From Phycisphaerae bacterium (GTDB taxonomy: Bacteria; Planctomycetota; Phycisphaerae; Sedimentisphaerales; SM23-30): a stretch of DNA of 64,000 nt. The notes under the pieces were generated by a model. The model was not told the DNA's origin and searched no databases. It was given only the letters and a program-made list of their open reading frames with translations. Made by a program: the position numbers and the translations under genes. The number at the start of each line of letters is the position of its first letter. Positions within the stretch are counted from its first letter, which is position 1. The stretch covers positions 1 through 64,000 of the forward strand of contig JAEIOG010000013.1 in assembly GCA_016342495.1 (NCBI GenBank), read 5' to 3'. This document shows, piece after piece, positions 1 through 64,000 of the stretch.

Positions 1-179
1 ATCATAATAAATATATCCTCGCCCTCAAGTCTAATTAATGACAAGGAATTGTCTCACCCATTCTGGCACAGAGGGATAGTCCAAATGGGAAGCCATCGGA
101 AGATATAATCGGGGCACCTATTGTTGAGTTCAAACACAGATATGGCAACTGGTGGGAATTTAATATTGATTGGGATTAA
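1..179 (+). other. possible 3' end of an unrecognised coding region
   Basis: The left edge holds no complete gene. One forward frame is open from about 42 and ends in a TAA at 177-179; its last residues read FKHRYGNWWEFNIDWD, an aromatic-rich tail that looks protein-like. That frame has stops at 36-41, while another forward frame is open from base 1 to about 108. A gene entering from the left with a frameshift near 50-100, or a decayed gene, would explain this, but chance frames are equally possible. I recognise no family. Confidence 0.2.
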
Positions 180-229
180 TGGCTTAACCTTTTATATAGT
201 TTGACTTTAGGGTTCTAAAACTCTATTAT

Positions 230-1426
230 ATGGCTATGGATAATAAAGAACGAAGAAATATATTAGTGACCTGCGGGCCGGGTCTGGTTGAATACCTTAT
301 GGGTGAAATCGAGCAATTAGGGTTTCCGATAATTGACAGCCATAAGGGCGGGGTTATTACTAAAGGTTCGCTAATTGACTGTATGAAGCTGAATCTGTAT
401 CTGCGGACGGCTTATAATGTGCTTTTTCTGCTAAAGGAGTTTCGCTGCGGCAGCCCGGAAGCATTGTATAAACAGGTTAATATCCTGCCCTGGGAAAAAA
501 TAATCGATCCGGATAATTACCTCTGCGTACTTTCTCGAGTTGATACCTATTCTATAAATAACAGTATGTTCCCGAACCTGAAAGTCAAAGACGCTATTTG
601 TGACAGGCTAATGAAGAAAATGGGGACAAGGCCTGATAGTGGGCCAGACCGCCATAAGGTTGTAGTGAACCTTTTCTGGAAAAAAGAAAATGCCTGGCTA
701 TACTTAAACACCTCGGGTATGAAAATTTCGGACCGAAATTATCGTAAGATGCCGCATAAAGCGCCACTACGAGAATGTCTGGCGGCGGGTTTGCTGATGG
801 CGGCGGGTTATGATGGTTCACAACATTTGGTGTTGCCTATGTGCGGGAGCGGGACTTTAGCTATCGAAGCGGCAATGATCGCTCAGAACAGAGCCGCAGG
901 TTTGCTGCGAAGTAATTTTGGTTTTATGCATTTATTGTCTTTCGATGAAGATGCTTATAAACAAATGCGTGTTGACGCCCGCAAGATGTCAGATAGAAAA
1001 GGTCTGCAAAAGAAAATTATCGCGACCGATATTGACCCGGCGGCCATCAAAGCGGCATTGCAAAATGCTATGACTGCTGGAGTTGAGCATTTAATCGATT
1101 TTGGGGTTTGTGATTTTGCTGATACGGAGGTGCCCGAAGGTGATGGCGGTATTGTGCTACTGAACCCGGAATATGGTGAACGTTTAGGCGAAACTGAAGA
1201 ACTGGAAAAGCTATATAAATGGATTGGGGATTTCTTTAAACAAAGTTGCCCGGGTTATAGCGGGTATATCTTTACAGGCAATATGGATCTGGCCAAAAAA
1301 GTGGGATTGAAAGCGGCCCGGCGTATGATATTTTTCAATGGCAATATTGAATGCCGGTTGCTGAAATATGAATTGTATAGCGGGACAAGGCAGATAGATA
1401 AGCAAGCTGATGTAGAAGAAGAATAG
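230..1426 (+). CDS. RlmL/YpsC-like class I RNA methyltransferase with THUMP domain
   Basis: Probable SAM-dependent rRNA guanine-N2 methyltransferase of the RlmL/UPF0020 family. The N-terminal part (residues about 10-165) fits the ferredoxin-like plus THUMP RNA-binding region (VTCGPGLVEYLMGEI at the start). The catalytic Rossmann domain follows, with SAM motif I PMCGSGT at 203-209, the acidic ATDIDP motif near 265, and the target-base motif at 312-316. That last motif reads NPEYG where the family has NPPYG, so the second proline is glutamate; the following GER matches the family. Length (398 aa) is normal for the single-methyltransferase form. There is no clear ribosome-binding site before ATG 230, and a second ATG lies two codons on. 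Function is inferred from family; the exact target base is not shown. Confidence 0.85.
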   Translation: MAMDNKERRNILVTCGPGLVEYLMGEIEQLGFPIIDSHKGGVITKGSLIDCMKLNLYLRTAYNVLFLLKEFRCGSPEALYKQVNILPWEKIIDPDNYLCVLSRVDTYSINNSMFPNLKVKDAICDRLMKKMGTRPDSGPDRHKVVVNLFWKKENAWLYLNTSGMKISDRNYRKMPHKAPLRECLAAGLLMAAGYDGSQHLVLPMCGSGTLAIEAAMIAQNRAAGLLRSNFGFMHLLSFDEDAYKQMRVDARKMSDRKGLQKKIIATDIDPAAIKAALQNAMTAGVEHLIDFGVCDFADTEVPEGDGGIVLLNPEYGERLGETEELEKLYKWIGDFFKQSCPGYSGYIFTGNMDLAKKVGLKAARRMIFFNGNIECRLLKYELYSGTRQIDKQADVEEE

Positions 1427-1470
1427 AACGCGGGTCATAAACCGCTAATGGTGATTTTATAATAAAAAGA

Positions 1471-1500
1471 TGGATTCCCGCCTGCGCGGGAATGACACAA
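1471..1500. repeat. 30-nt palindromic intergenic repeat, copy 1
   Basis: The stem ATTCCCGC/GCGGGAAT closes a CTGC loop and is followed by GACACAA. A second copy at 62791-62820 differs at three positions, two of which are a compensating change within the stem (G-C to A-T). It lies in the gap between the methyltransferase and recQ and abuts another repeat at 1511-1557. It resembles REP-like palindromes scattered in many bacterial genomes. Confidence 0.75.
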
Positions 1501-1510
1501 ATAGGTCCAT

Positions 1511-1557
1511 TGGGCTATGCCCATGCTGATAAAACCTACATCGCAATAGCGATACCG
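1511..1557 (+). repeat. 47-nt double-hairpin dispersed repeat, copy 1
   Basis: It contains a GGGC-TAT-GCCC palindrome, a linker CATGCTGATAAAA, and a second hairpin ATCGC-AATA-GCGAT ending ACCG. The reverse complement of 4718-4764 matches it over the same 47 nt, with differences confined to the linker end and the loop of the second hairpin. The element ends six bases before the recQ start codon, so it forms most of the recQ leader. Confidence 0.75.
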
Positions 1558-1562
1558 AGTAT

Positions 1563-3374
1563 ATGTTAAAGAAAATAGAAAAGACATTAAAGCAATATTG
1601 GGGCTATGATGAATTTCGTCCTTTGCAGAAAGAAGCAATGCTTTCGGCGATATCAGGGCGGGACTCTTTGGTAGTGTTGCCCACTGGTGGGGGTAAATCG
1701 CTTTGTTTTCAGGTTCCGGCAATGTCGCTGGATGGCATCACTTTGGTGATTTCTCCTTTGATTTCGCTGATGAAGGATCAGGTTGACGGATTGGTAGATT
1801 GTGGTGTGCCAGCGGCCCGATTAGATAGCACGGTCAGCCCCGAAGACCGAACGGCAATTTATCGACAGGCTTTTGCAGGGGAATTGAAGCTACTGTATCT
1901 ATCACCAGAAAGATTGATGTCCAAGGGCTTTACTGATTTTATCAGCGATCTGAATATTACGATGGTAGCTGTGGATGAAGCGCATTGTGTTAGTATGTGG
2001 GGGCATGATTTCCGGCCGGAATATCGTCAACTTGGCAGGCTTAAGCAAATCTTTGGGGCGATTCCTATTCATGCCTATACCGCAACGGCAACCGGGCAGG
2101 TTCGCGATGATATAGCCAAACAATTAAAACTGGATAAACCTGAAATACTGGTTGGCTCTTTTGATCGGCCTAACCTTTTCTATCGTATCATGCAACGCGA
2201 GAACCGCATGAAACAACTCAAGGAAATCATAGATCGACATGAAGGTGAATCAGGGATTATATATTGCATCAAACGGTCGGACACTGAACAGGTGGCCAAA
2301 TCCCTGAATAAGGAAGGATATAAGGCACTGCCCTATCATGCGGGCCTGACTGATGAGAAACGACGTAAGCACCAGGATGCTTTCATCAAGGAAAAAACCG
2401 ATATCATCGTAGCAACGATTGCTTTTGGTATGGGTATTGATAAATCTAATGTTCGCTATGTAATCCATTGCGGGATGCCAAAATCACTGGAAAATTATCA
2501 GCAGGAATCAGGTCGAGCAGGCCGTGATGGGCTTAACTCTGAATGTGTGCTGCTTTATAGCCCCGGTGATTTTGCCCTGTGGAAATCAATCATGCAGGAT
2601 ATGCCAACGGAAGCTTTGAAAATTTCCGAAGGTAAACTTTCGTATATGTACAGTTTTTGTACTGGAGCGACCTGCCGCCATCAGGCTATCCTGAATTATT
2701 TTGATCAGAAACTGGAAAATGACAATTGCCAGGCCTGCGATATATGTCTGGATGAAGTTGAACAAGTCGAAGATGCCCTGATTGTCGCCCAGAAAATCAT
2801 TTCCTGTGTGGCACGCCTTAATCAGAGCTTTGGCTCTAACTATACCGCGGAAGTTTTAACAGGCTCTAATAATATGCGACTGATCATGAATCGGCATCAG
2901 GAGCTTAGCACTTATGGTTTGATGGCCGAACATAAGCAGCCAACTATCCGTAACTGGATTGAGCAGCTGGTTGGCCAGGATTACCTGGCAAAAGTTGGGG
3001 AATATCATGTTCTGGCGATTACCAAAAGCGGCTGGGAAGTGTTGCGGGGTAATATTACCCCGAGACTGCTGAAAGCCAGTGAAAAGACCAAAGATACAAA
3101 ATCTAAAGCAAAGCCAAAGGCACATCTAAACGATTTGAGTTCTGGGCAAATCGAATTATTCGAGATTTTGCGGCAGATTCGCCGCGAGATAGCCGACAAA
3201 AAAGGAATACCAGCGTACCTGATCTTCAATGACGCAACCCTACATGATATGGCCTATCAAATGCCTATCGATGATGAACAGCTTTTACAAATCCATGGCG
3301 TGGGCGTGCAAAAGAAAAGTAAATATGGCAAGAAATTCATCAAAGCGATTATAAAATTTAAAGAAAGCCAGTAA
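1563..3374 (+). CDS. recQ: ATP-dependent DNA helicase RecQ
   Basis: A 3'-5' DNA helicase acting in recombination and replication-fork repair. At 603 aa it has the classic bacterial layout: an SF2 helicase core with motif 0 (YWGYDEFRPLQ), Walker A TGGGKS at 41-46, DEAH box in VDEAHCVSMWGHDFRPEY, and motif VI QESGRAGRDG. These are followed by the RQC zinc-binding cysteines (CRHQ...CQACDIC), a winged-helix region, and a C-terminal HRDC domain near 525-600. The aromatic-rich loop reads CVSMWGHDFR where many RecQ proteins have CISQWGHDFR. No strong Shine-Dalgarno is visible; the leader is occupied by the repeat element at 1511-1557. It appears monocistronic. Confidence 0.95.
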   Translation: MLKKIEKTLKQYWGYDEFRPLQKEAMLSAISGRDSLVVLPTGGGKSLCFQVPAMSLDGITLVISPLISLMKDQVDGLVDCGVPAARLDSTVSPEDRTAIYRQAFAGELKLLYLSPERLMSKGFTDFISDLNITMVAVDEAHCVSMWGHDFRPEYRQLGRLKQIFGAIPIHAYTATATGQVRDDIAKQLKLDKPEILVGSFDRPNLFYRIMQRENRMKQLKEIIDRHEGESGIIYCIKRSDTEQVAKSLNKEGYKALPYHAGLTDEKRRKHQDAFIKEKTDIIVATIAFGMGIDKSNVRYVIHCGMPKSLENYQQESGRAGRDGLNSECVLLYSPGDFALWKSIMQDMPTEALKISEGKLSYMYSFCTGATCRHQAILNYFDQKLENDNCQACDICLDEVEQVEDALIVAQKIISCVARLNQSFGSNYTAEVLTGSNNMRLIMNRHQELSTYGLMAEHKQPTIRNWIEQLVGQDYLAKVGEYHVLAITKSGWEVLRGNITPRLLKASEKTKDTKSKAKPKAHLNDLSSGQIELFEILRQIRREIADKKGIPAYLIFNDATLHDMAYQMPIDDEQLLQIHGVGVQKKSKYGKKFIKAIIKFKESQ

Positions 3375-3511
3375 CTGCCCTGGATTGCGTCCGATAAATA
3401 GAAAAAAGATTATTAATCTGAAATCAGCTTAGCATATAGCCGATAATAATATATTGCAGTAATACGAATAATATATGCAGAATACATACAAAATTCTGCG
3501 GAGCCAAACAG

Positions 3512-4693
3512 TTGTCTGAACATAATGATAAAATTGAACAGCTAGCCACCAGACATAAATTTGATGAGCCGGTTTTTGTTACCCGGCCTACGATGCCAGA
3601 TTTAAGTGACTATCAGAAAAGTATCGCGAAAATCTGGGAAAATCAGTGGCTGACCAACTATGGGCCATTTTATCGGCAATTCCAGGTGGAATTAATGCAA
3701 TATATGCAAGTTGAGCATCTGACGCTGTTTAATAACGGCACCAATGCTTTGATGGTGGCATTGCAGGCTTTGCGAATCAACTCAGGTGAAGTTATTACAA
3801 CGCCTTTTACTTTCGCGGCGACTTCCCATGTGCTGTATTGGAATAATATCAAACCGGTTTTTTGCGATATTGAACCTGAAACGTTTAATATTGACCCTGG
3901 CAAAATTGAAAATCTTATTGGGCCGGACACCAAAGCAATAATGCCAGTGCATGTATATGGCAACCCTTGCGATATGAAGGCGATTGAAAAGATAGCCCAG
4001 CGACATGGCCTGTTTGTCATATACGATGCGGCCCATGCATTTGGGGTTCAACTTAACAACCGCCCTCTTAGCGATTTTGGCGATATCAGTGCTTATAGTT
4101 TTCATGCGACTAAGCTTTTTTCCACGATTGAAGGTGGAGCACTGGTCAGCAATTCAAAATCCAGGAATGACCGGGTTCATTCATTGTCCAATTTTGGGAT
4201 TGCCAATGAAGAAACCGTTATCGGACCAGGGATCAATGGCAAAATGAATGAAATGCAGGCCAGCTTTGGTCTTTTGGAATTGCAACTGGTCGAAAATGAA
4301 ATCGCAAAACGCCAGAAAATCGCTATACAGTATCGCAAATTTCTTAAGGATATTCCGGGGGTAAGAACCCTCGATGATATTCCGGGAGTAAAGCATAACT
4401 ATGCATATTTTCCAATATTGATTGATGCAGAATTATATGGAACTGATCGAGATAATTTAAATATTATTTTGCGTAAATGCAATATTATACCACGCAAATA
4501 TTTTTATCCGTTATGCAGTCATTATCCATGCTATCGTTCACTGGCTTCGGCAAATCCAGATAATCTGGCAGTAGCGGAAAAGACCGCAAGCCAGGTGCTT
4601 TGCCTGCCAATGTATGGGGCACTAACTAGCGAGACAGTTGATATTATTTGCCAAATGATAAAATCCATTCATGAGATTTATGTGACATTTTAG
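3512..4693 (+). CDS. DegT/DnrJ/EryC1/StrS-family sugar aminotransferase
   Basis: PLP-dependent aminotransferase acting on nucleotide-linked keto-sugars. The PLP-binding lysine is K201 in SFHATKLFSTIEGGA. The fold-type I signatures GTNALMVAL, TTPFTFAAT and DAAHAFG are all present and the length (393 aa) is normal. The start is TTG at 3512, supported by GGAG at 3500-3503, eight bases upstream; no ATG lies near. It opens a run of surface-glycan genes (glycosyltransferases, GNAT proteins, flippase), which suggests it makes an amino-deoxy sugar for that polymer. The precise substrate cannot be read from sequence. Confidence 0.9.
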   Translation: MSEHNDKIEQLATRHKFDEPVFVTRPTMPDLSDYQKSIAKIWENQWLTNYGPFYRQFQVELMQYMQVEHLTLFNNGTNALMVALQALRINSGEVITTPFTFAATSHVLYWNNIKPVFCDIEPETFNIDPGKIENLIGPDTKAIMPVHVYGNPCDMKAIEKIAQRHGLFVIYDAAHAFGVQLNNRPLSDFGDISAYSFHATKLFSTIEGGALVSNSKSRNDRVHSLSNFGIANEETVIGPGINGKMNEMQASFGLLELQLVENEIAKRQKIAIQYRKFLKDIPGVRTLDDIPGVKHNYAYFPILIDAELYGTDRDNLNIILRKCNIIPRKYFYPLCSHYPCYRSLASANPDNLAVAEKTASQVLCLPMYGALTSETVDIICQMIKSIHEIYVTF

Positions 4694-4717
4694 CTAAGTG
4701 AAACAATACGCAATAAT

Positions 4718-4764
4718 CGGTATCGCTGTCGCGATATGATTTTTATCAGCATGGGCATAGCCCA
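4718..4764 (-). repeat. 47-nt double-hairpin dispersed repeat, copy 2
   Basis: This is the inverted copy of the element at 1511-1557. Both hairpins are kept (ATCGC/GCGAT and GGGC/GCCC); substitutions fall in the second loop (GACA for AATA) and the linker end. It lies between the aminotransferase and the next glycosyltransferase and may fold in the transcript. Confidence 0.75.
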
Positions 4765-4833
4765 TCCTACCTGCTACATATAGCTAAAATAACACAAGCT
4801 TACAGGCAGGCAGAAAGGACAAACTCAATTATT

Positions 4834-5784
4834 ATGAGTATAATTATGCAGGAACAAAACAAACCAGATTTCAGCATAGTGATATCTTGCTATTATGAAG
4901 AAAAAAGCATTGATGAATTCTATCAAAGGCTTTCCAGTGCAATGCGGGGTATAGGCCGTTCTTATGAAATAATCTTCGTGAACGATGGCAGCACCGATGG
5001 TACTTTTGGAAAACTAAAAAATATCTTTGCTAATGATGAGAATGTGTTTGCGGTTGTCGATTTGTTTAAGAATTCCGGCCAGGCAGCGGCTATTACCGCT
5101 GGCACGACTTTTATTAATGGTAAAGCCATAATAACCATCGATAGTGATCTGCAGCTTGAGCCTGAGGATATTCCCAGTTTAATTAAAAAATATGATCAGG
5201 GTTATGACGCAGTTTGCGGATATCGACAAAATCGACGGGATTCTTTTTTACGCACCTGGCCATCAAAGATTGCTAATGTTATTATGCGAAAATCGTCAGG
5301 GGCAAAATTGCATGATTTTGGGTGCAGCCTGCGAATAATTAATTCCAAGGTAATACAAGCGTTTAATCTTGGGCCGAACAATATTCCGTTGCTTGTGGAA
5401 GTTTTAGCAAAAATGCAAAATATAGCTGAGGTGCCGGTTAAACACCATCCAAGAAAATATGGGAAGTCTGGTTTTAGTTTTTTTAAGCTATTTGCCTATA
5501 ATATGGACAATATGATATTAATGTCGCACAGGCCATTCCAGTATACTGGATTTTTCTGTATGGTTTTGGCATTATTATTTATTATAAGATGCATCGTGTC
5601 AGGATTCTGGGATTTTAAGATATTGGATCAGACAACAAATGGTTTGATTCTTAATTCGGTATTGATTAGTTTTCTGATATTGCTGGCAATATTATCAGCT
5701 GTCGGGGAATTGGTTATCAGGAATTTTTCGGCGTTAAGGAAAAAACCTTACTATATAATTAAGGAATTTATAAAAAATGAGTAA
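4834..5784 (+). CDS. family 2 glycosyltransferase, polyprenyl-phosphate sugar transferase type, two C-terminal TM helices
   Basis: GT2 enzyme of the DPM1/ArnC/GtrB type, which moves a sugar from a nucleotide donor to a polyprenyl phosphate at the membrane. The N-terminal GT-A domain shows FSIVISCYYEEKSI, the VNDGSTDGT motif and the DSD metal site in ITIDSDLQLEPEDI. Two hydrophobic segments near residues 240-262 and 275-298 fit the membrane anchor of this group. A second ATG lies five codons in (4849); the AAAGGA at about 4816 is rather far from either. The stop overlaps the next start by eight bases, implying translational coupling with the GNAT gene. Confidence 0.88.
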   Translation: MSIIMQEQNKPDFSIVISCYYEEKSIDEFYQRLSSAMRGIGRSYEIIFVNDGSTDGTFGKLKNIFANDENVFAVVDLFKNSGQAAAITAGTTFINGKAIITIDSDLQLEPEDIPSLIKKYDQGYDAVCGYRQNRRDSFLRTWPSKIANVIMRKSSGAKLHDFGCSLRIINSKVIQAFNLGPNNIPLLVEVLAKMQNIAEVPVKHHPRKYGKSGFSFFKLFAYNMDNMILMSHRPFQYTGFFCMVLALLFIIRCIVSGFWDFKILDQTTNGLILNSVLISFLILLAILSAVGELVIRNFSALRKKPYYIIKEFIKNE

Positions 5785-6265
5785 TTTCCATGAAGAGACT
5801 TATGTTTATCAGAGTAAAAAAACTCCAGAAGAAATTAAGATAGTAAGAGAATTCATAAAAGAAGTTAAGGATGATTTTTACCCACCTCTTACAGAGATAG
5901 TCGACATAGATAGTTATGTAGACAAAATGATGGCATCGGCGGAATTATTCATTGCAAAAGTTGGAGATGAATTTGCCGGATTTTTGTGCATGTACATGAA
6001 TGACTTTAAGAACTTCGATGCTTACCTGACATCTTATGCCGTCAAGCCTGAATTCAGGAGAAAATACCGAGTTGCACAAAAATTAATTAAGACCGGTATT
6101 GATGCCGCGGGGGAAGTAGGGATGAAATCGGTTAAAGCAGAAATTGACCCGAAACATAGACGGGCTGTTATGATGGCCAGCAAATTCAAACCAAAACTAA
6201 TATATCCAGAACCCGGCTCAGGTCAGAAATCAATACTTGTGGACTATACTATAGAACCTAAGTAA
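5777..6265 (+). CDS. GNAT-family N-acetyltransferase
   Basis: A small (162 aa) acetyltransferase-like protein. The beta4-alpha3 acetyl-CoA region is YAVKPEFRRKYRVAQKLIKTGIDAA, in which the usual Q/R-x-x-G-x-G/A turn is degenerate (RRKYRVA). It starts inside the last codons of the preceding glycosyltransferase and is followed 35 bases later by a second acyltransferase-like gene. Context suggests acetylation of a sugar or sugar amine in glycan synthesis, but the substrate is unknown. Confidence 0.75.
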   Translation: MSNFHEETYVYQSKKTPEEIKIVREFIKEVKDDFYPPLTEIVDIDSYVDKMMASAELFIAKVGDEFAGFLCMYMNDFKNFDAYLTSYAVKPEFRRKYRVAQKLIKTGIDAAGEVGMKSVKAEIDPKHRRAVMMASKFKPKLIYPEPGSGQKSILVDYTIEPK

Positions 6266-6300
6266 ATCCGGGGCAATCTTTGCCCTATTATGGAGCTTAA

Positions 6301-7212
6301 ATGCTTACAGGCTATTTGCACGCAGATTACGCAATGTCTCTTAGGGAATTTGGTCAACCATACCAATTACCACGCAGTAAGGGATGGATACTAAGGCGTA
6401 AAATACCTGGCACTAATTATTTTGACGCAATGGGTATTTACCCTTATTTTTGTTGCCAAAACTGGGATAAACTTAAAGAAGATTTGGACAATTTACATGA
6501 CCTTATAAGCATCATAATGATTCCCGATCCATTTGGTGATTATACTGAATCATATCTTAAAGAATGTTTCAGTGACTTAGCCGTTCCTTATAAAGAACAT
6601 TATGTGGCAGACTTTTCAAAAAGCATGGGTGAAATTTTATCACATCATCATCGGCGTGATTGCAGGGTCAGCTTACGCAAAGTAGATATAGAAATAGTTG
6701 AAAACCCCGTTGAACATATTGATACCTGGATGAACTTGCATAATAATCTGGTAAAGAAGCATAATATTACCGGCATAAAAGCATTTTCCCGTCAATCATT
6801 CGCAGAACAGCTACAATTGCCAGGGACGTTGTTCTTAATAGCACGCCATAATAATATTCCAGTTGGTGCATTAATAGCCATCCAATATAATGATATACTC
6901 AATCTACATGTTGTGGGATATTCCGCTGAAGGGTATAAAAACCTATGTATTTATGCTTTATACTATACAGCATATGACTTCAGTCGCAATAAAGTAAAAT
7001 GGGGTAATATCGGTGGCGTACCTGGGGCACAACCTGATAAAGTAGATCATTATAAAATTTTCAAACAAGGTTGGGCAACTGAAACCAGAATGGCATATTT
7101 GTGTGGAAGAATTTTCAACAAAGATATTTACGATAAATTAACTATAGCATCTGGAAATACTCCTGGCAAAACAAATTACTTCCCACTATACCGAACAGGA
7201 CAAATCAAATAA
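6301..7212 (+). CDS. FemAB-like / GNAT-fold acyltransferase
   Basis: A 303-aa protein that resembles the FemAB-type Acetyltransf_6 group. The central part carries a transferase-like stretch (TLFLIARHNNIPVGALIAIQ, then LHVVGYSAEGYKNL) and the C-terminal GGVPGAQPDKVDHYKIFKQGWA, similar to the G-x-x-Y-x-FK-x-G-F/W motif of FemAB-like enzymes. GGAG lies six bases before the ATG. It ends four bases from the convergent membrane-protein gene. In exopolysaccharide loci such proteins are thought to attach acyl or amino-acyl groups; a specific role here is inference. Confidence 0.65.
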   Translation: MLTGYLHADYAMSLREFGQPYQLPRSKGWILRRKIPGTNYFDAMGIYPYFCCQNWDKLKEDLDNLHDLISIIMIPDPFGDYTESYLKECFSDLAVPYKEHYVADFSKSMGEILSHHHRRDCRVSLRKVDIEIVENPVEHIDTWMNLHNNLVKKHNITGIKAFSRQSFAEQLQLPGTLFLIARHNNIPVGALIAIQYNDILNLHVVGYSAEGYKNLCIYALYYTAYDFSRNKVKWGNIGGVPGAQPDKVDHYKIFKQGWATETRMAYLCGRIFNKDIYDKLTIASGNTPGKTNYFPLYRTGQIK

Positions 7213-7216
7213 TTCA

Positions 7217-9127
7217 TCACTTATTTGTTAAATATTTATAAAGAAAATATTTTTCACCTGAACTGGAAAAAACCAATTCAAAAAAATCCCGATCGATTTC
7301 AACTCCCGAATTCGTTGGCCTAATTACTATAAAAACACTTTGGGCCTTATTAACATAATTATCAAAATCAAGAAAACTGGATATTTTATTTGACTGGTAT
7401 ATACTATTAAAAACAGACCAACGTTGTTCATATTCTTGATTGCTGTGGCCATGACGAGCAACAACAAAATCGGCAACTTTATACTCAAACCCAGGAGGAG
7501 ACTGTATGTCCGGCAAATCAACGGCAATATACAATTGACGTTGCGTTAACACTGGCAAGACATAATCAGTATCAACAAAGACATCATTAATACCGGTATT
7601 GGCCCTGATCCAATCATACATTTCATTTGCTTGTGAATCTGTTGAATAAATATATTTTCCCTTTTCAAAATATGGTAATGGATGACTGTTGTACATATAA
7701 TGCTCACGCTTCATATTATATAAAATTGGCCAGTTCATACTCAATAACAAGATAAAAGCAGTAATCATGCAAAGCTTATTTTTATCGATGAATAAATCAA
7801 AAGCAATTCCACCAAAAATACCAGCTGTCAACACAAACAAAGCGAGAAATTTATATTCAATAAAACCATTGAAATGTACAAAACTATACATTCCTAAGCT
7901 TGTAAATAAAGATATTGCCACAATGAGTAATGGGATGGTTTTCTGGGCTATAATAAATTTTCTGGCCACAAAGAATAAGACAAAAATTACCGGGAAAATA
8001 TTTAATAAAATCACTAATAAATGAATACCCAGATAGTAAAAACTAAAAAATGTCACCGCCTTTTCAACAGATCCACTTCTAATTGTTGTTAATAGATATG
8101 GCAATATCAGCAGAAAAGCAAAAAACACACTGCCACTAAACAGCAAGACTGTCCTATATTGTTTCTGGATATAAGCAAATTTCATTAAGAACAACAATAA
8201 TAAGACTAAAAAGGCTGAAATACCAAGGACTGCCGGCAAAAACGGCATATATAAGAAACCGCCGACAGAAATTGAAAAAATCAAGCCGAAATAACTTTTC
8301 CAGTTAGCAGGATAATTGAAAACTTTAATTGTGTTATAAAGGAAAAGGCAATAAAAAGCCAGACCCAATGGATGGCCAGCAAGATTAGTGAATTTACTGA
8401 TTGTTGCCGACACCCTGCTCTCAAGCGGCACGCCAAACAATAAACCAATCTTATAATATTCCTGAATACTAAAACAGCTGATCGCAAATATCGCAAGGAT
8501 AACCGACAAAATGTTGGCTCGGTGATTTTTAGTTAATAATGACGATATTCTATAAACAAAAATCGAAGCAATAATCAAAGCGATAGCATTTACCCAGACC
8601 GCTAACCAATATGGTGAAACATCAAATATCTTCATCAACATCGCTATCAGCCATGGATAGCCCCAAGGCGAAGCCATAGGCTCGCCAGCAAACATAAAAT
8701 CAGTCGGCGGGACACCGGCACCAGCAAAAATTCTATATGCTATACCAATTCGATAAAAACCATGATATGAATAAATTCTAAAAGCCGGAGTGGAGAAGTA
8801 AAGCCATAAGATAGTAAAAAGGAAAAGTAAAATGACCCAAAATAAAGATATGCGTTTTTTCAACCATATCAAATGCCAAAGGATAAAAGCATAGCTGACA
8901 ATAATGGTAAGCCTTGCGGCAATAAAATTAGCTTTATCGAAATAATGTTCGGGAGATTTAACGGCATATCCCAAGTAGTTGAAATAACCCCGGCTATGAA
9001 ATATTTCAATGATATGGCGACCAGTCAGTAAAAACAGAATCCAAATCAGCCCAAAAATGATACTAAAAATAATAAAAGGACGATTGGAATGATATAGTCT
9101 GCTTATGTGTTCTTTGAGATATTGCAT
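7217..9127 (-). CDS. polytopic membrane protein, GT-C-like glycosyltransferase candidate
   Basis: A 636-aa integral membrane protein with roughly 11-13 hydrophobic helices over residues 15-470, then a soluble C-terminal domain of about 165 residues (from YDWIRANTG onward). A long first periplasmic loop between TM segments, containing FMFAGEPMASPWGYPWL, and the overall plan resemble lipid-linked-sugar-dependent GT-C enzymes, but I see no decisive motif. The start ATG has no clear ribosome-binding site. It lies on the opposite strand inside the glycan cluster, convergent with the FemAB-like gene. It could instead be an uncharacterised polysaccharide polymerase or transporter. Confidence 0.65.
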   Translation of the reverse strand: MQYLKEHISRLYHSNRPFIIFSIIFGLIWILFLLTGRHIIEIFHSRGYFNYLGYAVKSPEHYFDKANFIAARLTIIVSYAFILWHLIWLKKRISLFWVILLFLFTILWLYFSTPAFRIYSYHGFYRIGIAYRIFAGAGVPPTDFMFAGEPMASPWGYPWLIAMLMKIFDVSPYWLAVWVNAIALIIASIFVYRISSLLTKNHRANILSVILAIFAISCFSIQEYYKIGLLFGVPLESRVSATISKFTNLAGHPLGLAFYCLFLYNTIKVFNYPANWKSYFGLIFSISVGGFLYMPFLPAVLGISAFLVLLLLFLMKFAYIQKQYRTVLLFSGSVFFAFLLILPYLLTTIRSGSVEKAVTFFSFYYLGIHLLVILLNIFPVIFVLFFVARKFIIAQKTIPLLIVAISLFTSLGMYSFVHFNGFIEYKFLALFVLTAGIFGGIAFDLFIDKNKLCMITAFILLLSMNWPILYNMKREHYMYNSHPLPYFEKGKYIYSTDSQANEMYDWIRANTGINDVFVDTDYVLPVLTQRQLYIAVDLPDIQSPPGFEYKVADFVVARHGHSNQEYEQRWSVFNSIYQSNKISSFLDFDNYVNKAQSVFIVIRPTNSGVEIDRDFFELVFSSSGEKYFLYKYLTNK

Positions 9128-9152
9128 ATTTAGAAGCCAATTTCACATTAAT

Positions 9153-9190
9153 TAAAAAAGGCGGAAAAGCCCGAAATGAGCCTTTCCACC
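9153..9190 (-). terminator. rho-independent terminator after the pseudopilin gene
   Basis: Read on the minus strand, an 11-bp stem GGTGGAAAGGC/GCTTTTCCGCC (two G-T pairs) encloses a 9-nt loop and is followed by TTTTTTAATTAA. It lies 28 bases past the stop of the gene ending at 9218. Confidence 0.85.
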
Positions 9191-9217
9191 TTGTCATTCT
9201 TAATAAATACTTAAGTA

Positions 9218-10159
9218 TTAGTTACCTAAGTAAGTATCTTCTTTACGGAAGCCAGCACCAAATTCCATAGTGGCAGATGTAGTAGTATTCCAGCCACCAA
9301 CCCACATGCCAAGACTATCTGCAGAAGTCCAGCCAGTAAAGATATTATCCTGAGCTGTGCCAACACAAGGATTGTCATGACGTTTTACATGCATGTCATT
9401 AAACAATACATTTTGAATTTCTTTTGAATGGTTATTAGAATTACCACCAAGATATTCAACTCCACCAACAACTCCGCCTTCCCATTTAATGAGGGTAGGA
9501 TCCATATCACCGCTTGCAGCAGTAACTGAAGCAGGATCAACAACACCAATTGGATTTGGACCATAGGCAGTATTGTAACTAAAGTCAGTAGTATCAAAAA
9601 CTGGGCTTTTATCGGCCATCAGAACCATAGAAGATGAATCACTGGAATCGATAGGACGATTCCAAGGATCGTTATAAGAGAAACTCAGATTCCCAGCACC
9701 ATAAAAGTCCTGCATCTGAGTCCAGTCTTCCAAAGTTCCACCAAAACCAGCACTGCAGTCATTGAAATCCATTTCAGTATCATCTGAGCTTGGACAAAGG
9801 AAAACCTTTGGATCCAAACCAGCATATTTAACAAGCAGATAAAGTGATGTTGCAGCTGTTCCTAAACCAGTATCTTTAAGACCCTGTTCAGTCATAATAT
9901 ATGCAGCATTGTTATCACCTTCCATGCCCATACCGAAACTTGCCAAAGTTGAAAGGCCAACTACCGGATAAGCATCCCGGTAATCCTGAGAGTACAAAGC
10001 GATGCCAAGACCTATCTGGCGTATATTACTGCCACACTGTACACGTTTTGCTAACTCGCGAGCACGAGCCAGCGCTGGCATCAGGATAGATACCAACAAA
10101 GCGATGATAGCGATAACTACCAACAACTCAATCAAAGTAAAACCTCTTTTATTCTTCAT
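9218..10159 (-). CDS. planctomycete-type secreted pseudopilin (prepilin N-terminus, H-X9-DG-type C-terminus)
   Basis: A 313-aa protein beginning [20 protein letters not shown], a type IV prepilin/type II secretion pseudopilin leader with cleavage expected before F7. A hydrophobic helix and [20 protein letters not shown] follow, the pattern seen in the very numerous pseudopilin-like proteins of planctomycetes. The C-terminus has a degenerate version of the H-X9-DG box ([15 protein letters not shown]). The frame is open further upstream to 10267, but GGAGGA eight bases before the ATG at 10159 fixes the start. It is a single transcription unit with its own terminator. The role of such proteins is unknown; assembly at the cell surface is inferred from the leader. 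Confidence 0.9.
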
Positions 10160-10598
10160 ACCTATTCCTCCGAGAAAAGGTGTAAAACTATTAAGGCTCA
10201 GGTCAAAAAAATGATATACTGCATAATAGCAATTGGCTCCAACACAGAACCAATATCCTAAGCCCACTATCGGTTATATTTGCTTTAAATATACAAATAT
10301 CCAGCAAAACCGGACAAAATGTATCAGGCATGTTAATCAGGCGTGAATAGCATACAACCCCCAAGAGGGATCCACAGGTGCAAAACCTACATAATGCGCT
10401 GTATCCACATATTAATTGTATCACATATATGGACTATGTCAATAACAAATACCAAAAATTATACGCAATGTGATGGGCCGTCCTAATTACACAAATACTT
10501 AATTTATAAATATTTACGAATCTGGTTAGAAAAAAAATATTTGCCATACACAAAAAAATATAGTTTTAACAGCAAACTTATTAGGGTAAAATACTGAC
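10160..10598. other. intergenic region between divergent pseudopilin and flippase genes
   Basis: About 440 bases with no convincing gene. The part next to 10159 carries the pseudopilin Shine-Dalgarno (GGAGGA on the minus strand). The rest is AT-rich, especially 10490-10570, and must hold promoters for both divergent genes. I could not pick a confident -35/-10 pair. Short open frames here look like chance. Confidence 0.5.
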
Positions 10599-12122
10599 AT
10601 GACCGGATCACAACAAAACAATAAAAAAGAAAAGAAACTGCATCAAAAAGTGACAATAGCCGGAGCCTGGGTGATATTTGGCAGAATTCTAGATAGTTCT
10701 GTCGATTTTATTAGACTCATTATAATTTGTCGCCTGTTTGCTGATAATACGGTAGCATTAGGGCTGTTTGGCCTGGCATCATTGAGCATTGCCGTTATAG
10801 CACAATTTTCCCAGTCTGGATTCAGCGCGACCCTGATCCAGCGTAAAGATATCCCAGAAGACTATTATGATTCAGCCTGGTCTATGGAATTATTACGCAG
10901 TATTTTATTATTCGGAATGGTTTTTGCCACTTCGCCTCTACTGGGTAATTTCCTGGCAAACCCCGAAACACCGGGAATAACCGGCTCGCAAATATCAAAT
11001 GTTACGCGTGCAATTGCCTTAAGTTCCATCTTTATGGGATTAAGCAATATAAGGATGGTTAAATTCATCCGGGCTCTGGATTTCAAAAAACAATTCATAC
11101 TTCACTCAAGCGGACGAATCGTTAATTCAGCCGTTACAATCTCAGTTGCATTATGCCATGTAAGCGTCTGGGCCCTGATTGCAGGCCATCTGGCTGGCAA
11201 TCTAACCAATTGCCTGACAAGCTATATACTAGCACCAAAGAGACCCCGTTTTACTTTTAATATCAAGATATACAAAGACCTGTGGGCCTACAGTAAATGG
11301 ATAGTATTTTCAAGCATACTTGTCTTCATACTGAATCAGGGTGACGATTTGTTCGTAGGAAAAATCCTGGGTTTTTCAGCATTAGCTTATTATCGGATGG
11401 CTTATAAAATATCAAACCTCCCAGCTACCGAAATATCGCATACGATATCCCGAACTACCGTTCCAGCTTATGCCGCACTTCAAAGCGACCTGCCTAAACT
11501 TAAAGATGCATACCTTAAAGTTTTATGCCTGACCAGCTTTATTTCATTTTTGATCGCTGGCCTGATTTTCGCTTTATCGACACAATTTACCATTACCCTA
11601 TTATCCAGTAAATGGAGCCCGATCATCCCTGCAATGCAGACATTAAGTATCTACGGCCTCATCAGGTCACTATCATCAATTATTTCACCAGCGTTAAGAG
11701 CAATAAGCCAACATCACATCACCACCAGAGTGCTGACTTTGCGTTTGATAATTATGGCAATAATTATATATCCACTATGCAAAAGTCATGGCTTCAATGG
11801 TGCAGCCTTAGCTGTCGTAATTAATTTCATGGTTGGCTATCCTATTGAGCAATATATCGCTATAAAAAAGCTCAATGCATCATTAAAAGAAACCTTAAAA
11901 TTTATCACTATACCCATGGTTAGCGCAATCATAATGATTATGTCAATAAGCTATATCGAATACTTATTTAACTATGGTGGCATTATACCATTTATCACAT
12001 TAAGTGTTGCCGGGATTGCAATTTATCTAATTTCGACTGTATTGCTAAGCCTTTTCTTCCGATATAATTGCAAGGCGATTATTGTTGAACAACTAAATAC
12101 TCTAAAGAATGCTAAAAAATGA
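10599..12122 (+). CDS. Wzx-type polysaccharide flippase (MOP superfamily)
   Basis: A 507-aa polytopic membrane protein with about 12-14 hydrophobic helices. The N-terminal GAWVIFGRILDSSVDFIRLIII and the later FSSILVFILNQGDDLFVGKILG with LAYYRMAYKISNLPATEI are typical of the PST/RfbX lipopolysaccharide and exopolysaccharide exporter family. It should flip undecaprenyl-linked repeat units across the inner membrane. Its stop codon overlaps the start of the next glycosyltransferase (ATGA), so the two are translationally coupled. This makes the 10.6-14.4 kb block a Wzx-dependent glycan operon; I see no Wzy polymerase unless the 7217-9127 protein fills that role. Confidence 0.9.
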   Translation: MTGSQQNNKKEKKLHQKVTIAGAWVIFGRILDSSVDFIRLIIICRLFADNTVALGLFGLASLSIAVIAQFSQSGFSATLIQRKDIPEDYYDSAWSMELLRSILLFGMVFATSPLLGNFLANPETPGITGSQISNVTRAIALSSIFMGLSNIRMVKFIRALDFKKQFILHSSGRIVNSAVTISVALCHVSVWALIAGHLAGNLTNCLTSYILAPKRPRFTFNIKIYKDLWAYSKWIVFSSILVFILNQGDDLFVGKILGFSALAYYRMAYKISNLPATEISHTISRTTVPAYAALQSDLPKLKDAYLKVLCLTSFISFLIAGLIFALSTQFTITLLSSKWSPIIPAMQTLSIYGLIRSLSSIISPALRAISQHHITTRVLTLRLIIMAIIIYPLCKSHGFNGAALAVVINFMVGYPIEQYIAIKKLNASLKETLKFITIPMVSAIIMIMSISYIEYLFNYGGIIPFITLSVAGIAIYLISTVLLSLFFRYNCKAIIVEQLNTLKNAKK

Positions 12123-13096
12123 AAAATGCCTCGGACAACAATGAATACCAAGTCAGTGTCATCATACCTGCCTATAATGCCGAGAATCAAATCGCAACCG
12201 CAATCCAAAGCATTTTAGACCAGAAGCACAAAGCCTTTGAAATAATTGTTGTAGACGATGGCTCAACTGATAATACCGCAGAAATTGTCAAGAAATTTGG
12301 CGATCCGGTAAAATATATTCACCAGGAAAATTCAGGAGTAAGCACAACCTGCAACACCGGTATAAAAGCAGCTAAGGGCAACTGGATTGCCTTTCTGGAT
12401 TCTGATGACTATTGGTTCCCTGACAAGTTACTGGAACAAATCAGTCTGCTAAAACGTAACCAGCACCTGCACTGGGCAACCTGTAATTTTGTTTTTCATA
12501 ATTACTCAAACAATACAAAAAAACCATTCTGGGAAATTGGAAAAAGTAAAAAATTACTCCAAGACAAGGAATACTTCAATGATGCAATAGTGGCTTTCAA
12601 TATGGGGATGAGTCTTCATCGCAGCTGTATGCTTGTCAAAAAAGCATCTCTGGAAAAATCCGGATACTTTGACCCACAGATTAGTTCCGCTGAAGACCTC
12701 GATATTTTTATCCGTTTCGCCTACCATTTCCCAGAAATTGGCTATATAACCACCTCGATGGCGAACTATGTATATAACAGCCCCGGCAGTCTGTCAAATA
12801 GACCATACAACAAAAAAATGAGTGTCATCAGTAAATTCATAATGAAGCATCTGGAATTATCCAAAAAATTCAATAAATATGAATCTTTCAAAATTATAGC
12901 TATCAATCAACTACGTTTTAAATGTTACGTAATGTACAGACAAGGCTTTTGGCTGGATACCCTTAAAATAATCAGAAAATTCCGAAGTATTTTGCCCATG
13001 CGTTATTATTATGGCCTATTATTTTCCTTATTTTTACTACCACGAAAACTACCCTTCTCCGGTAAATTAAGCCGCATATTTATTGGAAAGATATAA
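12119..13096 (+). CDS. family 2 glycosyltransferase
   Basis: A GT-A-fold glycosyltransferase of 325 aa. The N-terminal VSVIIPAYNAENQIATAI, the VVDDGSTDNT motif and the FLDSDDYW metal site are canonical GT2 elements; SAEDLDIFIRF supplies the ED acidic pair usual in the catalytic region. No membrane helix is evident apart from a weak hydrophobic stretch near the C-terminus. It is coupled to the flippase by a four-base overlap. It probably adds one sugar of the repeat unit on the cytoplasmic face; donor and linkage are not predictable. Confidence 0.9.
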   Translation: MKNASDNNEYQVSVIIPAYNAENQIATAIQSILDQKHKAFEIIVVDDGSTDNTAEIVKKFGDPVKYIHQENSGVSTTCNTGIKAAKGNWIAFLDSDDYWFPDKLLEQISLLKRNQHLHWATCNFVFHNYSNNTKKPFWEIGKSKKLLQDKEYFNDAIVAFNMGMSLHRSCMLVKKASLEKSGYFDPQISSAEDLDIFIRFAYHFPEIGYITTSMANYVYNSPGSLSNRPYNKKMSVISKFIMKHLELSKKFNKYESFKIIAINQLRFKCYVMYRQGFWLDTLKIIRKFRSILPMRYYYGLLFSLFLLPRKLPFSGKLSRIFIGKI

Positions 13097-13185
13097 AATA
13101 CTCATAACAGTTTAAATCCTATATATTGCTAATATAAGCCAAGATGGCCGTTTATCAGTCAATTAATTTAATCAGGCTAAATACT

Positions 13186-14409
13186 ATGAAATCCATCAAT
13201 AAAAAACTTAAAATTGCATTCATAATTAATCAATTCCCATCGGTTTCTGAAACCTTTATTTTAAACCAGGCTATTGGCTTTATTGAACGGGGACACCAAG
13301 TCCATATTTTTGCCAAACATACAAAAAATTGCAATATCGTCCATAATAATTTTAATAAGTTTTCAATGGCTCAACGCACTACTTATTTGCCAGAATTTTC
13401 TAATTCCAAAAAAATTATTCGCATAAAAGCACTTTTCAAATTAACCTCAACCGCTTTATCAAATCCACTAAAAGCGATAAAAATCGCAAAACTCTTACTC
13501 AAGAACTCTCGATACTTCAGCTACCCGCTTTTTTACACCCTTTGTAATTTCAAACTGAATCAATATGACTTTCTTTATTGTCACTTTGGACCCAATGGAA
13601 ACATCGGTGCTTTTATCAAATTATTAGGTGATAAAGCACAACTAATTTCAGTTTTCCCCGGCTATGACCTTAGACTAGCCGAAGAAAAAGGTGGCTGGAT
13701 ATTTGAACCAGCTTTCGAGAATTCCGACAAATTATTAGTTTACTCAAATGCTTACCGGGACAAATTGCTGAAATACTATAACCACCCCGAAAAATTCGGT
13801 ATTATAGGTTGCGGACTAGATACGACCAGATTACCCCTGCCACAACCAAAAACCGATGATGCTATCAATATCATTTCAGTTGGAAGACTGGTAACAGAAA
13901 AAGCACTGCATCATTCCATCAAAGCTTTCGCTAAAGCGGCAAAGGTTTTCCCTGAGAAATCTTTGCATTACACTATCATTGGCGATGGGCCGCTCAAATC
14001 ACAACTTCAACAACTTGCCAACGAACTTGAAATAGACAAAAAAATTACTTTTGCTGGTAATCAAGACCATGATTATGTCGTAGAAAAACTCGTCAACTCT
14101 GATATTTTCCTTTTTAGTAGCGAATCAGAAGCTTTAGGTACAGTTTTAATTGAAGCCCAGGCCACCGGTCTGCCAATTGTATCTACCAATTCAGAAGGAA
14201 TAAAAGAATCTGTACGAGATGGAATCTCTGGCTTCCTTGTCAATAGTGGAGACGTAGAGGCATTAGCTGAAAAATTGGTATTTTTCATCAAAAACCCAGA
14301 TATTAGAATAAAAATGGGGCAGGCGGGTAAACAATATGCTACTGAAAACTTTGATAATCAAATCCTGGCAGATAAACTACAATCAATTTTTTATAGTCTG
14401 ATAGAATAA
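13186..14409 (+). CDS. family 4 glycosyltransferase (GT-B fold)
   Basis: The chosen start gives MKSINKKLKIAFIINQFPSV, which matches where GT4 proteins of the WcaL/colanic-acid type begin (FPSVSETFIL). The frame is open 14 codons further, to ATG 13144, but neither start has a good ribosome-binding site. The C-terminal half holds the nucleotide-sugar-binding domain, with ISVGRLVTEKALHHSI and the E-x7-E motif in SSESEALGTVLIEAQATGLP. Length is normal. It is the last gene of the flippase-GT2-GT4 run and probably builds the same glycan. Confidence 0.88.
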   Translation: MKSINKKLKIAFIINQFPSVSETFILNQAIGFIERGHQVHIFAKHTKNCNIVHNNFNKFSMAQRTTYLPEFSNSKKIIRIKALFKLTSTALSNPLKAIKIAKLLLKNSRYFSYPLFYTLCNFKLNQYDFLYCHFGPNGNIGAFIKLLGDKAQLISVFPGYDLRLAEEKGGWIFEPAFENSDKLLVYSNAYRDKLLKYYNHPEKFGIIGCGLDTTRLPLPQPKTDDAINIISVGRLVTEKALHHSIKAFAKAAKVFPEKSLHYTIIGDGPLKSQLQQLANELEIDKKITFAGNQDHDYVVEKLVNSDIFLFSSESEALGTVLIEAQATGLPIVSTNSEGIKESVRDGISGFLVNSGDVEALAEKLVFFIKNPDIRIKMGQAGKQYATENFDNQILADKLQSIFYSLIE

Positions 14410-14462
14410 AACCATTATCTATAGATAATTTAATACGTACTATCAATATTAAGACATAATTC

Positions 14463-14491
14463 TTGACTTCCAATACCCTAATCACTATAAT
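14463..14491 (+). promoter_or_regulatory. sigma70-type promoter for the caspase-like gene
   Basis: TTGACT at 14463-14468 and TATAAT at 14486-14491 are separated by exactly 17 bases, the best housekeeping-type promoter seen in the window. It lies 65 bases before the start codon of the caspase-like gene. Confidence 0.8.
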
Positions 14492-14555
14492 GATTTATTG
14501 TTAAGTTTTCTGCCGTTCTGGTAGAACTATCAAAGGAGTATTGCTCGACTAAAAA

Positions 14556-16256
14556 ATGCTCGTTTTTTTGCTAAAATCAATGCCTTTGGAGCGTTTGATG
14601 TCTTTTTGGAAAATGTTGTCAAAATTTATTGCAGGTGATAAATCCCAGAAAGTCCCATTTGAGACCTTGAAGCTGGAAAAACTGGAGAATCGCCAACTGC
14701 TTACAGTCATTATCGATGACCCTTCAAGTTCGCTCAGAAAAGCAATGGACATTTCTATTGATTCAGACGATCAGAACGAATTTTCATTCCAGAGCAAAAT
14801 CGATAAAGCTCGTGACAAGGATTCTTATTGCTTTATCGCCCCTGCTGATGGATTAATGTCGATAAATATGAATTCGGCAGTTTCCCGCTCATTTAATGCC
14901 CTTGACCCCACTTTGACTGTTTATGACTATAAAAAACGTAAAATTGGTTTCAATGATGACATATCAACTTTTATTCAGAACGCTAACGTGGATTTTTATG
15001 TTCATCAAGGGCAACAATATTACATAAAAGCTCAGGGATGGCGTAGTTCCTTTGGGGATTATGAGCTGACAATCACCGCACCTGATGGCAATTCACAGTT
15101 GTTTGATATGCCTGACGATGCCAACAAAATAAAAAATGCGGCCAACATCGTTTCAGAGGGGTCAAAGACTGAAGTTTTTGTCGGAGTATACCCGGCCAAA
15201 GACAAAGATTACTTTAGCTATACCGCCAAATCGGATAGCACCTTAACAATCACAATTGATACATCAAGCTCGCCATTAAATTCATATCTATATGTTTACA
15301 ATAACCGTAAAAAAATCGTTGCTAAAAATTTAGACAAACAAGCCACTTTAGAATCTACCGTCACAATCGAAGTCGAAAAAGATCAGCAATTCTTTATTCG
15401 AGTTAATGGCTATAAAAAAAGCATAGGTACCTACAATCTCATTATCGAAGAAACTCCTGCCAATAAGCCCGAAACTACCGATCCTGATAATCTTGATGAA
15501 GGTAACAGCACTAACTCCAATGCCAATGACCCTGACATTCAGGGCTATGCAGTATCATTTAGTGCCTGGGATTATCCAGGAAGAGATAATGATATTGCCG
15601 GGCCTAAAACCGATAGTTACATAATAAAAAAATTATTGCGTGATGGCTTTAACTTCGATACCGAAAACATCCATATCAATTCTGGCGGAGCAAATCAGGT
15701 CAATGCCAACACTGTAGAATCTGAAATCGGTTGGCTTGCCTCAAAAGCGGATTCAAACGACATTGCGGTTATTCACTATTCAGGCCATGGCCTCGAAGGA
15801 GATTCAATTAGCTCAGATGATGAAGAATCCCTACTGCTTCCCGATAGCACTGGAATATACCAGCAAGATTTGGAAAGAATGATTGGCTCAATCAACCCTG
15901 AAACTACAAAAATCATCTTGATCGACAGTTGCTTTGCCGGTGGTCTGACCGATATAGCTAATAATATCCCAAATGCCTATGTTTTAGCTTCGGCAGAATA
16001 TAATCAGTATGCCTGGGATGAAGTACCGCCCTATTACCCATCAAATAATTATAATGGCGGCAGCATCTTTATGAACTGGCTTGCACAAGGCATCCTATCT
16101 AAAGATGCCGATGCCAACGATAATGGCATGGTCAGTTTATTTGAAGCATTTAACTATACAGACCAGAATGTTAATCTAGCCACCGGGACCGGAAATGACA
16201 ATCAGAATCCTGTTATACAATCTCCTATAACCGACCTGGAAATACTGCTGGCTTAA
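14556..16256 (+). CDS. secreted caspase-like (clan CD) peptidase with LEPR-XLL-type motif and two PPC-like domains
   Basis: A 566-aa protein. Residues 40-49 read LEKLENRQLL, the planctomycete LEPR-XLL-type sorting motif, after a basic N-terminus. Two beta-rich repeats follow (about 75-175 and 205-297), each with the YYIKAQGW..FGDYELTI / FFIRVNGY..IGTYNLII signature of bacterial pre-peptidase C-terminal domains. A low-complexity linker leads to a caspase-like domain (about 328-566) with the His-Cys dyad H411 (HYSGHG) and C459 (DSCFAGG). The closest known group is bacterial metacaspase/C14-like peptidases. Starts at 14580 and 14598 are also possible; AAAGGAG at about 14532-14537 is far from all of them. 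It has its own promoter. The substrate is unknown. Confidence 0.85.
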   Translation: MLVFLLKSMPLERLMSFWKMLSKFIAGDKSQKVPFETLKLEKLENRQLLTVIIDDPSSSLRKAMDISIDSDDQNEFSFQSKIDKARDKDSYCFIAPADGLMSINMNSAVSRSFNALDPTLTVYDYKKRKIGFNDDISTFIQNANVDFYVHQGQQYYIKAQGWRSSFGDYELTITAPDGNSQLFDMPDDANKIKNAANIVSEGSKTEVFVGVYPAKDKDYFSYTAKSDSTLTITIDTSSSPLNSYLYVYNNRKKIVAKNLDKQATLESTVTIEVEKDQQFFIRVNGYKKSIGTYNLIIEETPANKPETTDPDNLDEGNSTNSNANDPDIQGYAVSFSAWDYPGRDNDIAGPKTDSYIIKKLLRDGFNFDTENIHINSGGANQVNANTVESEIGWLASKADSNDIAVIHYSGHGLEGDSISSDDEESLLLPDSTGIYQQDLERMIGSINPETTKIILIDSCFAGGLTDIANNIPNAYVLASAEYNQYAWDEVPPYYPSNNYNGGSIFMNWLAQGILSKDADANDNGMVSLFEAFNYTDQNVNLATGTGNDNQNPVIQSPITDLEILLA

Positions 16257-16315
16257 TCTACAAACCTGAAAACAATACAGTAATATTTTATAATTGACCT
16301 AATTCATTGCCTGTA

Positions 16316-17098
16316 CTAAAAACTACATGAAAAGCTTATGCCGGCCCATAATTCATCCTCGTCATTGACTGAATCATCCATGGACAACTGATAATACACG
16401 CTGGGGGTTATTGACCAGTTCGATATTTCAAATGTAGTTGACAATCCTGCTACGGCATGACTCCAGTCATGATCAGCCTCATAAGCACCATCATTAAAAA
16501 CTACTTCTGTATTAAAACTAAAAAGCTGTTCAACCTCTCTGACAGGGCACTTCAAAGGCATATCCCAACTCAAACCCAAGATATGAAACCAGCCTGAATT
16601 TATACCAGTCCCTGATTGTGCCATTGAATCATGGCCAACATAATAACTTGGTACAATTGCCAAATCACCGATTTTAAGTAAATTAGGCAATGATACTTCA
16701 CCACCAGATTCGTACACATCAGCATCTGAGGATGTATGAATATAATCAAAATAGATATAGTTAAAATAGAAATCCACCGCATATTGTTCTTCTTCAAACA
16801 AACTAAAACAATAATACAATGTATAATCTAGTTCTTCTGCCAACTCAAAACCACTGGATAGTGCAAATGAACCCCATACATTTACTCCAAAGCCGCTATC
16901 AAACAAATCCATATCAATACTTGGCTGCCACGCACCATGATCATCATATAAATCATAGCCACGCCACATATATTTGCTTACCACACTAGAATCCAAACAC
17001 CATGAAATCTGGGGTTCTTCTTCAGCTGCTTTTATATTGTTAGCTAAGATTCCGAACGAAATCAATACTACTAAGATAATTATCCCATTATTTTTCAT
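16316..17098 (-). CDS. TorF-like outer-membrane beta-barrel protein
   Basis: A 260-aa protein with a signal peptide (MKNNGIIILVVLISFGILAN, cleavage near NIKAAEE). It continues with alternating beta-strand segments rich in aromatic residues: SSVVSKYMWRGYDL, FGVNVWGSFAL, LDYTLYYCFSL, and a C-terminus ending in Phe (GISFSCSF), which is typical of outer-membrane barrels. The opening segment resembles the TorF/TIGR02001 putative porin family. GGAG nine bases upstream supports ATG 17098 rather than the upstream TTG. It converges with the caspase-like gene. The family match is moderate; the barrel prediction is firmer. Confidence 0.75.
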   Translation of the reverse strand: MKNNGIIILVVLISFGILANNIKAAEEEPQISWCLDSSVVSKYMWRGYDLYDDHGAWQPSIDMDLFDSGFGVNVWGSFALSSGFELAEELDYTLYYCFSLFEEEQYAVDFYFNYIYFDYIHTSSDADVYESGGEVSLPNLLKIGDLAIVPSYYVGHDSMAQSGTGINSGWFHILGLSWDMPLKCPVREVEQLFSFNTEVVFNDGAYEADHDWSHAVAGLSTTFEISNWSITPSVYYQLSMDDSVNDEDELWAGISFSCSF

Positions 17099-17515
17099 TG
17101 AATTAATCTCCAATTAAGTTATTTTTCACTCTCAAACTGATTTTCAGTCAATTTAAATAATTTCCCAGCTATGAATTAATAATTCACCCGATGACACATT
17201 GTTTTTTTCGACTGTTTCAATTAGAAATCCCAGAAATTGCATAGTTAATCTTTCCTAAAACCACAATAAAACCTCACGCAGCCATAAATCATCAAAGTAA
17301 AGCAACTTATGACGATCAACTTTTATTTAACTAAAACTTTTAATATACAACAGATTCAAATTAACCAGTTATAGGACATTACTAATAATCTTATTTTTCG
17401 TATTATCTGCTTTCCCCAGTGCCTGAATTTGATTAAAATAAGGTTCTATAGTGATATACATGAACTATACTACAGGTATTTTTAATCACAAATAAGCCAA
17501 CGAAAGGATTTTAAT
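17099..17515. other. AT-rich divergent intergenic region
   Basis: About 417 bases without a gene, between the porin-like gene (minus) and the GHMP kinase (plus). At 17361-17378 the minus strand reads TGTCCTATAACTGGTTAA, close to the operator block found at four other sites but with an extra base, so I list it only as a possible weak site. TTGATT near 17429 followed 17 bases later by TGATAT is a weak promoter candidate for the kinase gene. Confidence 0.4.
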
Positions 17516-18754
17516 ATGAATATCAGCGACATCGACCGCAGTTCAATCGAAAAACTTAAAAAATTAGCCCAGGAAAAAGGCCTAGACATCACAGGCGGCA
17601 AAATACGCCGGTCATCCTCCCGTTTTTGTCTGGGGGTTGAGCATGGTGACTATAATGGAACCGAACTTTTTGGCGTAGGCACTGACCGCTTCATCTGGAT
17701 GGCTTACAAACCCAATGGCACTGATCGTGTCCGAATCTATAGCGATAATTTTCCCAACGATGGCATAATTGATTTTCAGCTTGGCAATGTCCCGGCTCCT
17801 CTGGCACCTGAAACCGCTAATAGCTGGGCTCGTTTTCCTTATGGCGTTGACTATATCCTCAACAAAAACGGATTCAAACTGAACAAAGGTTTTGACGCTG
17901 TTGTTTATGGCAATATCCCCGGTGGCGGAATGAGTCGCTCGGCCTCCCTTGCCCTGAACCTGATTATCACCATGATGGAAATAAACGAGCTAAAAGTCGA
18001 AAAAGATTTCGATAATGTACTGCTTGCCCAGCAAGTCGAAAACGAATATATTGGTTCGCCTTGTGGCTTGCTCGACCAGATCATGATCTATTATGCCAAA
18101 GAAGGCATGGGTACTCACTTTGACCCAAAAACCAATTCTATCAAATATGTTCCGTTGGGTGATGGCGCAACGGATTTCCGTATTGTTGTGATGGATACCG
18201 GAACTGTCAGACCAGGTTTGGAAAAATCAACATATAAAATCCGCCGCGAAGAATGCGATTCTTTCGCTGAAGCTCTTGCTAAAGAATATGGCAATCTTAA
18301 ATGTCTGGGCGATGTTCGCGACTGTAATACTTTCAATGCAGTCAAAACCAAATTCGCTGATAAGCCAAACTGGATCGAACGTTTCGATTATATCTATCAT
18401 GCTCAAAAACGATTCTACCAGATGCTGGATGCCTGGAAAGCCGGCGATATCGAAACCGTAGGCGAAATCTTCCGCAAAGACGGTATTGGCCTACGCGATG
18501 ATTATAAGATTTCCGGCGCTGAACTTGAAACCATGTGTGACATTGTCAGGACTGTCGAAGGTGTCATGGGTGAAAGAATGCTTGGTGGCGGCGACAAAGG
18601 CGCTGCTGGCTGTCTGGTAAAAGCTGAAGCAGTCGATGCCGTTCGCAAAGCGGTAGAGACCTGCTACCCGCGTAGCCGCCCTGCTTTTGCTGATAAATAC
18701 GCGGTACATGTCTGCAAAGTTGTCGATGGCATAACCACGCTGGAACTTGAGTAA
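17516..18754 (+). CDS. galactokinase-like GHMP-family sugar kinase
   Basis: A 412-aa GHMP kinase. Motif 1 appears as SRFCLGVEHGDYNGTELFG (galactokinases: GRVNLIGEHTDYN), motif 2 as IPGGGMSRSASLA at 134-146 (usually P-x-G-x-GLSSSAAL), the catalytic Asp as D187 in GLLDQ, and motif 3 as LGGGDKGAAG at 356-365. All three motifs are in order but clearly diverged from GalK, so the substrate may be a sugar other than galactose. AAAGGA precedes the ATG with good spacing. The gene stands alone and ends about 80 bases before a perfect 15-bp hairpin. Confidence 0.8.
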   Translation: MNISDIDRSSIEKLKKLAQEKGLDITGGKIRRSSSRFCLGVEHGDYNGTELFGVGTDRFIWMAYKPNGTDRVRIYSDNFPNDGIIDFQLGNVPAPLAPETANSWARFPYGVDYILNKNGFKLNKGFDAVVYGNIPGGGMSRSASLALNLIITMMEINELKVEKDFDNVLLAQQVENEYIGSPCGLLDQIMIYYAKEGMGTHFDPKTNSIKYVPLGDGATDFRIVVMDTGTVRPGLEKSTYKIRREECDSFAEALAKEYGNLKCLGDVRDCNTFNAVKTKFADKPNWIERFDYIYHAQKRFYQMLDAWKAGDIETVGEIFRKDGIGLRDDYKISGAELETMCDIVRTVEGVMGERMLGGGDKGAAGCLVKAEAVDAVRKAVETCYPRSRPAFADKYAVHVCKVVDGITTLELE

Positions 18755-18833
18755 AACTAATGATATATCATCATCGACTTTAAGACTGGTGACATATTTT
18801 AGGCTTTTAAGCAGCTAAGAATGAGTGGCAATA

Positions 18834-18875
18834 TAACTACCTATTTAACACAAATTGTTATTAAATAGGTAGTTA
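18834..18875 (+). terminator. perfect 15-bp hairpin downstream of the GHMP kinase, no U-tract
   Basis: TAACTACCTATTTAA at 18834-18848 pairs exactly with TTAAATAGGTAGTTA at 18861-18875 across a 12-nt loop. No run of T follows on either strand, so it is not a textbook intrinsic terminator. It may be a processing, stabilising or rho-assisted site. Confidence 0.5.
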
Positions 18876-19021
18876 CACGCTACAACAGGTTAGTAGGTGA
18901 GTACAAAGCATATGGCATTTTGTTGATTTAACCCTCAACTTTCAATTGACAAACCATACTCCTCTGATATAATTCTATTTATCATTTTCCAACTGTTTGT
19001 TTCATTGTGAAAGTCATTAGA

Positions 19022-20167
19022 ATGTATAAAAGAAATATAGAGCCATACCTGGCTAAAGCAGCAAGCAAATACAAATGCATAACCATGATTGGTCCTCGCC
19101 AGTCGGGCAAAACAACTCTTGCTAAAAAAACTTTCAAAGACTTTGAATATTACAACTTTGAAAATCCTGATATAAGAAATATGGCCTTATACGACCCCAG
19201 ACAATTTTTATCAGGTATAAAGACATCTGTCATACTTGATGAAATCCAAAAAGTGCCTGAAATAATTTCTTACCTTCAGGAAATTATTGACAACAAAAAA
19301 GACCCAAGACAGTTTATTCTTACTGGCTCTAACAACCTTAAAATATCTGAAAAGGTATCCCAAAGCTTAGCTGGTAGAACAAGAATCCTTGAAATATTGC
19401 CATTTCAAAGGAATGAATTTCCAGCCAAGGTAAGATTTAATGAAATCGACAATACCCTGCTTTTTGGCAGTTATCCTAAAATATACAATGAGCAACTTGA
19501 CCCAACTGAATGGCTTAGCGACTATTTGGTAACATATGTCGAAAAAGACATCAGAAATATTATTAATATCGAAAACCTGCGGGCTTTTGATAGTTATCTA
19601 CGACTTATCGCCGGCAGAGTTGGCCAGCTTGTCAATTTTAGTTCTCTTTCCAGCGATGCAGGAATAACGCATCCGACTGCGCAAAAATGGTTAACTGCTC
19701 TTGAAGCAAGCTACATCTGTTTTGTTCTCCAGCCACACTTCAAGAATTTTAATAAAAGAATTACTAAAGCACCCAAAATATATTTTTATGATACCGGCTT
19801 GTTATGCTACTTACTAAGAATAAAAAATATTGAGCAGCTAAAGTCACATCCGCTCAGAGGAGCAATCTTTGAAAATTGGGTCGTATCTGAATATTTAAAA
19901 TATTATGCAAACCAAGGTCAGGAGGCTCCACTTTATTTTTGGCGGGACCAGCATGGCCATGAAATTGATTTAGTTATCGACCATGGCACCAGCCTTGACT
20001 TGATAGAAATTAAAAGTGGCATGACATTCAACAAAGACTACTTCAAAAACATCAATTGGCTCAACAAACTTCAAGAAAAAGATAATGGTATTTGTATTTA
20101 TGGTGGCGAAAAAGAAATTGAACTGGGAAGCCAGAAAGTGGTACCATGGGATAAAATTTTTTCATAA
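19022..20167 (+). CDS. AAA_14/DUF4143 P-loop ATPase
   Basis: Member of the AAA_14 plus DUF4143 family of stand-alone ATPases, whose cellular role is not settled. The N-terminal P-loop is MIGPRQSGKTTLAK, Walker B is SVILDEIQKV, and the sensor region reads FILTGSNNL. The C-terminal DUF4143 part contains YFWRDQHGHEIDLVID and LIEIKSG, a pattern like the PD-(D/E)xK nuclease fold (E-I-D, E-I-K). The frame opens at GTG 19007, but ATG 19022 fits the family N-terminus (YKRNIEPYL). It lies 40 bases upstream of the XPB module on the same strand; such ATPases are often mobile accessory genes. Confidence 0.88.
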   Translation: MYKRNIEPYLAKAASKYKCITMIGPRQSGKTTLAKKTFKDFEYYNFENPDIRNMALYDPRQFLSGIKTSVILDEIQKVPEIISYLQEIIDNKKDPRQFILTGSNNLKISEKVSQSLAGRTRILEILPFQRNEFPAKVRFNEIDNTLLFGSYPKIYNEQLDPTEWLSDYLVTYVEKDIRNIINIENLRAFDSYLRLIAGRVGQLVNFSSLSSDAGITHPTAQKWLTALEASYICFVLQPHFKNFNKRITKAPKIYFYDTGLLCYLLRIKNIEQLKSHPLRGAIFENWVVSEYLKYYANQGQEAPLYFWRDQHGHEIDLVIDHGTSLDLIEIKSGMTFNKDYFKNINWLNKLQEKDNGICIYGGEKEIELGSQKVVPWDKIFS

Positions 20168-20210
20168 ATCACATAGAAACCAATGAATAGCTTAAGAAAG
20201 CAAAAAAAAA

Positions 20211-21896
20211 ATGGAATATTATAAACCAGAAAACCCATTAATAGTGCAGCCAGACCATACGATACTGGTAGAGACGGCCAGTGAGCATTATATTGACGCC
20301 CGCGATCAGCTGGTACGTTTTGCCGAATTAATAAAATCACCAGAGCACATTCACACTTATCGTTTGACGCCACTATCGATATGGAATGCCTGCTCAGCCG
20401 GTTTAAACGCCGAGCAGATAAGCCAGTGCCTGACCGATTTCTCTAAATATCCTGTGCCCGAACATGTGCTATTTGAGGTAAAAAATTACGCGAGTCGCTA
20501 TGGCAAACTAATAATCAAAGCTGGGCCAGATGGCAAGCTGATCTTAGCTGCTGACGACATATTGCTGGCAGAGGAAATCTGGCACAATAAACATGTCGTC
20601 CTTTATCTGGAAAAACGACTCTCTGATACCGAGTTCCTTGTCGAACCGCTTTGGCGGGGTAAACTCAAAAGCACATTAACGAGAATTGGTTTCCCCGCAG
20701 AAGACCTGGCCGGTTATACCGATGGAGATTCTTTAGAACTGCAATTACGCGAAAAAACCCTTGATGGCGAAAATTTCACATTACGTGAATATCAAAATGA
20801 AGCGGCCGATGCCTTTTACGCCCAGGGAAGTGCCAGAGGCGGAAGTGGCGTTATTGTCTTGCCTTGCGGTGCCGGCAAAACCATTGTCGGAATCGCCAGC
20901 ATGGTAAAACAACAGGCAACCACCTTAATTTTAACCACAAGCACCACCGCAGTTCGTCAATGGCGTGACGAATTACTCGATAAGACATCCCTGCATGAAG
21001 ACCAGGTAGGTGAATATACTGGTCAACGAAAAGAGATTAAGCCAGTGACAATCGCTACATATAATATTATGACCTGGCGAGAAAGTAAAGATAGCCCATT
21101 TAAGCACATGGGATTATTTGAGAGTAATAACTGGGGTTTGATTGTTTATGATGAGGTGCATTTATTACCTGCACCGGTATTTCAGTTTACCGCGAGCCTG
21201 CAAGCCCGGCGACGTTTAGGCCTGACAGCCACGCTGGTCCGCGAAGATGGAAAAGAAGATGAAGTTTTTTCACTGATCGGCCCCAAAAAAGCTGACGTGC
21301 CCTGGAAAATACTCGAACATCAAGGCTGGATCGCCAAAGCAACCTGCACAGAATACCGTATTCCTTTGCAGGAAGAATTCAGAATGACCTATGCAATTGC
21401 TGACAAACGAAGAAAATTCCGTATTGCATCAGAAAATATCTCAAAGCTGGCAATTGTCAAAAATATTGTCCAGCAACATCCAAATGATCAGATTTTGATT
21501 ATTTCGATGTATCTGGATCAGCTTAAAAAAATAGCCACATTTATGGACGTACCGATTCTGACCGGGCAAACTCCCCAAAGAAAAAGAGACGAATTGTTTG
21601 AAGACTTCAAATCTGGCAAACTTCAGGTATTAGCAGTTTCCAAGGTTGCAAACTTTGCCGTTGATTTACCCGATGCCTCCGTTGCCATTCAGGTTTCTGG
21701 TACTTTTGGTTCAAGACAGGAAGAAGCCCAGAGACTTGGGCGAATCTTAAGGCCTAAAGCTAAAGACAATCAGGCTTATTTTTACAGTTTAGTAACAGCA
21801 GACACTGTCGAACAAGAATTTGCTATGAAAAGACAACTTTTCCTCTGCGAACAGGGATATTGCTATAACATCAAAGATATTGAAATAGAAGAATAG
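20211..21896 (+). CDS. bacterial XPB-type superfamily 2 DNA helicase
   Basis: A 561-aa homologue of eukaryal and archaeal XPB/ERCC3. Residues about 9-105 form a Helicase_C_3-like (PF13625) N-terminal domain beginning NPLIVQPDHTILVE. The helicase core has Walker A CGAGKT at 219-224, DEVH at 314-317, motif III LTATLVRED with the XPB-specific RED motif at 344-346, and motif VI AQRLGRILRPK near 506-516. XPB unwinds DNA 3'-5' in nucleotide excision repair and transcription in eukaryotes; bacterial versions are much less understood. The next gene starts four bases after the stop, forming a tight two-gene unit. Confidence 0.92.
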   Translation: MEYYKPENPLIVQPDHTILVETASEHYIDARDQLVRFAELIKSPEHIHTYRLTPLSIWNACSAGLNAEQISQCLTDFSKYPVPEHVLFEVKNYASRYGKLIIKAGPDGKLILAADDILLAEEIWHNKHVVLYLEKRLSDTEFLVEPLWRGKLKSTLTRIGFPAEDLAGYTDGDSLELQLREKTLDGENFTLREYQNEAADAFYAQGSARGGSGVIVLPCGAGKTIVGIASMVKQQATTLILTTSTTAVRQWRDELLDKTSLHEDQVGEYTGQRKEIKPVTIATYNIMTWRESKDSPFKHMGLFESNNWGLIVYDEVHLLPAPVFQFTASLQARRRLGLTATLVREDGKEDEVFSLIGPKKADVPWKILEHQGWIAKATCTEYRIPLQEEFRMTYAIADKRRKFRIASENISKLAIVKNIVQQHPNDQILIISMYLDQLKKIATFMDVPILTGQTPQRKRDELFEDFKSGKLQVLAVSKVANFAVDLPDASVAIQVSGTFGSRQEEAQRLGRILRPKAKDNQAYFYSLVTADTVEQEFAMKRQLFLCEQGYCYNIKDIEIEE

Positions 21897-21900
21897 AATC

Positions 21901-23916
21901 ATGAAAATATACAGCAGTATAGATTGGAATGAACTGGCTGTGACTCTGGAAAGCTGGGAAAAGCTGCCATTGCAAGCCCGACAAATTATTACAGAAAACA
22001 AATTCGGCACCCAATTCACTAAAACCGAACTGGGTGAACATGAAGAAATACTGATTGAGGAACAATTCCTAATACCAATAAAAAATATTGGCAATCATAA
22101 TCTCAGAAAAACCAGCAATTCAAAACCTGCCGAAATTCGCTATCGCTTCAGGGATGAACTACGATCTTTCGTTAATTTAATCGTAATTTGCCATAAATAC
22201 CCTATATTCAAGAATAAAGACTTGCTGATAGATTATCTTGAAAACCACTATACTCGTATAGAAATGGGGAATTTAGTTGAGCACAATCCTTTTAATGCCA
22301 GAAAGATGACCGAAACACTCTGTCAACGAGTAACTTTTTTACATCATTTGGATAATTTCGTGACCTGGAAAAACGAACTTGAAGACGAGATATTATTCAG
22401 TGGTTTAACATCCAGACATGTCACTAAGGCAAGTCAAAAAATCATAAGATATTTTAAGGGTGAAAAAACTCCTGAGTCTTATCTTTCTTTTTATGCCAAG
22501 CTAAAACGTATGCCCAGAGAATTATTTGATTCTGCAATAAGCATGTGTCTGTCAAACGTTCTCATATTCTTTTCACTGAACCCCGAGACTCTGGACCTGG
22601 AAATCGGGATATGGCCCCCCATAAGCCAACGGTTACATAAGGATCCTGCCAAAGCTCCCAAAGCCGTCAAGGCGGTCAGTATATCAAGCCATCCATTCCT
22701 TATTGAAGATATGGCCAGCTTCCTTATTGAGTGCGAAAGTGAAAATGCAAAACTGAAGGCCGACGGCCAAGATCTTTACGCTAAAAGTATTAAAGAGATC
22801 AAGTCGCTTTTTCTGGAACTGCATGAAACAATGGAACAGGAAATCAATTATGATGATGATTCCCGTTTTGATGCCGCAGAATTCTGGCTCTTTAGACTGA
22901 ATTTCCTCAATAGAACAGGCAGGCCAGGCAAAAACTATCTCCTTACTTGCTCGCAGAAAGGCATTGACTGGCTGTGTCTCTGCGAAAAAGAAAAACTAAA
23001 ATATTTTCTGGACTACCTGAGAAACAGAATCAGCAGCACTAAAGACAGCTATGAAATCGGGCTCTTTTTACGGGATTTTCTTGGACAGGCTTTGTTTCTG
23101 GATACTATTTTTTATTATAAAAGCAATAATTTACAGCTTTTAGTTAATTGGCTGATTCAAACTTTAAAGCAACTTGGGGACAATTTCGTGCCCTTAGAGG
23201 ATTTTATAGAATATCAAGTAGAGCAATGCGATCCATTTAATAGCCAGAAAGTTTCTTCCTATAACAGCCAAAACAATTATCCCGATGCCCGCCTTGAAAA
23301 AATGCTAAATACCAGCATCAATGCGTTTCTTGCTCAAATATGTTTTCCGCTTTATTGTGTTGAGTTAGGCTTAATCGACAAGCAATTGTGTATCAGATTA
23401 ACTGATGCCGGGCGTTATCTACTTAATCTTCAGGATGATTTTGAATTTGGCAATGAGCAGCTTAACGCAGAAATCATTATCGGTCCTGATTTCAGCGTAA
23501 CTTTCATGGCACCTTCAATCCAGGCCGAAACCGCATTGTCAAAATTTGCTGAACGAAAAGGACGGAAAATCGGTACCATTTTCAAAATCACCCGCCAATC
23601 AATTCTTGCCGCTTCGGTCAAGGGTATTAGCTGCCAACAAGTAATTGATACTTTGACAGAACTGTCAATAACTACGATACCTGAAAATATCATAAGAGAA
23701 ATAACCGGTTGGTTTGGCCAATGCCGCAACCTGCAATATCACAATGCAATTTTAATCAAGTGCGCAAACAAAAGCGATGCCATTCTGGTGGCAGGCCATG
23801 CGGGAAATTCAGTGCATATATTGAATGATACCATCGTCGAAATCCCTGCCGCTAAAAGTAAACAGATATTAAAAAAACTAAGGCAAGAAGGAATCGTAGT
23901 CAAAAGTCAGCAGTAA
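21901..23916 (+). CDS. XPB-partner protein with C-terminal Helicase_C_3 (PF13625-like) domain
   Basis: A 671-aa protein, mostly unrecognised and predicted helical in its first 500 residues. Residues about 522-635 align by eye with the N-terminal domain of the XPB helicase just upstream: IIIGPDFSVTFMAPS against LIVQPDHTILVE, then ITRQSILAASVKGISCQQVI and TTIPENIIREI against LTPLSIWNACSAGLNAEQIS and YPVPEHVLFEV. In actinobacteria a PF13625 protein also neighbours the XPB gene (Rv0862c next to Rv0861c, from memory), so the pairing appears conserved across phyla. No nuclease motif is visible. It could be a loading or regulatory subunit of the helicase; that is inference. Confidence 0.8.
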   Translation: MKIYSSIDWNELAVTLESWEKLPLQARQIITENKFGTQFTKTELGEHEEILIEEQFLIPIKNIGNHNLRKTSNSKPAEIRYRFRDELRSFVNLIVICHKYPIFKNKDLLIDYLENHYTRIEMGNLVEHNPFNARKMTETLCQRVTFLHHLDNFVTWKNELEDEILFSGLTSRHVTKASQKIIRYFKGEKTPESYLSFYAKLKRMPRELFDSAISMCLSNVLIFFSLNPETLDLEIGIWPPISQRLHKDPAKAPKAVKAVSISSHPFLIEDMASFLIECESENAKLKADGQDLYAKSIKEIKSLFLELHETMEQEINYDDDSRFDAAEFWLFRLNFLNRTGRPGKNYLLTCSQKGIDWLCLCEKEKLKYFLDYLRNRISSTKDSYEIGLFLRDFLGQALFLDTIFYYKSNNLQLLVNWLIQTLKQLGDNFVPLEDFIEYQVEQCDPFNSQKVSSYNSQNNYPDARLEKMLNTSINAFLAQICFPLYCVELGLIDKQLCIRLTDAGRYLLNLQDDFEFGNEQLNAEIIIGPDFSVTFMAPSIQAETALSKFAERKGRKIGTIFKITRQSILAASVKGISCQQVIDTLTELSITTIPENIIREITGWFGQCRNLQYHNAILIKCANKSDAILVAGHAGNSVHILNDTIVEIPAAKSKQILKKLRQEGIVVKSQQ

Positions 23917-23987
23917 CCATTGCAAAGATTAAGCATAAAAAACAGGTTACATAACTGTTAATGACAATCCCATCAAAAAAACTAAAT

Positions 23988-26900
23988 TTATTGCGACAAT
24001 AATGTATCCAGAACATCTTGGGTTACTTTAAAAACAGTGCCATGTCGAGTTCCATTGGGGAAGGATATTTCACTTCTTCTACCAGTCCAGGTTTCCAGAT
24101 CGATTGATGATTGACCGCCCATATAGCCAGAGGTATAAGCATCATAATAACAAACCCATTCCTGCCCGACCTTGACAATTGATGGCCCTTCCACCCAGAG
24201 CCCCCCGGGTGTAATAGAAGACGAATGCGGCACATCGTAAGGGCCTGCAGCATTTTCACTAAAGGTAATAAGAATATTCTTACCGCTGCTTCTTTCATCT
24301 TTCAGGACCAAGGCATAGCGGTCTCGGTCTTTGGCAATGAAACCATCAATACAGCTAAATCCAGGATCGTATAGTAATGCGGTGTCTGTATAGGTCACGA
24401 AGTCCTCTGTAGTAATATAATAGATACGATGATCATTAGTAGAACCACTGGTAATCGTCGAAGACCAGAATACCAGATATTTACCTGTAGCATCATCATA
24501 AAATATTTCCGGTGCCCATGTATTATAGACATACGAAGCATCTTCCATCACAGACAGATATTTCTGTTCAGACCAGTTGATGAGGTCTGTTGAATGTGCA
24601 ATGCCAATGCCGTTATCAGTCCAACCGGTAGTCCAAACCATGTGGAACATTCCATCGGGGCCCTGGCAAATACTTGGGTCCCGCATCAGTTTACTGCCAA
24701 CATTAGGAGTTACAAATGTCGTGTTGTCCTTCAAAACATTAAAAGATAATCCATCATCACTATAAGCCAGATGCAGGCCATCGCCGTTGCCCTGGAAGTA
24801 ACTGTATAAATACTTGGTTTTGTGAGGTTGAGTTGTTTTGACTGTCACTACACCAGCTGAATACGCTGGCATGACAAACCGGATAACCTGACCTTTGAGA
24901 CCAACCATTTTGGCCTGAACATTTACCGCATCCGGATTTGATATGGTATTTCGGGTATAGAGATCTCCTGGTGCAACAAATTGCATAATGGCTGAATCGG
25001 CAACAAATGAATCATCAAGTTCAAACTCTACAGATTTATCGGTAGAATCTGGATTGACAATTTGAATGTACAGCGTTTTGGCATCATCAGAAAGTGTGGA
25101 AACAACGTTCATATCCGTGTCAGCACCAATGGTTTCTACACGGTTAGGAGCATAGTGATCATGCCACAATTTCATTACAACATAATTTGGAGCAGGGAAC
25201 CATCCGGTATGATCAAAATTAATAAATGAGTTGTCCCAGCTGGATGCAGATGTGTGTCGCAGAAACAGTGCCGGGCCACCCATTGTGAAATATTCACCCT
25301 GACGTTGATAAGCATTCAATATACCCCCGGCATATAAACCTGTACGCCAGTCTGTACTTTGAACATTCCATTCCGAATTATAAATTTCTAAATTCGGGTT
25401 GGCTGAGCTTGCAATATAGTTGGCCAGCCTGATGATCTTGTTTTCATCATTGATTGGGCCGGATTTGAAATTGTTCGGACTTTCATAATGATGAATACTG
25501 ATATAATCAATTATTGTCCCGCAATTATCTATTACAGTCGCGTCCCAGTTGAAATCATAACTGTTACTGCCACAGGCAATTACCTTGATAGGAACTCCCA
25601 GTTCGGTAGCTTTGGCCTGCATTGCCGGAACAAATGCCTTCAATTTATCACAATATGTAGATGCGTTCATCTGGAACCATACTTCATTGTCAATTTCCCA
25701 GTAGGTGATATTATACGGTTCCGGGTGGCCATTGGCTGCACGAAGTGCACCCCAGGTAGTATCAGCGTTACCATTGCAATATTCCATCCATTGCAATGCC
25801 AGTTCTATATATTCGGCTTCGACCTGAGGATTAGTCAGACTAATATGGGACCCAATATTAATTACAATAATCGGTTCAGAATCAATTGCTTCACACAACT
25901 CAAGAAATTCATCCGTACCGAAAGAATTCGTATCCTGATCATCCCAGATATAGTAAGGATATTTTTTACGTGTATGTTGGGGGCCAATGCCATCTTTCCA
26001 ATTGTATCGCTCTGCAAAATACCCCCCTGGCCAGCGTATTACCGGCGGATTTAGACCATGAACCGCATCCAGCAGGTCCGGCCGGAAGCCACCGGCGTCG
26101 ATAGCATCTTTGCCCATCATACTGACCTGGTCAATTTTGACATTACCGGCATCCAGAAGAGTAATCCGCAAAGAACCATCGTTTGTACTTGCAGTTGGTG
26201 TTATCGAGAATGGATACTCTTGCCAGTTCGAGGTCGGAGCCTCCAGCGTGGTTTGTCCCAAAACGTTAGTTCCATCAAGAAATTCAACATGAACTCCAGC
26301 TGGTGAGGAGCCTTTCATCCACAGCGAACCTTGATAATCCTGTTGAGTAAACTTAAAGTTATCCTGCTGTATTCCCATTGCATTACCATTAGCTACTATC
26401 TGAACGCTGTAGTCATCGTTTAGAGCATCGGTGCTCATCGAAGCTGAACCAGAACCGACAACAGTCCAGAATTTTGCTCCAAATGTGAGGTTTGGCACAG
26501 TTGGAAGACCGCTATAGAGGACAGTTGTACCGGTTAGATTTTTAACCTGGATATTGCGGAATCTCGCCTTGGTAGACCAGGTTCCTACTCCTACCGCCCC
26601 TGCTGAAATAGGATTGTCAATATCGGTATAATCAAAAATCTTAACATCATCCAGATAGGCTTTAAAATTATTTCCTTCACACAATATGCGAATATTGTAC
26701 CATTGGTCGGTATTGATGCTGCCGGTGATATGCGATGTAATAGTGCTTCGATTCCCATTTACTTCCTTTTGGATTGCATGTTGCGTGTTGCCCCAGCCAC
26801 CAATATTGAACCAATAGAAATTTTCACTGTCAGGAGCGCGGAATAGAATCAAAAACCCTTCACTGCCTTCTATTTTTTTGGCTTCAAGCGTTAATTCAAA

Positions 26901-28535
26901 ATCATTCCAGAGAGTATCGCCAAATTTCAGGTGAACATCTGTAGACAAACTTGATTGCACCAGTTCATCGCCTTCAATAGCCCATATTCCACCTTCGTTA
27001 TCAGTGATTTCAAAACTTCTATTCCAGATTAAATCACCCCACAGGCCACCATTGACAGAATTATAGATATGTTCCAGGAAATGACCGTAAATATTCTCAT
27101 CAATTCTGTTTAGAACCTTGGCGGTATTAATAAAGAATGGCTGATTAGACTTTTGAATTGAGCGGGCAAAAACGTTGGTGTCATAATTGAAAGTATCGAC
27201 CAGCCAATTTCTAAAAATTGATTCAAGTTCAAGAGGCTGTTCAGTATTTAGCCACAAATTCGCTAATATTGAGAAGTCCTCAAAATTAACCATGCAGTCC
27301 ATATTGAAATCTGAAACCAGGAAACCCCAGAGCCCACATGAATCATCACCGATATAGACCTTAATATCACGAATATTAATCTGGTTAAAATCGGGATCAT
27401 TACTTTCAGCCTTATGCTGAATCAGCGTAATCTGATCAAATGTAGCCTGTGAATCAGCCACTTGAATCGTTATGGTCTGGGGTTGATTCCAATTCTGATT
27501 GGTAAAAACAATATTTTCACTTTGCCCATTACCGTTGCCGACGCTTAGGCCTGCAGGCGGAGTGATAGTAATAACAACCTCATCTGATGGTTGCTCCAGT
27601 AAAACACAATCATAACTGTCGGTAAAAACTATGTCTCCGGAGTATAGAGTTGTTTTATTATCAGACTCAGTCAGAAATATTTTATCTCTTATAACAAATT
27701 GCTCCGGTATTAGAGCCGAATCAGAAATTGCCACGGCGTCGACAAGACCAAAAAACCTGTCAACATGATCATCACTCCACATGCCGCGTGCAACCGACCA
27801 TGTACCATAGCCCAAAGCCAGTGAAGTATCCGCACTGGTCCCTGTTATATCCAAACTGCCGATTTCAGTATTGTCAAGGTAAAGCCGCAGCCATGTCCCA
27901 TTACTAACCGCAGCTGCATGATACCATTTGTCTGTCACCAGACCGGCAGCTACCTGAACCGAATGCCTAATGCCGGAAACATCAATATATTCAATTGCAA
28001 GATCAGTTCCTTGAGTCTTAAAATACAGTGCAGCTGCGCTGCTGGAACTGCCGCCAACATATCTGCCATCTCGACCGACAAACGTTCTGTTTGATGATAA
28101 ATCTGAAGATTTAAAAACAGTTTCAATTGTCCATGCCTGAGGTGTTATCTTTTCAGCGTCAATACCAGTGATATATGGATTGTATTTTGAATCAGTTCCT
28201 GCCGCTGGCCAACTATTGGCAGCCGTCATTGCATAGTTTCCCTTATAACTGTCCGATGTCCACTTCATCCAGGAACTTGTCCAGACAGTCAGGTGATTGC
28301 CATTTCCAGATAGGTCAGCAGAGCTAATAACAAAATCATCGGTATCCATAGCTCCATCACCATCCAGGTCGGCACGTGAGCCATTTCCCGGCATATATGC
28401 TCCATCTGAAGCGTTTGCATCTGCCATATCCCAGTATGCGACGATTGAAGCTCTAAGAGAAGTCGACATAAAAACGATCAGCAAACAACATAGTGCCATA
28501 AATGTCTTAGAATTTAATGATTGTATATATTTCAT
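23988..28535 (-). CDS. multimodular arabinan-degrading enzyme: LamG, dockerin-like, GH51 and GH43 modules
   Basis: A 1515-aa secreted protein. A signal peptide (1-29) is followed by a LamG/concanavalin-like module (32-280) with an acidic D-x-D-x-DG loop at 56-67, a beta-sandwich near 285-398, and a dockerin-like segment at 400-430 (DFNMDCMVNFEDF). The GH51 alpha-L-arabinofuranosidase (465-1235) has acid/base E951 (IDNEVW) and nucleophile E1055 (IYNSEW). A concanavalin-like insert interrupts it at about 530-645. A GH43-type propeller (1240-1515) has D1286 (MRDP), E1343 (WAPE), D1397 (CIDG) and E1449 (VEGP). It likely releases L-arabinose from arabinan or arabinoxylan outside the cell. It is convergent with the XPB module. 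Confidence 0.9.
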   Translation of the reverse strand: MKYIQSLNSKTFMALCCLLIVFMSTSLRASIVAYWDMADANASDGAYMPGNGSRADLDGDGAMDTDDFVISSADLSGNGNHLTVWTSSWMKWTSDSYKGNYAMTAANSWPAAGTDSKYNPYITGIDAEKITPQAWTIETVFKSSDLSSNRTFVGRDGRYVGGSSSSAAALYFKTQGTDLAIEYIDVSGIRHSVQVAAGLVTDKWYHAAAVSNGTWLRLYLDNTEIGSLDITGTSADTSLALGYGTWSVARGMWSDDHVDRFFGLVDAVAISDSALIPEQFVIRDKIFLTESDNKTTLYSGDIVFTDSYDCVLLEQPSDEVVITITPPAGLSVGNGNGQSENIVFTNQNWNQPQTITIQVADSQATFDQITLIQHKAESNDPDFNQINIRDIKVYIGDDSCGLWGFLVSDFNMDCMVNFEDFSILANLWLNTEQPLELESIFRNWLVDTFNYDTNVFARSIQKSNQPFFINTAKVLNRIDENIYGHFLEHIYNSVNGGLWGDLIWNRSFEITDNEGGIWAIEGDELVQSSLSTDVHLKFGDTLWNDFELTLEAKKIEGSEGFLILFRAPDSENFYWFNIGGWGNTQHAIQKEVNGNRSTITSHITGSINTDQWYNIRILCEGNNFKAYLDDVKIFDYTDIDNPISAGAVGVGTWSTKARFRNIQVKNLTGTTVLYSGLPTVPNLTFGAKFWTVVGSGSASMSTDALNDDYSVQIVANGNAMGIQQDNFKFTQQDYQGSLWMKGSSPAGVHVEFLDGTNVLGQTTLEAPTSNWQEYPFSITPTASTNDGSLRITLLDAGNVKIDQVSMMGKDAIDAGGFRPDLLDAVHGLNPPVIRWPGGYFAERYNWKDGIGPQHTRKKYPYYIWDDQDTNSFGTDEFLELCEAIDSEPIIVINIGSHISLTNPQVEAEYIELALQWMEYCNGNADTTWGALRAANGHPEPYNITYWEIDNEVWFQMNASTYCDKLKAFVPAMQAKATELGVPIKVIACGSNSYDFNWDATVIDNCGTIIDYISIHHYESPNNFKSGPINDENKIIRLANYIASSANPNLEIYNSEWNVQSTDWRTGLYAGGILNAYQRQGEYFTMGGPALFLRHTSASSWDNSFINFDHTGWFPAPNYVVMKLWHDHYAPNRVETIGADTDMNVVSTLSDDAKTLYIQIVNPDSTDKSVEFELDDSFVADSAIMQFVAPGDLYTRNTISNPDAVNVQAKMVGLKGQVIRFVMPAYSAGVVTVKTTQPHKTKYLYSYFQGNGDGLHLAYSDDGLSFNVLKDNTTFVTPNVGSKLMRDPSICQGPDGMFHMVWTTGWTDNGIGIAHSTDLINWSEQKYLSVMEDASYVYNTWAPEIFYDDATGKYLVFWSSTITSGSTNDHRIYYITTEDFVTYTDTALLYDPGFSCIDGFIAKDRDRYALVLKDERSSGKNILITFSENAAGPYDVPHSSSITPGGLWVEGPSIVKVGQEWVCYYDAYTSGYMGGQSSIDLETWTGRRSEISFPNGTRHGTVFKVTQDVLDTLLSQ

Positions 28536-28640
28536 ATAAAGATATTTCCCATTCAGTTTGATGGCGTAATGCCCAAACTATGTTGGCTAAGATTGATTTA
28601 AGGGAACCTTAAGATTAAAAAGTCGCTACCCTCTGGTTCT

Positions 28641-28687
28641 AATAAAAAAGCAGGTTCCCGGATAGCCTGATAGATATCCGGAAACCT
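28641..28687 (-). terminator. rho-independent terminator after the LamG-Ig-LamG gene
   Basis: The stem AGGTT-C-CCGGATA/TATCCGG-A-AACCT, with one mismatch, lies at 28652-28687; on the minus strand it is followed by CTTTTTTATT (28641-28650). It is 26 bases past the stop at 28713 and separates that gene from the GH51-GH43 gene. Confidence 0.85.
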
Positions 28688-28712
28688 TGAAGTCTTTGGA
28701 AAATTTCCAATT

Positions 28713-30995
28713 TTAAGGAGCATAAATACGGTTGCTATCCATCCATGTTGCTACAAAGACCGCAAAATCATTAAGATCAATCTGACAATCTTCATTAAAG
28801 TCATAAAGCAATTCTGGAATGTCTTTATTACAAATCCAACCACCTGCAATAGCAAGATAGTCCTGAGCGACCTGAACTGAATCCAGAGCATAATTATAGA
28901 TCTTTAGTTCATCAATCAAGCCATCAAATTCAGGATCATTATCATATTGGGATTTGCCAATATAGTTCAAAACTGCACCGACATCAATCGGATCAAAGAT
29001 AATACCTGCATTGGTGGCTACAAGTTCGCCATTACGATATAAACGGCCCGTATCACCAGAAACCGTAACTACTACATGATACCATGTATTAGTAGAAAGC
29101 CATGTGCTATTCAGTTGCTGCTCTGCACTGTTTACTCTCATCGTGAAACGTAAATTGCCACTACCGTTATCACCAGTCAGGAACAAATGATCGGCCGGGC
29201 CATTACCAAAATCAAAGATGCGACTCCATGCGTTAACGCTCTTTATTTGAGCCCATGCAATGATGGTAATATCGGCGTAATCTACGACACCTGCAGGTAA
29301 CTGTGCGTACTGGCCATTGGGGTCTGTTGCATGATCAGCATTTGTAAGCTGTAAATATTTGCCTAATGAAGCGTCAAACGGTTCAAGATCAGCCAGAATC
29401 GGTAATCCTGCAGTCCCTTCTTGCATTAACACTGCATCAAAACCACCAACGATATCAGGTGTGACACTGTCGCTACCAACTGTGTTAATAACTTCAAATG
29501 GATAGTGACTTGTCATGCGCTGCAACATCGCACGCCCAGACTCACTTTCATCACTACCGGCAGTGTTTGAAACTACACAATAATAATATCCTTCATCATC
29601 CATATCAAAATCTAAAATAGTGAGGGTGTCGGTGTCTACACCTGTGTAATCATCTCCGTTAGAAAGTGGTTCAGGATCACCGGTTTTATACCACAGATAT
29701 GTATCAACATTTCTGCCAGTTACAGACAGAATAACATTAGGATTAGTTGTGGGGTCAACTGCGGTAAACGCGGGAACAACTGCGCTGACCTGAGCAGTAG
29801 CTGGCGAAGTGGTTAGAGAGCTGGTCCAACCGATAATATTATGAGAATCTACCTCGCTGATACTTGCCCCTGGAGTGAAAGACTGGGCATAACCATCCAG
29901 TACTTCTACGATAACCCAATTGTAGCTGGTTTCTGTAGCTAAATCCTGCACTGTGTAAGAACTATCGGGGTCGGTTGTGCCCGGGTCACCAGCAGAACCA
30001 ACATAGTACAGATTTGGGTCATCTGAGCCATCTGTCATAAAGATATACTGGTCAATAATATCTGGATTAACCGCATTTCCAGCGGCTGATGAATCGGCAA
30101 TCGCTTTCCAGCTCAGTGTAACATCCATAGTCTCATTTATAGCATCATATTCATCAATGTAACTGAAATCATAAGGAAACAGTACACATCCCGCAGAATT
30201 AGAAATTGCAACTTCGTCAACCAGGCCTAAAAATCGGTCCACATGATCATTAGCCCATTTACCTCGAGAAACAGTCCATATGCCTTCCCCTTTTCCCAAA
30301 GCTGTATCTGTACCAGTTGTTGTCAAATCGAGATTGCCAATTTGCTCGCCGTTCAAATATAACAGCAAAGTTGAACCATCACTTACTGCAGCCATGCTGT
30401 ACCAGGTGTCATTTAATAATCCAACAGCAACCTGAAGGTTGTGGCCAGTGCCGTCAACATCCCTGTATTCAATTGCCAGGTCCGTCCCACGTGTTGAAAA
30501 ATAAACTGCAGCTGCACCGCTTCCGCTTCCACCGACATTCGGGCCGTCACGACCAACAAATGTCTGATTTCCACCTAATGCAATGGGTTTAATAATAGCT
30601 TCAATTGTCCACTGGGCAGGCGTGATGGCTTCAGCATCAATTCCAGTGATATTTGGATTATATGCGGAATCAGTTCCTGTTGCTGGCCAATTATTATTGT
30701 TTTGCATACTGAAATCACCCATATAACTGTCTGCGTTCCAATGCATCCAGGAGCTTGTCCAGGCAGTCAGGTGATTACCATTACCGGAGATATCAATAGA
30801 ACTGATTCTGAAATCATCTGTATCCATAGCTCCGTCACTATCCAGATCAGTACGTTCACCATTACCTGGCATATCAATTCCGTCTGCAGCGCCGATATCG
30901 GCAAAATCCCAATGAGCAACTGTTTCGCCATAAACATTCATGTTAAAAGCTGCCAATAGAACGAAAGCACTAAATAATAATTTTTTCTTAATCAT
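28713..30995 (-). CDS. secreted LamG / Ig-like / LamG protein with dockerin-like tail
   Basis: A 760-aa extracellular protein with no enzymatic module that I recognise. The signal peptide (MIKKKLLFSAFVLLAAFNMN) is followed by a LamG-type domain almost identical to that of the next gene upstream, a fibronectin/Ig-like region (near 400-490, with DEGYYYCVVSNTAGS), a second unrelated LamG domain (about 495-715), and a C-terminal dockerin-like segment (LLYDFNEDCQIDLNDFAVFV). GGAG seven bases upstream supports ATG 30995 rather than the TTG at 31001. It may bind carbohydrate or scaffold the neighbouring enzymes; no substrate can be named. Confidence 0.88.
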   Translation of the reverse strand: MIKKKLLFSAFVLLAAFNMNVYGETVAHWDFADIGAADGIDMPGNGERTDLDSDGAMDTDDFRISSIDISGNGNHLTAWTSSWMHWNADSYMGDFSMQNNNNWPATGTDSAYNPNITGIDAEAITPAQWTIEAIIKPIALGGNQTFVGRDGPNVGGSGSGAAAVYFSTRGTDLAIEYRDVDGTGHNLQVAVGLLNDTWYSMAAVSDGSTLLLYLNGEQIGNLDLTTTGTDTALGKGEGIWTVSRGKWANDHVDRFLGLVDEVAISNSAGCVLFPYDFSYIDEYDAINETMDVTLSWKAIADSSAAGNAVNPDIIDQYIFMTDGSDDPNLYYVGSAGDPGTTDPDSSYTVQDLATETSYNWVIVEVLDGYAQSFTPGASISEVDSHNIIGWTSSLTTSPATAQVSAVVPAFTAVDPTTNPNVILSVTGRNVDTYLWYKTGDPEPLSNGDDYTGVDTDTLTILDFDMDDEGYYYCVVSNTAGSDESESGRAMLQRMTSHYPFEVINTVGSDSVTPDIVGGFDAVLMQEGTAGLPILADLEPFDASLGKYLQLTNADHATDPNGQYAQLPAGVVDYADITIIAWAQIKSVNAWSRIFDFGNGPADHLFLTGDNGSGNLRFTMRVNSAEQQLNSTWLSTNTWYHVVVTVSGDTGRLYRNGELVATNAGIIFDPIDVGAVLNYIGKSQYDNDPEFDGLIDELKIYNYALDSVQVAQDYLAIAGGWICNKDIPELLYDFNEDCQIDLNDFAVFVATWMDSNRIYAP

Positions 30996-31127
30996 AATCA
31001 ATCTCCAAGATAAAATTTATGCAATATTGAAGCAACGAACCACAGAGTTGTCACAATCAATATACTAAGATATTTTTGATATCTGTTTTTTCTAATTTCA
31101 TAAGCTTTATGAGTTGCAGTTATTTTT

Positions 31128-31167
31128 AGTTATTATGCTGACAGTAAAGGCCATCAGCATAATAACT
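31128..31167 (-). terminator. perfect 14-bp hairpin downstream of the LamG-PEP-CTERM gene, no U-tract
   Basis: AGTTATTATGCTGA at 31128-31141 pairs exactly with TCAGCATAATAACT at 31154-31167 across 12 bases. It lies 43 bases past the stop of the PEP-CTERM gene. On the minus strand it is followed by AAAAATAAC rather than T residues, so it is not a canonical intrinsic terminator. Confidence 0.5.
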
Positions 31168-31209
31168 GACATAAGTTTGAAAACTTTTCTATAATAACCA
31201 AGTTAACTG

Positions 31210-32100
31210 TTATTTACGTTTTCTAATCATAGCCAGAGAACCCAGGCTCAGTAGAACCAAAGTTGCAGGTTCCGGAACCACAAATGTTTCTGGAGCTAAC
31301 GCTTCATCAGAAATCGCAACTTCGTCAACTAAACCAAAGAAACGATCCACATGACTAGTGCTCCACTTGCCACGTGATATAGTCCAAATGCCTTCACCTT
31401 GCCCCAAAGCAGTATCCGTACCGGTTGTTGTCAAATCCAGAGTTGTGCTTTGTAAGGTGCCATTTATGTACAATGACAATGTTGAACCATCACTTACTGC
31501 AGCCAAGCTATACCAAATATCATTGGATAATCCAGCATCGATCTGAAGATTATGCCCGGCGCCATCAACATCTCTATACTCGATTGCCAGGTCTGTGCCG
31601 CGAGTTGAAAAATAAACTGCCGCGGCACCACTGCCACTGCCACCAACATTAGGGCCGTCACGACCGACAAATGTCTGGTTTCCGCCCAAAGCGGTAGGTT
31701 TGATAACAGCTTCAATTGTCCACTGAGCCGGAGTGATCGCTTCAGCGTCAATCCCAGTAATATATGGATTATAGGCAGAATCAGTTCCTGCTGCTGGCCA
31801 ATTGTTGTTGTTTTGCATACTGAAATCACCCATGTAACTGTCTGCGTTCCAATGCATCCAGGAGCCTGTCCAGGCAGTCAGGTGATTGCCGTTGCCGGAT
31901 AGGTCAGTAGAGCTGATCCTGAAATCATCAGTATCCATTGCTCCATCACTATCCAGATCAGCGCGTTCTCCATTACCTGGCATATTTGCCCCATCGATAG
32001 CACCGACATCAGCAAAATCCCAGTGAGCAATGGTAGTACCATAAGCATTCAAGCCCATCATCGCTAATAACACAATACTTACTTTTAACATCATTTTCAT
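31210..32100 (-). CDS. secreted LamG-domain protein with PEP-CTERM sorting tail
   Basis: A 296-aa protein: a signal peptide (MKMMLKVSIVLLAMMGLNAYG), one LamG-type domain (WDFADVGAIDGANMPGNGE... to VDEVAISDE) carrying the acidic DLDSDGAMDTDD loop, and the C-terminal tail VPEPATLVLLSLGSLAMIRK. The tail is a classic PEP-CTERM: VPEP, a hydrophobic helix, then basic residues. PEP-CTERM proteins are processed by exosortase in organisms that make exopolysaccharide; no exosortase gene is in this window. GGAGG six bases before ATG 32100 fixes the start, although the frame is open to 32145. An operator-like block lies about 230 bases upstream. Confidence 0.93.
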   Translation of the reverse strand: MKMMLKVSIVLLAMMGLNAYGTTIAHWDFADVGAIDGANMPGNGERADLDSDGAMDTDDFRISSTDLSGNGNHLTAWTGSWMHWNADSYMGDFSMQNNNNWPAAGTDSAYNPYITGIDAEAITPAQWTIEAVIKPTALGGNQTFVGRDGPNVGGSGSGAAAVYFSTRGTDLAIEYRDVDGAGHNLQIDAGLSNDIWYSLAAVSDGSTLSLYINGTLQSTTLDLTTTGTDTALGQGEGIWTISRGKWSTSHVDRFFGLVDEVAISDEALAPETFVVPEPATLVLLSLGSLAMIRKRK

Positions 32101-32529
32101 CTTCAACCTCCATGGTTTAATTAAATTTACATAACAAATCTTCACATTAAAAATAAAACACGATTATTGTATTTTCTCCTTTCTCTAATATTAAAAAAAC
32201 AATTCAAAATTTCATTGTCTCTGTTTTTGACTATTACATGAGTAGTCCTGAATTGTGGTTCAATTGTGTAGCCTTACATATCTTGATAAAACAAATTTAA
32301 CACAAATAAACAAATAATTCCAAACCATTTGACACCTAAATTTAACCATTTTGCGACAAAAACACCCCGTACCTTCTATAAAGACTAAAACCTGGGGATA
32401 TTTTCGGGGGTAAATATTTGTTTGCTTATAGAAGTAATATGAGAAAATGGGTCGGAAATTTTTATTGAAGGGAGAATGAAAAAAAAGCAAATCGGCCCTT
32501 TATCGTCTGGAAAACAGAGGCAGGTTTAC
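32101..32529. other. long intergenic leader of the LamG-PEP-CTERM gene
   Basis: About 430 AT-rich bases between the regulator's 3' end and the PEP-CTERM gene, both on the minus strand. It contains one strong copy of the shared operator block at 32331-32359. I saw no gene in the rest. The long stretch between operator and start codon (about 230 bases) leaves room for a structured leader, but no riboswitch class was recognisable. Confidence 0.5.
32331..32359 (-). promoter_or_regulatory. operator-like block upstream of the LamG-PEP-CTERM gene
   Basis: On the minus strand this reads TTGTCGCAAAATGGTTAAAT and then diverges. The 19-nt core (32341-32359 on the plus strand, TTTAACCATTTTGCGACAA) matches the blocks at 46143-46188 and 51335-51380 at all 17 fixed positions. 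The downstream ACAC of the other copies is not conserved here. Confidence 0.7.
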
Positions 32530-33684
32530 TCAGTCATTAATACGCATTGATCTGCGGAATTGCAAGGGGCTCAGACCGGTTGCATTTTTAAAGTAGCGGG
32601 AGAAATGTTCCGGGTCAGTAAAACGGATGTGCTTGGCAATATTACAAATCGAATCATTGCTGTTCAAGAGCATTTTCTTTATCATTTTAATTCTAAGCTC
32701 TTGAATCTCTTTATTAATGGTTCTTTTGAAATATTTTCTAAACCGTCTTTCAAGCTCTCGGCGGGACAAACAGGTAACATCTACAACATCCTCAACCTGT
32801 ATCGGTTTGGGATAATTCTTTCTTAAAAAAATGATTGCATTTATGATTTCCTTATCATCAATAGCAAAAATATTTGTGGATTGTCTAACTGCAATATCAG
32901 TGGGTTCAACATCAATAATCTCATGCTCAGTCGTATCCTGCATTAATTGATCAAGGTGTTGGGCGGCTAGAAAGCCTGCCTTTTCAAAATTGAGTTCGAT
33001 ACTCGACAAAGGCGGTGAAGACAGGTTGCATATAAGTTCATCATTATCAACACCCAGAACCGCTACTTCCTCTGGAACACTTAATCCTGCAATTTTACAG
33101 GCTTCCAGAATGGAAATAGCACGGTCATCATTACAGGCAAAAATACAAACCGGACGCGGTAACTCTTTTAGCCAACTGGTTATATTTTTTCTGCCCGCTT
33201 CGTTTTGATATTTACTATCAACGCCCTCTTTATATTCATAAATATTGCTAACACCCTTATCTGCCAAGGTTTGAGCGTAACCTTGAAGTCGCTTTTGGGA
33301 CCATGACAATCCCTGAAAACCACAGAAACCAAAATCACGGAAACCTAAACCCAAAAAGTATTCCGCTGCCATTTCACCAATCATCAGGGAAGCCGTTACG
33401 ATTGTGGACGTTTGAGGAATGAATTCGCGCTGGGTGTCGTTAATAACAATGGGTTTTTTTGATTTTAATATGTTTTCTGTTTTAATCGCATCTCTGGCAA
33501 GAATACCATCGATATTTTCCATGTTATACCAGGAACTCATTTCAGGGATTATGTCAGGAAGATAATCGGGTGGCTTGATAAACACCTGCCAATTTGTAAA
33601 TGCGGAGGTGTATTTTTCTACGCCAACAAGAAATTTTCTTCCAGAAGCTCTGGATGTATCAACAATTATCAAGACATTTTTCAT
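32530..33684 (-). CDS. XylR-type transcriptional regulator (sugar-binding domain plus AraC HTH), probable L-arabinose regulon regulator
   Basis: A 384-aa DNA-binding regulator. Residues 1-270 form a LacI/periplasmic-binding-type sensor (MKNVLIIVDTSRASGRKFLVGVEKY, FGFCGFQGLSWSQKRLQGY, VAVLGVDNDELICNLSSPPL). Residues about 282-384 form an AraC double helix-turn-helix (VEDVVDVTCLSRRELERRFRKYF, ICNIAKHIRFTDPEHFSRYFKNATG). This is the layout of E. coli XylR. It is divergent from araB-araD-araA across 276 bases, and an operator block lies 15 bases upstream of its start codon, suggesting autoregulation and arabinose as inducer. Both roles are inferred from context. Confidence 0.9.
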   Translation of the reverse strand: MKNVLIIVDTSRASGRKFLVGVEKYTSAFTNWQVFIKPPDYLPDIIPEMSSWYNMENIDGILARDAIKTENILKSKKPIVINDTQREFIPQTSTIVTASLMIGEMAAEYFLGLGFRDFGFCGFQGLSWSQKRLQGYAQTLADKGVSNIYEYKEGVDSKYQNEAGRKNITSWLKELPRPVCIFACNDDRAISILEACKIAGLSVPEEVAVLGVDNDELICNLSSPPLSSIELNFEKAGFLAAQHLDQLMQDTTEHEIIDVEPTDIAVRQSTNIFAIDDKEIINAIIFLRKNYPKPIQVEDVVDVTCLSRRELERRFRKYFKRTINKEIQELRIKMIKKMLLNSNDSICNIAKHIRFTDPEHFSRYFKNATGLSPLQFRRSMRIND

Positions 33685-33698
33685 TGAATCGGTTCCCT

Positions 33699-33726
33699 AT
33701 GTCGTAAACTGGTGATATTTTAACAC
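33699..33726 (+). promoter_or_regulatory. operator-like block between the XylR-type regulator and araB
   Basis: ATGTCGTAAACTGGTGATAT followed by TTTAACAC. GTCGTAAACTGGT at 33701-33713 is identical over 13 bases to the minus-strand reading of the 46143-46188 block, and ACAC follows nine bases later as in two other copies. It starts 15 bases before the regulator's start codon and about 235 bases before araB. Confidence 0.7.
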
Positions 33727-33848
33727 AAAAAGGGTTTGAAGTAAATTAAAATTCCAGTAAATTAAATATATAGGTTTATTGTAAAAACCGCTGGGCAATC
33801 AATTGGCTTTTATGCTTTACAAATGAGAATGGAAGTAAGAAAATATCG

Positions 33849-33884
33849 AAAAATATGGATCTTTGGGATTAATTCCATATTTTT
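33849..33884. promoter_or_regulatory. 11-bp inverted repeat upstream of araB
   Basis: AAAAATATGGA at 33849-33859 and TCCATATTTTT at 33874-33884 are perfect inverted copies 14 bases apart, ending 76 bases before the araB start. TACAAT at about 33888-33893 could be the araB -10 element. A second regulator site or an overlapping promoter element is plausible. Confidence 0.5.
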
Positions 33885-33960
33885 GGTACAATATAACAAA
33901 TAAATACCCGGTAAAAAGCTGAATAACAAATTAATATCAATTTTTTTAGCGAAGAAACAA

Positions 33961-35730
33961 ATGTATTACACAATAGGATTAGATTTTGGCACAAACTCAG
34001 TGCGATGTCTGTTAGTATCGACAACAGACGGCCATGAACTGGGGACCGCAGTGTATGAATACGAGTCTGGGCTATCCGGGATATTGCTGGACCCTGCTGA
34101 TCATAATCTGGCACGTCAGAATCCTGCTGACTACCTGAAAGGGATGGAACAGTCAATTCGGGGAGCAATTATTCAGGCCAGAACAACTGACACTTCTTTT
34201 AATTCCAGCCAGATAGTCGGAATAGGAGTTGACACTACCGGTTCGACTCCTATCCCAGTAGACGCAAAAGGAATGCCTTTAGCTCTCAAAGAAGAATTCT
34301 TACAAAACCTCAATGCGTATGTATGGCTTTGGAAGGACCACACCTCACATACAGAAGCAAACGAAATTACCGAACTTGCCCAGAAGGAACACCCGGAATA
34401 CCTGGCCAAATGCGGTGGGATTTATTCATCCGAATGGTTTTTCAGTAAAATTCTGCATTGCCTGCGGACTGATCCAGAGGTTTACGATGCGACATATACG
34501 TGGGTTGAACATGTTGATTGGATTACTGGGGTTTTAACGGGAACAGAACACCCAGATACACTTAAACGCAGTCGCTGTGCTGCTGGTCATAAGGCTTTAT
34601 TCAATAACGCCTGGGGTGGCTATCCGGCTAAAGATTTTTTAGCTAAGCTCGACCCAAAATTGGCATTGTTGCGTGAAACTTTGCCTGATGAAACATCTAA
34701 TGTAAATGAAACAGCAGGATATCTAACAGAAGACTGGGCAGTAAAACTGGGGCTTAAAACCGGGATTCCTGTAGCAATGGGGGCATTTGACTGTCATCTG
34801 GGTGCCATTGGAGCCGGTGTAAAACCGGGGACAATGGTAAAGGTGCTGGGAACCAGTACCTGTGACATTATGGTTTCGGACACATCCAGTCCACTGGAAG
34901 ATATTCCCGGTGTATGCGGAATAGTAGAAGGCTCTGTGCTGCCGGGTTATTTCGGGATTGAAGCGGGGCAATCGGCAGTTGGAGATATTTTCAACTGGTT
35001 CGTAAATCATATTCAACCAGGCGGCAAGCGATCAGGTTCGCATGAAACACTTACCAGAAAAGCAGCCAGACTTATGCCCGGGGAATCCGGTTTACTGGCC
35101 CTTGACTGGAACAATGGCAATCGAACAGTCCTGGTAGACCAGCGATTGAGTGGTTTACTTTTAGGCCAGACACTGCATACCAAGCCGGAAGAAATTTACC
35201 GGGCCCTGATTGAAGCGACAGCTTTTGGCGCTTTAACCATAATCAAGCGAATCGAAGAATATGGCGTAATCATCGATGAAGTAATTAATTGCGGTGGAAT
35301 TGCCGAAAAGAACCCCCTGCTTATGCAGATTTATGCTGATGTGACCAATCGTGAAATGAAAGTATCCCGTTCGAGCCAAACCTGTGCCCTGGGCGCAGCA
35401 ATGTCAGCTGCGGTAGTGGCAGGCAAACAAGCTGGCGGGCATGATAATTTCACCGATGCCCAGACCACTATGTCAGGAGTGCATAAAAAAACGTATAAAC
35501 CAAACGTTGAAAATCATAAAATATATCAACAGCTTTATAGCCTCTATAAACAACTTCATGACGCCTTTGGCAATGCCGATAATTCTACTGGCCTGTATAA
35601 TGTCATGAAGAACCTGCTTGAAATTAAAGAAGTATCATTAAAACCTGCCACTGGCAATAAAGTTAAAAAGCCTATACTGAATGTCACAGAAATACTGTCT
35701 GAAAACACCGAATCGAAAGCAATGAGGTAA
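33961..35730 (+). CDS. araB: L-ribulokinase
   Basis: FGGY-family carbohydrate kinase that phosphorylates L-ribulose to L-ribulose 5-phosphate. The N-terminus MYYTIGLDFGTNSVRCLLVS is the phosphate-1 motif of ribulokinases; GVGVDTTGSTPIPVD-like sequence (GIGVDTTGSTPIPV), MGAFDCHLGAIGAG and the C-terminal NCGGIAEKNPLLMQIYADV follow. Length (589 aa) is close to the family norm. It starts the araB-araD-araA-symporter-dehydrogenase operon; the next start lies three bases beyond its stop. Control is probably by the divergent XylR-type regulator. Confidence 0.96.
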   Translation: MYYTIGLDFGTNSVRCLLVSTTDGHELGTAVYEYESGLSGILLDPADHNLARQNPADYLKGMEQSIRGAIIQARTTDTSFNSSQIVGIGVDTTGSTPIPVDAKGMPLALKEEFLQNLNAYVWLWKDHTSHTEANEITELAQKEHPEYLAKCGGIYSSEWFFSKILHCLRTDPEVYDATYTWVEHVDWITGVLTGTEHPDTLKRSRCAAGHKALFNNAWGGYPAKDFLAKLDPKLALLRETLPDETSNVNETAGYLTEDWAVKLGLKTGIPVAMGAFDCHLGAIGAGVKPGTMVKVLGTSTCDIMVSDTSSPLEDIPGVCGIVEGSVLPGYFGIEAGQSAVGDIFNWFVNHIQPGGKRSGSHETLTRKAARLMPGESGLLALDWNNGNRTVLVDQRLSGLLLGQTLHTKPEEIYRALIEATAFGALTIIKRIEEYGVIIDEVINCGGIAEKNPLLMQIYADVTNREMKVSRSSQTCALGAAMSAAVVAGKQAGGHDNFTDAQTTMSGVHKKTYKPNVENHKIYQQLYSLYKQLHDAFGNADNSTGLYNVMKNLLEIKEVSLKPATGNKVKKPILNVTEILSENTESKAMR

Positions 35731-35733
35731 AGC

Positions 35734-36423
35734 ATGCTTGAAGACCTTAAAAAACAAGTTTGCCAGGCCAATCATGAGCTTAAAGAGCATAATCTTGTAA
35801 TCTACAGCTGGGGCAATGTCAGCGGAATAGACCGCCAACAAGGTATTATTGCGATCAAGCCCAGTGGAATTGCTTACGATGATTTAACCCCAGGAAAAAT
35901 AGTTCTGGTTGATCTGGATGGTAAAAAAGTTGAGGGTGAGCTAAAGCCTTCTTCGGACACGCCAACACATTTGGAACTATATCGTCAGTTTAAGGATATT
36001 GGTGGCGTATGCCACACTCATTCGACTTATGCAACAATATGGGCTCAAAGCTGTCGGGGAATCCCTTGTTTTGGGACAACTCATGCGGATTATTTTTACG
36101 GGCCTGTACCAGTGACAAGTGAATTAACCAAAGAACAGATCGAGTCGAATTACGAATTGAATACCGGAAAAGTAATTATTGAAAGATTTGCGCAACTAGA
36201 TCCGTTGCAAGTCCCCGCGGTTCTTGTAGCCAACCATGGCCCGTTTGCATGGGGGGCCAGTACGTCTCAAGCGGTAGAAAATGCGGTGGTCTTGGAACAA
36301 ACTGCAAAAATGGCACTTGGCACGATAAGAATCAACCCAGACCAGCCAGCAATTTCAAAGGTTCTTCTGGATAAACATTTCTTACGCAAGCATGGTAAAA
36401 ATGCTTATTATGGTCAAAAATAA
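35734..36423 (+). CDS. araD: L-ribulose-5-phosphate 4-epimerase
   Basis: Class II aldolase/epimerase converting L-ribulose 5-phosphate to D-xylulose 5-phosphate. The zinc ligands are visible: HTHS in [16 protein letters not shown], and the third histidine in [12 protein letters not shown]. The substrate-binding motifs GNVSGID and [10 protein letters not shown] are also present. Length (229 aa) is typical. GAGG, formed by the end of araB, lies six bases before the ATG. The gene order B-D-A differs from the E. coli B-A-D order. Confidence 0.96.
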
Positions 36424-36443
36424 GAAAAGGAAAACACAGAATA

Positions 36444-37943
36444 ATGATTCCTGAATTAAAAAAATTGGAAGTATGGTTTATTACCGGAAGTCAACATCTT
36501 TATGGTGATGACACCCTCAAGCAGGTCAATGCTCATTCAAAAGAAATCGTGGGATATCTGGATGCCAACAAAAATATTGCCTGCAAAGTTATATTCAAGC
36601 CAGTAGTTACTACTTCTGATGAGATTACCAGGATTCTTATTGAGGCCAACACATCAACAAACTGTATCGGGGTAATCACCTGGATGCATACATTCAGCCC
36701 GGCCAAAATGTGGATTACGGGCCTAGGCATGCTGCAGAAACCTTTTGTTCATCTTCATACGCAGTTCAACCGGGATATTCCTTGGGACAGTATTGATATG
36801 GACTTCATGAATCTGAACCAGTCTGCCCATGGTGGCAGAGAATTCGGTTTTATCTGCAGTCGGCTAAGGAAGAACCGCAAGGTCATTGCAGGTCACTGGC
36901 AGGATGAAGATGTTGTCTCAAAAATGGACGTATGGATGAGAGCTGCATGCGCCTGGCATGACTGGCAAGGTATGAAAATTGCCCGTTTTGGTGACAATAT
37001 GCGTGAAGTGGCAGTCACAGAAGGAGATAAAGTCGAAGCCCAGAAGAAATTTGGCTACTCAGTCAACGGTTATGGGGTTAGTGACCTGGTTGCATTCATT
37101 GATAAAGTTACAGACAAACAGATTGACAAGCTGGTAACCGCCTACACGAATGAATACAAAGTGGAGCTGGACGCCCGGCAAATGGCCGGCGTAAAAGAAT
37201 CAGCCAGAATTGAAGCGGGGATGCGAGATTTTCTCGAAGAAGGCAACTTCAAAGCCTTTACAAATACATTCGAAGACTTACATGGCATGACCCAGCTACC
37301 GGGATTGCCAACCCAGCGTTTGATGGCTGATGGTTATGGCTTCGGCGCCGAAGGTGACTGGAAAACAGCCGCCCTGATTCGTGCAATGAAAGTGATGGCC
37401 AGCGGGCTAGATGGCGGGACTTCTTTTATGGAAGATTACACCTATCATCTCAACCCAAAAGGAATGAAAGTGCTGGGAGCCCATATGCTGGAGATTTGCC
37501 CATCAATTGCAGATGGTAAAGCTTCGCTTGAAGTCCATCCCCTGGGTATCGGCGGAAAAGCGGACCCGGCCCGGTTAGTATTCAATGTACCACAAGGCAA
37601 GGGGATTAATGTTTCGATGATGGATATGGGCAATCGTTTCCGGATGGTGACAAACCCATGTACGGTTGTTCCTCCAGACTCTGATATGCCGAAATTACCT
37701 GTTGCAAGAGTGCTTTGGCAGCCTATGCCCGAACTCAAAACCGCAGCCACCGCCTGGATACTGGCGGGCGGGGCTCATCACACAGGTTTCAGTATGGCCA
37801 TTACCAAGGAGCATATGGAAGACTTCGCAGAAATAGCAGGCATCGAATATTTATTAATTGATGAGGATACAAAAATATCAGATTTCAAAAAGGATATCCA
37901 AGTGAATGAAATTTATTACCTGCTTGCCAAAGGACTCGTTTAA
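36444..37943 (+). CDS. araA: L-arabinose isomerase
   Basis: Converts L-arabinose to L-ribulose using Mn2+. The family opening is [20 protein letters not shown], with the conserved [33 protein letters not shown] and [17 protein letters not shown]. Metal-site segments [13 protein letters not shown] and [10 protein letters not shown] carry the expected glutamates, and GAHMLEICP and [10 protein letters not shown] supply the histidines. The length of 499 aa matches the family. AAGGA precedes the start and the gap to araD is 20 bases, so the genes are surely cotranscribed. Confidence 0.97.
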
Positions 37944-38006
37944 TAAAACATAGTTTTGCTCGAACTGGTAACATATCGTTATTATAAACAAATTAAAAAG
38001 GACTAA

Positions 38007-39692
38007 ATGATGCATTGGATTGACTGGCTTGTTATTGGCGTGTATTTCATAGGTTTAATAGGTGTGGTATTCTGGTCTTCCAAGCAGCAGAAGACTTCCG
38101 AAGACTATTTTCTGGCCGGTCGTAATATTGGCTGGTTTGCAGTGGGTGCGTCCTTGTTCGCCTCGAATATTGGATCTGAGCATATCGTCGGTCTGGCCGG
38201 TCAGGGCACCAGTAGCGGCATGGCAATGGCACACTGGGAGCTTCATGCCTGGGTCATGATAATGCTAGCCTGGATTTTTGTCCCGTTCTATTATCGTTCC
38301 GGGGTGTACACCATGCCGGAATTTTTGGAAAGGCGTTTTAATTCAACCACACGCTGGATACTTTCGATCGTATCTTTAATTGCTTATGTAGTTACAAAAG
38401 TTTCGGTTACTGTTTATGCCGGGGCGATGGTATTTCAGGTATTGCTCCCGGATATAAGCCTTTTTGGGATAGGTCCATTCTGGTTAGGAGCAGTTTCAAC
38501 TGTTGTTTTGACTGGTCTATACACAGTATTTGGCGGTTTACGGGCAGTAGTCTATACCGACACCGCCCAGGCTCTGATATTGCTGGTCGGTTCCTTTTTT
38601 ATTACGTATTTCGGTTTAAAAGAGCTCGGTGGTTGGGGCGAATTACAGGAAGTGTGTCGCCAAAACGCTGACAGATTTGCCCTGTGGCGCCCTAACAGTG
38701 ACCCGGATTTCCCATGGCTTGGTATTCTGATAGCTTCTCCGGTTATTGGCATATGGTATTGGTGTACTGATCAGTATATCATTCAGCGAACTTTAGCTGC
38801 CAAAAACCTCACCAATGCCAGACGTGGTGCAATATGGGGTGGCTTCCTCAAGGTTTGGCCCGTTATGATTTTTCTGGTGCCGGGACTTATTGGTTATGCA
38901 CTTCATCAAAAAGGATTGATTTCCATCCCAATGAAAACAGGTGAAAATGGAACCTCAATAATCAATGGCGACCAGGTTTTCCCGACAATGGTAGCAACTT
39001 TGTTGCCTGTGGGGCTTAGAGGACTGGTGGTCGGTGGTTTGCTGGCAGCTTTGATGAGCTCGCTTTCTTCATTGTTTAATTCCTGCGCATCACTGTTCAC
39101 CATTGATATATACAAAAAAATGCGCCCGATGGCATCAGAAGCAATGCTGGTTCGTGTCGGACGAGTTGCAACGGGTGTGGTTGTTGGCCTTGGACTATTA
39201 TGGATTCCAATCATGCCTTTGATCGCCAAAGGTGGTCTGTATCAATACCTCCAAAGCGTACAAGGGTATCTGGCCCCGCCACTGACGGCAGTGTTCCTTT
39301 TGGGTTTGTTCAGTAAACGCATTAATGCTAATGGGGCAGTTGCAGGTTTAGTTATTGGCTTTTTCCTCGGTATTGCAAAATTGACAGTACAAGGGATGGC
39401 CGGAGCTGGTAAATTTGCCGAAGGTTCGACCCTTAAGGCGATTGGTGACTATAATTTCCTGTATGCCTCTGGCTGGTTACTAGCTATTAGCGTTGTCATT
39501 ATTGTAGTTGTGTCATTATTTACAAAAAAACCATCCGAAGAACAAATTGTCGGACTTACCTATGCTACTGCTACCGAAGAACAGAAAAGAGAAAACCGCG
39601 CGAGCTGGAATAAATGGGATGTAATTGGTTCTATTGTGGTATTAGGTTTGGTACTTGCAATGTATCTGTATTTTAGTTTCTGGTTAAAGTAG
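38007..39692 (+). CDS. sodium:solute (SSS/SGLT-type) sugar symporter
   Basis: A 561-aa secondary transporter with about 14 hydrophobic helices. SGLT-family features are the opening SKQQKTSEDYFLAGRNIGWFAVGASLFASNIGSEHIVGLAGQG, of which the FAGRN-like and GSEH elements are diagnostic of the sugar branch. Others are WIFVPFYYRSGVYTMPEFLERRF and ALMSSLSSLFNSCASLFTID (the sodium-site helix). Its place in the ara operon makes L-arabinose the likely cargo. AAGGAC five bases before ATG 38007 supports this start; ATG 38010 is the alternative. Confidence 0.93.
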   Translation: MMHWIDWLVIGVYFIGLIGVVFWSSKQQKTSEDYFLAGRNIGWFAVGASLFASNIGSEHIVGLAGQGTSSGMAMAHWELHAWVMIMLAWIFVPFYYRSGVYTMPEFLERRFNSTTRWILSIVSLIAYVVTKVSVTVYAGAMVFQVLLPDISLFGIGPFWLGAVSTVVLTGLYTVFGGLRAVVYTDTAQALILLVGSFFITYFGLKELGGWGELQEVCRQNADRFALWRPNSDPDFPWLGILIASPVIGIWYWCTDQYIIQRTLAAKNLTNARRGAIWGGFLKVWPVMIFLVPGLIGYALHQKGLISIPMKTGENGTSIINGDQVFPTMVATLLPVGLRGLVVGGLLAALMSSLSSLFNSCASLFTIDIYKKMRPMASEAMLVRVGRVATGVVVGLGLLWIPIMPLIAKGGLYQYLQSVQGYLAPPLTAVFLLGLFSKRINANGAVAGLVIGFFLGIAKLTVQGMAGAGKFAEGSTLKAIGDYNFLYASGWLLAISVVIIVVVSLFTKKPSEEQIVGLTYATATEEQKRENRASWNKWDVIGSIVVLGLVLAMYLYFSFWLK

Positions 39693-39744
39693 CCACTTGC
39701 ACTAGCTGTCCAAACTTGATGTTGCAATCAAAAGGAGTGACAAC

Positions 39745-40779
39745 ATGAAAGCAATGATGCTGACCGGTATAAATAAAATAGAGATGAGAGAAATTCCATA
39801 TCCTGTCATCAAAAATGATACCGATGTTCTTATCAGGATGGCAAAAGTTGGCGTCTGTGGCAGTGATGTTCATTATTATGTTTCCGGAAGAATTGGTTGC
39901 CAGGTTATACAATATCCCTATATAGTTGGACACGAATGCTCCGGTGTGGTAGAAAAAGTTGGTTCGAGTGTATCTGGTTTAATGGCTGGTGACAGAATTG
40001 CGATAGACCCTGCCATATCCTGCTGGCAATGTGACCAATGCAGAACAGGACGACACCATACCTGTAGAAAATTAAAATTTCTGGGCTGCCCCGGTCAGAT
40101 GCCGGGATGCCTTTGTGAATATATTGTTATGCCGGAAGCAAGCTGTTATAAAATCAAGGATGGCATGACTTTTGAACAGGCAGCAATATCGGAACCGCTT
40201 TCCATTGGAGTTTACAGCGTAAAGCAATCTGGCATCGCCCCGGGAGCGAAGATCGGCATACTGGGGGTTGGGCCGATTGGATTAAGTGTTTTATTAACTG
40301 CTGGGATACAAGGTGCCGATAAAATTCATATTACTGATAAGCTTGATGGCCGTATTGATGTTGCATTAAATGCCGGAGCCAAATGGGCAGGCAATCCTGA
40401 CAGGCAAAATATCGTAGAGGAGATAACGCAATTGGAACCGGGTGGACTGGATGCCATCTTCGAATGTTGCGGACAACAGGAAGCTCTTGACCAGGCAATT
40501 GAGCTGTTAAAACCGGGTGGGAAATTAATGTTGATCGGCATACCATCGGTTGACAGGATTTCATTCAGTATCGACAAACTTCGCCGCAAAGAAATAAGCA
40601 CTCAAAATGTCAGACGTCAGGTGGATTGCGTGCAAGATGCACTTGATATGATCGACGGTCAACAGGTCGATGTGGATTTTATGGCGACACATCATTTCCC
40701 CTTTGAAAAGACAGAAGAAGCGTTTGAACTTGTCGCCAATTACCGGGATGGCGTAATTAAAGCAATAGTTGATTTTTAG
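39745..40779 (+). CDS. zinc-dependent medium-chain sugar/polyol dehydrogenase
   Basis: A 344-aa MDR-family NAD(P)-dependent dehydrogenase, sorbitol/xylitol dehydrogenase-like. The catalytic zinc region is VGVCGSDVHYY with GHECSGVVEKVG; the structural zinc cysteines are CWQCDQCRTGRHHTC. The nucleotide-binding motif is GVGPIGLSVLL. GGAG eight bases upstream fixes the start. As the last gene of the ara operon it may oxidise a pentitol such as arabinitol or xylitol; this is a guess from context. A perfect 15-bp hairpin follows 15 bases after its stop. Confidence 0.9.
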   Translation: MKAMMLTGINKIEMREIPYPVIKNDTDVLIRMAKVGVCGSDVHYYVSGRIGCQVIQYPYIVGHECSGVVEKVGSSVSGLMAGDRIAIDPAISCWQCDQCRTGRHHTCRKLKFLGCPGQMPGCLCEYIVMPEASCYKIKDGMTFEQAAISEPLSIGVYSVKQSGIAPGAKIGILGVGPIGLSVLLTAGIQGADKIHITDKLDGRIDVALNAGAKWAGNPDRQNIVEEITQLEPGGLDAIFECCGQQEALDQAIELLKPGGKLMLIGIPSVDRISFSIDKLRRKEISTQNVRRQVDCVQDALDMIDGQQVDVDFMATHHFPFEKTEEAFELVANYRDGVIKAIVDF

Positions 40780-40794
40780 TTAAATTATGAATAC

Positions 40795-40830
40795 TTAGCT
40801 CAAACTGACTGTTTGGTCAGTTTGAGCTAA
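40795..40830. terminator. perfect 15-bp hairpin between convergent genes, probable bidirectional terminator
   Basis: TTAGCTCAAACTGAC at 40795-40809 pairs exactly with GTCAGTTTGAGCTAA at 40816-40830 around a 6-nt loop. It lies between the convergent ara operon and the GH43-GH51 gene. There is no clean T-run on either side (TAAAACAC follows on the plus strand), but position and stability fit a shared terminator. Confidence 0.7.
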
Positions 40831-40876
40831 TAAAACACATTAAAATCAAACTTTCAAAATAATTGCATCAATTATA

Positions 40877-43800
40877 TTATTCATTCATTTTAATTCGGAT
40901 CACCTGTACGGACATAGCGGGGATACAATAATCAAACTGTTTGTCAACACCAATTGTTTTGTTTACAGGGGCAATCGTATCAGGGTAGTTTATGGAATTT
41001 ATACCTTTCCTGCTACCGGTTAATAATGAAATTTTAGCAGAAGGAGCGACTGCTGATATTCCATCCAGAAGAACCTTGGCATCGACATCCTGTTCGGTAG
41101 GATTAACTAATTTTAAAACAATTTCATTAGTGCTATCATCTCTTGTTGTAGATACACTTATTTGAGGACCAGATTCGTGATAGTCATGTACCAACTTATT
41201 ATTCAAATAGCAACGAATATGACCAGGCGACAATTCAATTTTAATGTCATACCAAACATTATCCTGGACCCTGCCACCAGTCTGATCCAAAATAGTTTTC
41301 ATGCCATCTCTGGATATTTCTATCGCATGCTGGGTATTATTCCATCCACCAATATTCCACCAATAATAATTGTCGCTATTTTCATAACCAAAAACCACCA
41401 GAAAACCTTCATTGCCTTTGGTCTTTCTGGCTCTAAGTTCATAAGTGACGATTTGATCATTAAAGGCATTTGGAGAAATACTTAAAGCAGGTTCTTTATC
41501 GAAATCCAATTGCAAATACTGTTTGTCTTTATATTGGAAATTTCCTTGCAATACTTTCCATTTTTTAGGTTCTACGGCAAGATTATTAACTTTAACCTGC
41601 TCGATAACTATTGCGGTATTCCAGGTGCCGATACCTACCCCACCCTGAACCGTAGGCATTTTTTTTGCGAAGACATTCTCAACTTTGTTTTTCAAATAGA
41701 CATCCCCTTTGTTACAACTGAACATCTGCTGCACATAATAGTTAGGAGTCTTAACTAAATTTCTCTTATCAAACCAGATCATATTGGCCGCCCGCCACTG
41801 AGTATGATTGACATGAGCAAAAAGCGGGGCATAGCAAGCCATATCAACTATATCAGCATTGCGTTCAATTCCAGTCAGATAGGCGGCCTCAGAAATCGCA
41901 TTAAATAATTCATTACCCTGAGAAGCATATTCACCCACAAAAACCAAAGGGCCATTACGATCAAAATCATCAAAACGATTTTGATTTTGAATATACCATT
42001 CAGGGCTGTTATAATAGTGTTCATCTGAGCTATAAACGCCTAATTCCTTCATCTGATCATAGAGAGGAATTCCCTGACCTAAACCCGAGGTGCCTATAAT
42101 CTTAATCTCAGGGTATGCTTTGCCGATAGCCTTGACAAAATGAGGGAAACGCTCACGGCATTCTTTGGTATCATGCTCTTCATTACCCAAACAAATGTAT
42201 TCCAGACCAAAAGGCTCAGGATGACCCATTTGGGCTCTCAGCTTACCCCATTTGCTATTGATAGGACCATTGGCAAATTCTATCAGATCCGTACAATCAT
42301 CAATCCATTCCTGAAGCTGATCCATAGGAACCACCTGGAAAGGTCTGTTAAAACCGCAAGAAACTCCAACCGGCAATACCGGCAAAGGTGTAGCTCCGAT
42401 ATCTTCACAAAGTAGAAAATACTCGTAATAACCCAGACCATAGGTTTGATGATAACCCCAACGATTCCAGTTAGGCCTGCGTTGAGCAATATCACCAACA
42501 GTGTCTTTCCATCGATAGGCATTTTGCAGGCCACAGCCATGGGCAATACAGCCACCGGGGAAACGGAAGAATTTGGGTTTAAGATCAGCTAAAGCCTGGG
42601 CCAGATCTGGCCGTAAACCGTTTTTACGACCCTTAAAGGTTTTTTGGGGGAAAAGTGAAACAACATCCAGGAAAAGCCTGCCCTTGTCCTTAGTTGTAAC
42701 TGTCAGCCTTGCATCATCATCACTTTTATTAACCTTGATAACACCACTGTATTTCTTCCAGTCATCGCTGAGATGATCAATCTTCATTGAGCCATAAATC
42801 TCGCCATCATTGCCTTCTAATGCCACAATAACAGGTTCATTCATTCTGTCATCTAAATGTGAGGCATACAGGCTCACATCATAGCTTTCACCCTGATCAA
42901 TACGTATCCCATCATAGCCAAGATTTGCGATACCTACACCATCACCTGGATTATCAACATATACGACCAGGTAATTGAAATTATTCCGATTTAGTGGAAA
43001 ACTCTTTTCAACCTTAACACGACATTTACCTTCGCCTTTTTCAACTTTTTCCCAGGCGAACATCGGATTATATCGATCACTTGATTTATCACTTAAGCCC
43101 TCTCTGCCATCCAGATAAAAATATTCAAATGAGCGATTCTGAACCAATTCTGCATAGAGACCGCCATCAGCAGCAAAATTAATATCTTCAAAAAATAAGC
43201 CATAGAGGTTCGGGCTAAGCTTGGCCACCGGTTGATCGACATATACGTGGATATTTGTTGCAACATCCATTGAAGTTTTGGTAAGCATATCTGTTTTCTT
43301 TGCAGATAATTCAGATGTTTTCTTCTCATCTTGAGATGGATATTTTCCTAATAAAGTCTGTAGTTCATCATAGGAAATTGGGATCATACTACAGTGTTTT
43401 GCTCCTTTTGGTGTCGAGACTTTTATTTTATCAAATTTCACAAAATCAGCTGTCTGCCAGGCCTGCAGAGGACTATTAAATGGGTCGCCATAAACATACC
43501 ACTTATCCTGACCAGCCAACTTTATAACTTCAGGGCCTTCAGTAGGTTTAATCTCGTCTGAGAAAACAATTTTCCCATGCCCATCATTCGCAAAAGAATC
43601 TATTGATGGATCAAGACTATTTACAATAGATAATCGATTACCCATTTTATCTTTCACCTGGCCAGACTTATGAAAACCGTAATATTTATCACCATATTCT
43701 ACGATAGTCAGGTCGATATCATCAATTCCAATATCATAATAGACCTTAGAATCACTGGGTTTAATATTTTTCCAATCACTGGTTTTTAGATAATTAATAG

Positions 43801-45184
43801 CATGATATTTCCCCTTATGCAAAGATGCCCAATACACATAAAATAGATTTTCTTTTTTACTGTAAAAGAATTCTGGCGCCCAACATTTCTGTTTTTCCTG
43901 GTCAATAACTGCAATATTGCCACCAGTCCACTTGATAAGGTCATCTGATTCCCAATGCCCAATTGTAGTCCCTGTCCAGCCAGTGGTATGTACGAGATGA
44001 AATTTACCATTAACTCGATTAACAAATGGATCTCGAACAAAAGGTGGGGACCATACCGGTTTACCGTCATTGAAATCTTTCCAATTTCTGGCATCATAAC
44101 TGTAAGCATAGAACAGCTTTTGATCAGGGCCAAAATAAATCATAAAATAAGCATAGGCTGGTTCAAATACATCAACATTTTCAATAGCACCACCGCTGTC
44201 AAATTTCATAGGAGAAATACATACTTCCCGGTTATATCCGTTTCCATCAGGAATTCTAAAGCGATGATATGCAATATACCACATATCCTTACCGGGAACC
44301 TGAACCACACTATGGTGGCCAGCGCCCTTAACAATGCCCTTCTGTTTCAAGACCGTGCTATTTTCGCCCGAGGTAAATGGCCCCATGGGCGAAGTCCCTG
44401 TGGCGTAATTAACACAATAACGAGGATCACGCGTATCAAATGAAGACCACATCAGGTAATAAATACCATTACGCTTGATCACAAAGGCACCTTCGTTATA
44501 GCCTTTAGGGGTAATACGCTTGACCCTGGCGGGATCATAAGAAATCATGTCATCGTTTAATTTGACAACATTACAGTTGCCCTGCCCAAAATACAGATAA
44601 GCAGAGCCATCATCATCAACAAACACCATAGGATCAATAACCTGACATTGATATAAACCGCGAGCAACTAATGGCTTACCAAGAGGATCCTTAAAAGGAC
44701 CAGTTGGCTTGTCAGAGACGGCAACGCCAATTTGACTTTCCGCTGAGAAATAGAAGTAATACTTACCATTCTTTCTGGCAATACATGGGGCCCAGGCCTT
44801 CGTATTTGCCCATTTTAGATCTTTCTTATAATCTAAAATAACTCCCTCATTTTCCCAATTAGCTAAATCGTTAGATGACCAACATGAAAAGCTGGAAGCC
44901 CCCCACCCATCAAAACCATCAGTGGTTGGATAAATATAATAAGTTCCATCGAAACAAGCGATATGTGGATCAGCATTAGTTCCAGGCAATGCCGGCGATA
45001 TAGCTGAATTACCGACAAAGCCATGCCGTGTATTCTCAGGATTATTGTCAGTTATTTCTGCTTCACCAACTGATATATTAAAAATCAATATTATTAATAA
45101 TATCGTCGTACACTTGCTGAATATTTCAAACAAAAATTTCCTATTTGTTTCTTTTATCTGGTTTATCATTTTGATTGCTTCCAT
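40877..45184 (-). CDS. multimodular GH43-GH43-like-GH51 arabinan-degrading enzyme
   Basis: A 1435-aa secreted protein with a long signal sequence (hydrophobic core about 24-40). The first GH43 propeller (60-340) has base D72 (NADPHI), modulator D184 (VIDPM) and acid E231 (YNEGAF). The second, GH43-like unit (345-620) has D385 (VRDP), E438 (WAPE) and E549 (TEGP). The GH51 alpha-L-arabinofuranosidase (645-1435) has acid/base E1002 (GNEEH) and nucleophile E1085 (FVGEYA). A concanavalin-like insert at about 1182-1340 interrupts its C-terminal sandwich. ATG 45169 with GGAAG upstream is an alternative start. It lies 82 bases after the pseudopilin gene and probably shares its promoter. Confidence 0.92.
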   Translation of the reverse strand: MEAIKMINQIKETNRKFLFEIFSKCTTILLIILIFNISVGEAEITDNNPENTRHGFVGNSAISPALPGTNADPHIACFDGTYYIYPTTDGFDGWGASSFSCWSSNDLANWENEGVILDYKKDLKWANTKAWAPCIARKNGKYYFYFSAESQIGVAVSDKPTGPFKDPLGKPLVARGLYQCQVIDPMVFVDDDGSAYLYFGQGNCNVVKLNDDMISYDPARVKRITPKGYNEGAFVIKRNGIYYLMWSSFDTRDPRYCVNYATGTSPMGPFTSGENSTVLKQKGIVKGAGHHSVVQVPGKDMWYIAYHRFRIPDGNGYNREVCISPMKFDSGGAIENVDVFEPAYAYFMIYFGPDQKLFYAYSYDARNWKDFNDGKPVWSPPFVRDPFVNRVNGKFHLVHTTGWTGTTIGHWESDDLIKWTGGNIAVIDQEKQKCWAPEFFYSKKENLFYVYWASLHKGKYHAINYLKTSDWKNIKPSDSKVYYDIGIDDIDLTIVEYGDKYYGFHKSGQVKDKMGNRLSIVNSLDPSIDSFANDGHGKIVFSDEIKPTEGPEVIKLAGQDKWYVYGDPFNSPLQAWQTADFVKFDKIKVSTPKGAKHCSMIPISYDELQTLLGKYPSQDEKKTSELSAKKTDMLTKTSMDVATNIHVYVDQPVAKLSPNLYGLFFEDINFAADGGLYAELVQNRSFEYFYLDGREGLSDKSSDRYNPMFAWEKVEKGEGKCRVKVEKSFPLNRNNFNYLVVYVDNPGDGVGIANLGYDGIRIDQGESYDVSLYASHLDDRMNEPVIVALEGNDGEIYGSMKIDHLSDDWKKYSGVIKVNKSDDDARLTVTTKDKGRLFLDVVSLFPQKTFKGRKNGLRPDLAQALADLKPKFFRFPGGCIAHGCGLQNAYRWKDTVGDIAQRRPNWNRWGYHQTYGLGYYEYFLLCEDIGATPLPVLPVGVSCGFNRPFQVVPMDQLQEWIDDCTDLIEFANGPINSKWGKLRAQMGHPEPFGLEYICLGNEEHDTKECRERFPHFVKAIGKAYPEIKIIGTSGLGQGIPLYDQMKELGVYSSDEHYYNSPEWYIQNQNRFDDFDRNGPLVFVGEYASQGNELFNAISEAAYLTGIERNADIVDMACYAPLFAHVNHTQWRAANMIWFDKRNLVKTPNYYVQQMFSCNKGDVYLKNKVENVFAKKMPTVQGGVGIGTWNTAIVIEQVKVNNLAVEPKKWKVLQGNFQYKDKQYLQLDFDKEPALSISPNAFNDQIVTYELRARKTKGNEGFLVVFGYENSDNYYWWNIGGWNNTQHAIEISRDGMKTILDQTGGRVQDNVWYDIKIELSPGHIRCYLNNKLVHDYHESGPQISVSTTRDDSTNEIVLKLVNPTEQDVDAKVLLDGISAVAPSAKISLLTGSRKGINSINYPDTIAPVNKTIGVDKQFDYCIPAMSVQVIRIKMNE

Positions 45185-45265
45185 GTAAAAATTGTTTATA
45201 TACTTATGAGTTAGTGAATTTTCCTATCCGGCATAGAAATAATACAGTTCAAAATCTAAAACAAA

Positions 45266-46072
45266 TTACCACCAATGATAAGGAGTCCAGGCGCGAGGCT
45301 GCATTTCTGTAAAATTCCTCCATGAAACATGACCATCCACATATAATGTATTACCACCAGCTGGTTGTTCGCCATTAACTAAATGGTTCGTCCGATCATA
45401 TATTTTCCAAACATTCCAGGCACCGCCTTGCACCTGAGTAAATGAAGCTGTATCCATATTATTGGTTGTGCTCAAAATCGTGTCAGAAACCAATTCCACC
45501 TCAGAAGCATATTTAACTGTCGCCTTGCGAACCCATTTTCTCTTGGGAGTTCCATGAATTTCTATATTACGTCCTTGTTCGGTATCCATCAACCAAAAAT
45601 AGCCTGTCACTCTATATAAATTGTCACGATTTGCCTGGGGCTCATCATATTGTCCTATACGGGTATTCTTAGGCCAATTCCCGGGAGCTGACTGACTATA
45701 TTGCCAGAATATTGCCTGATCAGGAGTTTTGGTTTTATTTGACGGACAATAAAATATCTTGCGGTCCCCCCCAGACTTGATAATTAGATCAGTGCTACTA
45801 TAAGAAATATCATGAAACCAAGCCATACTCTTATGCAAAGGAAATACATCATTGGACTCGTTTGCATACATTATCAGACCAAGACCTATCTGCTTTTGAT
45901 TGCTGGAACAAACCGAACGCCGAGCCTGCTCTCTGGCCTTACTCAATGCCGGCATGAGAATACTTACCAGTAATGCAATAATTGAGATCACTACCAATAA
46001 TTCAATCAATGTAAATGCTTTCATTTTCTTTTTTTGTAGAGAATATCTTAACATTTCGTTTTTTCTTTTCAT
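45266..46072 (-). CDS. planctomycete-type secreted pseudopilin with H-X9-DG box
   Basis: The mature-like part starts [20 protein letters not shown], a prepilin leader, then [20 protein letters not shown]. Near the C-terminus, [13 protein letters not shown] is the DG-H element of the H-X9-DG processing-associated family. The frame allows starts at 46072, 46054 and 46024; the last places the leader as in the 9218-10159 protein, and none has a good ribosome-binding site. It is the first minus-strand gene after an operator-like block (46143-46188) and precedes the GH43-GH51 gene by 82 bases. Its expression is probably tied to arabinan breakdown; what it does there is unknown. Confidence 0.85.
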
Positions 46073-46142
46073 TTGATGTGATTTGGAAACAAATGCAATA
46101 TCACTCGCAATTCTATTTGTTCACTATACTCGCTAAATAAAC

Positions 46143-46188
46143 AACAAACAATGCGCCAACGTGTAAATATTTAACCAGTTTACGACAA
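46143..46188 (-). promoter_or_regulatory. operator-like 46-nt block upstream of pseudopilin and GH43-GH51 genes
   Basis: On the minus strand this reads TTGTCGTAAACTGGTTAAAT, then ATTTACACG, a 5-nt variable stretch and GCATTGTTTGTT. It aligns without gaps to 51335-51380 (39 of 46 bases identical by my count) and shares GTCGTAAACTGGT and the ACAC spacing with 33699-33726. TTGTCG could double as a -35 element. Confidence 0.75.
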
Positions 46189-46213
46189 AAAGGAATAAAT
46201 AACTACATCAAGT

Positions 46214-48703
46214 CTAATCATCAAATTTAACTTCCAGTACACCACCAGACCAACCTTCCTGAAATTGTACTTCAAGTCTGACAGAATTAGTTGTTATTTT
46301 GGCAAAAGAAGTTCGATTAAACATATCTTTCTCAACAGCAAAGCCATTGCCATCAATAACCTGACTCCACTGACTACCATTTTTGTACATCAGTTTCCAG
46401 TTTTGCGGCACGCGACATTGACCGCTCCCGGTGTCATCCAGCCAATAAACTTCAATTGATGACAATATTGTGGGTTTATCAAAATCAAACTGTACCCATT
46501 CCTGTGTACCTTTTTTAGGCCACCAGTGAAACATACCGTTTTCTTTATCACTTGAATCTTTCGGTTCAATCTGATTAATCATATTTGACAGCGAACCAGT
46601 CCCTTTCGAAGTCGTCACCTTGCTTTGGGAAGCTATAGTTCGTCGAGGCGCCAATACTGTATCTTCAATCTTTGTTGGCAACCAAACAACCATTTCATTT
46701 GCGCCACGATTACACCATACACAATATGGAACTGCAGTAAATGCGACCGTTTTCTTGATCTGAGCTTCACCACTGTCGGCCTTGCGGCCTGCAAGGAAAG
46801 CATCGCCGGTAATCACCTGCACGCCACCCAGCAAATTTGAATTATAGGCAGTTGCAAGTTTTGCTTCCGGTGAGACAAACAAATTCCGTACTCGTCCTCC
46901 CGATTGATCGACTCCTTCAATGCAGTAAACAACCGGTCCCCTTTCGATTGAAAAACGATTTTTATCTGCCTGGACTTTCTCGTTGGCAATAACTTTGCGA
47001 ATCGGCATCGGCAAATTCAATTCTACCGTATCGCCCTGCTCCCATTTACGAGATAAATGCACATATCCATCAATCAGCTTAAGTGCAACCATTTTTCCGT
47101 TTAGCTTCAAAGTAGCAAATTCCTTAACTTTGTTTTGGTACCCATACAAATCACCGGGAACCGGCATATTTCCAGCCCAACCAGGAATCCGGACACACAA
47201 GGTAAAATCAACATCCTTTTCCGGCAAAATTGTCATCTTAATATCACCATCCCAGGGATAGCGTGTATGCTGATTGATCTGCACTATTTCACCATCCATA
47301 TCGATCCTGGCTGTACTCCCAACAAAAAGGTTCACATAGATTTTGTCATCTTTTCTGGCATAAGCATAGCCCGGCACCGACGCCAGAAATCTTGCGATAT
47401 TGCCTGGACAGCACGCACAGCCAAACCACGGGCTACGTTTATGCTGACCCCGGGATTCCAAAGGGTTCGGGTAGAAAAAATCTTTACCTTCAATAGATAT
47501 ACCGGAAATAAGACCGTTATAAAGTACCCGTTCCATAACATCAATATATTTCGATTCACCATGCAGCAAAAACATCCGGTGATTCCAATAGACATTTCCA
47601 ATGGCCGCACAGGTTTCACAATACGCACTCATATTCGGCAGCTGATAATTTTTGCCAAATGCCTCACCATGTGAAGTTGAACCAATTCCGCCAGTGATAT
47701 ACATTTTTTTTGTGACAGTATTTTCCCATATTTTGCTAAGGGCATCTATATAGGTTTGTTCCCCTTTGATCGCAGCAACATCAGCCATCCCGCAGTACAT
47801 ATAAGTCGCCCGCACAGCATGGCCAATGGCCTCATCCTGGTCGATAACCTTTTTATGAGCCTGGCTGTATTCGCCATCGTTAGGCCCGCGAGTATCGAGA
47901 AAAAACTTAGCCAGATTAAGATACTTTTCATTACCAGTCACACGATACAAACGAACCAAACCCATTTCGATGATCTGATGGCCAGGGGCATCCTCATTCT
48001 TGCCAGGGCCGAAAGTTTCACACAACAAATCAGCATTTTTAATAGCAACATCTAACAGGTTAACTTTGCCAGTAGCATGGTAATGAGCAACCGCCGCCTC
48101 GTACAAATGCCCCATATTGTAAAGTTCATGACTTAGATTTTTAACATTAACCCAGCGTTTATTCCCGGCCCAATCGTGCGGCGGATATGGTTGCATTGTT
48201 CGTGCGGTATAAAGATAGCCATCAGGCTCTTGAGCCGATGCGATCAACTCAATAATCTTATCCAGATAAGCATCCATATCAGCATCATACTTAACCGAAA
48301 GACCAAATGAGGCCCCTTCCAGAACTTTATACGGATCAGTATCATCAAAAGTTAATCCCGGTGGTTGGGTATCATCGAGTTGCTCTCCGGCCAACCGCTT
48401 AGCAGCTCGCTCAAAATTGTAGAAACGTTTTGAATCTTTGCATTTTTCAAAAGCATAGGGAATCGTCACCGTTCTGTTAATCTCCATCCGCGGCGACCAG
48501 AACACATCGTTAAAATGCACCGCAGTGAACGGAACTGGCTCAAATGGATAATCCCTTTGCAATTTGTCAGTGGCAGAAATAATCTCTTTGCTTGCATTTT
48601 CAGGTAAACGGTCATTAAGTTTCCCGCAACAAAGGGGACTTAATGACACAAAAACAACACAAATCAGTTTTAACATCAGTATTGATCGTTTTTCTAAAAC
48701 CAT
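46214..48703 (-). CDS. GH127-type beta-L-arabinofuranosidase (DUF1680) with C-terminal discoidin-like domain
   Basis: An 829-aa secreted enzyme. The alpha/alpha-barrel (about 55-460) holds the zinc-cysteine active site known from HypBA1: acid/base candidate E347 (SHGEAF), zinc ligands E363 and C365 (YCETCAA), and the CACCPGN cysteines at 429-432, one of which is the nucleophile. The 16-residue spacing E347-E363 equals that of E322-E338 in HypBA1. Beta-sandwich domains follow, then an F5/8 type C-like domain from about 690 (MINQIEPKDSSDKENG... STSVRLEVQF-like end). The signal peptide ends near LSPLCCGK. AAGGA lies ten bases before the ATG; the upstream DUF1680 gene ends 14 bases earlier. Confidence 0.92.
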   Translation of the reverse strand: MVLEKRSILMLKLICVVFVSLSPLCCGKLNDRLPENASKEIISATDKLQRDYPFEPVPFTAVHFNDVFWSPRMEINRTVTIPYAFEKCKDSKRFYNFERAAKRLAGEQLDDTQPPGLTFDDTDPYKVLEGASFGLSVKYDADMDAYLDKIIELIASAQEPDGYLYTARTMQPYPPHDWAGNKRWVNVKNLSHELYNMGHLYEAAVAHYHATGKVNLLDVAIKNADLLCETFGPGKNEDAPGHQIIEMGLVRLYRVTGNEKYLNLAKFFLDTRGPNDGEYSQAHKKVIDQDEAIGHAVRATYMYCGMADVAAIKGEQTYIDALSKIWENTVTKKMYITGGIGSTSHGEAFGKNYQLPNMSAYCETCAAIGNVYWNHRMFLLHGESKYIDVMERVLYNGLISGISIEGKDFFYPNPLESRGQHKRSPWFGCACCPGNIARFLASVPGYAYARKDDKIYVNLFVGSTARIDMDGEIVQINQHTRYPWDGDIKMTILPEKDVDFTLCVRIPGWAGNMPVPGDLYGYQNKVKEFATLKLNGKMVALKLIDGYVHLSRKWEQGDTVELNLPMPIRKVIANEKVQADKNRFSIERGPVVYCIEGVDQSGGRVRNLFVSPEAKLATAYNSNLLGGVQVITGDAFLAGRKADSGEAQIKKTVAFTAVPYCVWCNRGANEMVVWLPTKIEDTVLAPRRTIASQSKVTTSKGTGSLSNMINQIEPKDSSDKENGMFHWWPKKGTQEWVQFDFDKPTILSSIEVYWLDDTGSGQCRVPQNWKLMYKNGSQWSQVIDGNGFAVEKDMFNRTSFAKITTNSVRLEVQFQEGWSGGVLEVKFDD

Positions 48704-48716
48704 GATTTTTTATTCC

Positions 48717-51263
48717 TTATTCTGATGATCCGGCAATATCCCCACGGATCATCCTCAAACCAAAAATCGCCGAAATGTGCGCACCTTCTAGTGCCTCAAA
48801 ACGAATCGTAACCTCATTCTTTGCTTTGATCATCTCAGAGCTAAGTTCATATTCGACATCAAAAAAACGCTCTGGCTTAGAATCCTTTATATGTTCGTCT
48901 GCCAGCAATTCACCATCAGCAAAAATCCTAAACTTTGTTGTCCAACGACTATGCTCGGCGCTATAATAAGTCACTACCAACGTCATTGGATGGGACTGAT
49001 CAACTGGCATATCAAAACTGAACCAGTTACGGGATTTTCGTCCAGGCCGTCCTTCAATGCGAACCGGCGAAGTTTGTTCGTCTGACTGAAAGTTATAATT
49101 CCGTTCAGGCTGCATTTCTCCCGGCTGAGCATAGCCCACTGTCGCCTTTTCAAACAGTAGCTGGCGTTTTTCCTCAGCAGCATAAACAGCTGCACACTTT
49201 TGCCATTCCAATGTGGAAAACAAATCCCAGTAAATTGCATAAATCCTTCGATGCAAACGGTAGAACGGCACCATTTCAACAGAAGAAGGCTGCCCAACCC
49301 CATCAGCAGACTTAAAGTGGCCAAGTTTGCCTTCAACAGGCTTAAGCCATCCTGAAATGGGTTTACCTTTAGCAACAAAAACAGGTATACGTTCCGGCTT
49401 AGCCTGATTTTCCGGGCCCAAATCACCAGCCAATACCAGCGGCCCCCATGCGATAGCAACTCGGTTAGAATTATCCTTCAGCGGCAACAATCGCAAAGTC
49501 TTGGGCAATGTGACTTCAACTATATCGCCATCATTCCATGTACGGTCTAAATGAATATAATAACTGGGGCGGTGCATATCCGGCTCGCCTGATTGCTTTA
49601 AATTGTGCCCAACCCCCTGAACATATGGATCAGCTAAAAGTTTATCGTCTACCGGATGGCCATTGATCTTTACCGCAAAACCATCGCCAGCCCAAAATGG
49701 TCTACGCAGTACCAAAGCAAATCGTTTGCTATGTTTAGGGCTCACTTCAATTCTTACCGATTCACCTTCGGGAAAATCAGTCTCGACTTTCAAGTGAACA
49801 CCGGCTGACTTCCAAGCCACAGTTGACGGAACAAACATATTAACATATAACATGTCATCCGATTCAAAATAAATGCCATCACCATGCAATGCATGACTTT
49901 CCAGGCTTGTACCAGTACAACAGGTAAAACCACCATCGGTCATATTACGTTCATATTCATGCCGCACACCACGACCAACAGGGACCATATAACAAGCCCA
50001 ACCATCTGTCGGGTCCAGCGATGCCAGAATATGATTAAATAAAGCTTGTTCAAGAAAATCAGCATATAACCCCGAGGGATTAATCGCAAACAACCGCCGC
50101 GTTAATTTTAGCATATTATAGACATTACAGGTTTCACAGGTTCGTCCTTCGATACAATCATTCATTTTGTCCGGAAGATCGAAATACTCATCCTTACCAT
50201 GGCCACCAGTGGCAAATGTATGATGACCAACAACACTATCCCAAAAGAAACCCGCAGCCATCGCATCAGTGGCCTTACCTGTATAGATAAACCGATCAAT
50301 AGATCCAATCAGTTTTGGCACCTGGGTATTGCCATGTTTGCCTGCTAAGTTGTCCTCATGCCGCATAAGTGGCTCAATAAAAGACTTATGCTCAAACTTA
50401 TATGACATTTCCAGCCATCGATCATCTCCGGTATCAGCGTACAAATCCGCAAAAATTTCATTCATTCCACCAAACTCGGTATTGAGCATTTTCTGAATTT
50501 GCTTATCTGGCAAATCTGAAAGAACCGACTGGGCCCACTCGGCAAATTTAATCTCCAGCTGCAATGCCATAGAATTACCAGTATAACGATATGCATCGCG
50601 TAAACCTGCAAAAGTCTTATGCAATGTATACCATGGCGACCACATACCATTCAGATCAAAGCCGGAAGAATGAATATCGCCTCTGGCGACCTGCTGTTCA
50701 AAAATAACGGCCCCGTCCATGCCATCTTTATTCGCTATCGCTCCCAGATAGCCATTGCCACGCTTATCCTGAACAATCTTCATTTCCCTGACCAGATAAT
50801 CTGCCAGTTCTTTAAATCGTTGATCACCGGTAGCGGCATAAGTCAAGCTCACTCCCGAAAGCCAGTGGCCAGCAATATGGCCTGTCAACTGTTTGCCTTC
50901 AACCGAATCCCACCCCCCATATCCCTTGGCTTTCGGTGTTAACCCGGCACGAATTCGATATCCTGCCATCAGTCGGTCAGGCTCTAATGCCAACAAAGTC
51001 TTTTTATTTAAGTCCTGAGCTTTTTTTAGAGGCCCGCTCAATAAGCGAACATCTTCCAAGGGCAACGGATTAACCTGCAGTAATTTCCTCTCTAGCTCTT
51101 GAATATTTTTATCCTTTGTTCTGGTATAAGATGTGGGAAGCCAATTATCCGAATCCGCCCAAAGCAAATCATTACCCTGCCATTTCCAGATACATCTTTC
51201 AATCACATATACGTTTGTCGCCAGTATTGACAATAATAACAACATTAATACTAATTTATTTAT
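48717..51263 (-). CDS. DUF1680 family glycoside hydrolase (GH146/GH127-like beta-L-arabinofuranosidase candidate)
   Basis: A secreted enzyme of about 848 aa, more like the GH146 branch of DUF1680. The active-site cysteines occur in GRTCETCNVYNMLKLTRRLF and GGFTCCTGTSLESH, with an upstream acidic site DEYFDLP. C-terminal beta domains follow (about 510-640 and 700-855, the last similar to the sandwich appended to many DUF1680 proteins). The start is unusual: GGAGG at 51270-51274 is followed six bases later by an in-frame ATA at 51263, giving a good signal peptide (NKLVLMLLLLSILATNVYV). The nearest ATG (51245) is 24 bases from GGAGG and the upstream TTG (51302) has none. It is cotranscribed with the GH127 gene. 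Confidence 0.88.
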   Translation of the reverse strand: MNKLVLMLLLLSILATNVYVIERCIWKWQGNDLLWADSDNWLPTSYTRTKDKNIQELERKLLQVNPLPLEDVRLLSGPLKKAQDLNKKTLLALEPDRLMAGYRIRAGLTPKAKGYGGWDSVEGKQLTGHIAGHWLSGVSLTYAATGDQRFKELADYLVREMKIVQDKRGNGYLGAIANKDGMDGAVIFEQQVARGDIHSSGFDLNGMWSPWYTLHKTFAGLRDAYRYTGNSMALQLEIKFAEWAQSVLSDLPDKQIQKMLNTEFGGMNEIFADLYADTGDDRWLEMSYKFEHKSFIEPLMRHEDNLAGKHGNTQVPKLIGSIDRFIYTGKATDAMAAGFFWDSVVGHHTFATGGHGKDEYFDLPDKMNDCIEGRTCETCNVYNMLKLTRRLFAINPSGLYADFLEQALFNHILASLDPTDGWACYMVPVGRGVRHEYERNMTDGGFTCCTGTSLESHALHGDGIYFESDDMLYVNMFVPSTVAWKSAGVHLKVETDFPEGESVRIEVSPKHSKRFALVLRRPFWAGDGFAVKINGHPVDDKLLADPYVQGVGHNLKQSGEPDMHRPSYYIHLDRTWNDGDIVEVTLPKTLRLLPLKDNSNRVAIAWGPLVLAGDLGPENQAKPERIPVFVAKGKPISGWLKPVEGKLGHFKSADGVGQPSSVEMVPFYRLHRRIYAIYWDLFSTLEWQKCAAVYAAEEKRQLLFEKATVGYAQPGEMQPERNYNFQSDEQTSPVRIEGRPGRKSRNWFSFDMPVDQSHPMTLVVTYYSAEHSRWTTKFRIFADGELLADEHIKDSKPERFFDVEYELSSEMIKAKNEVTIRFEALEGAHISAIFGLRMIRGDIAGSSE

Positions 51264-51334
51264 GAGACACCTCCAATAAATAAGTAATAAAAATTCAAAC
51301 AAATTATTATTTTGAATATACCCGCCTTAAAAAA

Positions 51335-51380
51335 AACAAACAATGCATTATCGTGTAATTATTTAACCAATTTGCGACAA
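51335..51380 (-). promoter_or_regulatory. operator-like 46-nt block upstream of the DUF1680 pair
   Basis: On the minus strand this reads TTGTCGCAAATTGGTTAAAT, AATTACACG, a variable 5-mer and GCATTGTTTGTT. It has the same length and spacing as the 46143-46188 block. It lies between the terminator of the ABC-transporter operon (51471-51508) and the first DUF1680 gene, so it most likely belongs to that gene's promoter. Confidence 0.75.
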
Positions 51381-51470
51381 CATACGCCATCCTTTGGCTA
51401 ATACTTATAAAACAAAAAGACAATAAATAATAGTCCATTATAACCTAAGATATCTTCAAACTTGAATTCG

Positions 51471-51508
51471 CAAAAAAAGCTTTGTAAGTCATTAACTCAC
51501 AAAGCTTT
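51471..51508 (-). terminator. rho-independent terminator of the sugar ABC transporter operon
   Basis: On the minus strand, AAAGCTTTGT-GAGT/ACTT-ACAAAGCTTT forms a stem with the T-run TTTTTTTG directly after it. It lies about 85 bases past the permease stop at 51593. Confidence 0.85.
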
Positions 51509-51592
51509 AGTTATCAAAACTACAGATCATAATATCCACCAGAATCTGGATACATATTTACTTTTTTTTAGATCAGGACAACAAAATCCAAG

Positions 51593-52573
51593 TTATGCCT
51601 GACGTCTAGTCGCGATCTGGTCGGCGGTAACTGCAAGAATAATAATCGCTCCTACAGCAACAAGCTGAACATTCGTTGAAATTCCAAGCAAAGTAAGACC
51701 ATTACGCAAAAACTGGATAAGCAATGTGCCAATAACAGTTCCGATCATAGTCCCGCGCCCGCCGCTTGGCGAACATCCCCCAATAATAACCGCTGCGATA
51801 ATATCCAGTTCCAAAGCAATACCAGCGGTAGGCTGTGCGGTGCTTGCACGACTGGTAGCAATCATTGACGCCAAACCAACAAGTGCCCCCACAATAGTAT
51901 AAATAGTTATAAGAACGGCTTTGACATTAACACCAGTATGAAATGCTGTTTCGGGATTCGAGCCAATCGCATAAGTATAACGGCCAAAACGAGTATATTT
52001 TAAAATGAAACCCATTATCGCAAATACAATAACCATAATCACAATTGTTGAAGGGATCCCTGCAAAAGTGCCATTATCGAGCCAACTATAATCACTAACC
52101 GAAAAAGGCTTACCCGCATTCATCAGGTACGCTACCCCACGAAAGATGCTCATTGCCCCTAAAGTCACAATAAAAGGCGCAAGTTTCAACTGGGTTATTA
52201 GCATACCATTAGCAAAGCCACATATAGCACCAATAAGCATACTGGCTAAACTACCAATAACCATGGCCCCCAAGCCTAATTCGACATAACTCCCTCCTGA
52301 GATATCTGTCCAGCTGGCCCCACTTATGCCAAGCATCACAACCGAACCAATCATGCCGCACATTGCCATCATTGAACCAACAGACAGGTCAATCCCAGCG
52401 GTGATAATAACAAAGGTCATCGCAGCAGCCATAATGCCATTGATAGATGACCGGGAAAAGACATTCATAAAGTTTTTGGTTGTCAAAAAAGTATCTGGTT
52501 CAAGAAAAGTCCATAACGAAATAATGAAAATCAATGAACAAAAGGGTAAAAGTTGTTTCGTGAACTTATTCAT
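51593..52573 (-). CDS. ribose-type sugar ABC transporter, permease (RbsC family)
   Basis: A 326-aa inner-membrane permease with about 8-10 hydrophobic helices. The family signature ITAGIDLSVGSMMAMCGMIG is near the N-terminus, and the GALVGLASMIATSRASTAQPTAGIALELDIIAAVIIGG loop with GGRGTMIGTVIGTLLI is diagnostic of the RbsC/MglC/XylH family. GGAGG six bases before the ATG supports the start. It is the last gene of a five-gene minus-strand operon, two bases after the ATPase gene. Confidence 0.95.
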   Translation of the reverse strand: MNKFTKQLLPFCSLIFIISLWTFLEPDTFLTTKNFMNVFSRSSINGIMAAAMTFVIITAGIDLSVGSMMAMCGMIGSVVMLGISGASWTDISGGSYVELGLGAMVIGSLASMLIGAICGFANGMLITQLKLAPFIVTLGAMSIFRGVAYLMNAGKPFSVSDYSWLDNGTFAGIPSTIVIMVIVFAIMGFILKYTRFGRYTYAIGSNPETAFHTGVNVKAVLITIYTIVGALVGLASMIATSRASTAQPTAGIALELDIIAAVIIGGCSPSGGRGTMIGTVIGTLLIQFLRNGLTLLGISTNVQLVAVGAIIILAVTADQIATRRQA

Positions 52574-52574
52574 A

Positions 52575-54071
52575 TTATGCCTCCACTGCGGCTAAATGCA
52601 TCACTTGTTCCGGAGTTGCCTGATCTGTAGCTAAATCGCCCACCAGGTGCCCTCTACGCATGATTAAGATACGGTCACAAATTCCAAATAGCTCCGGCAA
52701 TTCAGAAGAAATCACCAGGATAGCTTTACCCTGGCTGGCCAATTCATTAAGCAAAGAATAAACTTCTTTTTTTGCACCAACATCAATACCGCGAGTCGGC
52801 TCATCGAAAATAATAAATTCAGAATCAGCCATCAGCCACCGCCCTATCAACACCTTTTGCTGATTACCGCCAGATAGCGAATCAGCAGGTGCATCTGGAT
52901 GTGACCATTTCACCGAAACTTTGCTTCCAAAATCAGCACAAAGCTGTTGTTCTTTTCTAAGCTGTAAAAGATTCTTCATGCCAATTCGCTCATAGTTAGG
53001 CATGGTCATATTCCAGCTACAAGGCAGATTCGTACATAAACCGGAGCGTTTGCGGTCTTCAGTTAAATACGCGATGCCTTGCCTGATTGCATCAGCTGGG
53101 CGCTTGATGCGGAGCTCTTTCCCATCGAGTTTAATCCCACCAGCAATCAAAGGATTGATACCAAATATCGCATTAGCCACTTCAGTTCGGCCTGCACCGA
53201 CAAGACCTGCCATTCCAACGATTTCACCACGACGAACATTAAATGATATATCATTAATGCCCTGTTCGCTTGCCAGCGAATCTGCTTCAAAACAAATATC
53301 GCCAATCAATACATCACGCGATGGATAGAAATCCTTAAGCTCACGTCCAACCATATGCTTAACAATGACATCAATATCCATTTCAGAAGCTAACCCCGTA
53401 GCAACAACTTGCCCATCTCGCAAGACACTAATATCATCAGCTAACATGTTGACTTCTTCCAGCCGATGAGAAATGTATATAATTGTCAAGCCCTGAGTGC
53501 GAAGTTGATTCACAATCTCAAAAAGCCTGTGAGCTTCACCTTCTGAAAGTGATGATGTTGGCTCATCCATTACTATGATTTTGGCCTGCCGCATAATCGC
53601 TTTTAGCAATTCAACGATCTGGCATTGACCAGTTGTAAGAGAACTGATGACAGCTTCGGGGTCAATGTCAAAACCATATTTGTCACAAAGCTCTTTTGTC
53701 TGGCGAATCATGCCAACCCGATCAATAACAAATGGCACAGAACTCATCATTTCTCTGCCCAAAAAGACATTCTCATAAACAGTCATATGGTCAGCTAAAT
53801 CAAGTTCCTGATAAAGCATTGAAATACCAGCATCAATAGCCTGACCGGGATTGGAAAATTGCACTTCTTGATCATCTAAATAGATTTTGCCCTGCTCTGG
53901 TATATGCACGCCAGCAAGCACTTTCATAAGCGTAGATTTGCCCGCACCGTTTTCACCACAAAGAGCATGAACTGTACCAGGTCTGGCTGAAAAGGTAACA
54001 TCCTTCAATGCTGTGACAGGACCAAAAATCTTGAGTATTTGCTCCATTCGGAGAGTAGCTGTGTTTTCCAT
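52575..54071 (-). CDS. ribose-type sugar ABC transporter, duplicated ATPase (RbsA family)
   Basis: A 498-aa protein with two fused ABC ATPase domains. The first has Walker A GENGAGKSTLMK, a signature region around LTTGQCQIVELLKAI and Walker B KIIVMDEPTSSL. The second has the degenerate P-loop GLVGAGRTEVAN usual in MglA/RbsA, signature LSGGNQQKV and Walker B FIIFDEPTRGIDVGA. It energises sugar import with the neighbouring permease and binding protein. The three genes are separated by two bases each, a clear operon. Confidence 0.96.
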   Translation of the reverse strand: MENTATLRMEQILKIFGPVTALKDVTFSARPGTVHALCGENGAGKSTLMKVLAGVHIPEQGKIYLDDQEVQFSNPGQAIDAGISMLYQELDLADHMTVYENVFLGREMMSSVPFVIDRVGMIRQTKELCDKYGFDIDPEAVISSLTTGQCQIVELLKAIMRQAKIIVMDEPTSSLSEGEAHRLFEIVNQLRTQGLTIIYISHRLEEVNMLADDISVLRDGQVVATGLASEMDIDVIVKHMVGRELKDFYPSRDVLIGDICFEADSLASEQGINDISFNVRRGEIVGMAGLVGAGRTEVANAIFGINPLIAGGIKLDGKELRIKRPADAIRQGIAYLTEDRKRSGLCTNLPCSWNMTMPNYERIGMKNLLQLRKEQQLCADFGSKVSVKWSHPDAPADSLSGGNQQKVLIGRWLMADSEFIIFDEPTRGIDVGAKKEVYSLLNELASQGKAILVISSELPELFGICDRILIMRRGHLVGDLATDQATPEQVMHLAAVEA

Positions 54072-54073
54072 AA

Positions 54074-55054
54074 TTACAACCCCAATGCAGCTGGAAACTT
54101 TTGTTTCATTTCTTCAAGATTATTTTTATCTACAATCATACTGTTAATAGGCTTTTTCTTAGGGCAACTTATACCTTCGAGTGTATCGACAGCTATCATC
54201 ACCCCTTGAAAACCGATCTCAAATGGATTCTGCACGATCAAAGCTTCAACTTCACCGGCAGCAATACCTTCGAGCAAAATTGGATCAGAATCAAAACCCA
54301 CCATCACAATCTTGCCCGCCAGTTGTTGTGCCTGCAAAGCCTTAAAAGCTCCAACTGATGCAGGATGATTTACCGCATACAAACCACTGACGTTAGGGTT
54401 GCGAGTAAGCATATCAACTGTCTTTTGCCTTGAATCTTCCACGGTACCCAGAGAAAACTGTTCGTCAATAATCTTTATGCCAGGATATTCTTTAGCAAGT
54501 GTATCTTTGAAACCCAGGGCACGAGCATCAGTTGAAGCAGAATTCTGCACAAACTTTGCAATGATCACATTTCCCCGGCCATTAAGTGTTGCTCCTAATC
54601 TCTTTGCGGCATCGGCCCCACCAGCAAAATTATCGGTTGCCACAAATGAAACATAATCTTCTTCAGCAGCCTCAACCGCAGAATCAATAATCACGCATGG
54701 GATACCTTTTTCCTTGAGCTTTTGCACAGGACGAACCAGGGCCTTAGCGTCATTAGGGCCAAGCACCACCGCATCGACACCTTTTACCACTACATCATCG
54801 ACAGCCTGAATCTGCTTTTCGCGATCAGTTTCCTGTTCAGGCCCTGTCCAGATAATTTCATAACCCCTTTGTCTGCCAGCTTCAAGTGCTCCTTTATGAA
54901 CAACCTCCCACCACATTGATGCTGTACCTTTTGGGATCACCGCGATAATTTTCGCATCCTGCACATTACTGGAATTCTTTTTGATAACCCCCAGCGTAAA
55001 TAGAATTACTGATATTATCAAAATTAACGCAACAGCAAAATTACTCTTTTTCAT
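54074..55054 (-). CDS. sugar ABC transporter substrate-binding protein (type 1 periplasmic-binding fold)
   Basis: A 326-aa protein with a single N-terminal hydrophobic segment (residues about 6-24) and no lipobox cysteine, so it is secreted or tethered by an uncleaved helix. The binding fold is of RbsB type: IIAVIPKGTASMWWEVVHKGALEAG, VVLGPNDAKALVRPV, FVATDNFAGGADAAKRL and VMVGFDSDPILLEGIAAGEV. The ligand cannot be named. Genomic context with a FucU-like mutarotase and oxidoreductases suggests an aldose such as L-fucose or a related 6-deoxy sugar or pentose. Confidence 0.93.
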   Translation of the reverse strand: MKKSNFAVALILIISVILFTLGVIKKNSSNVQDAKIIAVIPKGTASMWWEVVHKGALEAGRQRGYEIIWTGPEQETDREKQIQAVDDVVVKGVDAVVLGPNDAKALVRPVQKLKEKGIPCVIIDSAVEAAEEDYVSFVATDNFAGGADAAKRLGATLNGRGNVIIAKFVQNSASTDARALGFKDTLAKEYPGIKIIDEQFSLGTVEDSRQKTVDMLTRNPNVSGLYAVNHPASVGAFKALQAQQLAGKIVMVGFDSDPILLEGIAAGEVEALIVQNPFEIGFQGVMIAVDTLEGISCPKKKPINSMIVDKNNLEEMKQKFPAALGL

Positions 55055-55155
55055 TAATGAATGCGCCTTTCTTACTCAAAAATAGAGATAAAGGCAAGTA
55101 CAGAACTGGCCTTAAAGTCATAATTGCCTGTTATCACCAAAACTATTCAACACAA

Positions 55156-56211
55156 TTATTCAAAGACTACAGCAACTTTACCACATTTTCCACTAGCCAT
55201 CAAGGCATAAGCTTCACTGACTTTTTCCAGTGGAAAACGATGTGTAATAAGTTTATCAGGATGGATACCCCATCGCACGATGCGTTCTACAAGTTCTTCC
55301 ATTCGCCAGATATTGGTCACCCAGGAACCGTAAATCGTTTTCTGGTAATGAATTATATCGGGCGAAGGCTGAAATTCACATGTACCACCTTCGCCGATAA
55401 AGACGATTTTGCCCCATTTGCGAGTTGCCTGAATACAGGTCAATCGAGCATTATTATTTGCTGAACAATCTGCTGATTTTTCTACACCCATACCGCCAGT
55501 AAGTTTACGGATTGCTTCAACATTATTGGGGCCTGCTTTGAGAATATGATCAAAAAGGCCGGTATTTTCTGCAATCGTTATGCGTTCATCAATCGCTTCG
55601 GTGCCAATAATCTTTGAAGCTCCCATCGCTTTTGCCAACATCGCTGTCGCCAAGCCAACTGGCCCAAGACCTGTAACAAGTACAGCATCATTACCGCTGA
55701 CACCAATCTTTTCCAGACCTTCATAGCATGTACCAAAGCCACAAGCAACCTGAGCCCCATCATCATACGAAAGTTCATCTGGCAGAAATACAAGATCCTT
55801 TTCTTCAGCCAGAACATACTCACCCATCCCTCCATCACGCTGCCAGCCATAGGCACGACGATATTGGTCGCTGGTACAGGAAATCATATAGCCACGTCGA
55901 CAGTCATTACAAACTCCACAACCAGAAATATGATATAAAATGACCCGGTCACCTTGTTTGAAACGACGACATCCCGGACCAGCTTCAACAATCTGCCCAC
56001 AAGGTTCATGACCGGCAATCATACCAGGCTGATAGCCTTCCGGGCCTTTGCCCAAATGTTCGTGATAAATACAACGAATATCGGAACCGCAAATGGTTGA
56101 AGATTTGGTTTTAACCAGCACTTCCCCATGACCAGGAACAGGAATATCAAATTCTCTAAGTTCTACGGTACTATTACCAGGTAAAATAGCTCCCATCATT
56201 TTCTTTGTCAT
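55156..56211 (-). CDS. zinc-dependent medium-chain dehydrogenase
   Basis: A 351-aa MDR dehydrogenase. The catalytic zinc region is STICGSDIRCIYHEH with GHEPCGQIVEAG, the structural zinc cysteines CGVCNDCRRGYMISC, and the dinucleotide motif GLGPVGLATAM. It differs considerably from the dehydrogenase of the ara operon. AAGGA lies eight bases before the ATG. It sits between the aldo/keto reductase and the sugar-binding protein, so it probably oxidises an imported sugar or a polyol made from it. Substrate unknown. Confidence 0.9.
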   Translation of the reverse strand: MTKKMMGAILPGNSTVELREFDIPVPGHGEVLVKTKSSTICGSDIRCIYHEHLGKGPEGYQPGMIAGHEPCGQIVEAGPGCRRFKQGDRVILYHISGCGVCNDCRRGYMISCTSDQYRRAYGWQRDGGMGEYVLAEEKDLVFLPDELSYDDGAQVACGFGTCYEGLEKIGVSGNDAVLVTGLGPVGLATAMLAKAMGASKIIGTEAIDERITIAENTGLFDHILKAGPNNVEAIRKLTGGMGVEKSADCSANNNARLTCIQATRKWGKIVFIGEGGTCEFQPSPDIIHYQKTIYGSWVTNIWRMEELVERIVRWGIHPDKLITHRFPLEKVSEAYALMASGKCGKVAVVFE

Positions 56212-56342
56212 TATTTTATCCTTTCAATTGTATACCCAAAGGGTATGATTTCCCCAGGCAGAGCCAGTTCTAAGGCCCTGCAATGCAATAAATTATGTAT
56301 TGGCAAAATGGGAAATTCCAAATGTAATCAGTATATTATAGC

Positions 56343-57374
56343 TTATTCTGGTGTAATTTCACCATTTATATCCCACAGATCTTCCCATCTTTGGTTGTCT
56401 TTCCACAGAAAAACCTGTCCTTTTATCAAGCGACAGTTTTTATCAATCTTATCCAGTTCAGCCATCTCTGCATCAGTAAGATGATCTTTGGTGGCTGCAA
56501 TAAGATTACTAAGATATTCATTATGATGCACCGAAAATGGAATCGGTATTTGCCCGCGCTTAAATGCCCACTTAAGACATACTACCGCTGCATGAACACC
56601 TAATCTTTCGGCAATCTTTAGAACTACAGGGTCTTCAATATCGACTGTATCATCACCCGTTTTGTCCCGGTCAGGACGAGTAGGTGAACCAATTGGACAA
56701 AAGCCAATTGGCTGAATTTGATTATCAATACAATACTGAAATAGTTCAAGTTGCTGAAAATGCGGATGCAGTTCCATCTCATTGCATACAGGCTTAATCC
56801 TGGCATCACGCAATAGCAGCTTCATTTTAGCAACTGTCATATTAGATGTGCCAATATGTCGTACCAGCCCAGCTTCGACCAGCCTTTCCATTTGCCGCCA
56901 GGTCTTCATGAATTCTTCATGAATATAAGGCTTAGCGTCAGGACTGCGGGAATTAACATCGCAACCTGGTGAATGAAAATTAGGAAATGGCCAATGAACA
57001 AGATAAAGATCAAGATAATCAAGCTGAAGGTCCTTCAATGACCTTGCACAAGCACATAAAATATCGCCCGGCCCGTGCATATCATTCCACACCTTTGATG
57101 TAATCCACAACTCTTGCCGTGGCACACCAGCGTCAATAACTTCTGCTAATACCTTGCCAATTTCATTTTCATTTCCATAAACTGATGCACAGTCTATATG
57201 ACGATACCCCACCGAAATCGCATCACGAACAGCATCTGCTACCTGCGCATGCGTAAATCTATCTGAACCAAATGTCCCCAGCCCAATTGCAGGAATTTCT
57301 GCACCGGTATATAATATCTTCTTTGGCACCGCATCTGGCTCTACTCCATTCTTAGCAATCGCAAATTTAGACAT
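56343..57374 (-). CDS. aldo/keto reductase
   Basis: A 343-aa TIM-barrel NAD(P)H-dependent oxidoreductase. The catalytic tetrad is recognisable: Asp and Tyr in HIDCASVYGNENEIG, Lys in ELWITSKVWND, and His in LYLVHWPFP. The C-terminal cofactor segment IPIPFSVHHNEYLSNLIA corresponds to the usual IPKS-x-NPERI region, with IPFSVH replacing IPKSVN, so coenzyme preference may be altered. GGAG eight bases upstream supports the start. It is the first gene of the transporter operon, divergent from the AraC regulator. L-fucose and L-arabinose dehydrogenases can belong to this superfamily, which fits the sugar context. Confidence 0.92.
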   Translation of the reverse strand: MSKFAIAKNGVEPDAVPKKILYTGAEIPAIGLGTFGSDRFTHAQVADAVRDAISVGYRHIDCASVYGNENEIGKVLAEVIDAGVPRQELWITSKVWNDMHGPGDILCACARSLKDLQLDYLDLYLVHWPFPNFHSPGCDVNSRSPDAKPYIHEEFMKTWRQMERLVEAGLVRHIGTSNMTVAKMKLLLRDARIKPVCNEMELHPHFQQLELFQYCIDNQIQPIGFCPIGSPTRPDRDKTGDDTVDIEDPVVLKIAERLGVHAAVVCLKWAFKRGQIPIPFSVHHNEYLSNLIAATKDHLTDAEMAELDKIDKNCRLIKGQVFLWKDNQRWEDLWDINGEITPE

Positions 57375-57529
57375 TCAATTAACTCCTATAATTTCCTTTT
57401 TCACTAAATGATTCTGGATAAACCACATTAACCATTTCAGAAGTTAAAAATACCAGAATTCCCGATTTGTCAAAATGGAATATTTTTATTTTTATTGTAC
57501 ATTCTTTTGATTATCATTATAATTTAATT

Positions 57530-58423
57530 ATGTTTCAGAAACTTTTTGACAAAATGGAAATCACGATCCTTAACATTGAGAATTATCGTGTCGGTACAGA
57601 ATGGCAACATAAGCATGTCAATAGCCCATATACCAGACTATACTATATATTGGACGGAAATGGCTATATAAAGCATCATGAAAAACAATACCTTCTTGAA
57701 CCCGGTTATTTATATCTAATCCCTGCCTTCAGTAATGTCGACCTGTACTGCCCAGATACTTTTCTGCATTATTACATTCACTTCACTACTGAACTGGAAA
57801 ATGGATTGAACATTTTTCAGGTTGCCGACTTTAACTATAAAATAAATGCTAAGCAATATAATATTGATGAAAAATTATTTATACGTCTGAACAACCTTAA
57901 CCCAAACCTGGAACTACTAGAAAGAGATGCAAACAAACCCATATACCAATCTACCCTGGAACGAGCTCAAAATAATTCTGAAAAGAAAGGTTTCGCAAAT
58001 ATCATTGAAAGCAATGGACTGATGCGTTTGCTTATTGCTGCTTTTTTAAGCACTGCCCAAACTGCCTGCAACTCAGGAACCGCTACTGCAATTAATAAAA
58101 TTCAGCCTGTACTCAAGTTTATCCATGATAATCTTAAAGATATCATCACCCTGGAAAATTTAGCGGAAGTTGCAAATCTTAGTCCGGCTTATCTTTCAGC
58201 CATTTTTTCTAAAACTATGGGGACTTCACCCATACAATATATCAATAAGAAAAAAATTGAATCGGCACAAACATTATTATTAAGCAGTAGACTGACACTA
58301 TATGAAATCGCACATCTGTCAGGCTTCAATGATGAATATTATTTCTCGCGTATGTTTACAAAAATCGTTGGCTGCCCACCTGGAAAATACAGGAAAACGC
58401 ACAACCAATCTTGTACCAAATAA
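57530..58423 (+). CDS. AraC-family transcriptional regulator (cupin sensor plus AraC HTH)
   Basis: About 297 aa from ATG 57530; the frame is open to TTG 57467, and ATG 57554 is also possible, none with a Shine-Dalgarno. The N-terminal cupin-like sensor contains RLYYILDGNGYIKHHEKQYLLEPGYLYLIPA. The C-terminal double helix-turn-helix has LENLAEVANLSPAYLSAIFSKTMGTSPIQYI and LYEIAHLSGFNDEYYFSRMFTKIVGCPPGKYR. It lies back to back with the aldo/keto reductase operon and 36 bases before the mutarotase, so it likely controls both. Ligand unknown. Confidence 0.9.
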   Translation: MFQKLFDKMEITILNIENYRVGTEWQHKHVNSPYTRLYYILDGNGYIKHHEKQYLLEPGYLYLIPAFSNVDLYCPDTFLHYYIHFTTELENGLNIFQVADFNYKINAKQYNIDEKLFIRLNNLNPNLELLERDANKPIYQSTLERAQNNSEKKGFANIIESNGLMRLLIAAFLSTAQTACNSGTATAINKIQPVLKFIHDNLKDIITLENLAEVANLSPAYLSAIFSKTMGTSPIQYINKKKIESAQTLLLSSRLTLYEIAHLSGFNDEYYFSRMFTKIVGCPPGKYRKTHNQSCTK

Positions 58424-58459
58424 ATCCACAACCTTACCTCACAAAAAAGGATACAAAAA

Positions 58460-58891
58460 ATGTTAAAAGGAATCCCGCCAATTATCAGCCCGGAACTTTT
58501 GAAAATAATCATGGAAATGGGTCATGGCGATGAAATTGTCATTGCAGACGGGAACTTCCCATCTGCTTCAATAGCTAATAAACTGATACGCATGGATGGT
58601 CATGGTGTTCAACCAATATTAGAAGCAATTCTTCAATTATTACCTCTGGACCCCTATGTCGAAAACCCCGTAGCTCTAATGCAAAAAGTGCCCGGAGATA
58701 CCATTGCAACGCCTATCTGGGAAACTTATCGCGCATCAATTAAATCAAGTAGCGAAAGTGACAAATTTACCAATTTTGAATACGTCGAAAGATTTGAATT
58801 TTATGAAAGAGCCAAAAAGGCCTATGCTGTCATAGCCACCAGTGAACCAGCACTGTATGCCAACATCATCCTCAAAAAAGGTTGTGTATAA
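58460..58891 (+). CDS. FucU/RbsD-family sugar mutarotase
   Basis: A 143-aa protein of the RbsD/FucU family, which interconverts sugar anomers to help uptake and metabolism. The N-terminus MLKGIPPIISPELLKIIMEMGHGDEIVIADGNFPSAS carries the His and Asp of the active site, and the C-terminus ATSEPALYANIILKKGCV is the FucU-like end (E-x-x-Y-N/A-I-I). Length and the GVQPILEAILQLLPLD stretch favour FucU (L-fucose mutarotase) over RbsD. AAGGA lies eight bases before the ATG. Together with the regulator it forms the plus-strand half of the divergent sugar locus. Confidence 0.9.
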   Translation: MLKGIPPIISPELLKIIMEMGHGDEIVIADGNFPSASIANKLIRMDGHGVQPILEAILQLLPLDPYVENPVALMQKVPGDTIATPIWETYRASIKSSSESDKFTNFEYVERFEFYERAKKAYAVIATSEPALYANIILKKGCV

Positions 58892-58921
58892 AATCCCTGA
58901 ATTCGTCTTATAATAAAAAAG

Positions 58922-58955
58922 AGGCTTCCAAAAAAAATCGTCTCTCTGGAAGCCC
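58922..58955. terminator. probable terminator between convergent fucU-like and NFU genes
   Basis: GGCTTCCA at 58923-58930 pairs with TGGAAGCC at 58947-58954 across 16 bases. An A-run (58914-58920) on the plus strand provides a T-run for minus-strand transcripts of the NFU gene. The loop is long, so strength is uncertain. Confidence 0.55.
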
Positions 58956-58965
58956 CTAATAAAAT

Positions 58966-59205
58966 CTACATGGATTCGGCACAAACTTCTGTAACATCTG
59001 GTACTTTGCTGCGGATGTGGCGTTCAATGCCCATCTTCAGCGTCATAGCCGCACCGGGACAACCCTGACATGCGCCTTTAAAGCGAATCATAACTTTCTT
59101 ATCTTCAATAGATACTAATTCACAATCACCACCATCAGCTTGCAGCATGGGACGAATTTCTTCAATACATTCTTTGATTTTGTCTTCAAACGTTTGTTCT
59201 GACAT
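58966..59205 (-). CDS. NifU C-terminal-like (NFU) iron-sulfur cluster scaffold
   Basis: A 79-aa stand-alone NFU domain that carries a [4Fe-4S] cluster to apo-proteins. It has the expected opening IKECIEEIRPMLQADGGDCELV, then the cluster-binding pair in KGACQGCPGAAMTLKMGIE (C-x2-C). The length equals a single NFU domain without the NifU N-terminal part. GGAG eight bases before the ATG supports the start. It is downstream of hslU on the same strand, 79 bases away. Confidence 0.93.
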   Translation of the reverse strand: MSEQTFEDKIKECIEEIRPMLQADGGDCELVSIEDKKVMIRFKGACQGCPGAAMTLKMGIERHIRSKVPDVTEVCAESM

Positions 59206-59284
59206 TATTTATACTCCATAAAAAAGATCAATTTTAATATTATAGCACTACTTACAGGGGAAATTCTAATTTAAACAATTAACA

Positions 59285-60664
59285 TTATTTCTTATCTTTT
59301 ATTGCCGAGGCAAAGCCAAAGACATTCAAATCTTCATCTTCAGATACATTACTCAAATGCTTCTCAACAAAATCAGCATCAATTACATACTTTTTATCCG
59401 CTTTATCCGGGGCATCAAAGCTAACCTGCTCCAACACCTTTTCCATAACCGCATACAAACGACGAGCACCGATATTTTGCTGTTCGGTATTCATCTCAAA
59501 AGCCTTTTTAGCCATCGCTTTTACACCTTCATCGGTAAATTTGATATTTACACCCTCGGTTTTAAGCAATGCTACCTGCTGGGAAGTAAGTGAGTTTTTT
59601 GGCTCAGTAAGAATACGGCAGAATTCTTCTTCATTCAAATCTTTTAATTTGACCCGAATCGGGAACCTACCCTGCAATTCCGGCATCATATCTGATGGTT
59701 TATTCTTGCTGAAAGCACCAGCGGCTATGAAAAGAATATGGTCTGTCTTTATCATACCCTGACGAGTATTGACGCTACAACCTTCAACTAATGGCAATAG
59801 ATCCCGCTGTACACCTTCACGGCTGACATCACCACCGCTGATAGAATCACCGGGACAGAGCTTATCTATTTCATCCAGAAATATAATACCCGACTGCTCA
59901 GCCCGTTCGATGGCAAGTTCGGCCATCTTGTCCTGATCGATAAGCTTATCGAGTTCCTGCTGATAAATGATATTGCGGGCATCACCAATCTTCAGGCGGC
60001 GCAATTTCGTACGGCTAGGCATCAACTTATCAAATATGCCTTCCATCTCCGGCCCCATCTGGTCCATGCCAACATTAGATAGAATGCCAACCGATGCCCC
60101 TTTTTCCTGGACAGCGATTTCAATTTCTTTATCTTCCATACTGCCATTTTGCAGCTTGCCCCGGAGCTTTTCCAAAGTCCGGTTATGACGTTCAATAGTT
60201 TCGGCACGCTCTTCTTCAGTCGCATTAGGATTGGGTATCGGACTGGGCAACAAAATATCAAGAATTCGCTGCTCAGAATGATCCATCGCGACACGGCTGT
60301 GCTCTGCGGCCATCTCATCTCGAACCAGCTGGCCACTGCGGGCAACCAGGTCGCGGACCATACTTTCCACATCGCGGCCCACATAACCAATTTCGGTAAA
60401 TTTAGTAGCCTCAATTTTTATAAAAGGCGCACCTACTAAACCTGCCAGACGACGAGCGATTTCGGTTTTACCGACCCCGGTCGGCCCTGCCATAATTATA
60501 TTTTTGGGTGCTACCTCATTGCGCATATCGGCAGACAACTGCTGTCGTCGCCATCGATTTCGAATGGCTATAGCCACTGCTCTTTTGGCATCGTCCTGGC
60601 CAATAATGTATTTATCCAACTCAAAAACGACCTCGGTCGGAGTCAAGTGCTGTTGTTTTTCCAT
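59285..60664 (-). CDS. hslU: HslU, ATPase subunit of the HslUV protease
   Basis: A 459-aa AAA+ unfoldase. The opening LTPTEVVFELDKYIIGQDDAKRAVAIAIRNRWRR is diagnostic. Walker A is GPTGVGKT near 60-67, the GYVGRDV pore motif is present, Walker B is IIFLDEID, and the I-domain lies between them. The C-terminus reads SEDEDLNVFGFASAIKDKK, whereas canonical HslU ends EDLSRFIL or similar, with the hydrophobic tail that docks into HslV. So the tail is changed and extended by about eight residues. No hslV neighbours it: upstream is divergent ispD, downstream is NFU. AGGA precedes the ATG. Confidence 0.95.
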   Translation of the reverse strand: MEKQQHLTPTEVVFELDKYIIGQDDAKRAVAIAIRNRWRRQQLSADMRNEVAPKNIIMAGPTGVGKTEIARRLAGLVGAPFIKIEATKFTEIGYVGRDVESMVRDLVARSGQLVRDEMAAEHSRVAMDHSEQRILDILLPSPIPNPNATEEERAETIERHNRTLEKLRGKLQNGSMEDKEIEIAVQEKGASVGILSNVGMDQMGPEMEGIFDKLMPSRTKLRRLKIGDARNIIYQQELDKLIDQDKMAELAIERAEQSGIIFLDEIDKLCPGDSISGGDVSREGVQRDLLPLVEGCSVNTRQGMIKTDHILFIAAGAFSKNKPSDMMPELQGRFPIRVKLKDLNEEEFCRILTEPKNSLTSQQVALLKTEGVNIKFTDEGVKAMAKKAFEMNTEQQNIGARRLYAVMEKVLEQVSFDAPDKADKKYVIDADFVEKHLSNVSEDEDLNVFGFASAIKDKK

Positions 60665-60899
60665 AGTTTTTCCTGATATTTTTACCCAAAATTGTCATTT
60701 TAAGGCATTTTTTGTCATTTTCGTGCCCGTTGCTGCCCGTAATTATGCAGTCAAAAGCACATTTTTTGTTTCAATGCCATAGACAATAAGTGTTTTTTGC
60801 ATATTAGTCAAGTCTTTCAAACCTGATTTTTGGCTGGACTAACATTAATTTTAACATTATTATTAGTGTAGTTGAATCTTAAATGGAAAGGTACAAAAT

Positions 60900-61637
60900 A
60901 TGACAAAAACAGCAGTTTTAATAGCAGCAGCGGGTAGCGGAACCCGTTTTGGCGGTAAAACCCCCAAACAATTCGCCGATATCGATGGCCGTGCGGTGTT
61001 TCTACGAACTATCGAAAAATTTGCCGACAGAGAAGATGTAGCCCAGATCATCCTGGCCATACCAGCCGACCAGCAAGAAATCTTTGAAATCCGCCATAGT
61101 GCAAAACTTGTGTTTTTTGGCGTCAAAACCGTCTTTGGCGGAACAGAAAGACACGGTACAATTGAAAATATGCTTAAAGAAGTTAATCCCGATATTGACC
61201 TGATAGCCATCCACGATGCCGCCCGGCCTTGTATTACTAAAGAACAAATCGATGCAGTCTTTGTAGCTGCCATCGAAACCGGGGCTGCGATACTGGCATC
61301 ACCATTGGTTGGAACCATCAAAAAAGTGGATAATGAGCATAATATCGTAGGTACTGTCGACCGTTCAAAATTATGGCAAGCTCAAACACCACAAGTATTT
61401 AAGGCAGAAATCATCCGCAAGGCTTATGAGAATATCGCCAACATAACCGAACCTATAACCGATGATGCCCAGCTGGCCGAAAGCTTAAATATAGCGGTTA
61501 AAGTGGTGCCATCCGATGAAACCAATATAAAAATAACGAATCAGGTCGACCTTGCGATAGCCGCGGCGATCCTGAAAAGCCAGGCACCCAAGCCCAAACG
61601 AGGAGGTAATCCCTTCCAAGCCGACAAAATGTGGTAG
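60900..61637 (+). CDS. ispD: 2-C-methyl-D-erythritol 4-phosphate cytidylyltransferase
   Basis: MEP-pathway enzyme making CDP-methylerythritol for isoprenoids. The nucleotide-binding motif is AAAGSGTRFGGKTPKQFADI (G-x-G-x-R-x-G...PKQ); IHDAARPCIT, the SKLWQAQTPQVF stretch and ITDDAQLAESLNIAVKVVPSDETNIKIT are the other conserved elements. Length is slightly over the usual 230 because of a basic C-terminal extension. AAGG nine bases before the ATG supports the start. IspF is not adjacent in this window. Confidence 0.96.
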   Translation: MTKTAVLIAAAGSGTRFGGKTPKQFADIDGRAVFLRTIEKFADREDVAQIILAIPADQQEIFEIRHSAKLVFFGVKTVFGGTERHGTIENMLKEVNPDIDLIAIHDAARPCITKEQIDAVFVAAIETGAAILASPLVGTIKKVDNEHNIVGTVDRSKLWQAQTPQVFKAEIIRKAYENIANITEPITDDAQLAESLNIAVKVVPSDETNIKITNQVDLAIAAAILKSQAPKPKRGGNPFQADKMW

Positions 61638-61948
61638 GCAGGCTGAGCCTGCACCCTGCTTGCTCTTGTTGTGCGATGGTTGTGCAGGCAGTCAAACGGG
61701 TTGGTTGACTCAGCTAATCAGGGCTTTTAACTGAGTCGACCGGGTCGCCTGACTGAGTCAAGAAGGCTTTGGGTTAGGTAAACAGTAAAATTATAAGCCT
61801 GCAAATGAAAATATGCAGAGGTCTGATGGCAATTTTAATATATGTCTGAATAATTCAATATTTAATGCAAGTCTGTGTCGGGTTTGCATCTATTATAATA
61901 GGTAGTGCAAAAAATAAGTTGAAAGAAATAAGTTGAAAGGAGCCTGAT
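61638..61948. repeat. intergenic region with overlapping inverted repeats and a tandem duplication
   Basis: About 310 bases without a gene. GCAGGC-TGA-GCCTGC (61638-61652) starts directly at the ispD stop and may end that transcript. GGTTGACTCAG (61703-61713) can pair with CTGAGTCGACC (61731-61741, one mismatch) or, over nine bases, with CTGAGTCAA (61753-61761). Further on, AAATAAGTTGAAAG is duplicated head to tail at 61912-61939, next to the ribosome-binding site of the following gene. Confidence 0.6.
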
Positions 61949-62704
61949 ATGGCTGTTTCTGATGTGATTGATTATAAAATCTTTGGCGATGATATGCAGG
62001 TGGTCGAAATTGAGCTGGATCCGGGTGAAGGCTGCCGGGCCGAGGCCGGGGCTATGATGTATATGGATGGCGGCATCGAGATGCAGACTACTACCGGCGG
62101 TGGGCTGTTCAAGGGTTTTAAGCGAATGTTTACTGGTGAGGGTTTTTTCATCACAACCTTTGCTAATGGCGGTCATGACAAGCAGCGGGTAGCTTTTGCC
62201 GGACCTTATCCGGGTAGAATCGTAGCTTTGGATTTGACTGAATTAGGCGGTGAGTTTATCTGCCAGAAGGATGCTTTCCTGTGCAGTGCCAACGGTATTG
62301 AAATTAGCGTGGCCTTTACCAAGAAGTTGGGAGCGGGTTTCTTTGGCGGGGAAGGTTTTATCCTGCAGAGACTGACCGGTGATGGGCTGGCATTTATTCA
62401 TGCCGGCGGGACGATTCTGGAAAGGGAACTGGCCGCTGGGGAAATCTTGAAAGTTGACACCGGATGCCTGGCAGCGCTGGCACCTACGGTAGATTATGAT
62501 ATTAAGTTTGTTGGCGGGTTTAAGAATGCCCTGTTTGGCGGTGAAGGCCTGTTCTTTGCCCAACTGACCGGGCCGGGCAAGGTGTTTTTGCAAAGCTTGC
62601 CATTCTCACGATTAGCTGATAGAATATCTGCGGCGGCAAGATTCAGCGGCAATAAAGGTGAAGCCCGCGGAATCGGTGGAGTGATAGGAAATTTACTGGA
62701 TTAA
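61949..62704 (+). CDS. AIM24/TIGR00266-family protein
   Basis: A 251-aa member of the conserved AIM24-like family, a beta-rich fold of unsettled function. Typical elements are [73 protein letters not shown]-like [18 protein letters not shown], and the C-terminal [28 protein letters not shown] lies close to the ATG, within the second copy of a 14-bp tandem duplication. It appears monocistronic. Confidence 0.92.
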
Positions 62705-62790
62705 AGTTATATATAAGACAAAAAAAGAAATTGCCATCTCCATGCAGGCGGAGACCTATCAAACATGAATCGATGTTTTGGCCCAAAAAA

Positions 62791-62820
62791 CTGGACTCCC
62801 ACCTGCGTGGGAATGACACA
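62791..62820. repeat. 30-nt palindromic intergenic repeat, copy 2
   Basis: TGGACTCCCACCTGCGTGGG followed by AATGACACAA. Compared with 1471-1500 there are three changes: one base pair changed on both sides (G-C to A-T) and one further T to C that opens a mismatch. It lies in the gap between the AIM24-like gene and the lipoprotein gene. Confidence 0.75.
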
Positions 62821-62977
62821 ATGATTTAGATGCGGTAGCCTTGGGTTAGCAGGTCGCTGCTACTCTGGGCTGTTTCTTGGAAGACATTGCGGCATAGCCA
62901 AAGGCCCATTTTTGGCGGAACCTTGTTACTCAGGTATTAAAATCAAATTAATAATCCTATATGTCAGGAACAATATT

Positions 62978-64000
62978 ATGAAATTATATAAAGCATTTTG
63001 GTTATTGATTGTTTGTCTGGCTCTGTTTAGTGGCTGTGCGGGTAATAAGTCTTATAACAAGGGGATGACATTTTTTGAGAAAGGTGATTATGGCACTGCT
63101 ATTCGTTATTTTGAGCAGAGTGTCGATGAAACCAAATCTAAAGATATTACCAAGTCTGCCCGGATGCTGGCCGCTGATTTGCGTATAAATAATATGATTA
63201 CCGGTTCGGAAAAGCTGGATATCAGGATTGCAAAACTCAATGATACGTTGATACTGGCGGCAGATCGATTCTATCGCAGTGCCTTATCGGAAAAGGATCG
63301 GGCCAACCCTCAACTGGTCAAGAGATATATCGAGTTTGCTCTGGATTATATCCCTGAAAATCGTCAATATGCCCAGCAATTAAAGCTGGCTCAGGAAACT
63401 ATCGACAAAGCCAACAAACTTCAGAAACAGGCTCTGGCTTTTGCCGAGGAAAACAAATGGGATCTGGCTGTCGAAACTATCCAGGGGGCTCTGGAAATAG
63501 ATATAAAACTGATAGGCGGCAGTAAGAATCTCGAAGAATTCAAACAGGGAGGCTATGACTTCTATTGTAAAGCCGCTGAAGATGCATTGGCAATTGATGA
63601 TCGGGATACCGCCGGGGCCAAGCTACTCGAAGCGGAAAAATTTATCGAAAAAGGCAAAGAAGCGGCACAATTATTGTCGACCATAAAAGATCGTGATTCG
63701 GCTGATATATTAAAGATCGAGGGAGATACCGCATTTAACAGTGGTGATTATACTGCGGCATTGAGCAAATACAATCGGGCAAAATCACTACATAGCCAAC
63801 TCGAAGGTATCGATAGTGATATTAACAAGAGTAAAGAAAAAATATGTGATCAATTCATTGTCAAAGGTAAAGGGGCTTTAGCAGTCAATGACTTTTATGA
63901 TGCAGTAAGACAATTCAATAAAAGCAAAGCGATGCTAAACAATTATGGCAATATTGAAAGTGATATTACCTTAGCTAAATCAGAAATATCAGCGGATCAT
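62978..64000 (+). CDS. lipoprotein with TPR-like repeats, truncated at the window edge
   Basis: A frame of 341 codons starts at ATG 62978 (AGGA nine bases upstream) and runs off the right edge without a stop. The N-terminus MKLYKAFWLLIVCLALFSGC is a lipoprotein signal with lipobox LFSGC (C20). Helical repeats in TPR style follow: KGMTFFEKGDYGTAIRYFEQ, NKWDLAVETIQGALEI, SGDYTAALSKYNRAKSL and VNDFYDAVRQFNKSKAML. Such proteins usually serve as periplasmic or outer-membrane scaffolds. No specific family can be assigned from the part seen. Confidence 0.85.
   Translation, partial: MKLYKAFWLLIVCLALFSGCAGNKSYNKGMTFFEKGDYGTAIRYFEQSVDETKSKDITKSARMLAADLRINNMITGSEKLDIRIAKLNDTLILAADRFYRSALSEKDRANPQLVKRYIEFALDYIPENRQYAQQLKLAQETIDKANKLQKQALAFAEENKWDLAVETIQGALEIDIKLIGGSKNLEEFKQGGYDFYCKAAEDALAIDDRDTAGAKLLEAEKFIEKGKEAAQLLSTIKDRDSADILKIEGDTAFNSGDYTAALSKYNRAKSLHSQLEGIDSDINKSKEKICDQFIVKGKGALAVNDFYDAVRQFNKSKAMLNNYGNIESDITLAKSEISADH

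Follow-up and report, generated by a model that had tools for sequence, protein, structure and literature searches.

Bacterial relatives of caspases have mostly been discussed as enzymes of cell death and signalling. Gingipain and clostripain are extracellular, and pre-peptidase C-terminal (PPC) domains, which are typical of exported proteins, occur as accessory domains in secreted proteases from several peptidase families. In the portion available of PMC4357240, gingipain (C25) and clostripain (C11) appear as Arg/Lys-specific, Ca2+-linked cysteine peptidases of clan CD, the same clan as the protein described here and different families from it. A 2012 survey placed 30 of 671 prokaryotic metacaspases outside the cell and gave a dyad conservation of 64% in Planctomycetes (PMC3501461, in its accessible part). 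Published work describes the LEPR-XLL motif as a signal for the export of surface proteins; passages on Tuwongella immobilis list it in 52 genes, 20 of whose products were detected (eight solely in the SDS fraction), and in eight of the ten longest proteins (PMC8567305). Literature searches, which mostly did not extend to subscription papers, found no link between LEPR-XLL and caspases and no paper pairing the terms "pre-peptidase C-terminal" and metacaspase. We analyzed a 64,000-nt stretch of a Phycisphaerae genome (order Sedimentisphaerales; hereafter the window), in which a caspase-related protein of 566 aa bears a planctomycete cell-surface address (Table 1). With moderate confidence, we read this protein as a surface-held processing protease of the C14 fold that is exported through its LEPR-XLL-like N-terminus, anchored by PPC domains and acts in trans on surface proteins after Arg or Lys. 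Confirmation would mean that some prokaryotic caspases serve as extracellular processing proteases, closer in role to gingipains than to enzymes of apoptosis, and would give the LEPR-XLL set a defined, assayable enzyme.

Table 1. Features of the caspase gene and its upstream region (window positions).
Feature	Position	Strand	Evidence
Sigma-70-like promoter candidate, TTGACT-17-TATAAT	14463..14491	+	11/12 consensus positions; intergenic gap upstream of the ORF
ORF, 566 aa	14556..16256	+	ORF listing; alternative start 14598 gives 552 aa
LEPR-XLL-like motif LEKLENRQLL, aa 40-49	14673..14702	+	Motif search; PF07595 sub-threshold
PPC-like beta-sandwich 1, ~aa 75-174	14778..15077	+	Model strands; family profile
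PPC-like beta-sandwich 2, ~aa 204-301	15165..15458	+	Pfam, family profile, structure model
Peptidase_C14 caspase domain, aa 331-559	15546..16232	+	Pfam E 3.3e-17; 63.4 bits against cut-off 21.4
Asp353, predicted S1-pocket acid (TbMCA2 Asp95 position)	15612..15614	+	Alignment, 18/18; putative equivalence
His411 (SGHG), catalytic dyad	15786..15788	+	18/18 aligned rows
Asp457, predicted S1-pocket acid (TbMCA2 Asp211 / AtMC4 Asp137 position)	15924..15926	+	18/18 rows
Cys459 (DSCFAGG), catalytic dyad	15930..15932	+	18/18 aligned rows
EF-hand-like loop D-A-N-D-N-G-M-V-S-L-F-E, aa 519-530	16110..16145	+	Kept in both orthologues: DTSQNGIISLQE, DTNSDGKVSFGE

The N-terminal string LEKLENRQLL, which a first-pass annotation had called a LEPR-XLL-type motif, is present and matches LExLExRxLL. 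Searching the genome DNA (5.42 Mb) with this degenerate pattern returned six exact sites, compared with two for a backwards control. Five of the six, including that of the 566-aa ORF, lie 23-62 residues past an upstream stop in ORFs of 422 aa or more. For the sixth (L158), the locus end is at most 93 residues away with no intervening stop, and an N-terminal position is likely as well. Sites with one mismatch were also N-terminal at four loci (L165, L170, L173, and L174) and not so at eight others, in a tally that leaves out L167 and L171. The pattern marks N-termini in its own genome and exceeds chance. We term the motif LEPR-XLL-like because the Pfam model PF07595 (Planc_extracel) stays below its cut-off on the 566-aa protein (13.3 bits, or 17.9 bits in the genome search, against 25.5) and because the RRL lead of the published consensus RRLxxExLExRxLLA is absent, KVPFETLK preceding the motif instead. 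Its main support comes from the orthologue L088, whose N-terminus (MEKRKRNSSLLLEFLEPRILLSAN) shows a textbook LEPR-XLL motif in the same place; PF07595 reported no match on L088 at E ≤ 0.1. With the LEPR-XLL/PF07595 surface proteins of Rhodopirellula and Tuwongella, the 566-aa protein shares the N-terminal LxLExLExRxLL string, which is also found on long ORFs of its own genome. It differs from them in the missing RRL lead and the sub-threshold score, and in being small and enzymatic, whereas the typical members are giant adhesins. One could also regard LEKLENRQLL as a chance string on a cytoplasmic signalling caspase, as the PF07595 score and the absence of a classical Sec signal by the heuristic used would allow. 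We consider this highly unlikely, given the textbook motif at the same place in L088, the N-terminal position of five of the six exact sites in the genome (with the sixth near a locus end), and the presence of PPC domains, which are typical of exported proteins. Among the long ORFs of the genome is one of 6133 aa (L314, contig C17, 105-18503) with a LEPR-XLL motif, many CARDB repeats, and HYDIN-like Ig domains; an open frame of 12 376 aa (L020/L170, contig C132, ~44000, minus strand) has the LEPR-like string IEPLEPRVLL in its N-terminal part.

The two PPC-like beta domains proposed on first reading were recovered as two beta-sandwiches in a separate structure model of aa 1-326 (pLDDT 66.8), the first with the same strand order as the second. 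The second sandwich superimposed on the collagen-binding domain of a collagenase (5iku, Z 16.0, rmsd 2.1, 111 residues) and on 5sv5, titled pre-peptidase C-terminal domain (Z 12.9). The family profile matched class I collagenase binding domains at E 0.003-0.005. Pfam PPC (PF04151) alone is weak on the 566-aa protein, with one stretch below the cut-off (E 9.7e-4, 20.4 bits against 25.9), and finds two stretches above the cut-off in L088 (27.1 bits). A family-built profile, whose seeds included these very domains, detects both. Four PPC-like domains related to those of the 566-aa protein occur in the 6133-aa ORF (~aa 4971-5436), in which the Pfam model reported no PPC. The kinship of these folds with substrate-binding domains of collagenases, together with the company that PPC domains keep with secreted proteases of several peptidase families, would suit a secreted nutritional or scavenging protease. 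Its PPC domains would bind an external polymer or protein and its caspase domain would degrade environmental protein, leaving the cell's own surface unprocessed. Extracellular protein degradation by metacaspases has been suggested in Betaproteobacteria (PMC4933709, in its accessible part). We regard scavenging as possible, if doubtful, in view of the predicted specificity and the narrow distribution given below.

A structure model built from 18 sequences (mean pLDDT 75.8) exceeded 90 over much of the caspase core and fell below 50 at residues 30-63, the motif region. The modelled caspase part aligned best with Arabidopsis metacaspase 4 (AtMC4; 6w8r_B, Z 24.7, rmsd 3.0, 224 residues), followed by legumains and caspases at Z 21-22, and the family profile matched AtMC4 at E 4.4e-35. 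Gingipain and clostripain gave no visible sequence match and are absent from the structure listings, an absence compatible with kinship. As regards a possible p10 domain, the C14 match reaches position 229 of the 233 in the profile, and the model aligns up to AtMC4 residue 421. Peptidase_C13 scored below its cut-off on the 566-aa protein (20.5 against 22.8 bits) and above it on the two orthologues (35.4 and 36.6 bits); C14 scored higher still in all three. Membership of the EACC1-type caspases was not accepted (31.4 bits against a cut-off of 140). The residue numbers first given for an intact caspase dyad, His411 and Cys459, are exact, and both orthologues keep the His and the Cys, the loss of which had been named in advance as evidence against the proposal.

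The residues around the active site allow a specificity to be predicted. A role in the S1 pocket is described for Asp95 and Asp211 of T. brucei MCA2 (TbMCA2; PMC4357240), and in AtMC4 the residues Asp137 and Ser84 line the pocket that holds Lys225 (PMC7206013), both according to the accessible parts of these papers. D457 and S409 of the 566-aa protein align with AtMC4 Asp137 and Ser84, and Ser409 is invariant in 17 of the 18 aligned sequences. From the invariance of D353 and D457 in all 18, with equivalences read by hand from the alignments, cleavage after Arg/Lys and not after Asp is predicted. The acidic p10 side of the pocket is not conserved, since D488/E489 are G/Y in the orthologues. If real, such a narrow specificity would be unusual for the bulk degrader that scavenging implies. 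Compared with metacaspases and orthocaspases (C14B: Arabidopsis metacaspase 4, T. brucei MCA2, and bacterial GSU0716), the 566-aa protein shares the whole-domain caspase fold, the His/Cys dyad, and the p20 S1 acids. It differs from them in its putative LEPR-XLL-like export signal, its two PPC domains, an EF-hand-like loop near the C-terminus, and the loss of most of the MCA2 Ca2+ site.

That loss is visible in the whole family. By positions mapped by hand through Yca1 and AtMC4 alignments, the MCA2 Ca2+ ligands D173, D189, D190, and D220 correspond to E423, Q436, Q437, and D466 in the 566-aa protein, which thus lacks the four-Asp site, and to mostly non-acidic residues in the orthologues (N/E/S/S and N/E/L/Q). 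Activation via the usual metacaspase Ca2+ site was therefore rejected. All three members of the family retain the EF-hand-like loop (D519-x-N-x-N-G-x-V-S-x-x-E530). Counted on a smaller locus set before the census described below was enlarged, a strict EF-hand-like pattern follows the caspase Cys in 7 of 19 class ORFs, 4 of 74 named-genome ORFs, and 0 of 19 phylum ORFs (reversed controls all 0). One published paper mentions caspases, EF-hands, and prokaryotic metacaspases together, and the loop may already have been described. These features permit a location-gated variant, in which the protease would be inert in the Ca2+-poor cytoplasm, become active once LEPR-XLL export has brought it into a Ca2+-rich environment, and there mature the other LEPR-XLL giants of the genome. 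The variant draws on the mostly lost metacaspase Ca2+ site, the loop retained in the C-terminal (p10) half, and the binding of Ca2+ by the PPC fold in collagenases; the 566-aa protein also shares PPC modules with one such giant (L314). We consider it unlikely in this specific form.

Orthologues with the full architecture were found in two genomes. In a profile search of 59 relatives, eight matched at E ≤ 1e-5, the source genome among them, and apart from the gene itself those of G008 and G003 alone span both the PPC and the caspase parts, the others covering one part only. At the level of the order, the full profile matched 4 of 161 genomes at E ≤ 1e-20. The caspase domain is included in the source genome, G008, and G003, and the fourth genome (G009) contributes the PPC part only, within a 3436-aa ORF. 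When each species was represented by a single genome (GTDB 220), scanning gave 68 loci. The only close ones are L088 and L089 (Sedimentisphaerales bacterium), whose proteins are identical with those of G008 and G003 and share 35% and 32% identity with the 566-aa protein. L089 is cut by a contig end at its 5' side, and the N-terminus is readable in L088 only. Occurrence in just 3 of the 161 genomes of the order further speaks against a scavenging role.

To place the protein among its relatives, we assembled a census of 246 non-redundant caspase ORFs, comprising 115 from a phylum-wide PF00656 ranking, 43 from a class-level profile search, and 88 from named genomes. PF00656 matches 141 of 392 planctomycete genomes, and the phylum set was drawn from the top of that ranking (about 110 of the best ~150 rows) and is not a random sample. 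A Sec-like signal precedes the first domain in 68/115 phylum, 33/43 class, and 43/88 named-genome ORFs, against shuffling expectations of 24.4, 11.4, and 9.9, respectively. The signal was called by a home-made, shuffle-controlled heuristic and not by SignalP, and some lipoproteins are labelled plain Sec by it. The excess in the phylum set suggests that exported caspases are common, even ordinary, in Planctomycetota. The contrast drawn by the first-pass annotation between this gene and cytoplasmic or signalling bacterial caspases was therefore overstated, the more so as extracellular members already figured in the 2012 survey; its reading of the 566-aa protein as exported stands as the best one. 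Only two of the 246 ORFs, the gene itself and L088, have a LEPR-type motif ahead of the caspase domain. Two further class candidates (L178 and L179) were rejected, as their regex matches are internal to subtilisin-like regions. The 566-aa protein is thus a rare version of a kind of caspase that is common in the phylum.

Other architectures surfaced during the survey. Giant proteins of the same order (L306/L176 in G047, L307/L177 in G706, L308 in G746, and L179 in G743; 2000-6900 aa) join a subtilisin-like region to a caspase-like domain in which the Cys motif was not found by pattern. The two of these with a readable start show a Sec-like N-terminus and, by eye, beta-helix-like repeats. The source genome itself encodes a second caspase-domain ORF (L002, contig C155, 1348-3282) with a Sec-like start and an STHG/DACR dyad; its C-terminal part looks FGE-sulfatase-like by eye, and it adjoins a subtilisin-like ORF.

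Fusions of PPC and caspase domains extend beyond this family. A PPC profile, built from the family plus L115 and L142 and hence liable to miss distant PPC domains, picks out 22 ORFs, or 16 once redundancy is removed, from Planctomycetota, Gemmatimonadota, Rhodothermota, and one uncultured lineage. PPC precedes the caspase domain in every one of them, and the profile detected none in the 115-ORF phylum set. Where the 5' end is closed, 14 of 15 carry an export signal, which is of LEPR type in 2 and Sec-like or a lipobox in 12 and differs among lineages. The exception, L065, starts 110 bases into its contig, with the first PPC at residue 4. A DxC motif was not shown by pattern in 2 of the 16 (L092 and L097). 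We inferred a tree from 88 of the 214 usable caspase domains (all 16 PPC-linked ones, the 30 best-scoring others, and 14 drawn at random from each of the three sets), using a quick method with a single model and SH-aLRT only. On it, the 566-aa protein groups with its two orthologues in a starred clade (98). The PPC label changes five times on this tree, with at least four changes forced by starred branches, compared with 14.9 for shuffled labels, so the joining of PPC and caspase domains was recurrent or was repeatedly lost. The census thus suggests four or more origins or re-assortments of such fusions, almost all of which carry an export signal. The PPC-caspase lipoproteins of Gemmatimonadota and Rhodothermales (L098, L138, L146, and L142) and the planctomycete Sec-exported L183 share with the 566-aa protein one to five PPC domains directly before the caspase domain, and an export signal. 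They differ in that this signal is Sec or lipobox and not LEPR-XLL, and on the caspase tree they branch separately. Among the sequences aligned or scanned, those of the Gemmatimonadota/Rhodothermales branch also retain acidic residues where MCA2 has Asp189/Asp190, and have no EF-hand-like loop.

The genomic context names no substrate, since neighbours differ between loci. The 566-aa ORF is preceded by glycosyltransferases and a polysaccharide flippase-like gene, and is followed by a Gcw_chp-like ORF (sub-threshold) on the opposite strand and a GHMP kinase. L088 is flanked, as judged by eye, by RNase R-like and DUF456-like ORFs, unlike the window. A conserved operon partner was rejected, as the neighbours of L088, L089, and the window all differ. 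The protein could instead be a displayed cell-death or kin-killing (fratricide) protease, or a caspase of phage defence. Surface or fratricidal roles for extracellular prokaryotic metacaspases are raised in the accessible part of the 2012 survey (PMC3501461), and PADLOC reported a weak caspase match (E 3.1e-4). We nevertheless consider this group of roles very unlikely: Pfam recognized no defence or immunity gene among the 13 neighbours scanned (of the other 43 window ORFs of at least 150 aa, all 13 within 1563-23916), and an exported protease would be poorly sited for abortive infection. A search of plasmid records gave no match, and among viral contigs two distant loci only (L315 and L316) were returned. 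These are caspase-like relatives on contigs classed as viral, that of L316 being IMG/VR contig 3300032156_000001 (188 kb).

Taken with its N-terminal surface tag, the two PPC domains make it probable that the 566-aa protein cuts proteins outside the cell and has no cell-death role inside. In the processing reading that we favour, the LEPR-XLL-like N-terminus would export the protein by the route of the giant surface proteins of its own genome, and the PPC domains would then, by analogy with related PPC domains, tether it to a polymer of the surface or to a substrate. Cleavage of exported or foreign proteins after Arg or Lys would fall to the C-terminal caspase domain, with its His411/Cys459 dyad and the acids D353 and D457. 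Action in trans on several surface proteins, in the manner of gingipain or clostripain and not in a death pathway, appears most likely because no partner gene is tied to the 566-aa protein. An extracellular processing or envelope role, as proposed at the outset, is accordingly kept in the form of an exported, probably surface-bound peptidase; the argument from the promoter fails.

The first-pass annotation had called TTGACT-17-TATAAT the strongest promoter in the window. Across the window there are one 12/12 site and three 11/12 sites, the 14463 site being among the three, against 0.05 and 2.65 expected by chance per window in first-order Markov sequence. The 12/12 site at 18946 surpasses it, and since three 11/12 sites were found where 2.65 are expected, the 14463 site is a candidate only. 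It is plausible as a suitably placed promoter, without being the strongest, and was rejected as a sign of strong expression. The start codon is likewise uncertain: ATG 14556 has AGGAG 17 nt upstream, and ATG 14598 (residue 15) follows the better-spaced GGAG (14588-14591) at 6 nt, a start that would put LEKLENRQLL at residue 26. Elsewhere in the window, the perfect site (TTGACA-16-TATAAT, 18946-18973) lies just upstream of an AAA_14/DUF4143 ORF at 19007, and an N_methyl/DUF1559 pilin-like ORF (9221-10267, minus strand) stands beside the polysaccharide genes.

Follow-up and report, generated by a model that had tools for sequence, protein, structure and literature searches.

A LamG-type head shared by an enzyme, an Ig–LamG protein and a PEP-CTERM protein at one locus of a Sedimentisphaerales bacterium: a possible locus-specific glycan address

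Three adjacent genes in the window (the whole stretch of 64,000 nucleotides that was analysed) encode an enzyme, an Ig–LamG protein and a short PEP-CTERM protein that all begin with the same LamG-type head. This trio is one case of a pattern that recurs in two genomes, in which the head of a locus is found on an enzyme, on an Ig–LamG protein and often on an anchored protein. The trio is interpreted here as a matched-head set in which the shared head probably acts as a locus-specific glycan address, a reading that we hold at slightly better than even and in which glycan binding is putative. The observation made in the initial annotation was confirmed, whereas its interpretation, a tandem duplication followed by an exchange of tails, turned out to be half inverted and is supported in part only.

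All three genes lie on the minus strand: gene A (23988–28535) encodes a GH51–GH43 enzyme, gene B (28713–31001) the Ig–LamG protein and gene C (31210–32145) the short PEP-CTERM protein. Each opens with a signal-peptide-like segment followed by a head of about 250 residues, which spans residues 29–282 of A (27690..28451, minus strand), residues 26–271 of B (30189..30926, minus strand) and residues 37–290 of C (31276..32037, minus strand). The heads of B and C are 85% identical as proteins and 81% identical as DNA, and the head of A is 65% identical to that of C and 64% identical to that of B at the protein level; the presence of one N-terminal module on three neighbouring genes is thus confirmed by position and identity. 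The description of two of the copies as nearly identical is overstated, as the third codon positions of B and C agree at only 60% and their dS is about 1.1. The Laminin_G_3 profile (PF13385) matched all three heads above its curated cut-off (E 1e-15 to 5e-13, with 3.8e-15 for C), the N-terminal part of the heads being poorly covered, and the domain matches of the tails bore out that the head is carried by an enzyme, a non-enzyme and a PEP-CTERM protein. In a search of the genome to which the window belongs (5.4 Mb), strong copies of the head were found only in A, B and C, together with one weak LamG match elsewhere (E 2e-4), so that the module is not equally common throughout the genome; LamG domains in general are abundant, with 119 Laminin_G_3 matches. 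One scan of the genome collection returned a single further locus (L034, the same contig as G003:C313), and kinship with L034 indicates that the host is a Sedimentisphaerales-like planctomycete.

The body of A (23988..27689, minus strand) comprises a beta region, a dockerin-like repeat, a LamG-like/3-keto-disaccharide-hydrolase-like domain, GH51 and GH43, in such an order that the head is followed by the beta region, which is short, then by the single dockerin-like repeat (residues 409–433; 27237..27311, minus strand; pattern match) and then by GH51. The GH51 assignment is given by an ASD1_dom match above cut-off (E 1e-13); the C-terminus matched the GH43-type arabinofuranosidase model NF052546 at E 8e-17, below the cut-off of that model, and a GH43 profile was above cut-off in an orthologue of A (L072:5033-9559). 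Another GH43–GH51 fusion lies elsewhere in the window (40877–45184); it has a CBM_4_9 domain and lacks the shared head. Orthologues of the A body, complete or nearly so and with 50–68% identity, were found in 14 further genomes of this order; synteny is kept in several of these, the heads there are not conserved and the orthologous bodies carry different LamG heads. In window comparisons of three orthologues with A, identity was mostly 40–75% along the body and mostly 10–40% along the head. The closest relative of the A body, in genome G117, is 68% identical to it, whereas the head of A scored 342 bits against the head of C and 82 bits against the head of the G117 enzyme.

The trees agree with these comparisons. 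In the head tree the three window copies make up one clade (support 100/98) nested in a larger clade of heads that belong mostly to PEP-CTERM proteins, and constraining all enzyme heads to one clade was rejected (lnL 219 lower, p-AU 1e-7). The tree of the bodies pairs A with the G117 enzyme as sisters (SH-aLRT 99), and a clade of A with the enzymes that share the head class of G117 was rejected (p-AU 0.003). Considering the conserved bodies with other heads and the tree tests together, the likeliest source of the head of A is the C/B lineage within the same locus. The proposed exchange of tails is therefore reversed for A: its body was conserved and its head replaced. The direction of exchange is less secure for B, given that heads of the larger class also occur on some constant-body proteins found elsewhere.

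The body of B (28716..30146, minus strand) consists of Fn3-like, Ig and LamG regions and a terminal single dockerin-like repeat (residues 734–758; 28728..28802, minus strand; pattern match), the profile matches in it being to Ig (I-set) and Laminin_G_3. Many proteins of the same genome have bodies that align with it at 23–30% identity, and a profile search recovered 37 full-length copies of this constant body, B included, in 28 loci, the heads of which are often unrelated between loci. The dockerin-like segments previously noted, internal in A and terminal in B, are both present, but each is a single repeat rather than a two-repeat dockerin and neither reached the Pfam Dockerin_1 profile, which matched 37 times in the genome. 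No cohesin was found by profile search of this genome (assembly 95% complete), and cohesins were above cut-off in eight of 161 genomes of the order. The single repeats leave a cellulosome reading unsupported, and a cellulosome scaffold role was ruled out by the absence of cohesin from the genome; the earlier view of B as a scaffold also gives way to its membership of the 37-copy family. At E 1e-50 the constant body was absent from three of four further genomes tested (G006, G099 and G067), and the system is therefore not universal.

Gene C carries, as the initial annotation had proposed, a PEP-CTERM sorting signal (31213..31278, minus strand; profile match) above cut-off (E 6e-5), with the C-terminal PEP motif, the hydrophobic stretch and the basic end all present. 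The genome contains one exosortase gene (PF09721, E 1e-50, contig C20) and 37 PEP-CTERM signals over cut-off, which, as sequence matches, support surface sorting of C. Next to the trio lie a XylR-like regulator with a periplasmic-binding-protein-like domain and an AraC-type HTH (32530..33684, minus strand) and, on the plus strand (33961..39692), genes for an FGGY kinase, a class II aldolase-family epimerase (araD-like), L-arabinose isomerase (araA) and an SSF symporter. Because these genes adjoin the trio, the locus looks like one for the use of an arabinose polymer. In a test for an operon, one terminator-like site was predicted in the trio region, inside B and not between genes, which is fewer than in shuffled sequences, and promoter-like sites were somewhat above the shuffle mean, which is uninformative.

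The synonymous distances (NG86) between the heads are about 1.1 for B–C (1.08) and 1.7–1.8 for A–B and A–C (about 1.8 for A–C), with dN of 0.09–0.29 (0.09 for B–C) and dN/dS of about 0.1–0.2. Judged from these rates, the sharing of the head is old and constrained, with synonymous sites near saturation. Recent gene conversion among the copies, which the initial annotation had raised for nucleotide comparison, was ruled out by dS values of about 1 or more; in one patch of B and C (head codons 45–90) third-position identity is nominally higher (25/30). Among the relatives aligned, only the three window heads have an insert of 11 residues that includes an EF-hand-like loop (DLDSDGAMDTDD), a distribution that fits a common local ancestry of these heads. 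The loop (LDGDGAMDTDD type) is predicted at 28344..28370 in A, 30822..30848 in B and 31933..31959 in C, all on the minus strand, and the window contains three instances of the motif coding for LDSDGAMD, as against none in 100 shuffles; we infer that it may form a calcium site. Across 24 heads of the class, residues such as GRD (125–127), H229, D231 and R232 are invariant, consistent with a putative functional site. An AlphaFold model of the head, built from four close sequences, had a pLDDT of 38, too low for use, and a PDB sequence search with the head gave no significant relative.

The matching of heads was examined further by asking whether the best match of each constant-body head among the ORFs of the fetched loci, which served as the background instead of the whole proteome, falls in its own locus (hits of at least 90 bits; locus labels shuffled 5000 times). 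Constant-body proteins were removed from the targets because whole-gene tandem duplication had been seen at one locus (L188). In the genome of the window, 12 of the 15 heads with such a hit had their best match within the same locus, and these 12 cover 11 of the 28 loci (permutation mean 0.63, maximum 5); 25 of the 37 constant-body proteins had no matched non-body neighbour in this best-hit test at 90 bits. The matched partners include PEP-CTERM, PhoD-like phosphatase, CotH/LTD, DUF3472 and GH51–GH43 proteins. In a closed genome from another family of the order (G033), which has 26 constant bodies and was examined in 19 fetched loci, 12 of 14 heads matched their own locus, in 11 of the 19 loci (permutation mean 0.71, maximum 4), the partner being a short PEP-CTERM protein at L180, L182, L184, L186, L189 and L193. 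At L182 one head, which has no Pfam name and is unlike LamG in sequence, is found on a PEP-CTERM protein, a constant-body protein and a BNR-repeat enzyme, so that, by its domain content, this locus repeats the trio of the window with a different head. The BNR enzyme (L182:12362-15736) contains two copies of the head of one neighbour and a stretch that matches the head carried by a second neighbour with a constant body. Where dS could be estimated, dN/dS of matched head pairs was well below 1, which shows constraint on each copy and not selection to match. Whole-gene tandem duplication was rejected as a general cause, having been seen among the pairs checked only at L188 of G033.

Several further arrangements were observed around these loci. 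Two duplicated loci of the genome of the window (L148 and L149, contigs C89 and C32) have constant-body genes in pairs, together with a pseudopilin and a 392-residue GntR-like regulator, and their head matches lie in the sister locus. Pseudopilin-like genes recur beside matched-head and sulfatase-like genes (L145–L164), CotH-kinase/lamin-tail proteins have a head matching their neighbours in two genomes (L163:1-5055 and L040:9366-13604), and one matched-head partner (L152:2-3145) has matches to the hydrazine synthase alpha middle domain (E 6e-11) and to Dockerin_1.

The cassette of PEP-CTERM, LamG–Ig and GH51 members is itself conserved. Two genomes (G039 and G029) have a short PEP-CTERM protein, a LamG–Ig–LamG protein and a LamG–dockerin-like–GH51 enzyme in the same order, a third (G010) has PEP-CTERM, LamG–Ig–LamG and GH51 members in a different order, and a fourth (G041) has a PEP-CTERM protein truncated where the contig ends, along with two Ig–LamG proteins and a full GH51–GH43 enzyme. 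Enzymes orthologous to A stand alone, without B or C, in G117, G082 and G090. A second type of cassette (L045–L050) combines an ECF sigma factor, an FecR/NPCBM protein, a LamG–PEP-CTERM protein and a LamG–Ig–LamG protein, with a GH43–LamG–LamG protein in most cases; several loci of the order carry an ECF sigma factor, an FecR-domain protein and sulfatases.

In the mechanism that we propose, the head common to A, B and C, a concanavalin/LamG-type domain with an EF-hand-like insert, would bind the substrate of the locus, here probably an arabinan-type glycan. C would be anchored at the surface by the exosortase of the genome, and the surface protein C, the capture protein B and the enzyme A would meet on the same polymer. 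Homologous exchange between neighbours together with selection for matching may maintain the set. Counting against this reading are the 25 of 37 constant-body proteins that lack a matched non-body neighbour, the orthologous enzymes that stand alone and the three genomes that lack the constant body.

The main rival, which we regard as rather unlikely, is that matched heads bind each other, so that the anchored C would capture B and A and stand in for a cohesin–dockerin pair; the choice between this and a glycan address, which we favour, is a matter of inference. The lack of cohesin despite 37 Dockerin_1 matches would suit head–head binding, as would heads that are matched inside loci and often unrelated between them, as expected for orthogonal assembly codes, but many heads belong to families usually deemed carbohydrate-binding or beta-sandwich (LamG, F5/8C and CBM96). 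Decidedly unlikely is a spread of the head by neutral recombination between tandem neighbours with no functional meaning: although neighbours are prone to exchange and the L188 set is a whole-gene duplication, sharing ends at the head while the tails remain distinct, dN is low in divergent pairs (dS from about 0.85 up to saturation), an unrelated head is found where the trio recurs, and the heads of the L182 enzyme match two different neighbours. A tandem duplication of a single gene with a subsequent exchange of tails, B being a scaffold, would account for three adjacent copies with different tails, but appears highly improbable given an A body that other genomes have inherited with different heads, a B body that comes from an independent 37-member family and a scaffold without a cohesin. 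Equally hard to credit is a ligand-free head serving as a structural spacer or secretion aid, which would fit the sheer number of LamG-type domains but not the invariant residues in 24 heads or the matching of heads within a locus.

Returning to the glycan address, a wider proposal is tentative and, in our estimate, somewhat doubtful: some Sedimentisphaerales may use a combinatorial secretion code, in which one interchangeable head of any fold is placed, locus by locus, on a small fixed set of bodies and assembles or aims that set. The bodies, just as tentatively, would be a PEP-CTERM anchor, an Fn3–Ig–LamG–dockerin-like protein and an enzyme. If true, such a code would amount to a system for glycan capture or self-assembly that differs from both SusCD loci and cellulosomes. 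These findings bear on how planctomycetes without cellulosomes unite enzymes, surface and polysaccharide, and matched heads offer a directly testable answer, namely that the repeated head names the ligand or partner of each locus; they would help to predict substrates and to group genes into systems from sequence alone.

A literature search, with most subscription papers outside its scope, did not find the matched-head pattern described. The heads resemble LamG/concanavalin A-like domains (PF13385), all three being above cut-off, and differ from them in the EF-hand-like insert confined to the window copies among those aligned. As in PEP-CTERM/exosortase sorting, there is a signal on C and one exosortase gene; what differs is that the head of the anchored protein is also present on a neighbouring enzyme and on a constant-body protein. 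Cellulosomes likewise comprise modular secreted glycosidases with dockerin-like repeats, and one scaffoldin-like protein has been reported in Limihaloglobus sulfuriphilus of the same order (PMC11557425), whereas A and B have single repeats in a genome without cohesin. Capture of whole polysaccharides at the surface is likewise proposed in the planctomycete pilin 'fishing rod' hypothesis (review PMC12078418, citing Boedeker et al. 2017), and pseudopilin genes occur in several loci here; the passages of that review on the hypothesis contain no description of matched heads. Finally, SusCD-type loci show a similar organization of a locus-specific regulator, a surface protein, an enzyme and a transporter, whereas in the model proposed here matched heads would stand in for a dedicated SusD-like protein.
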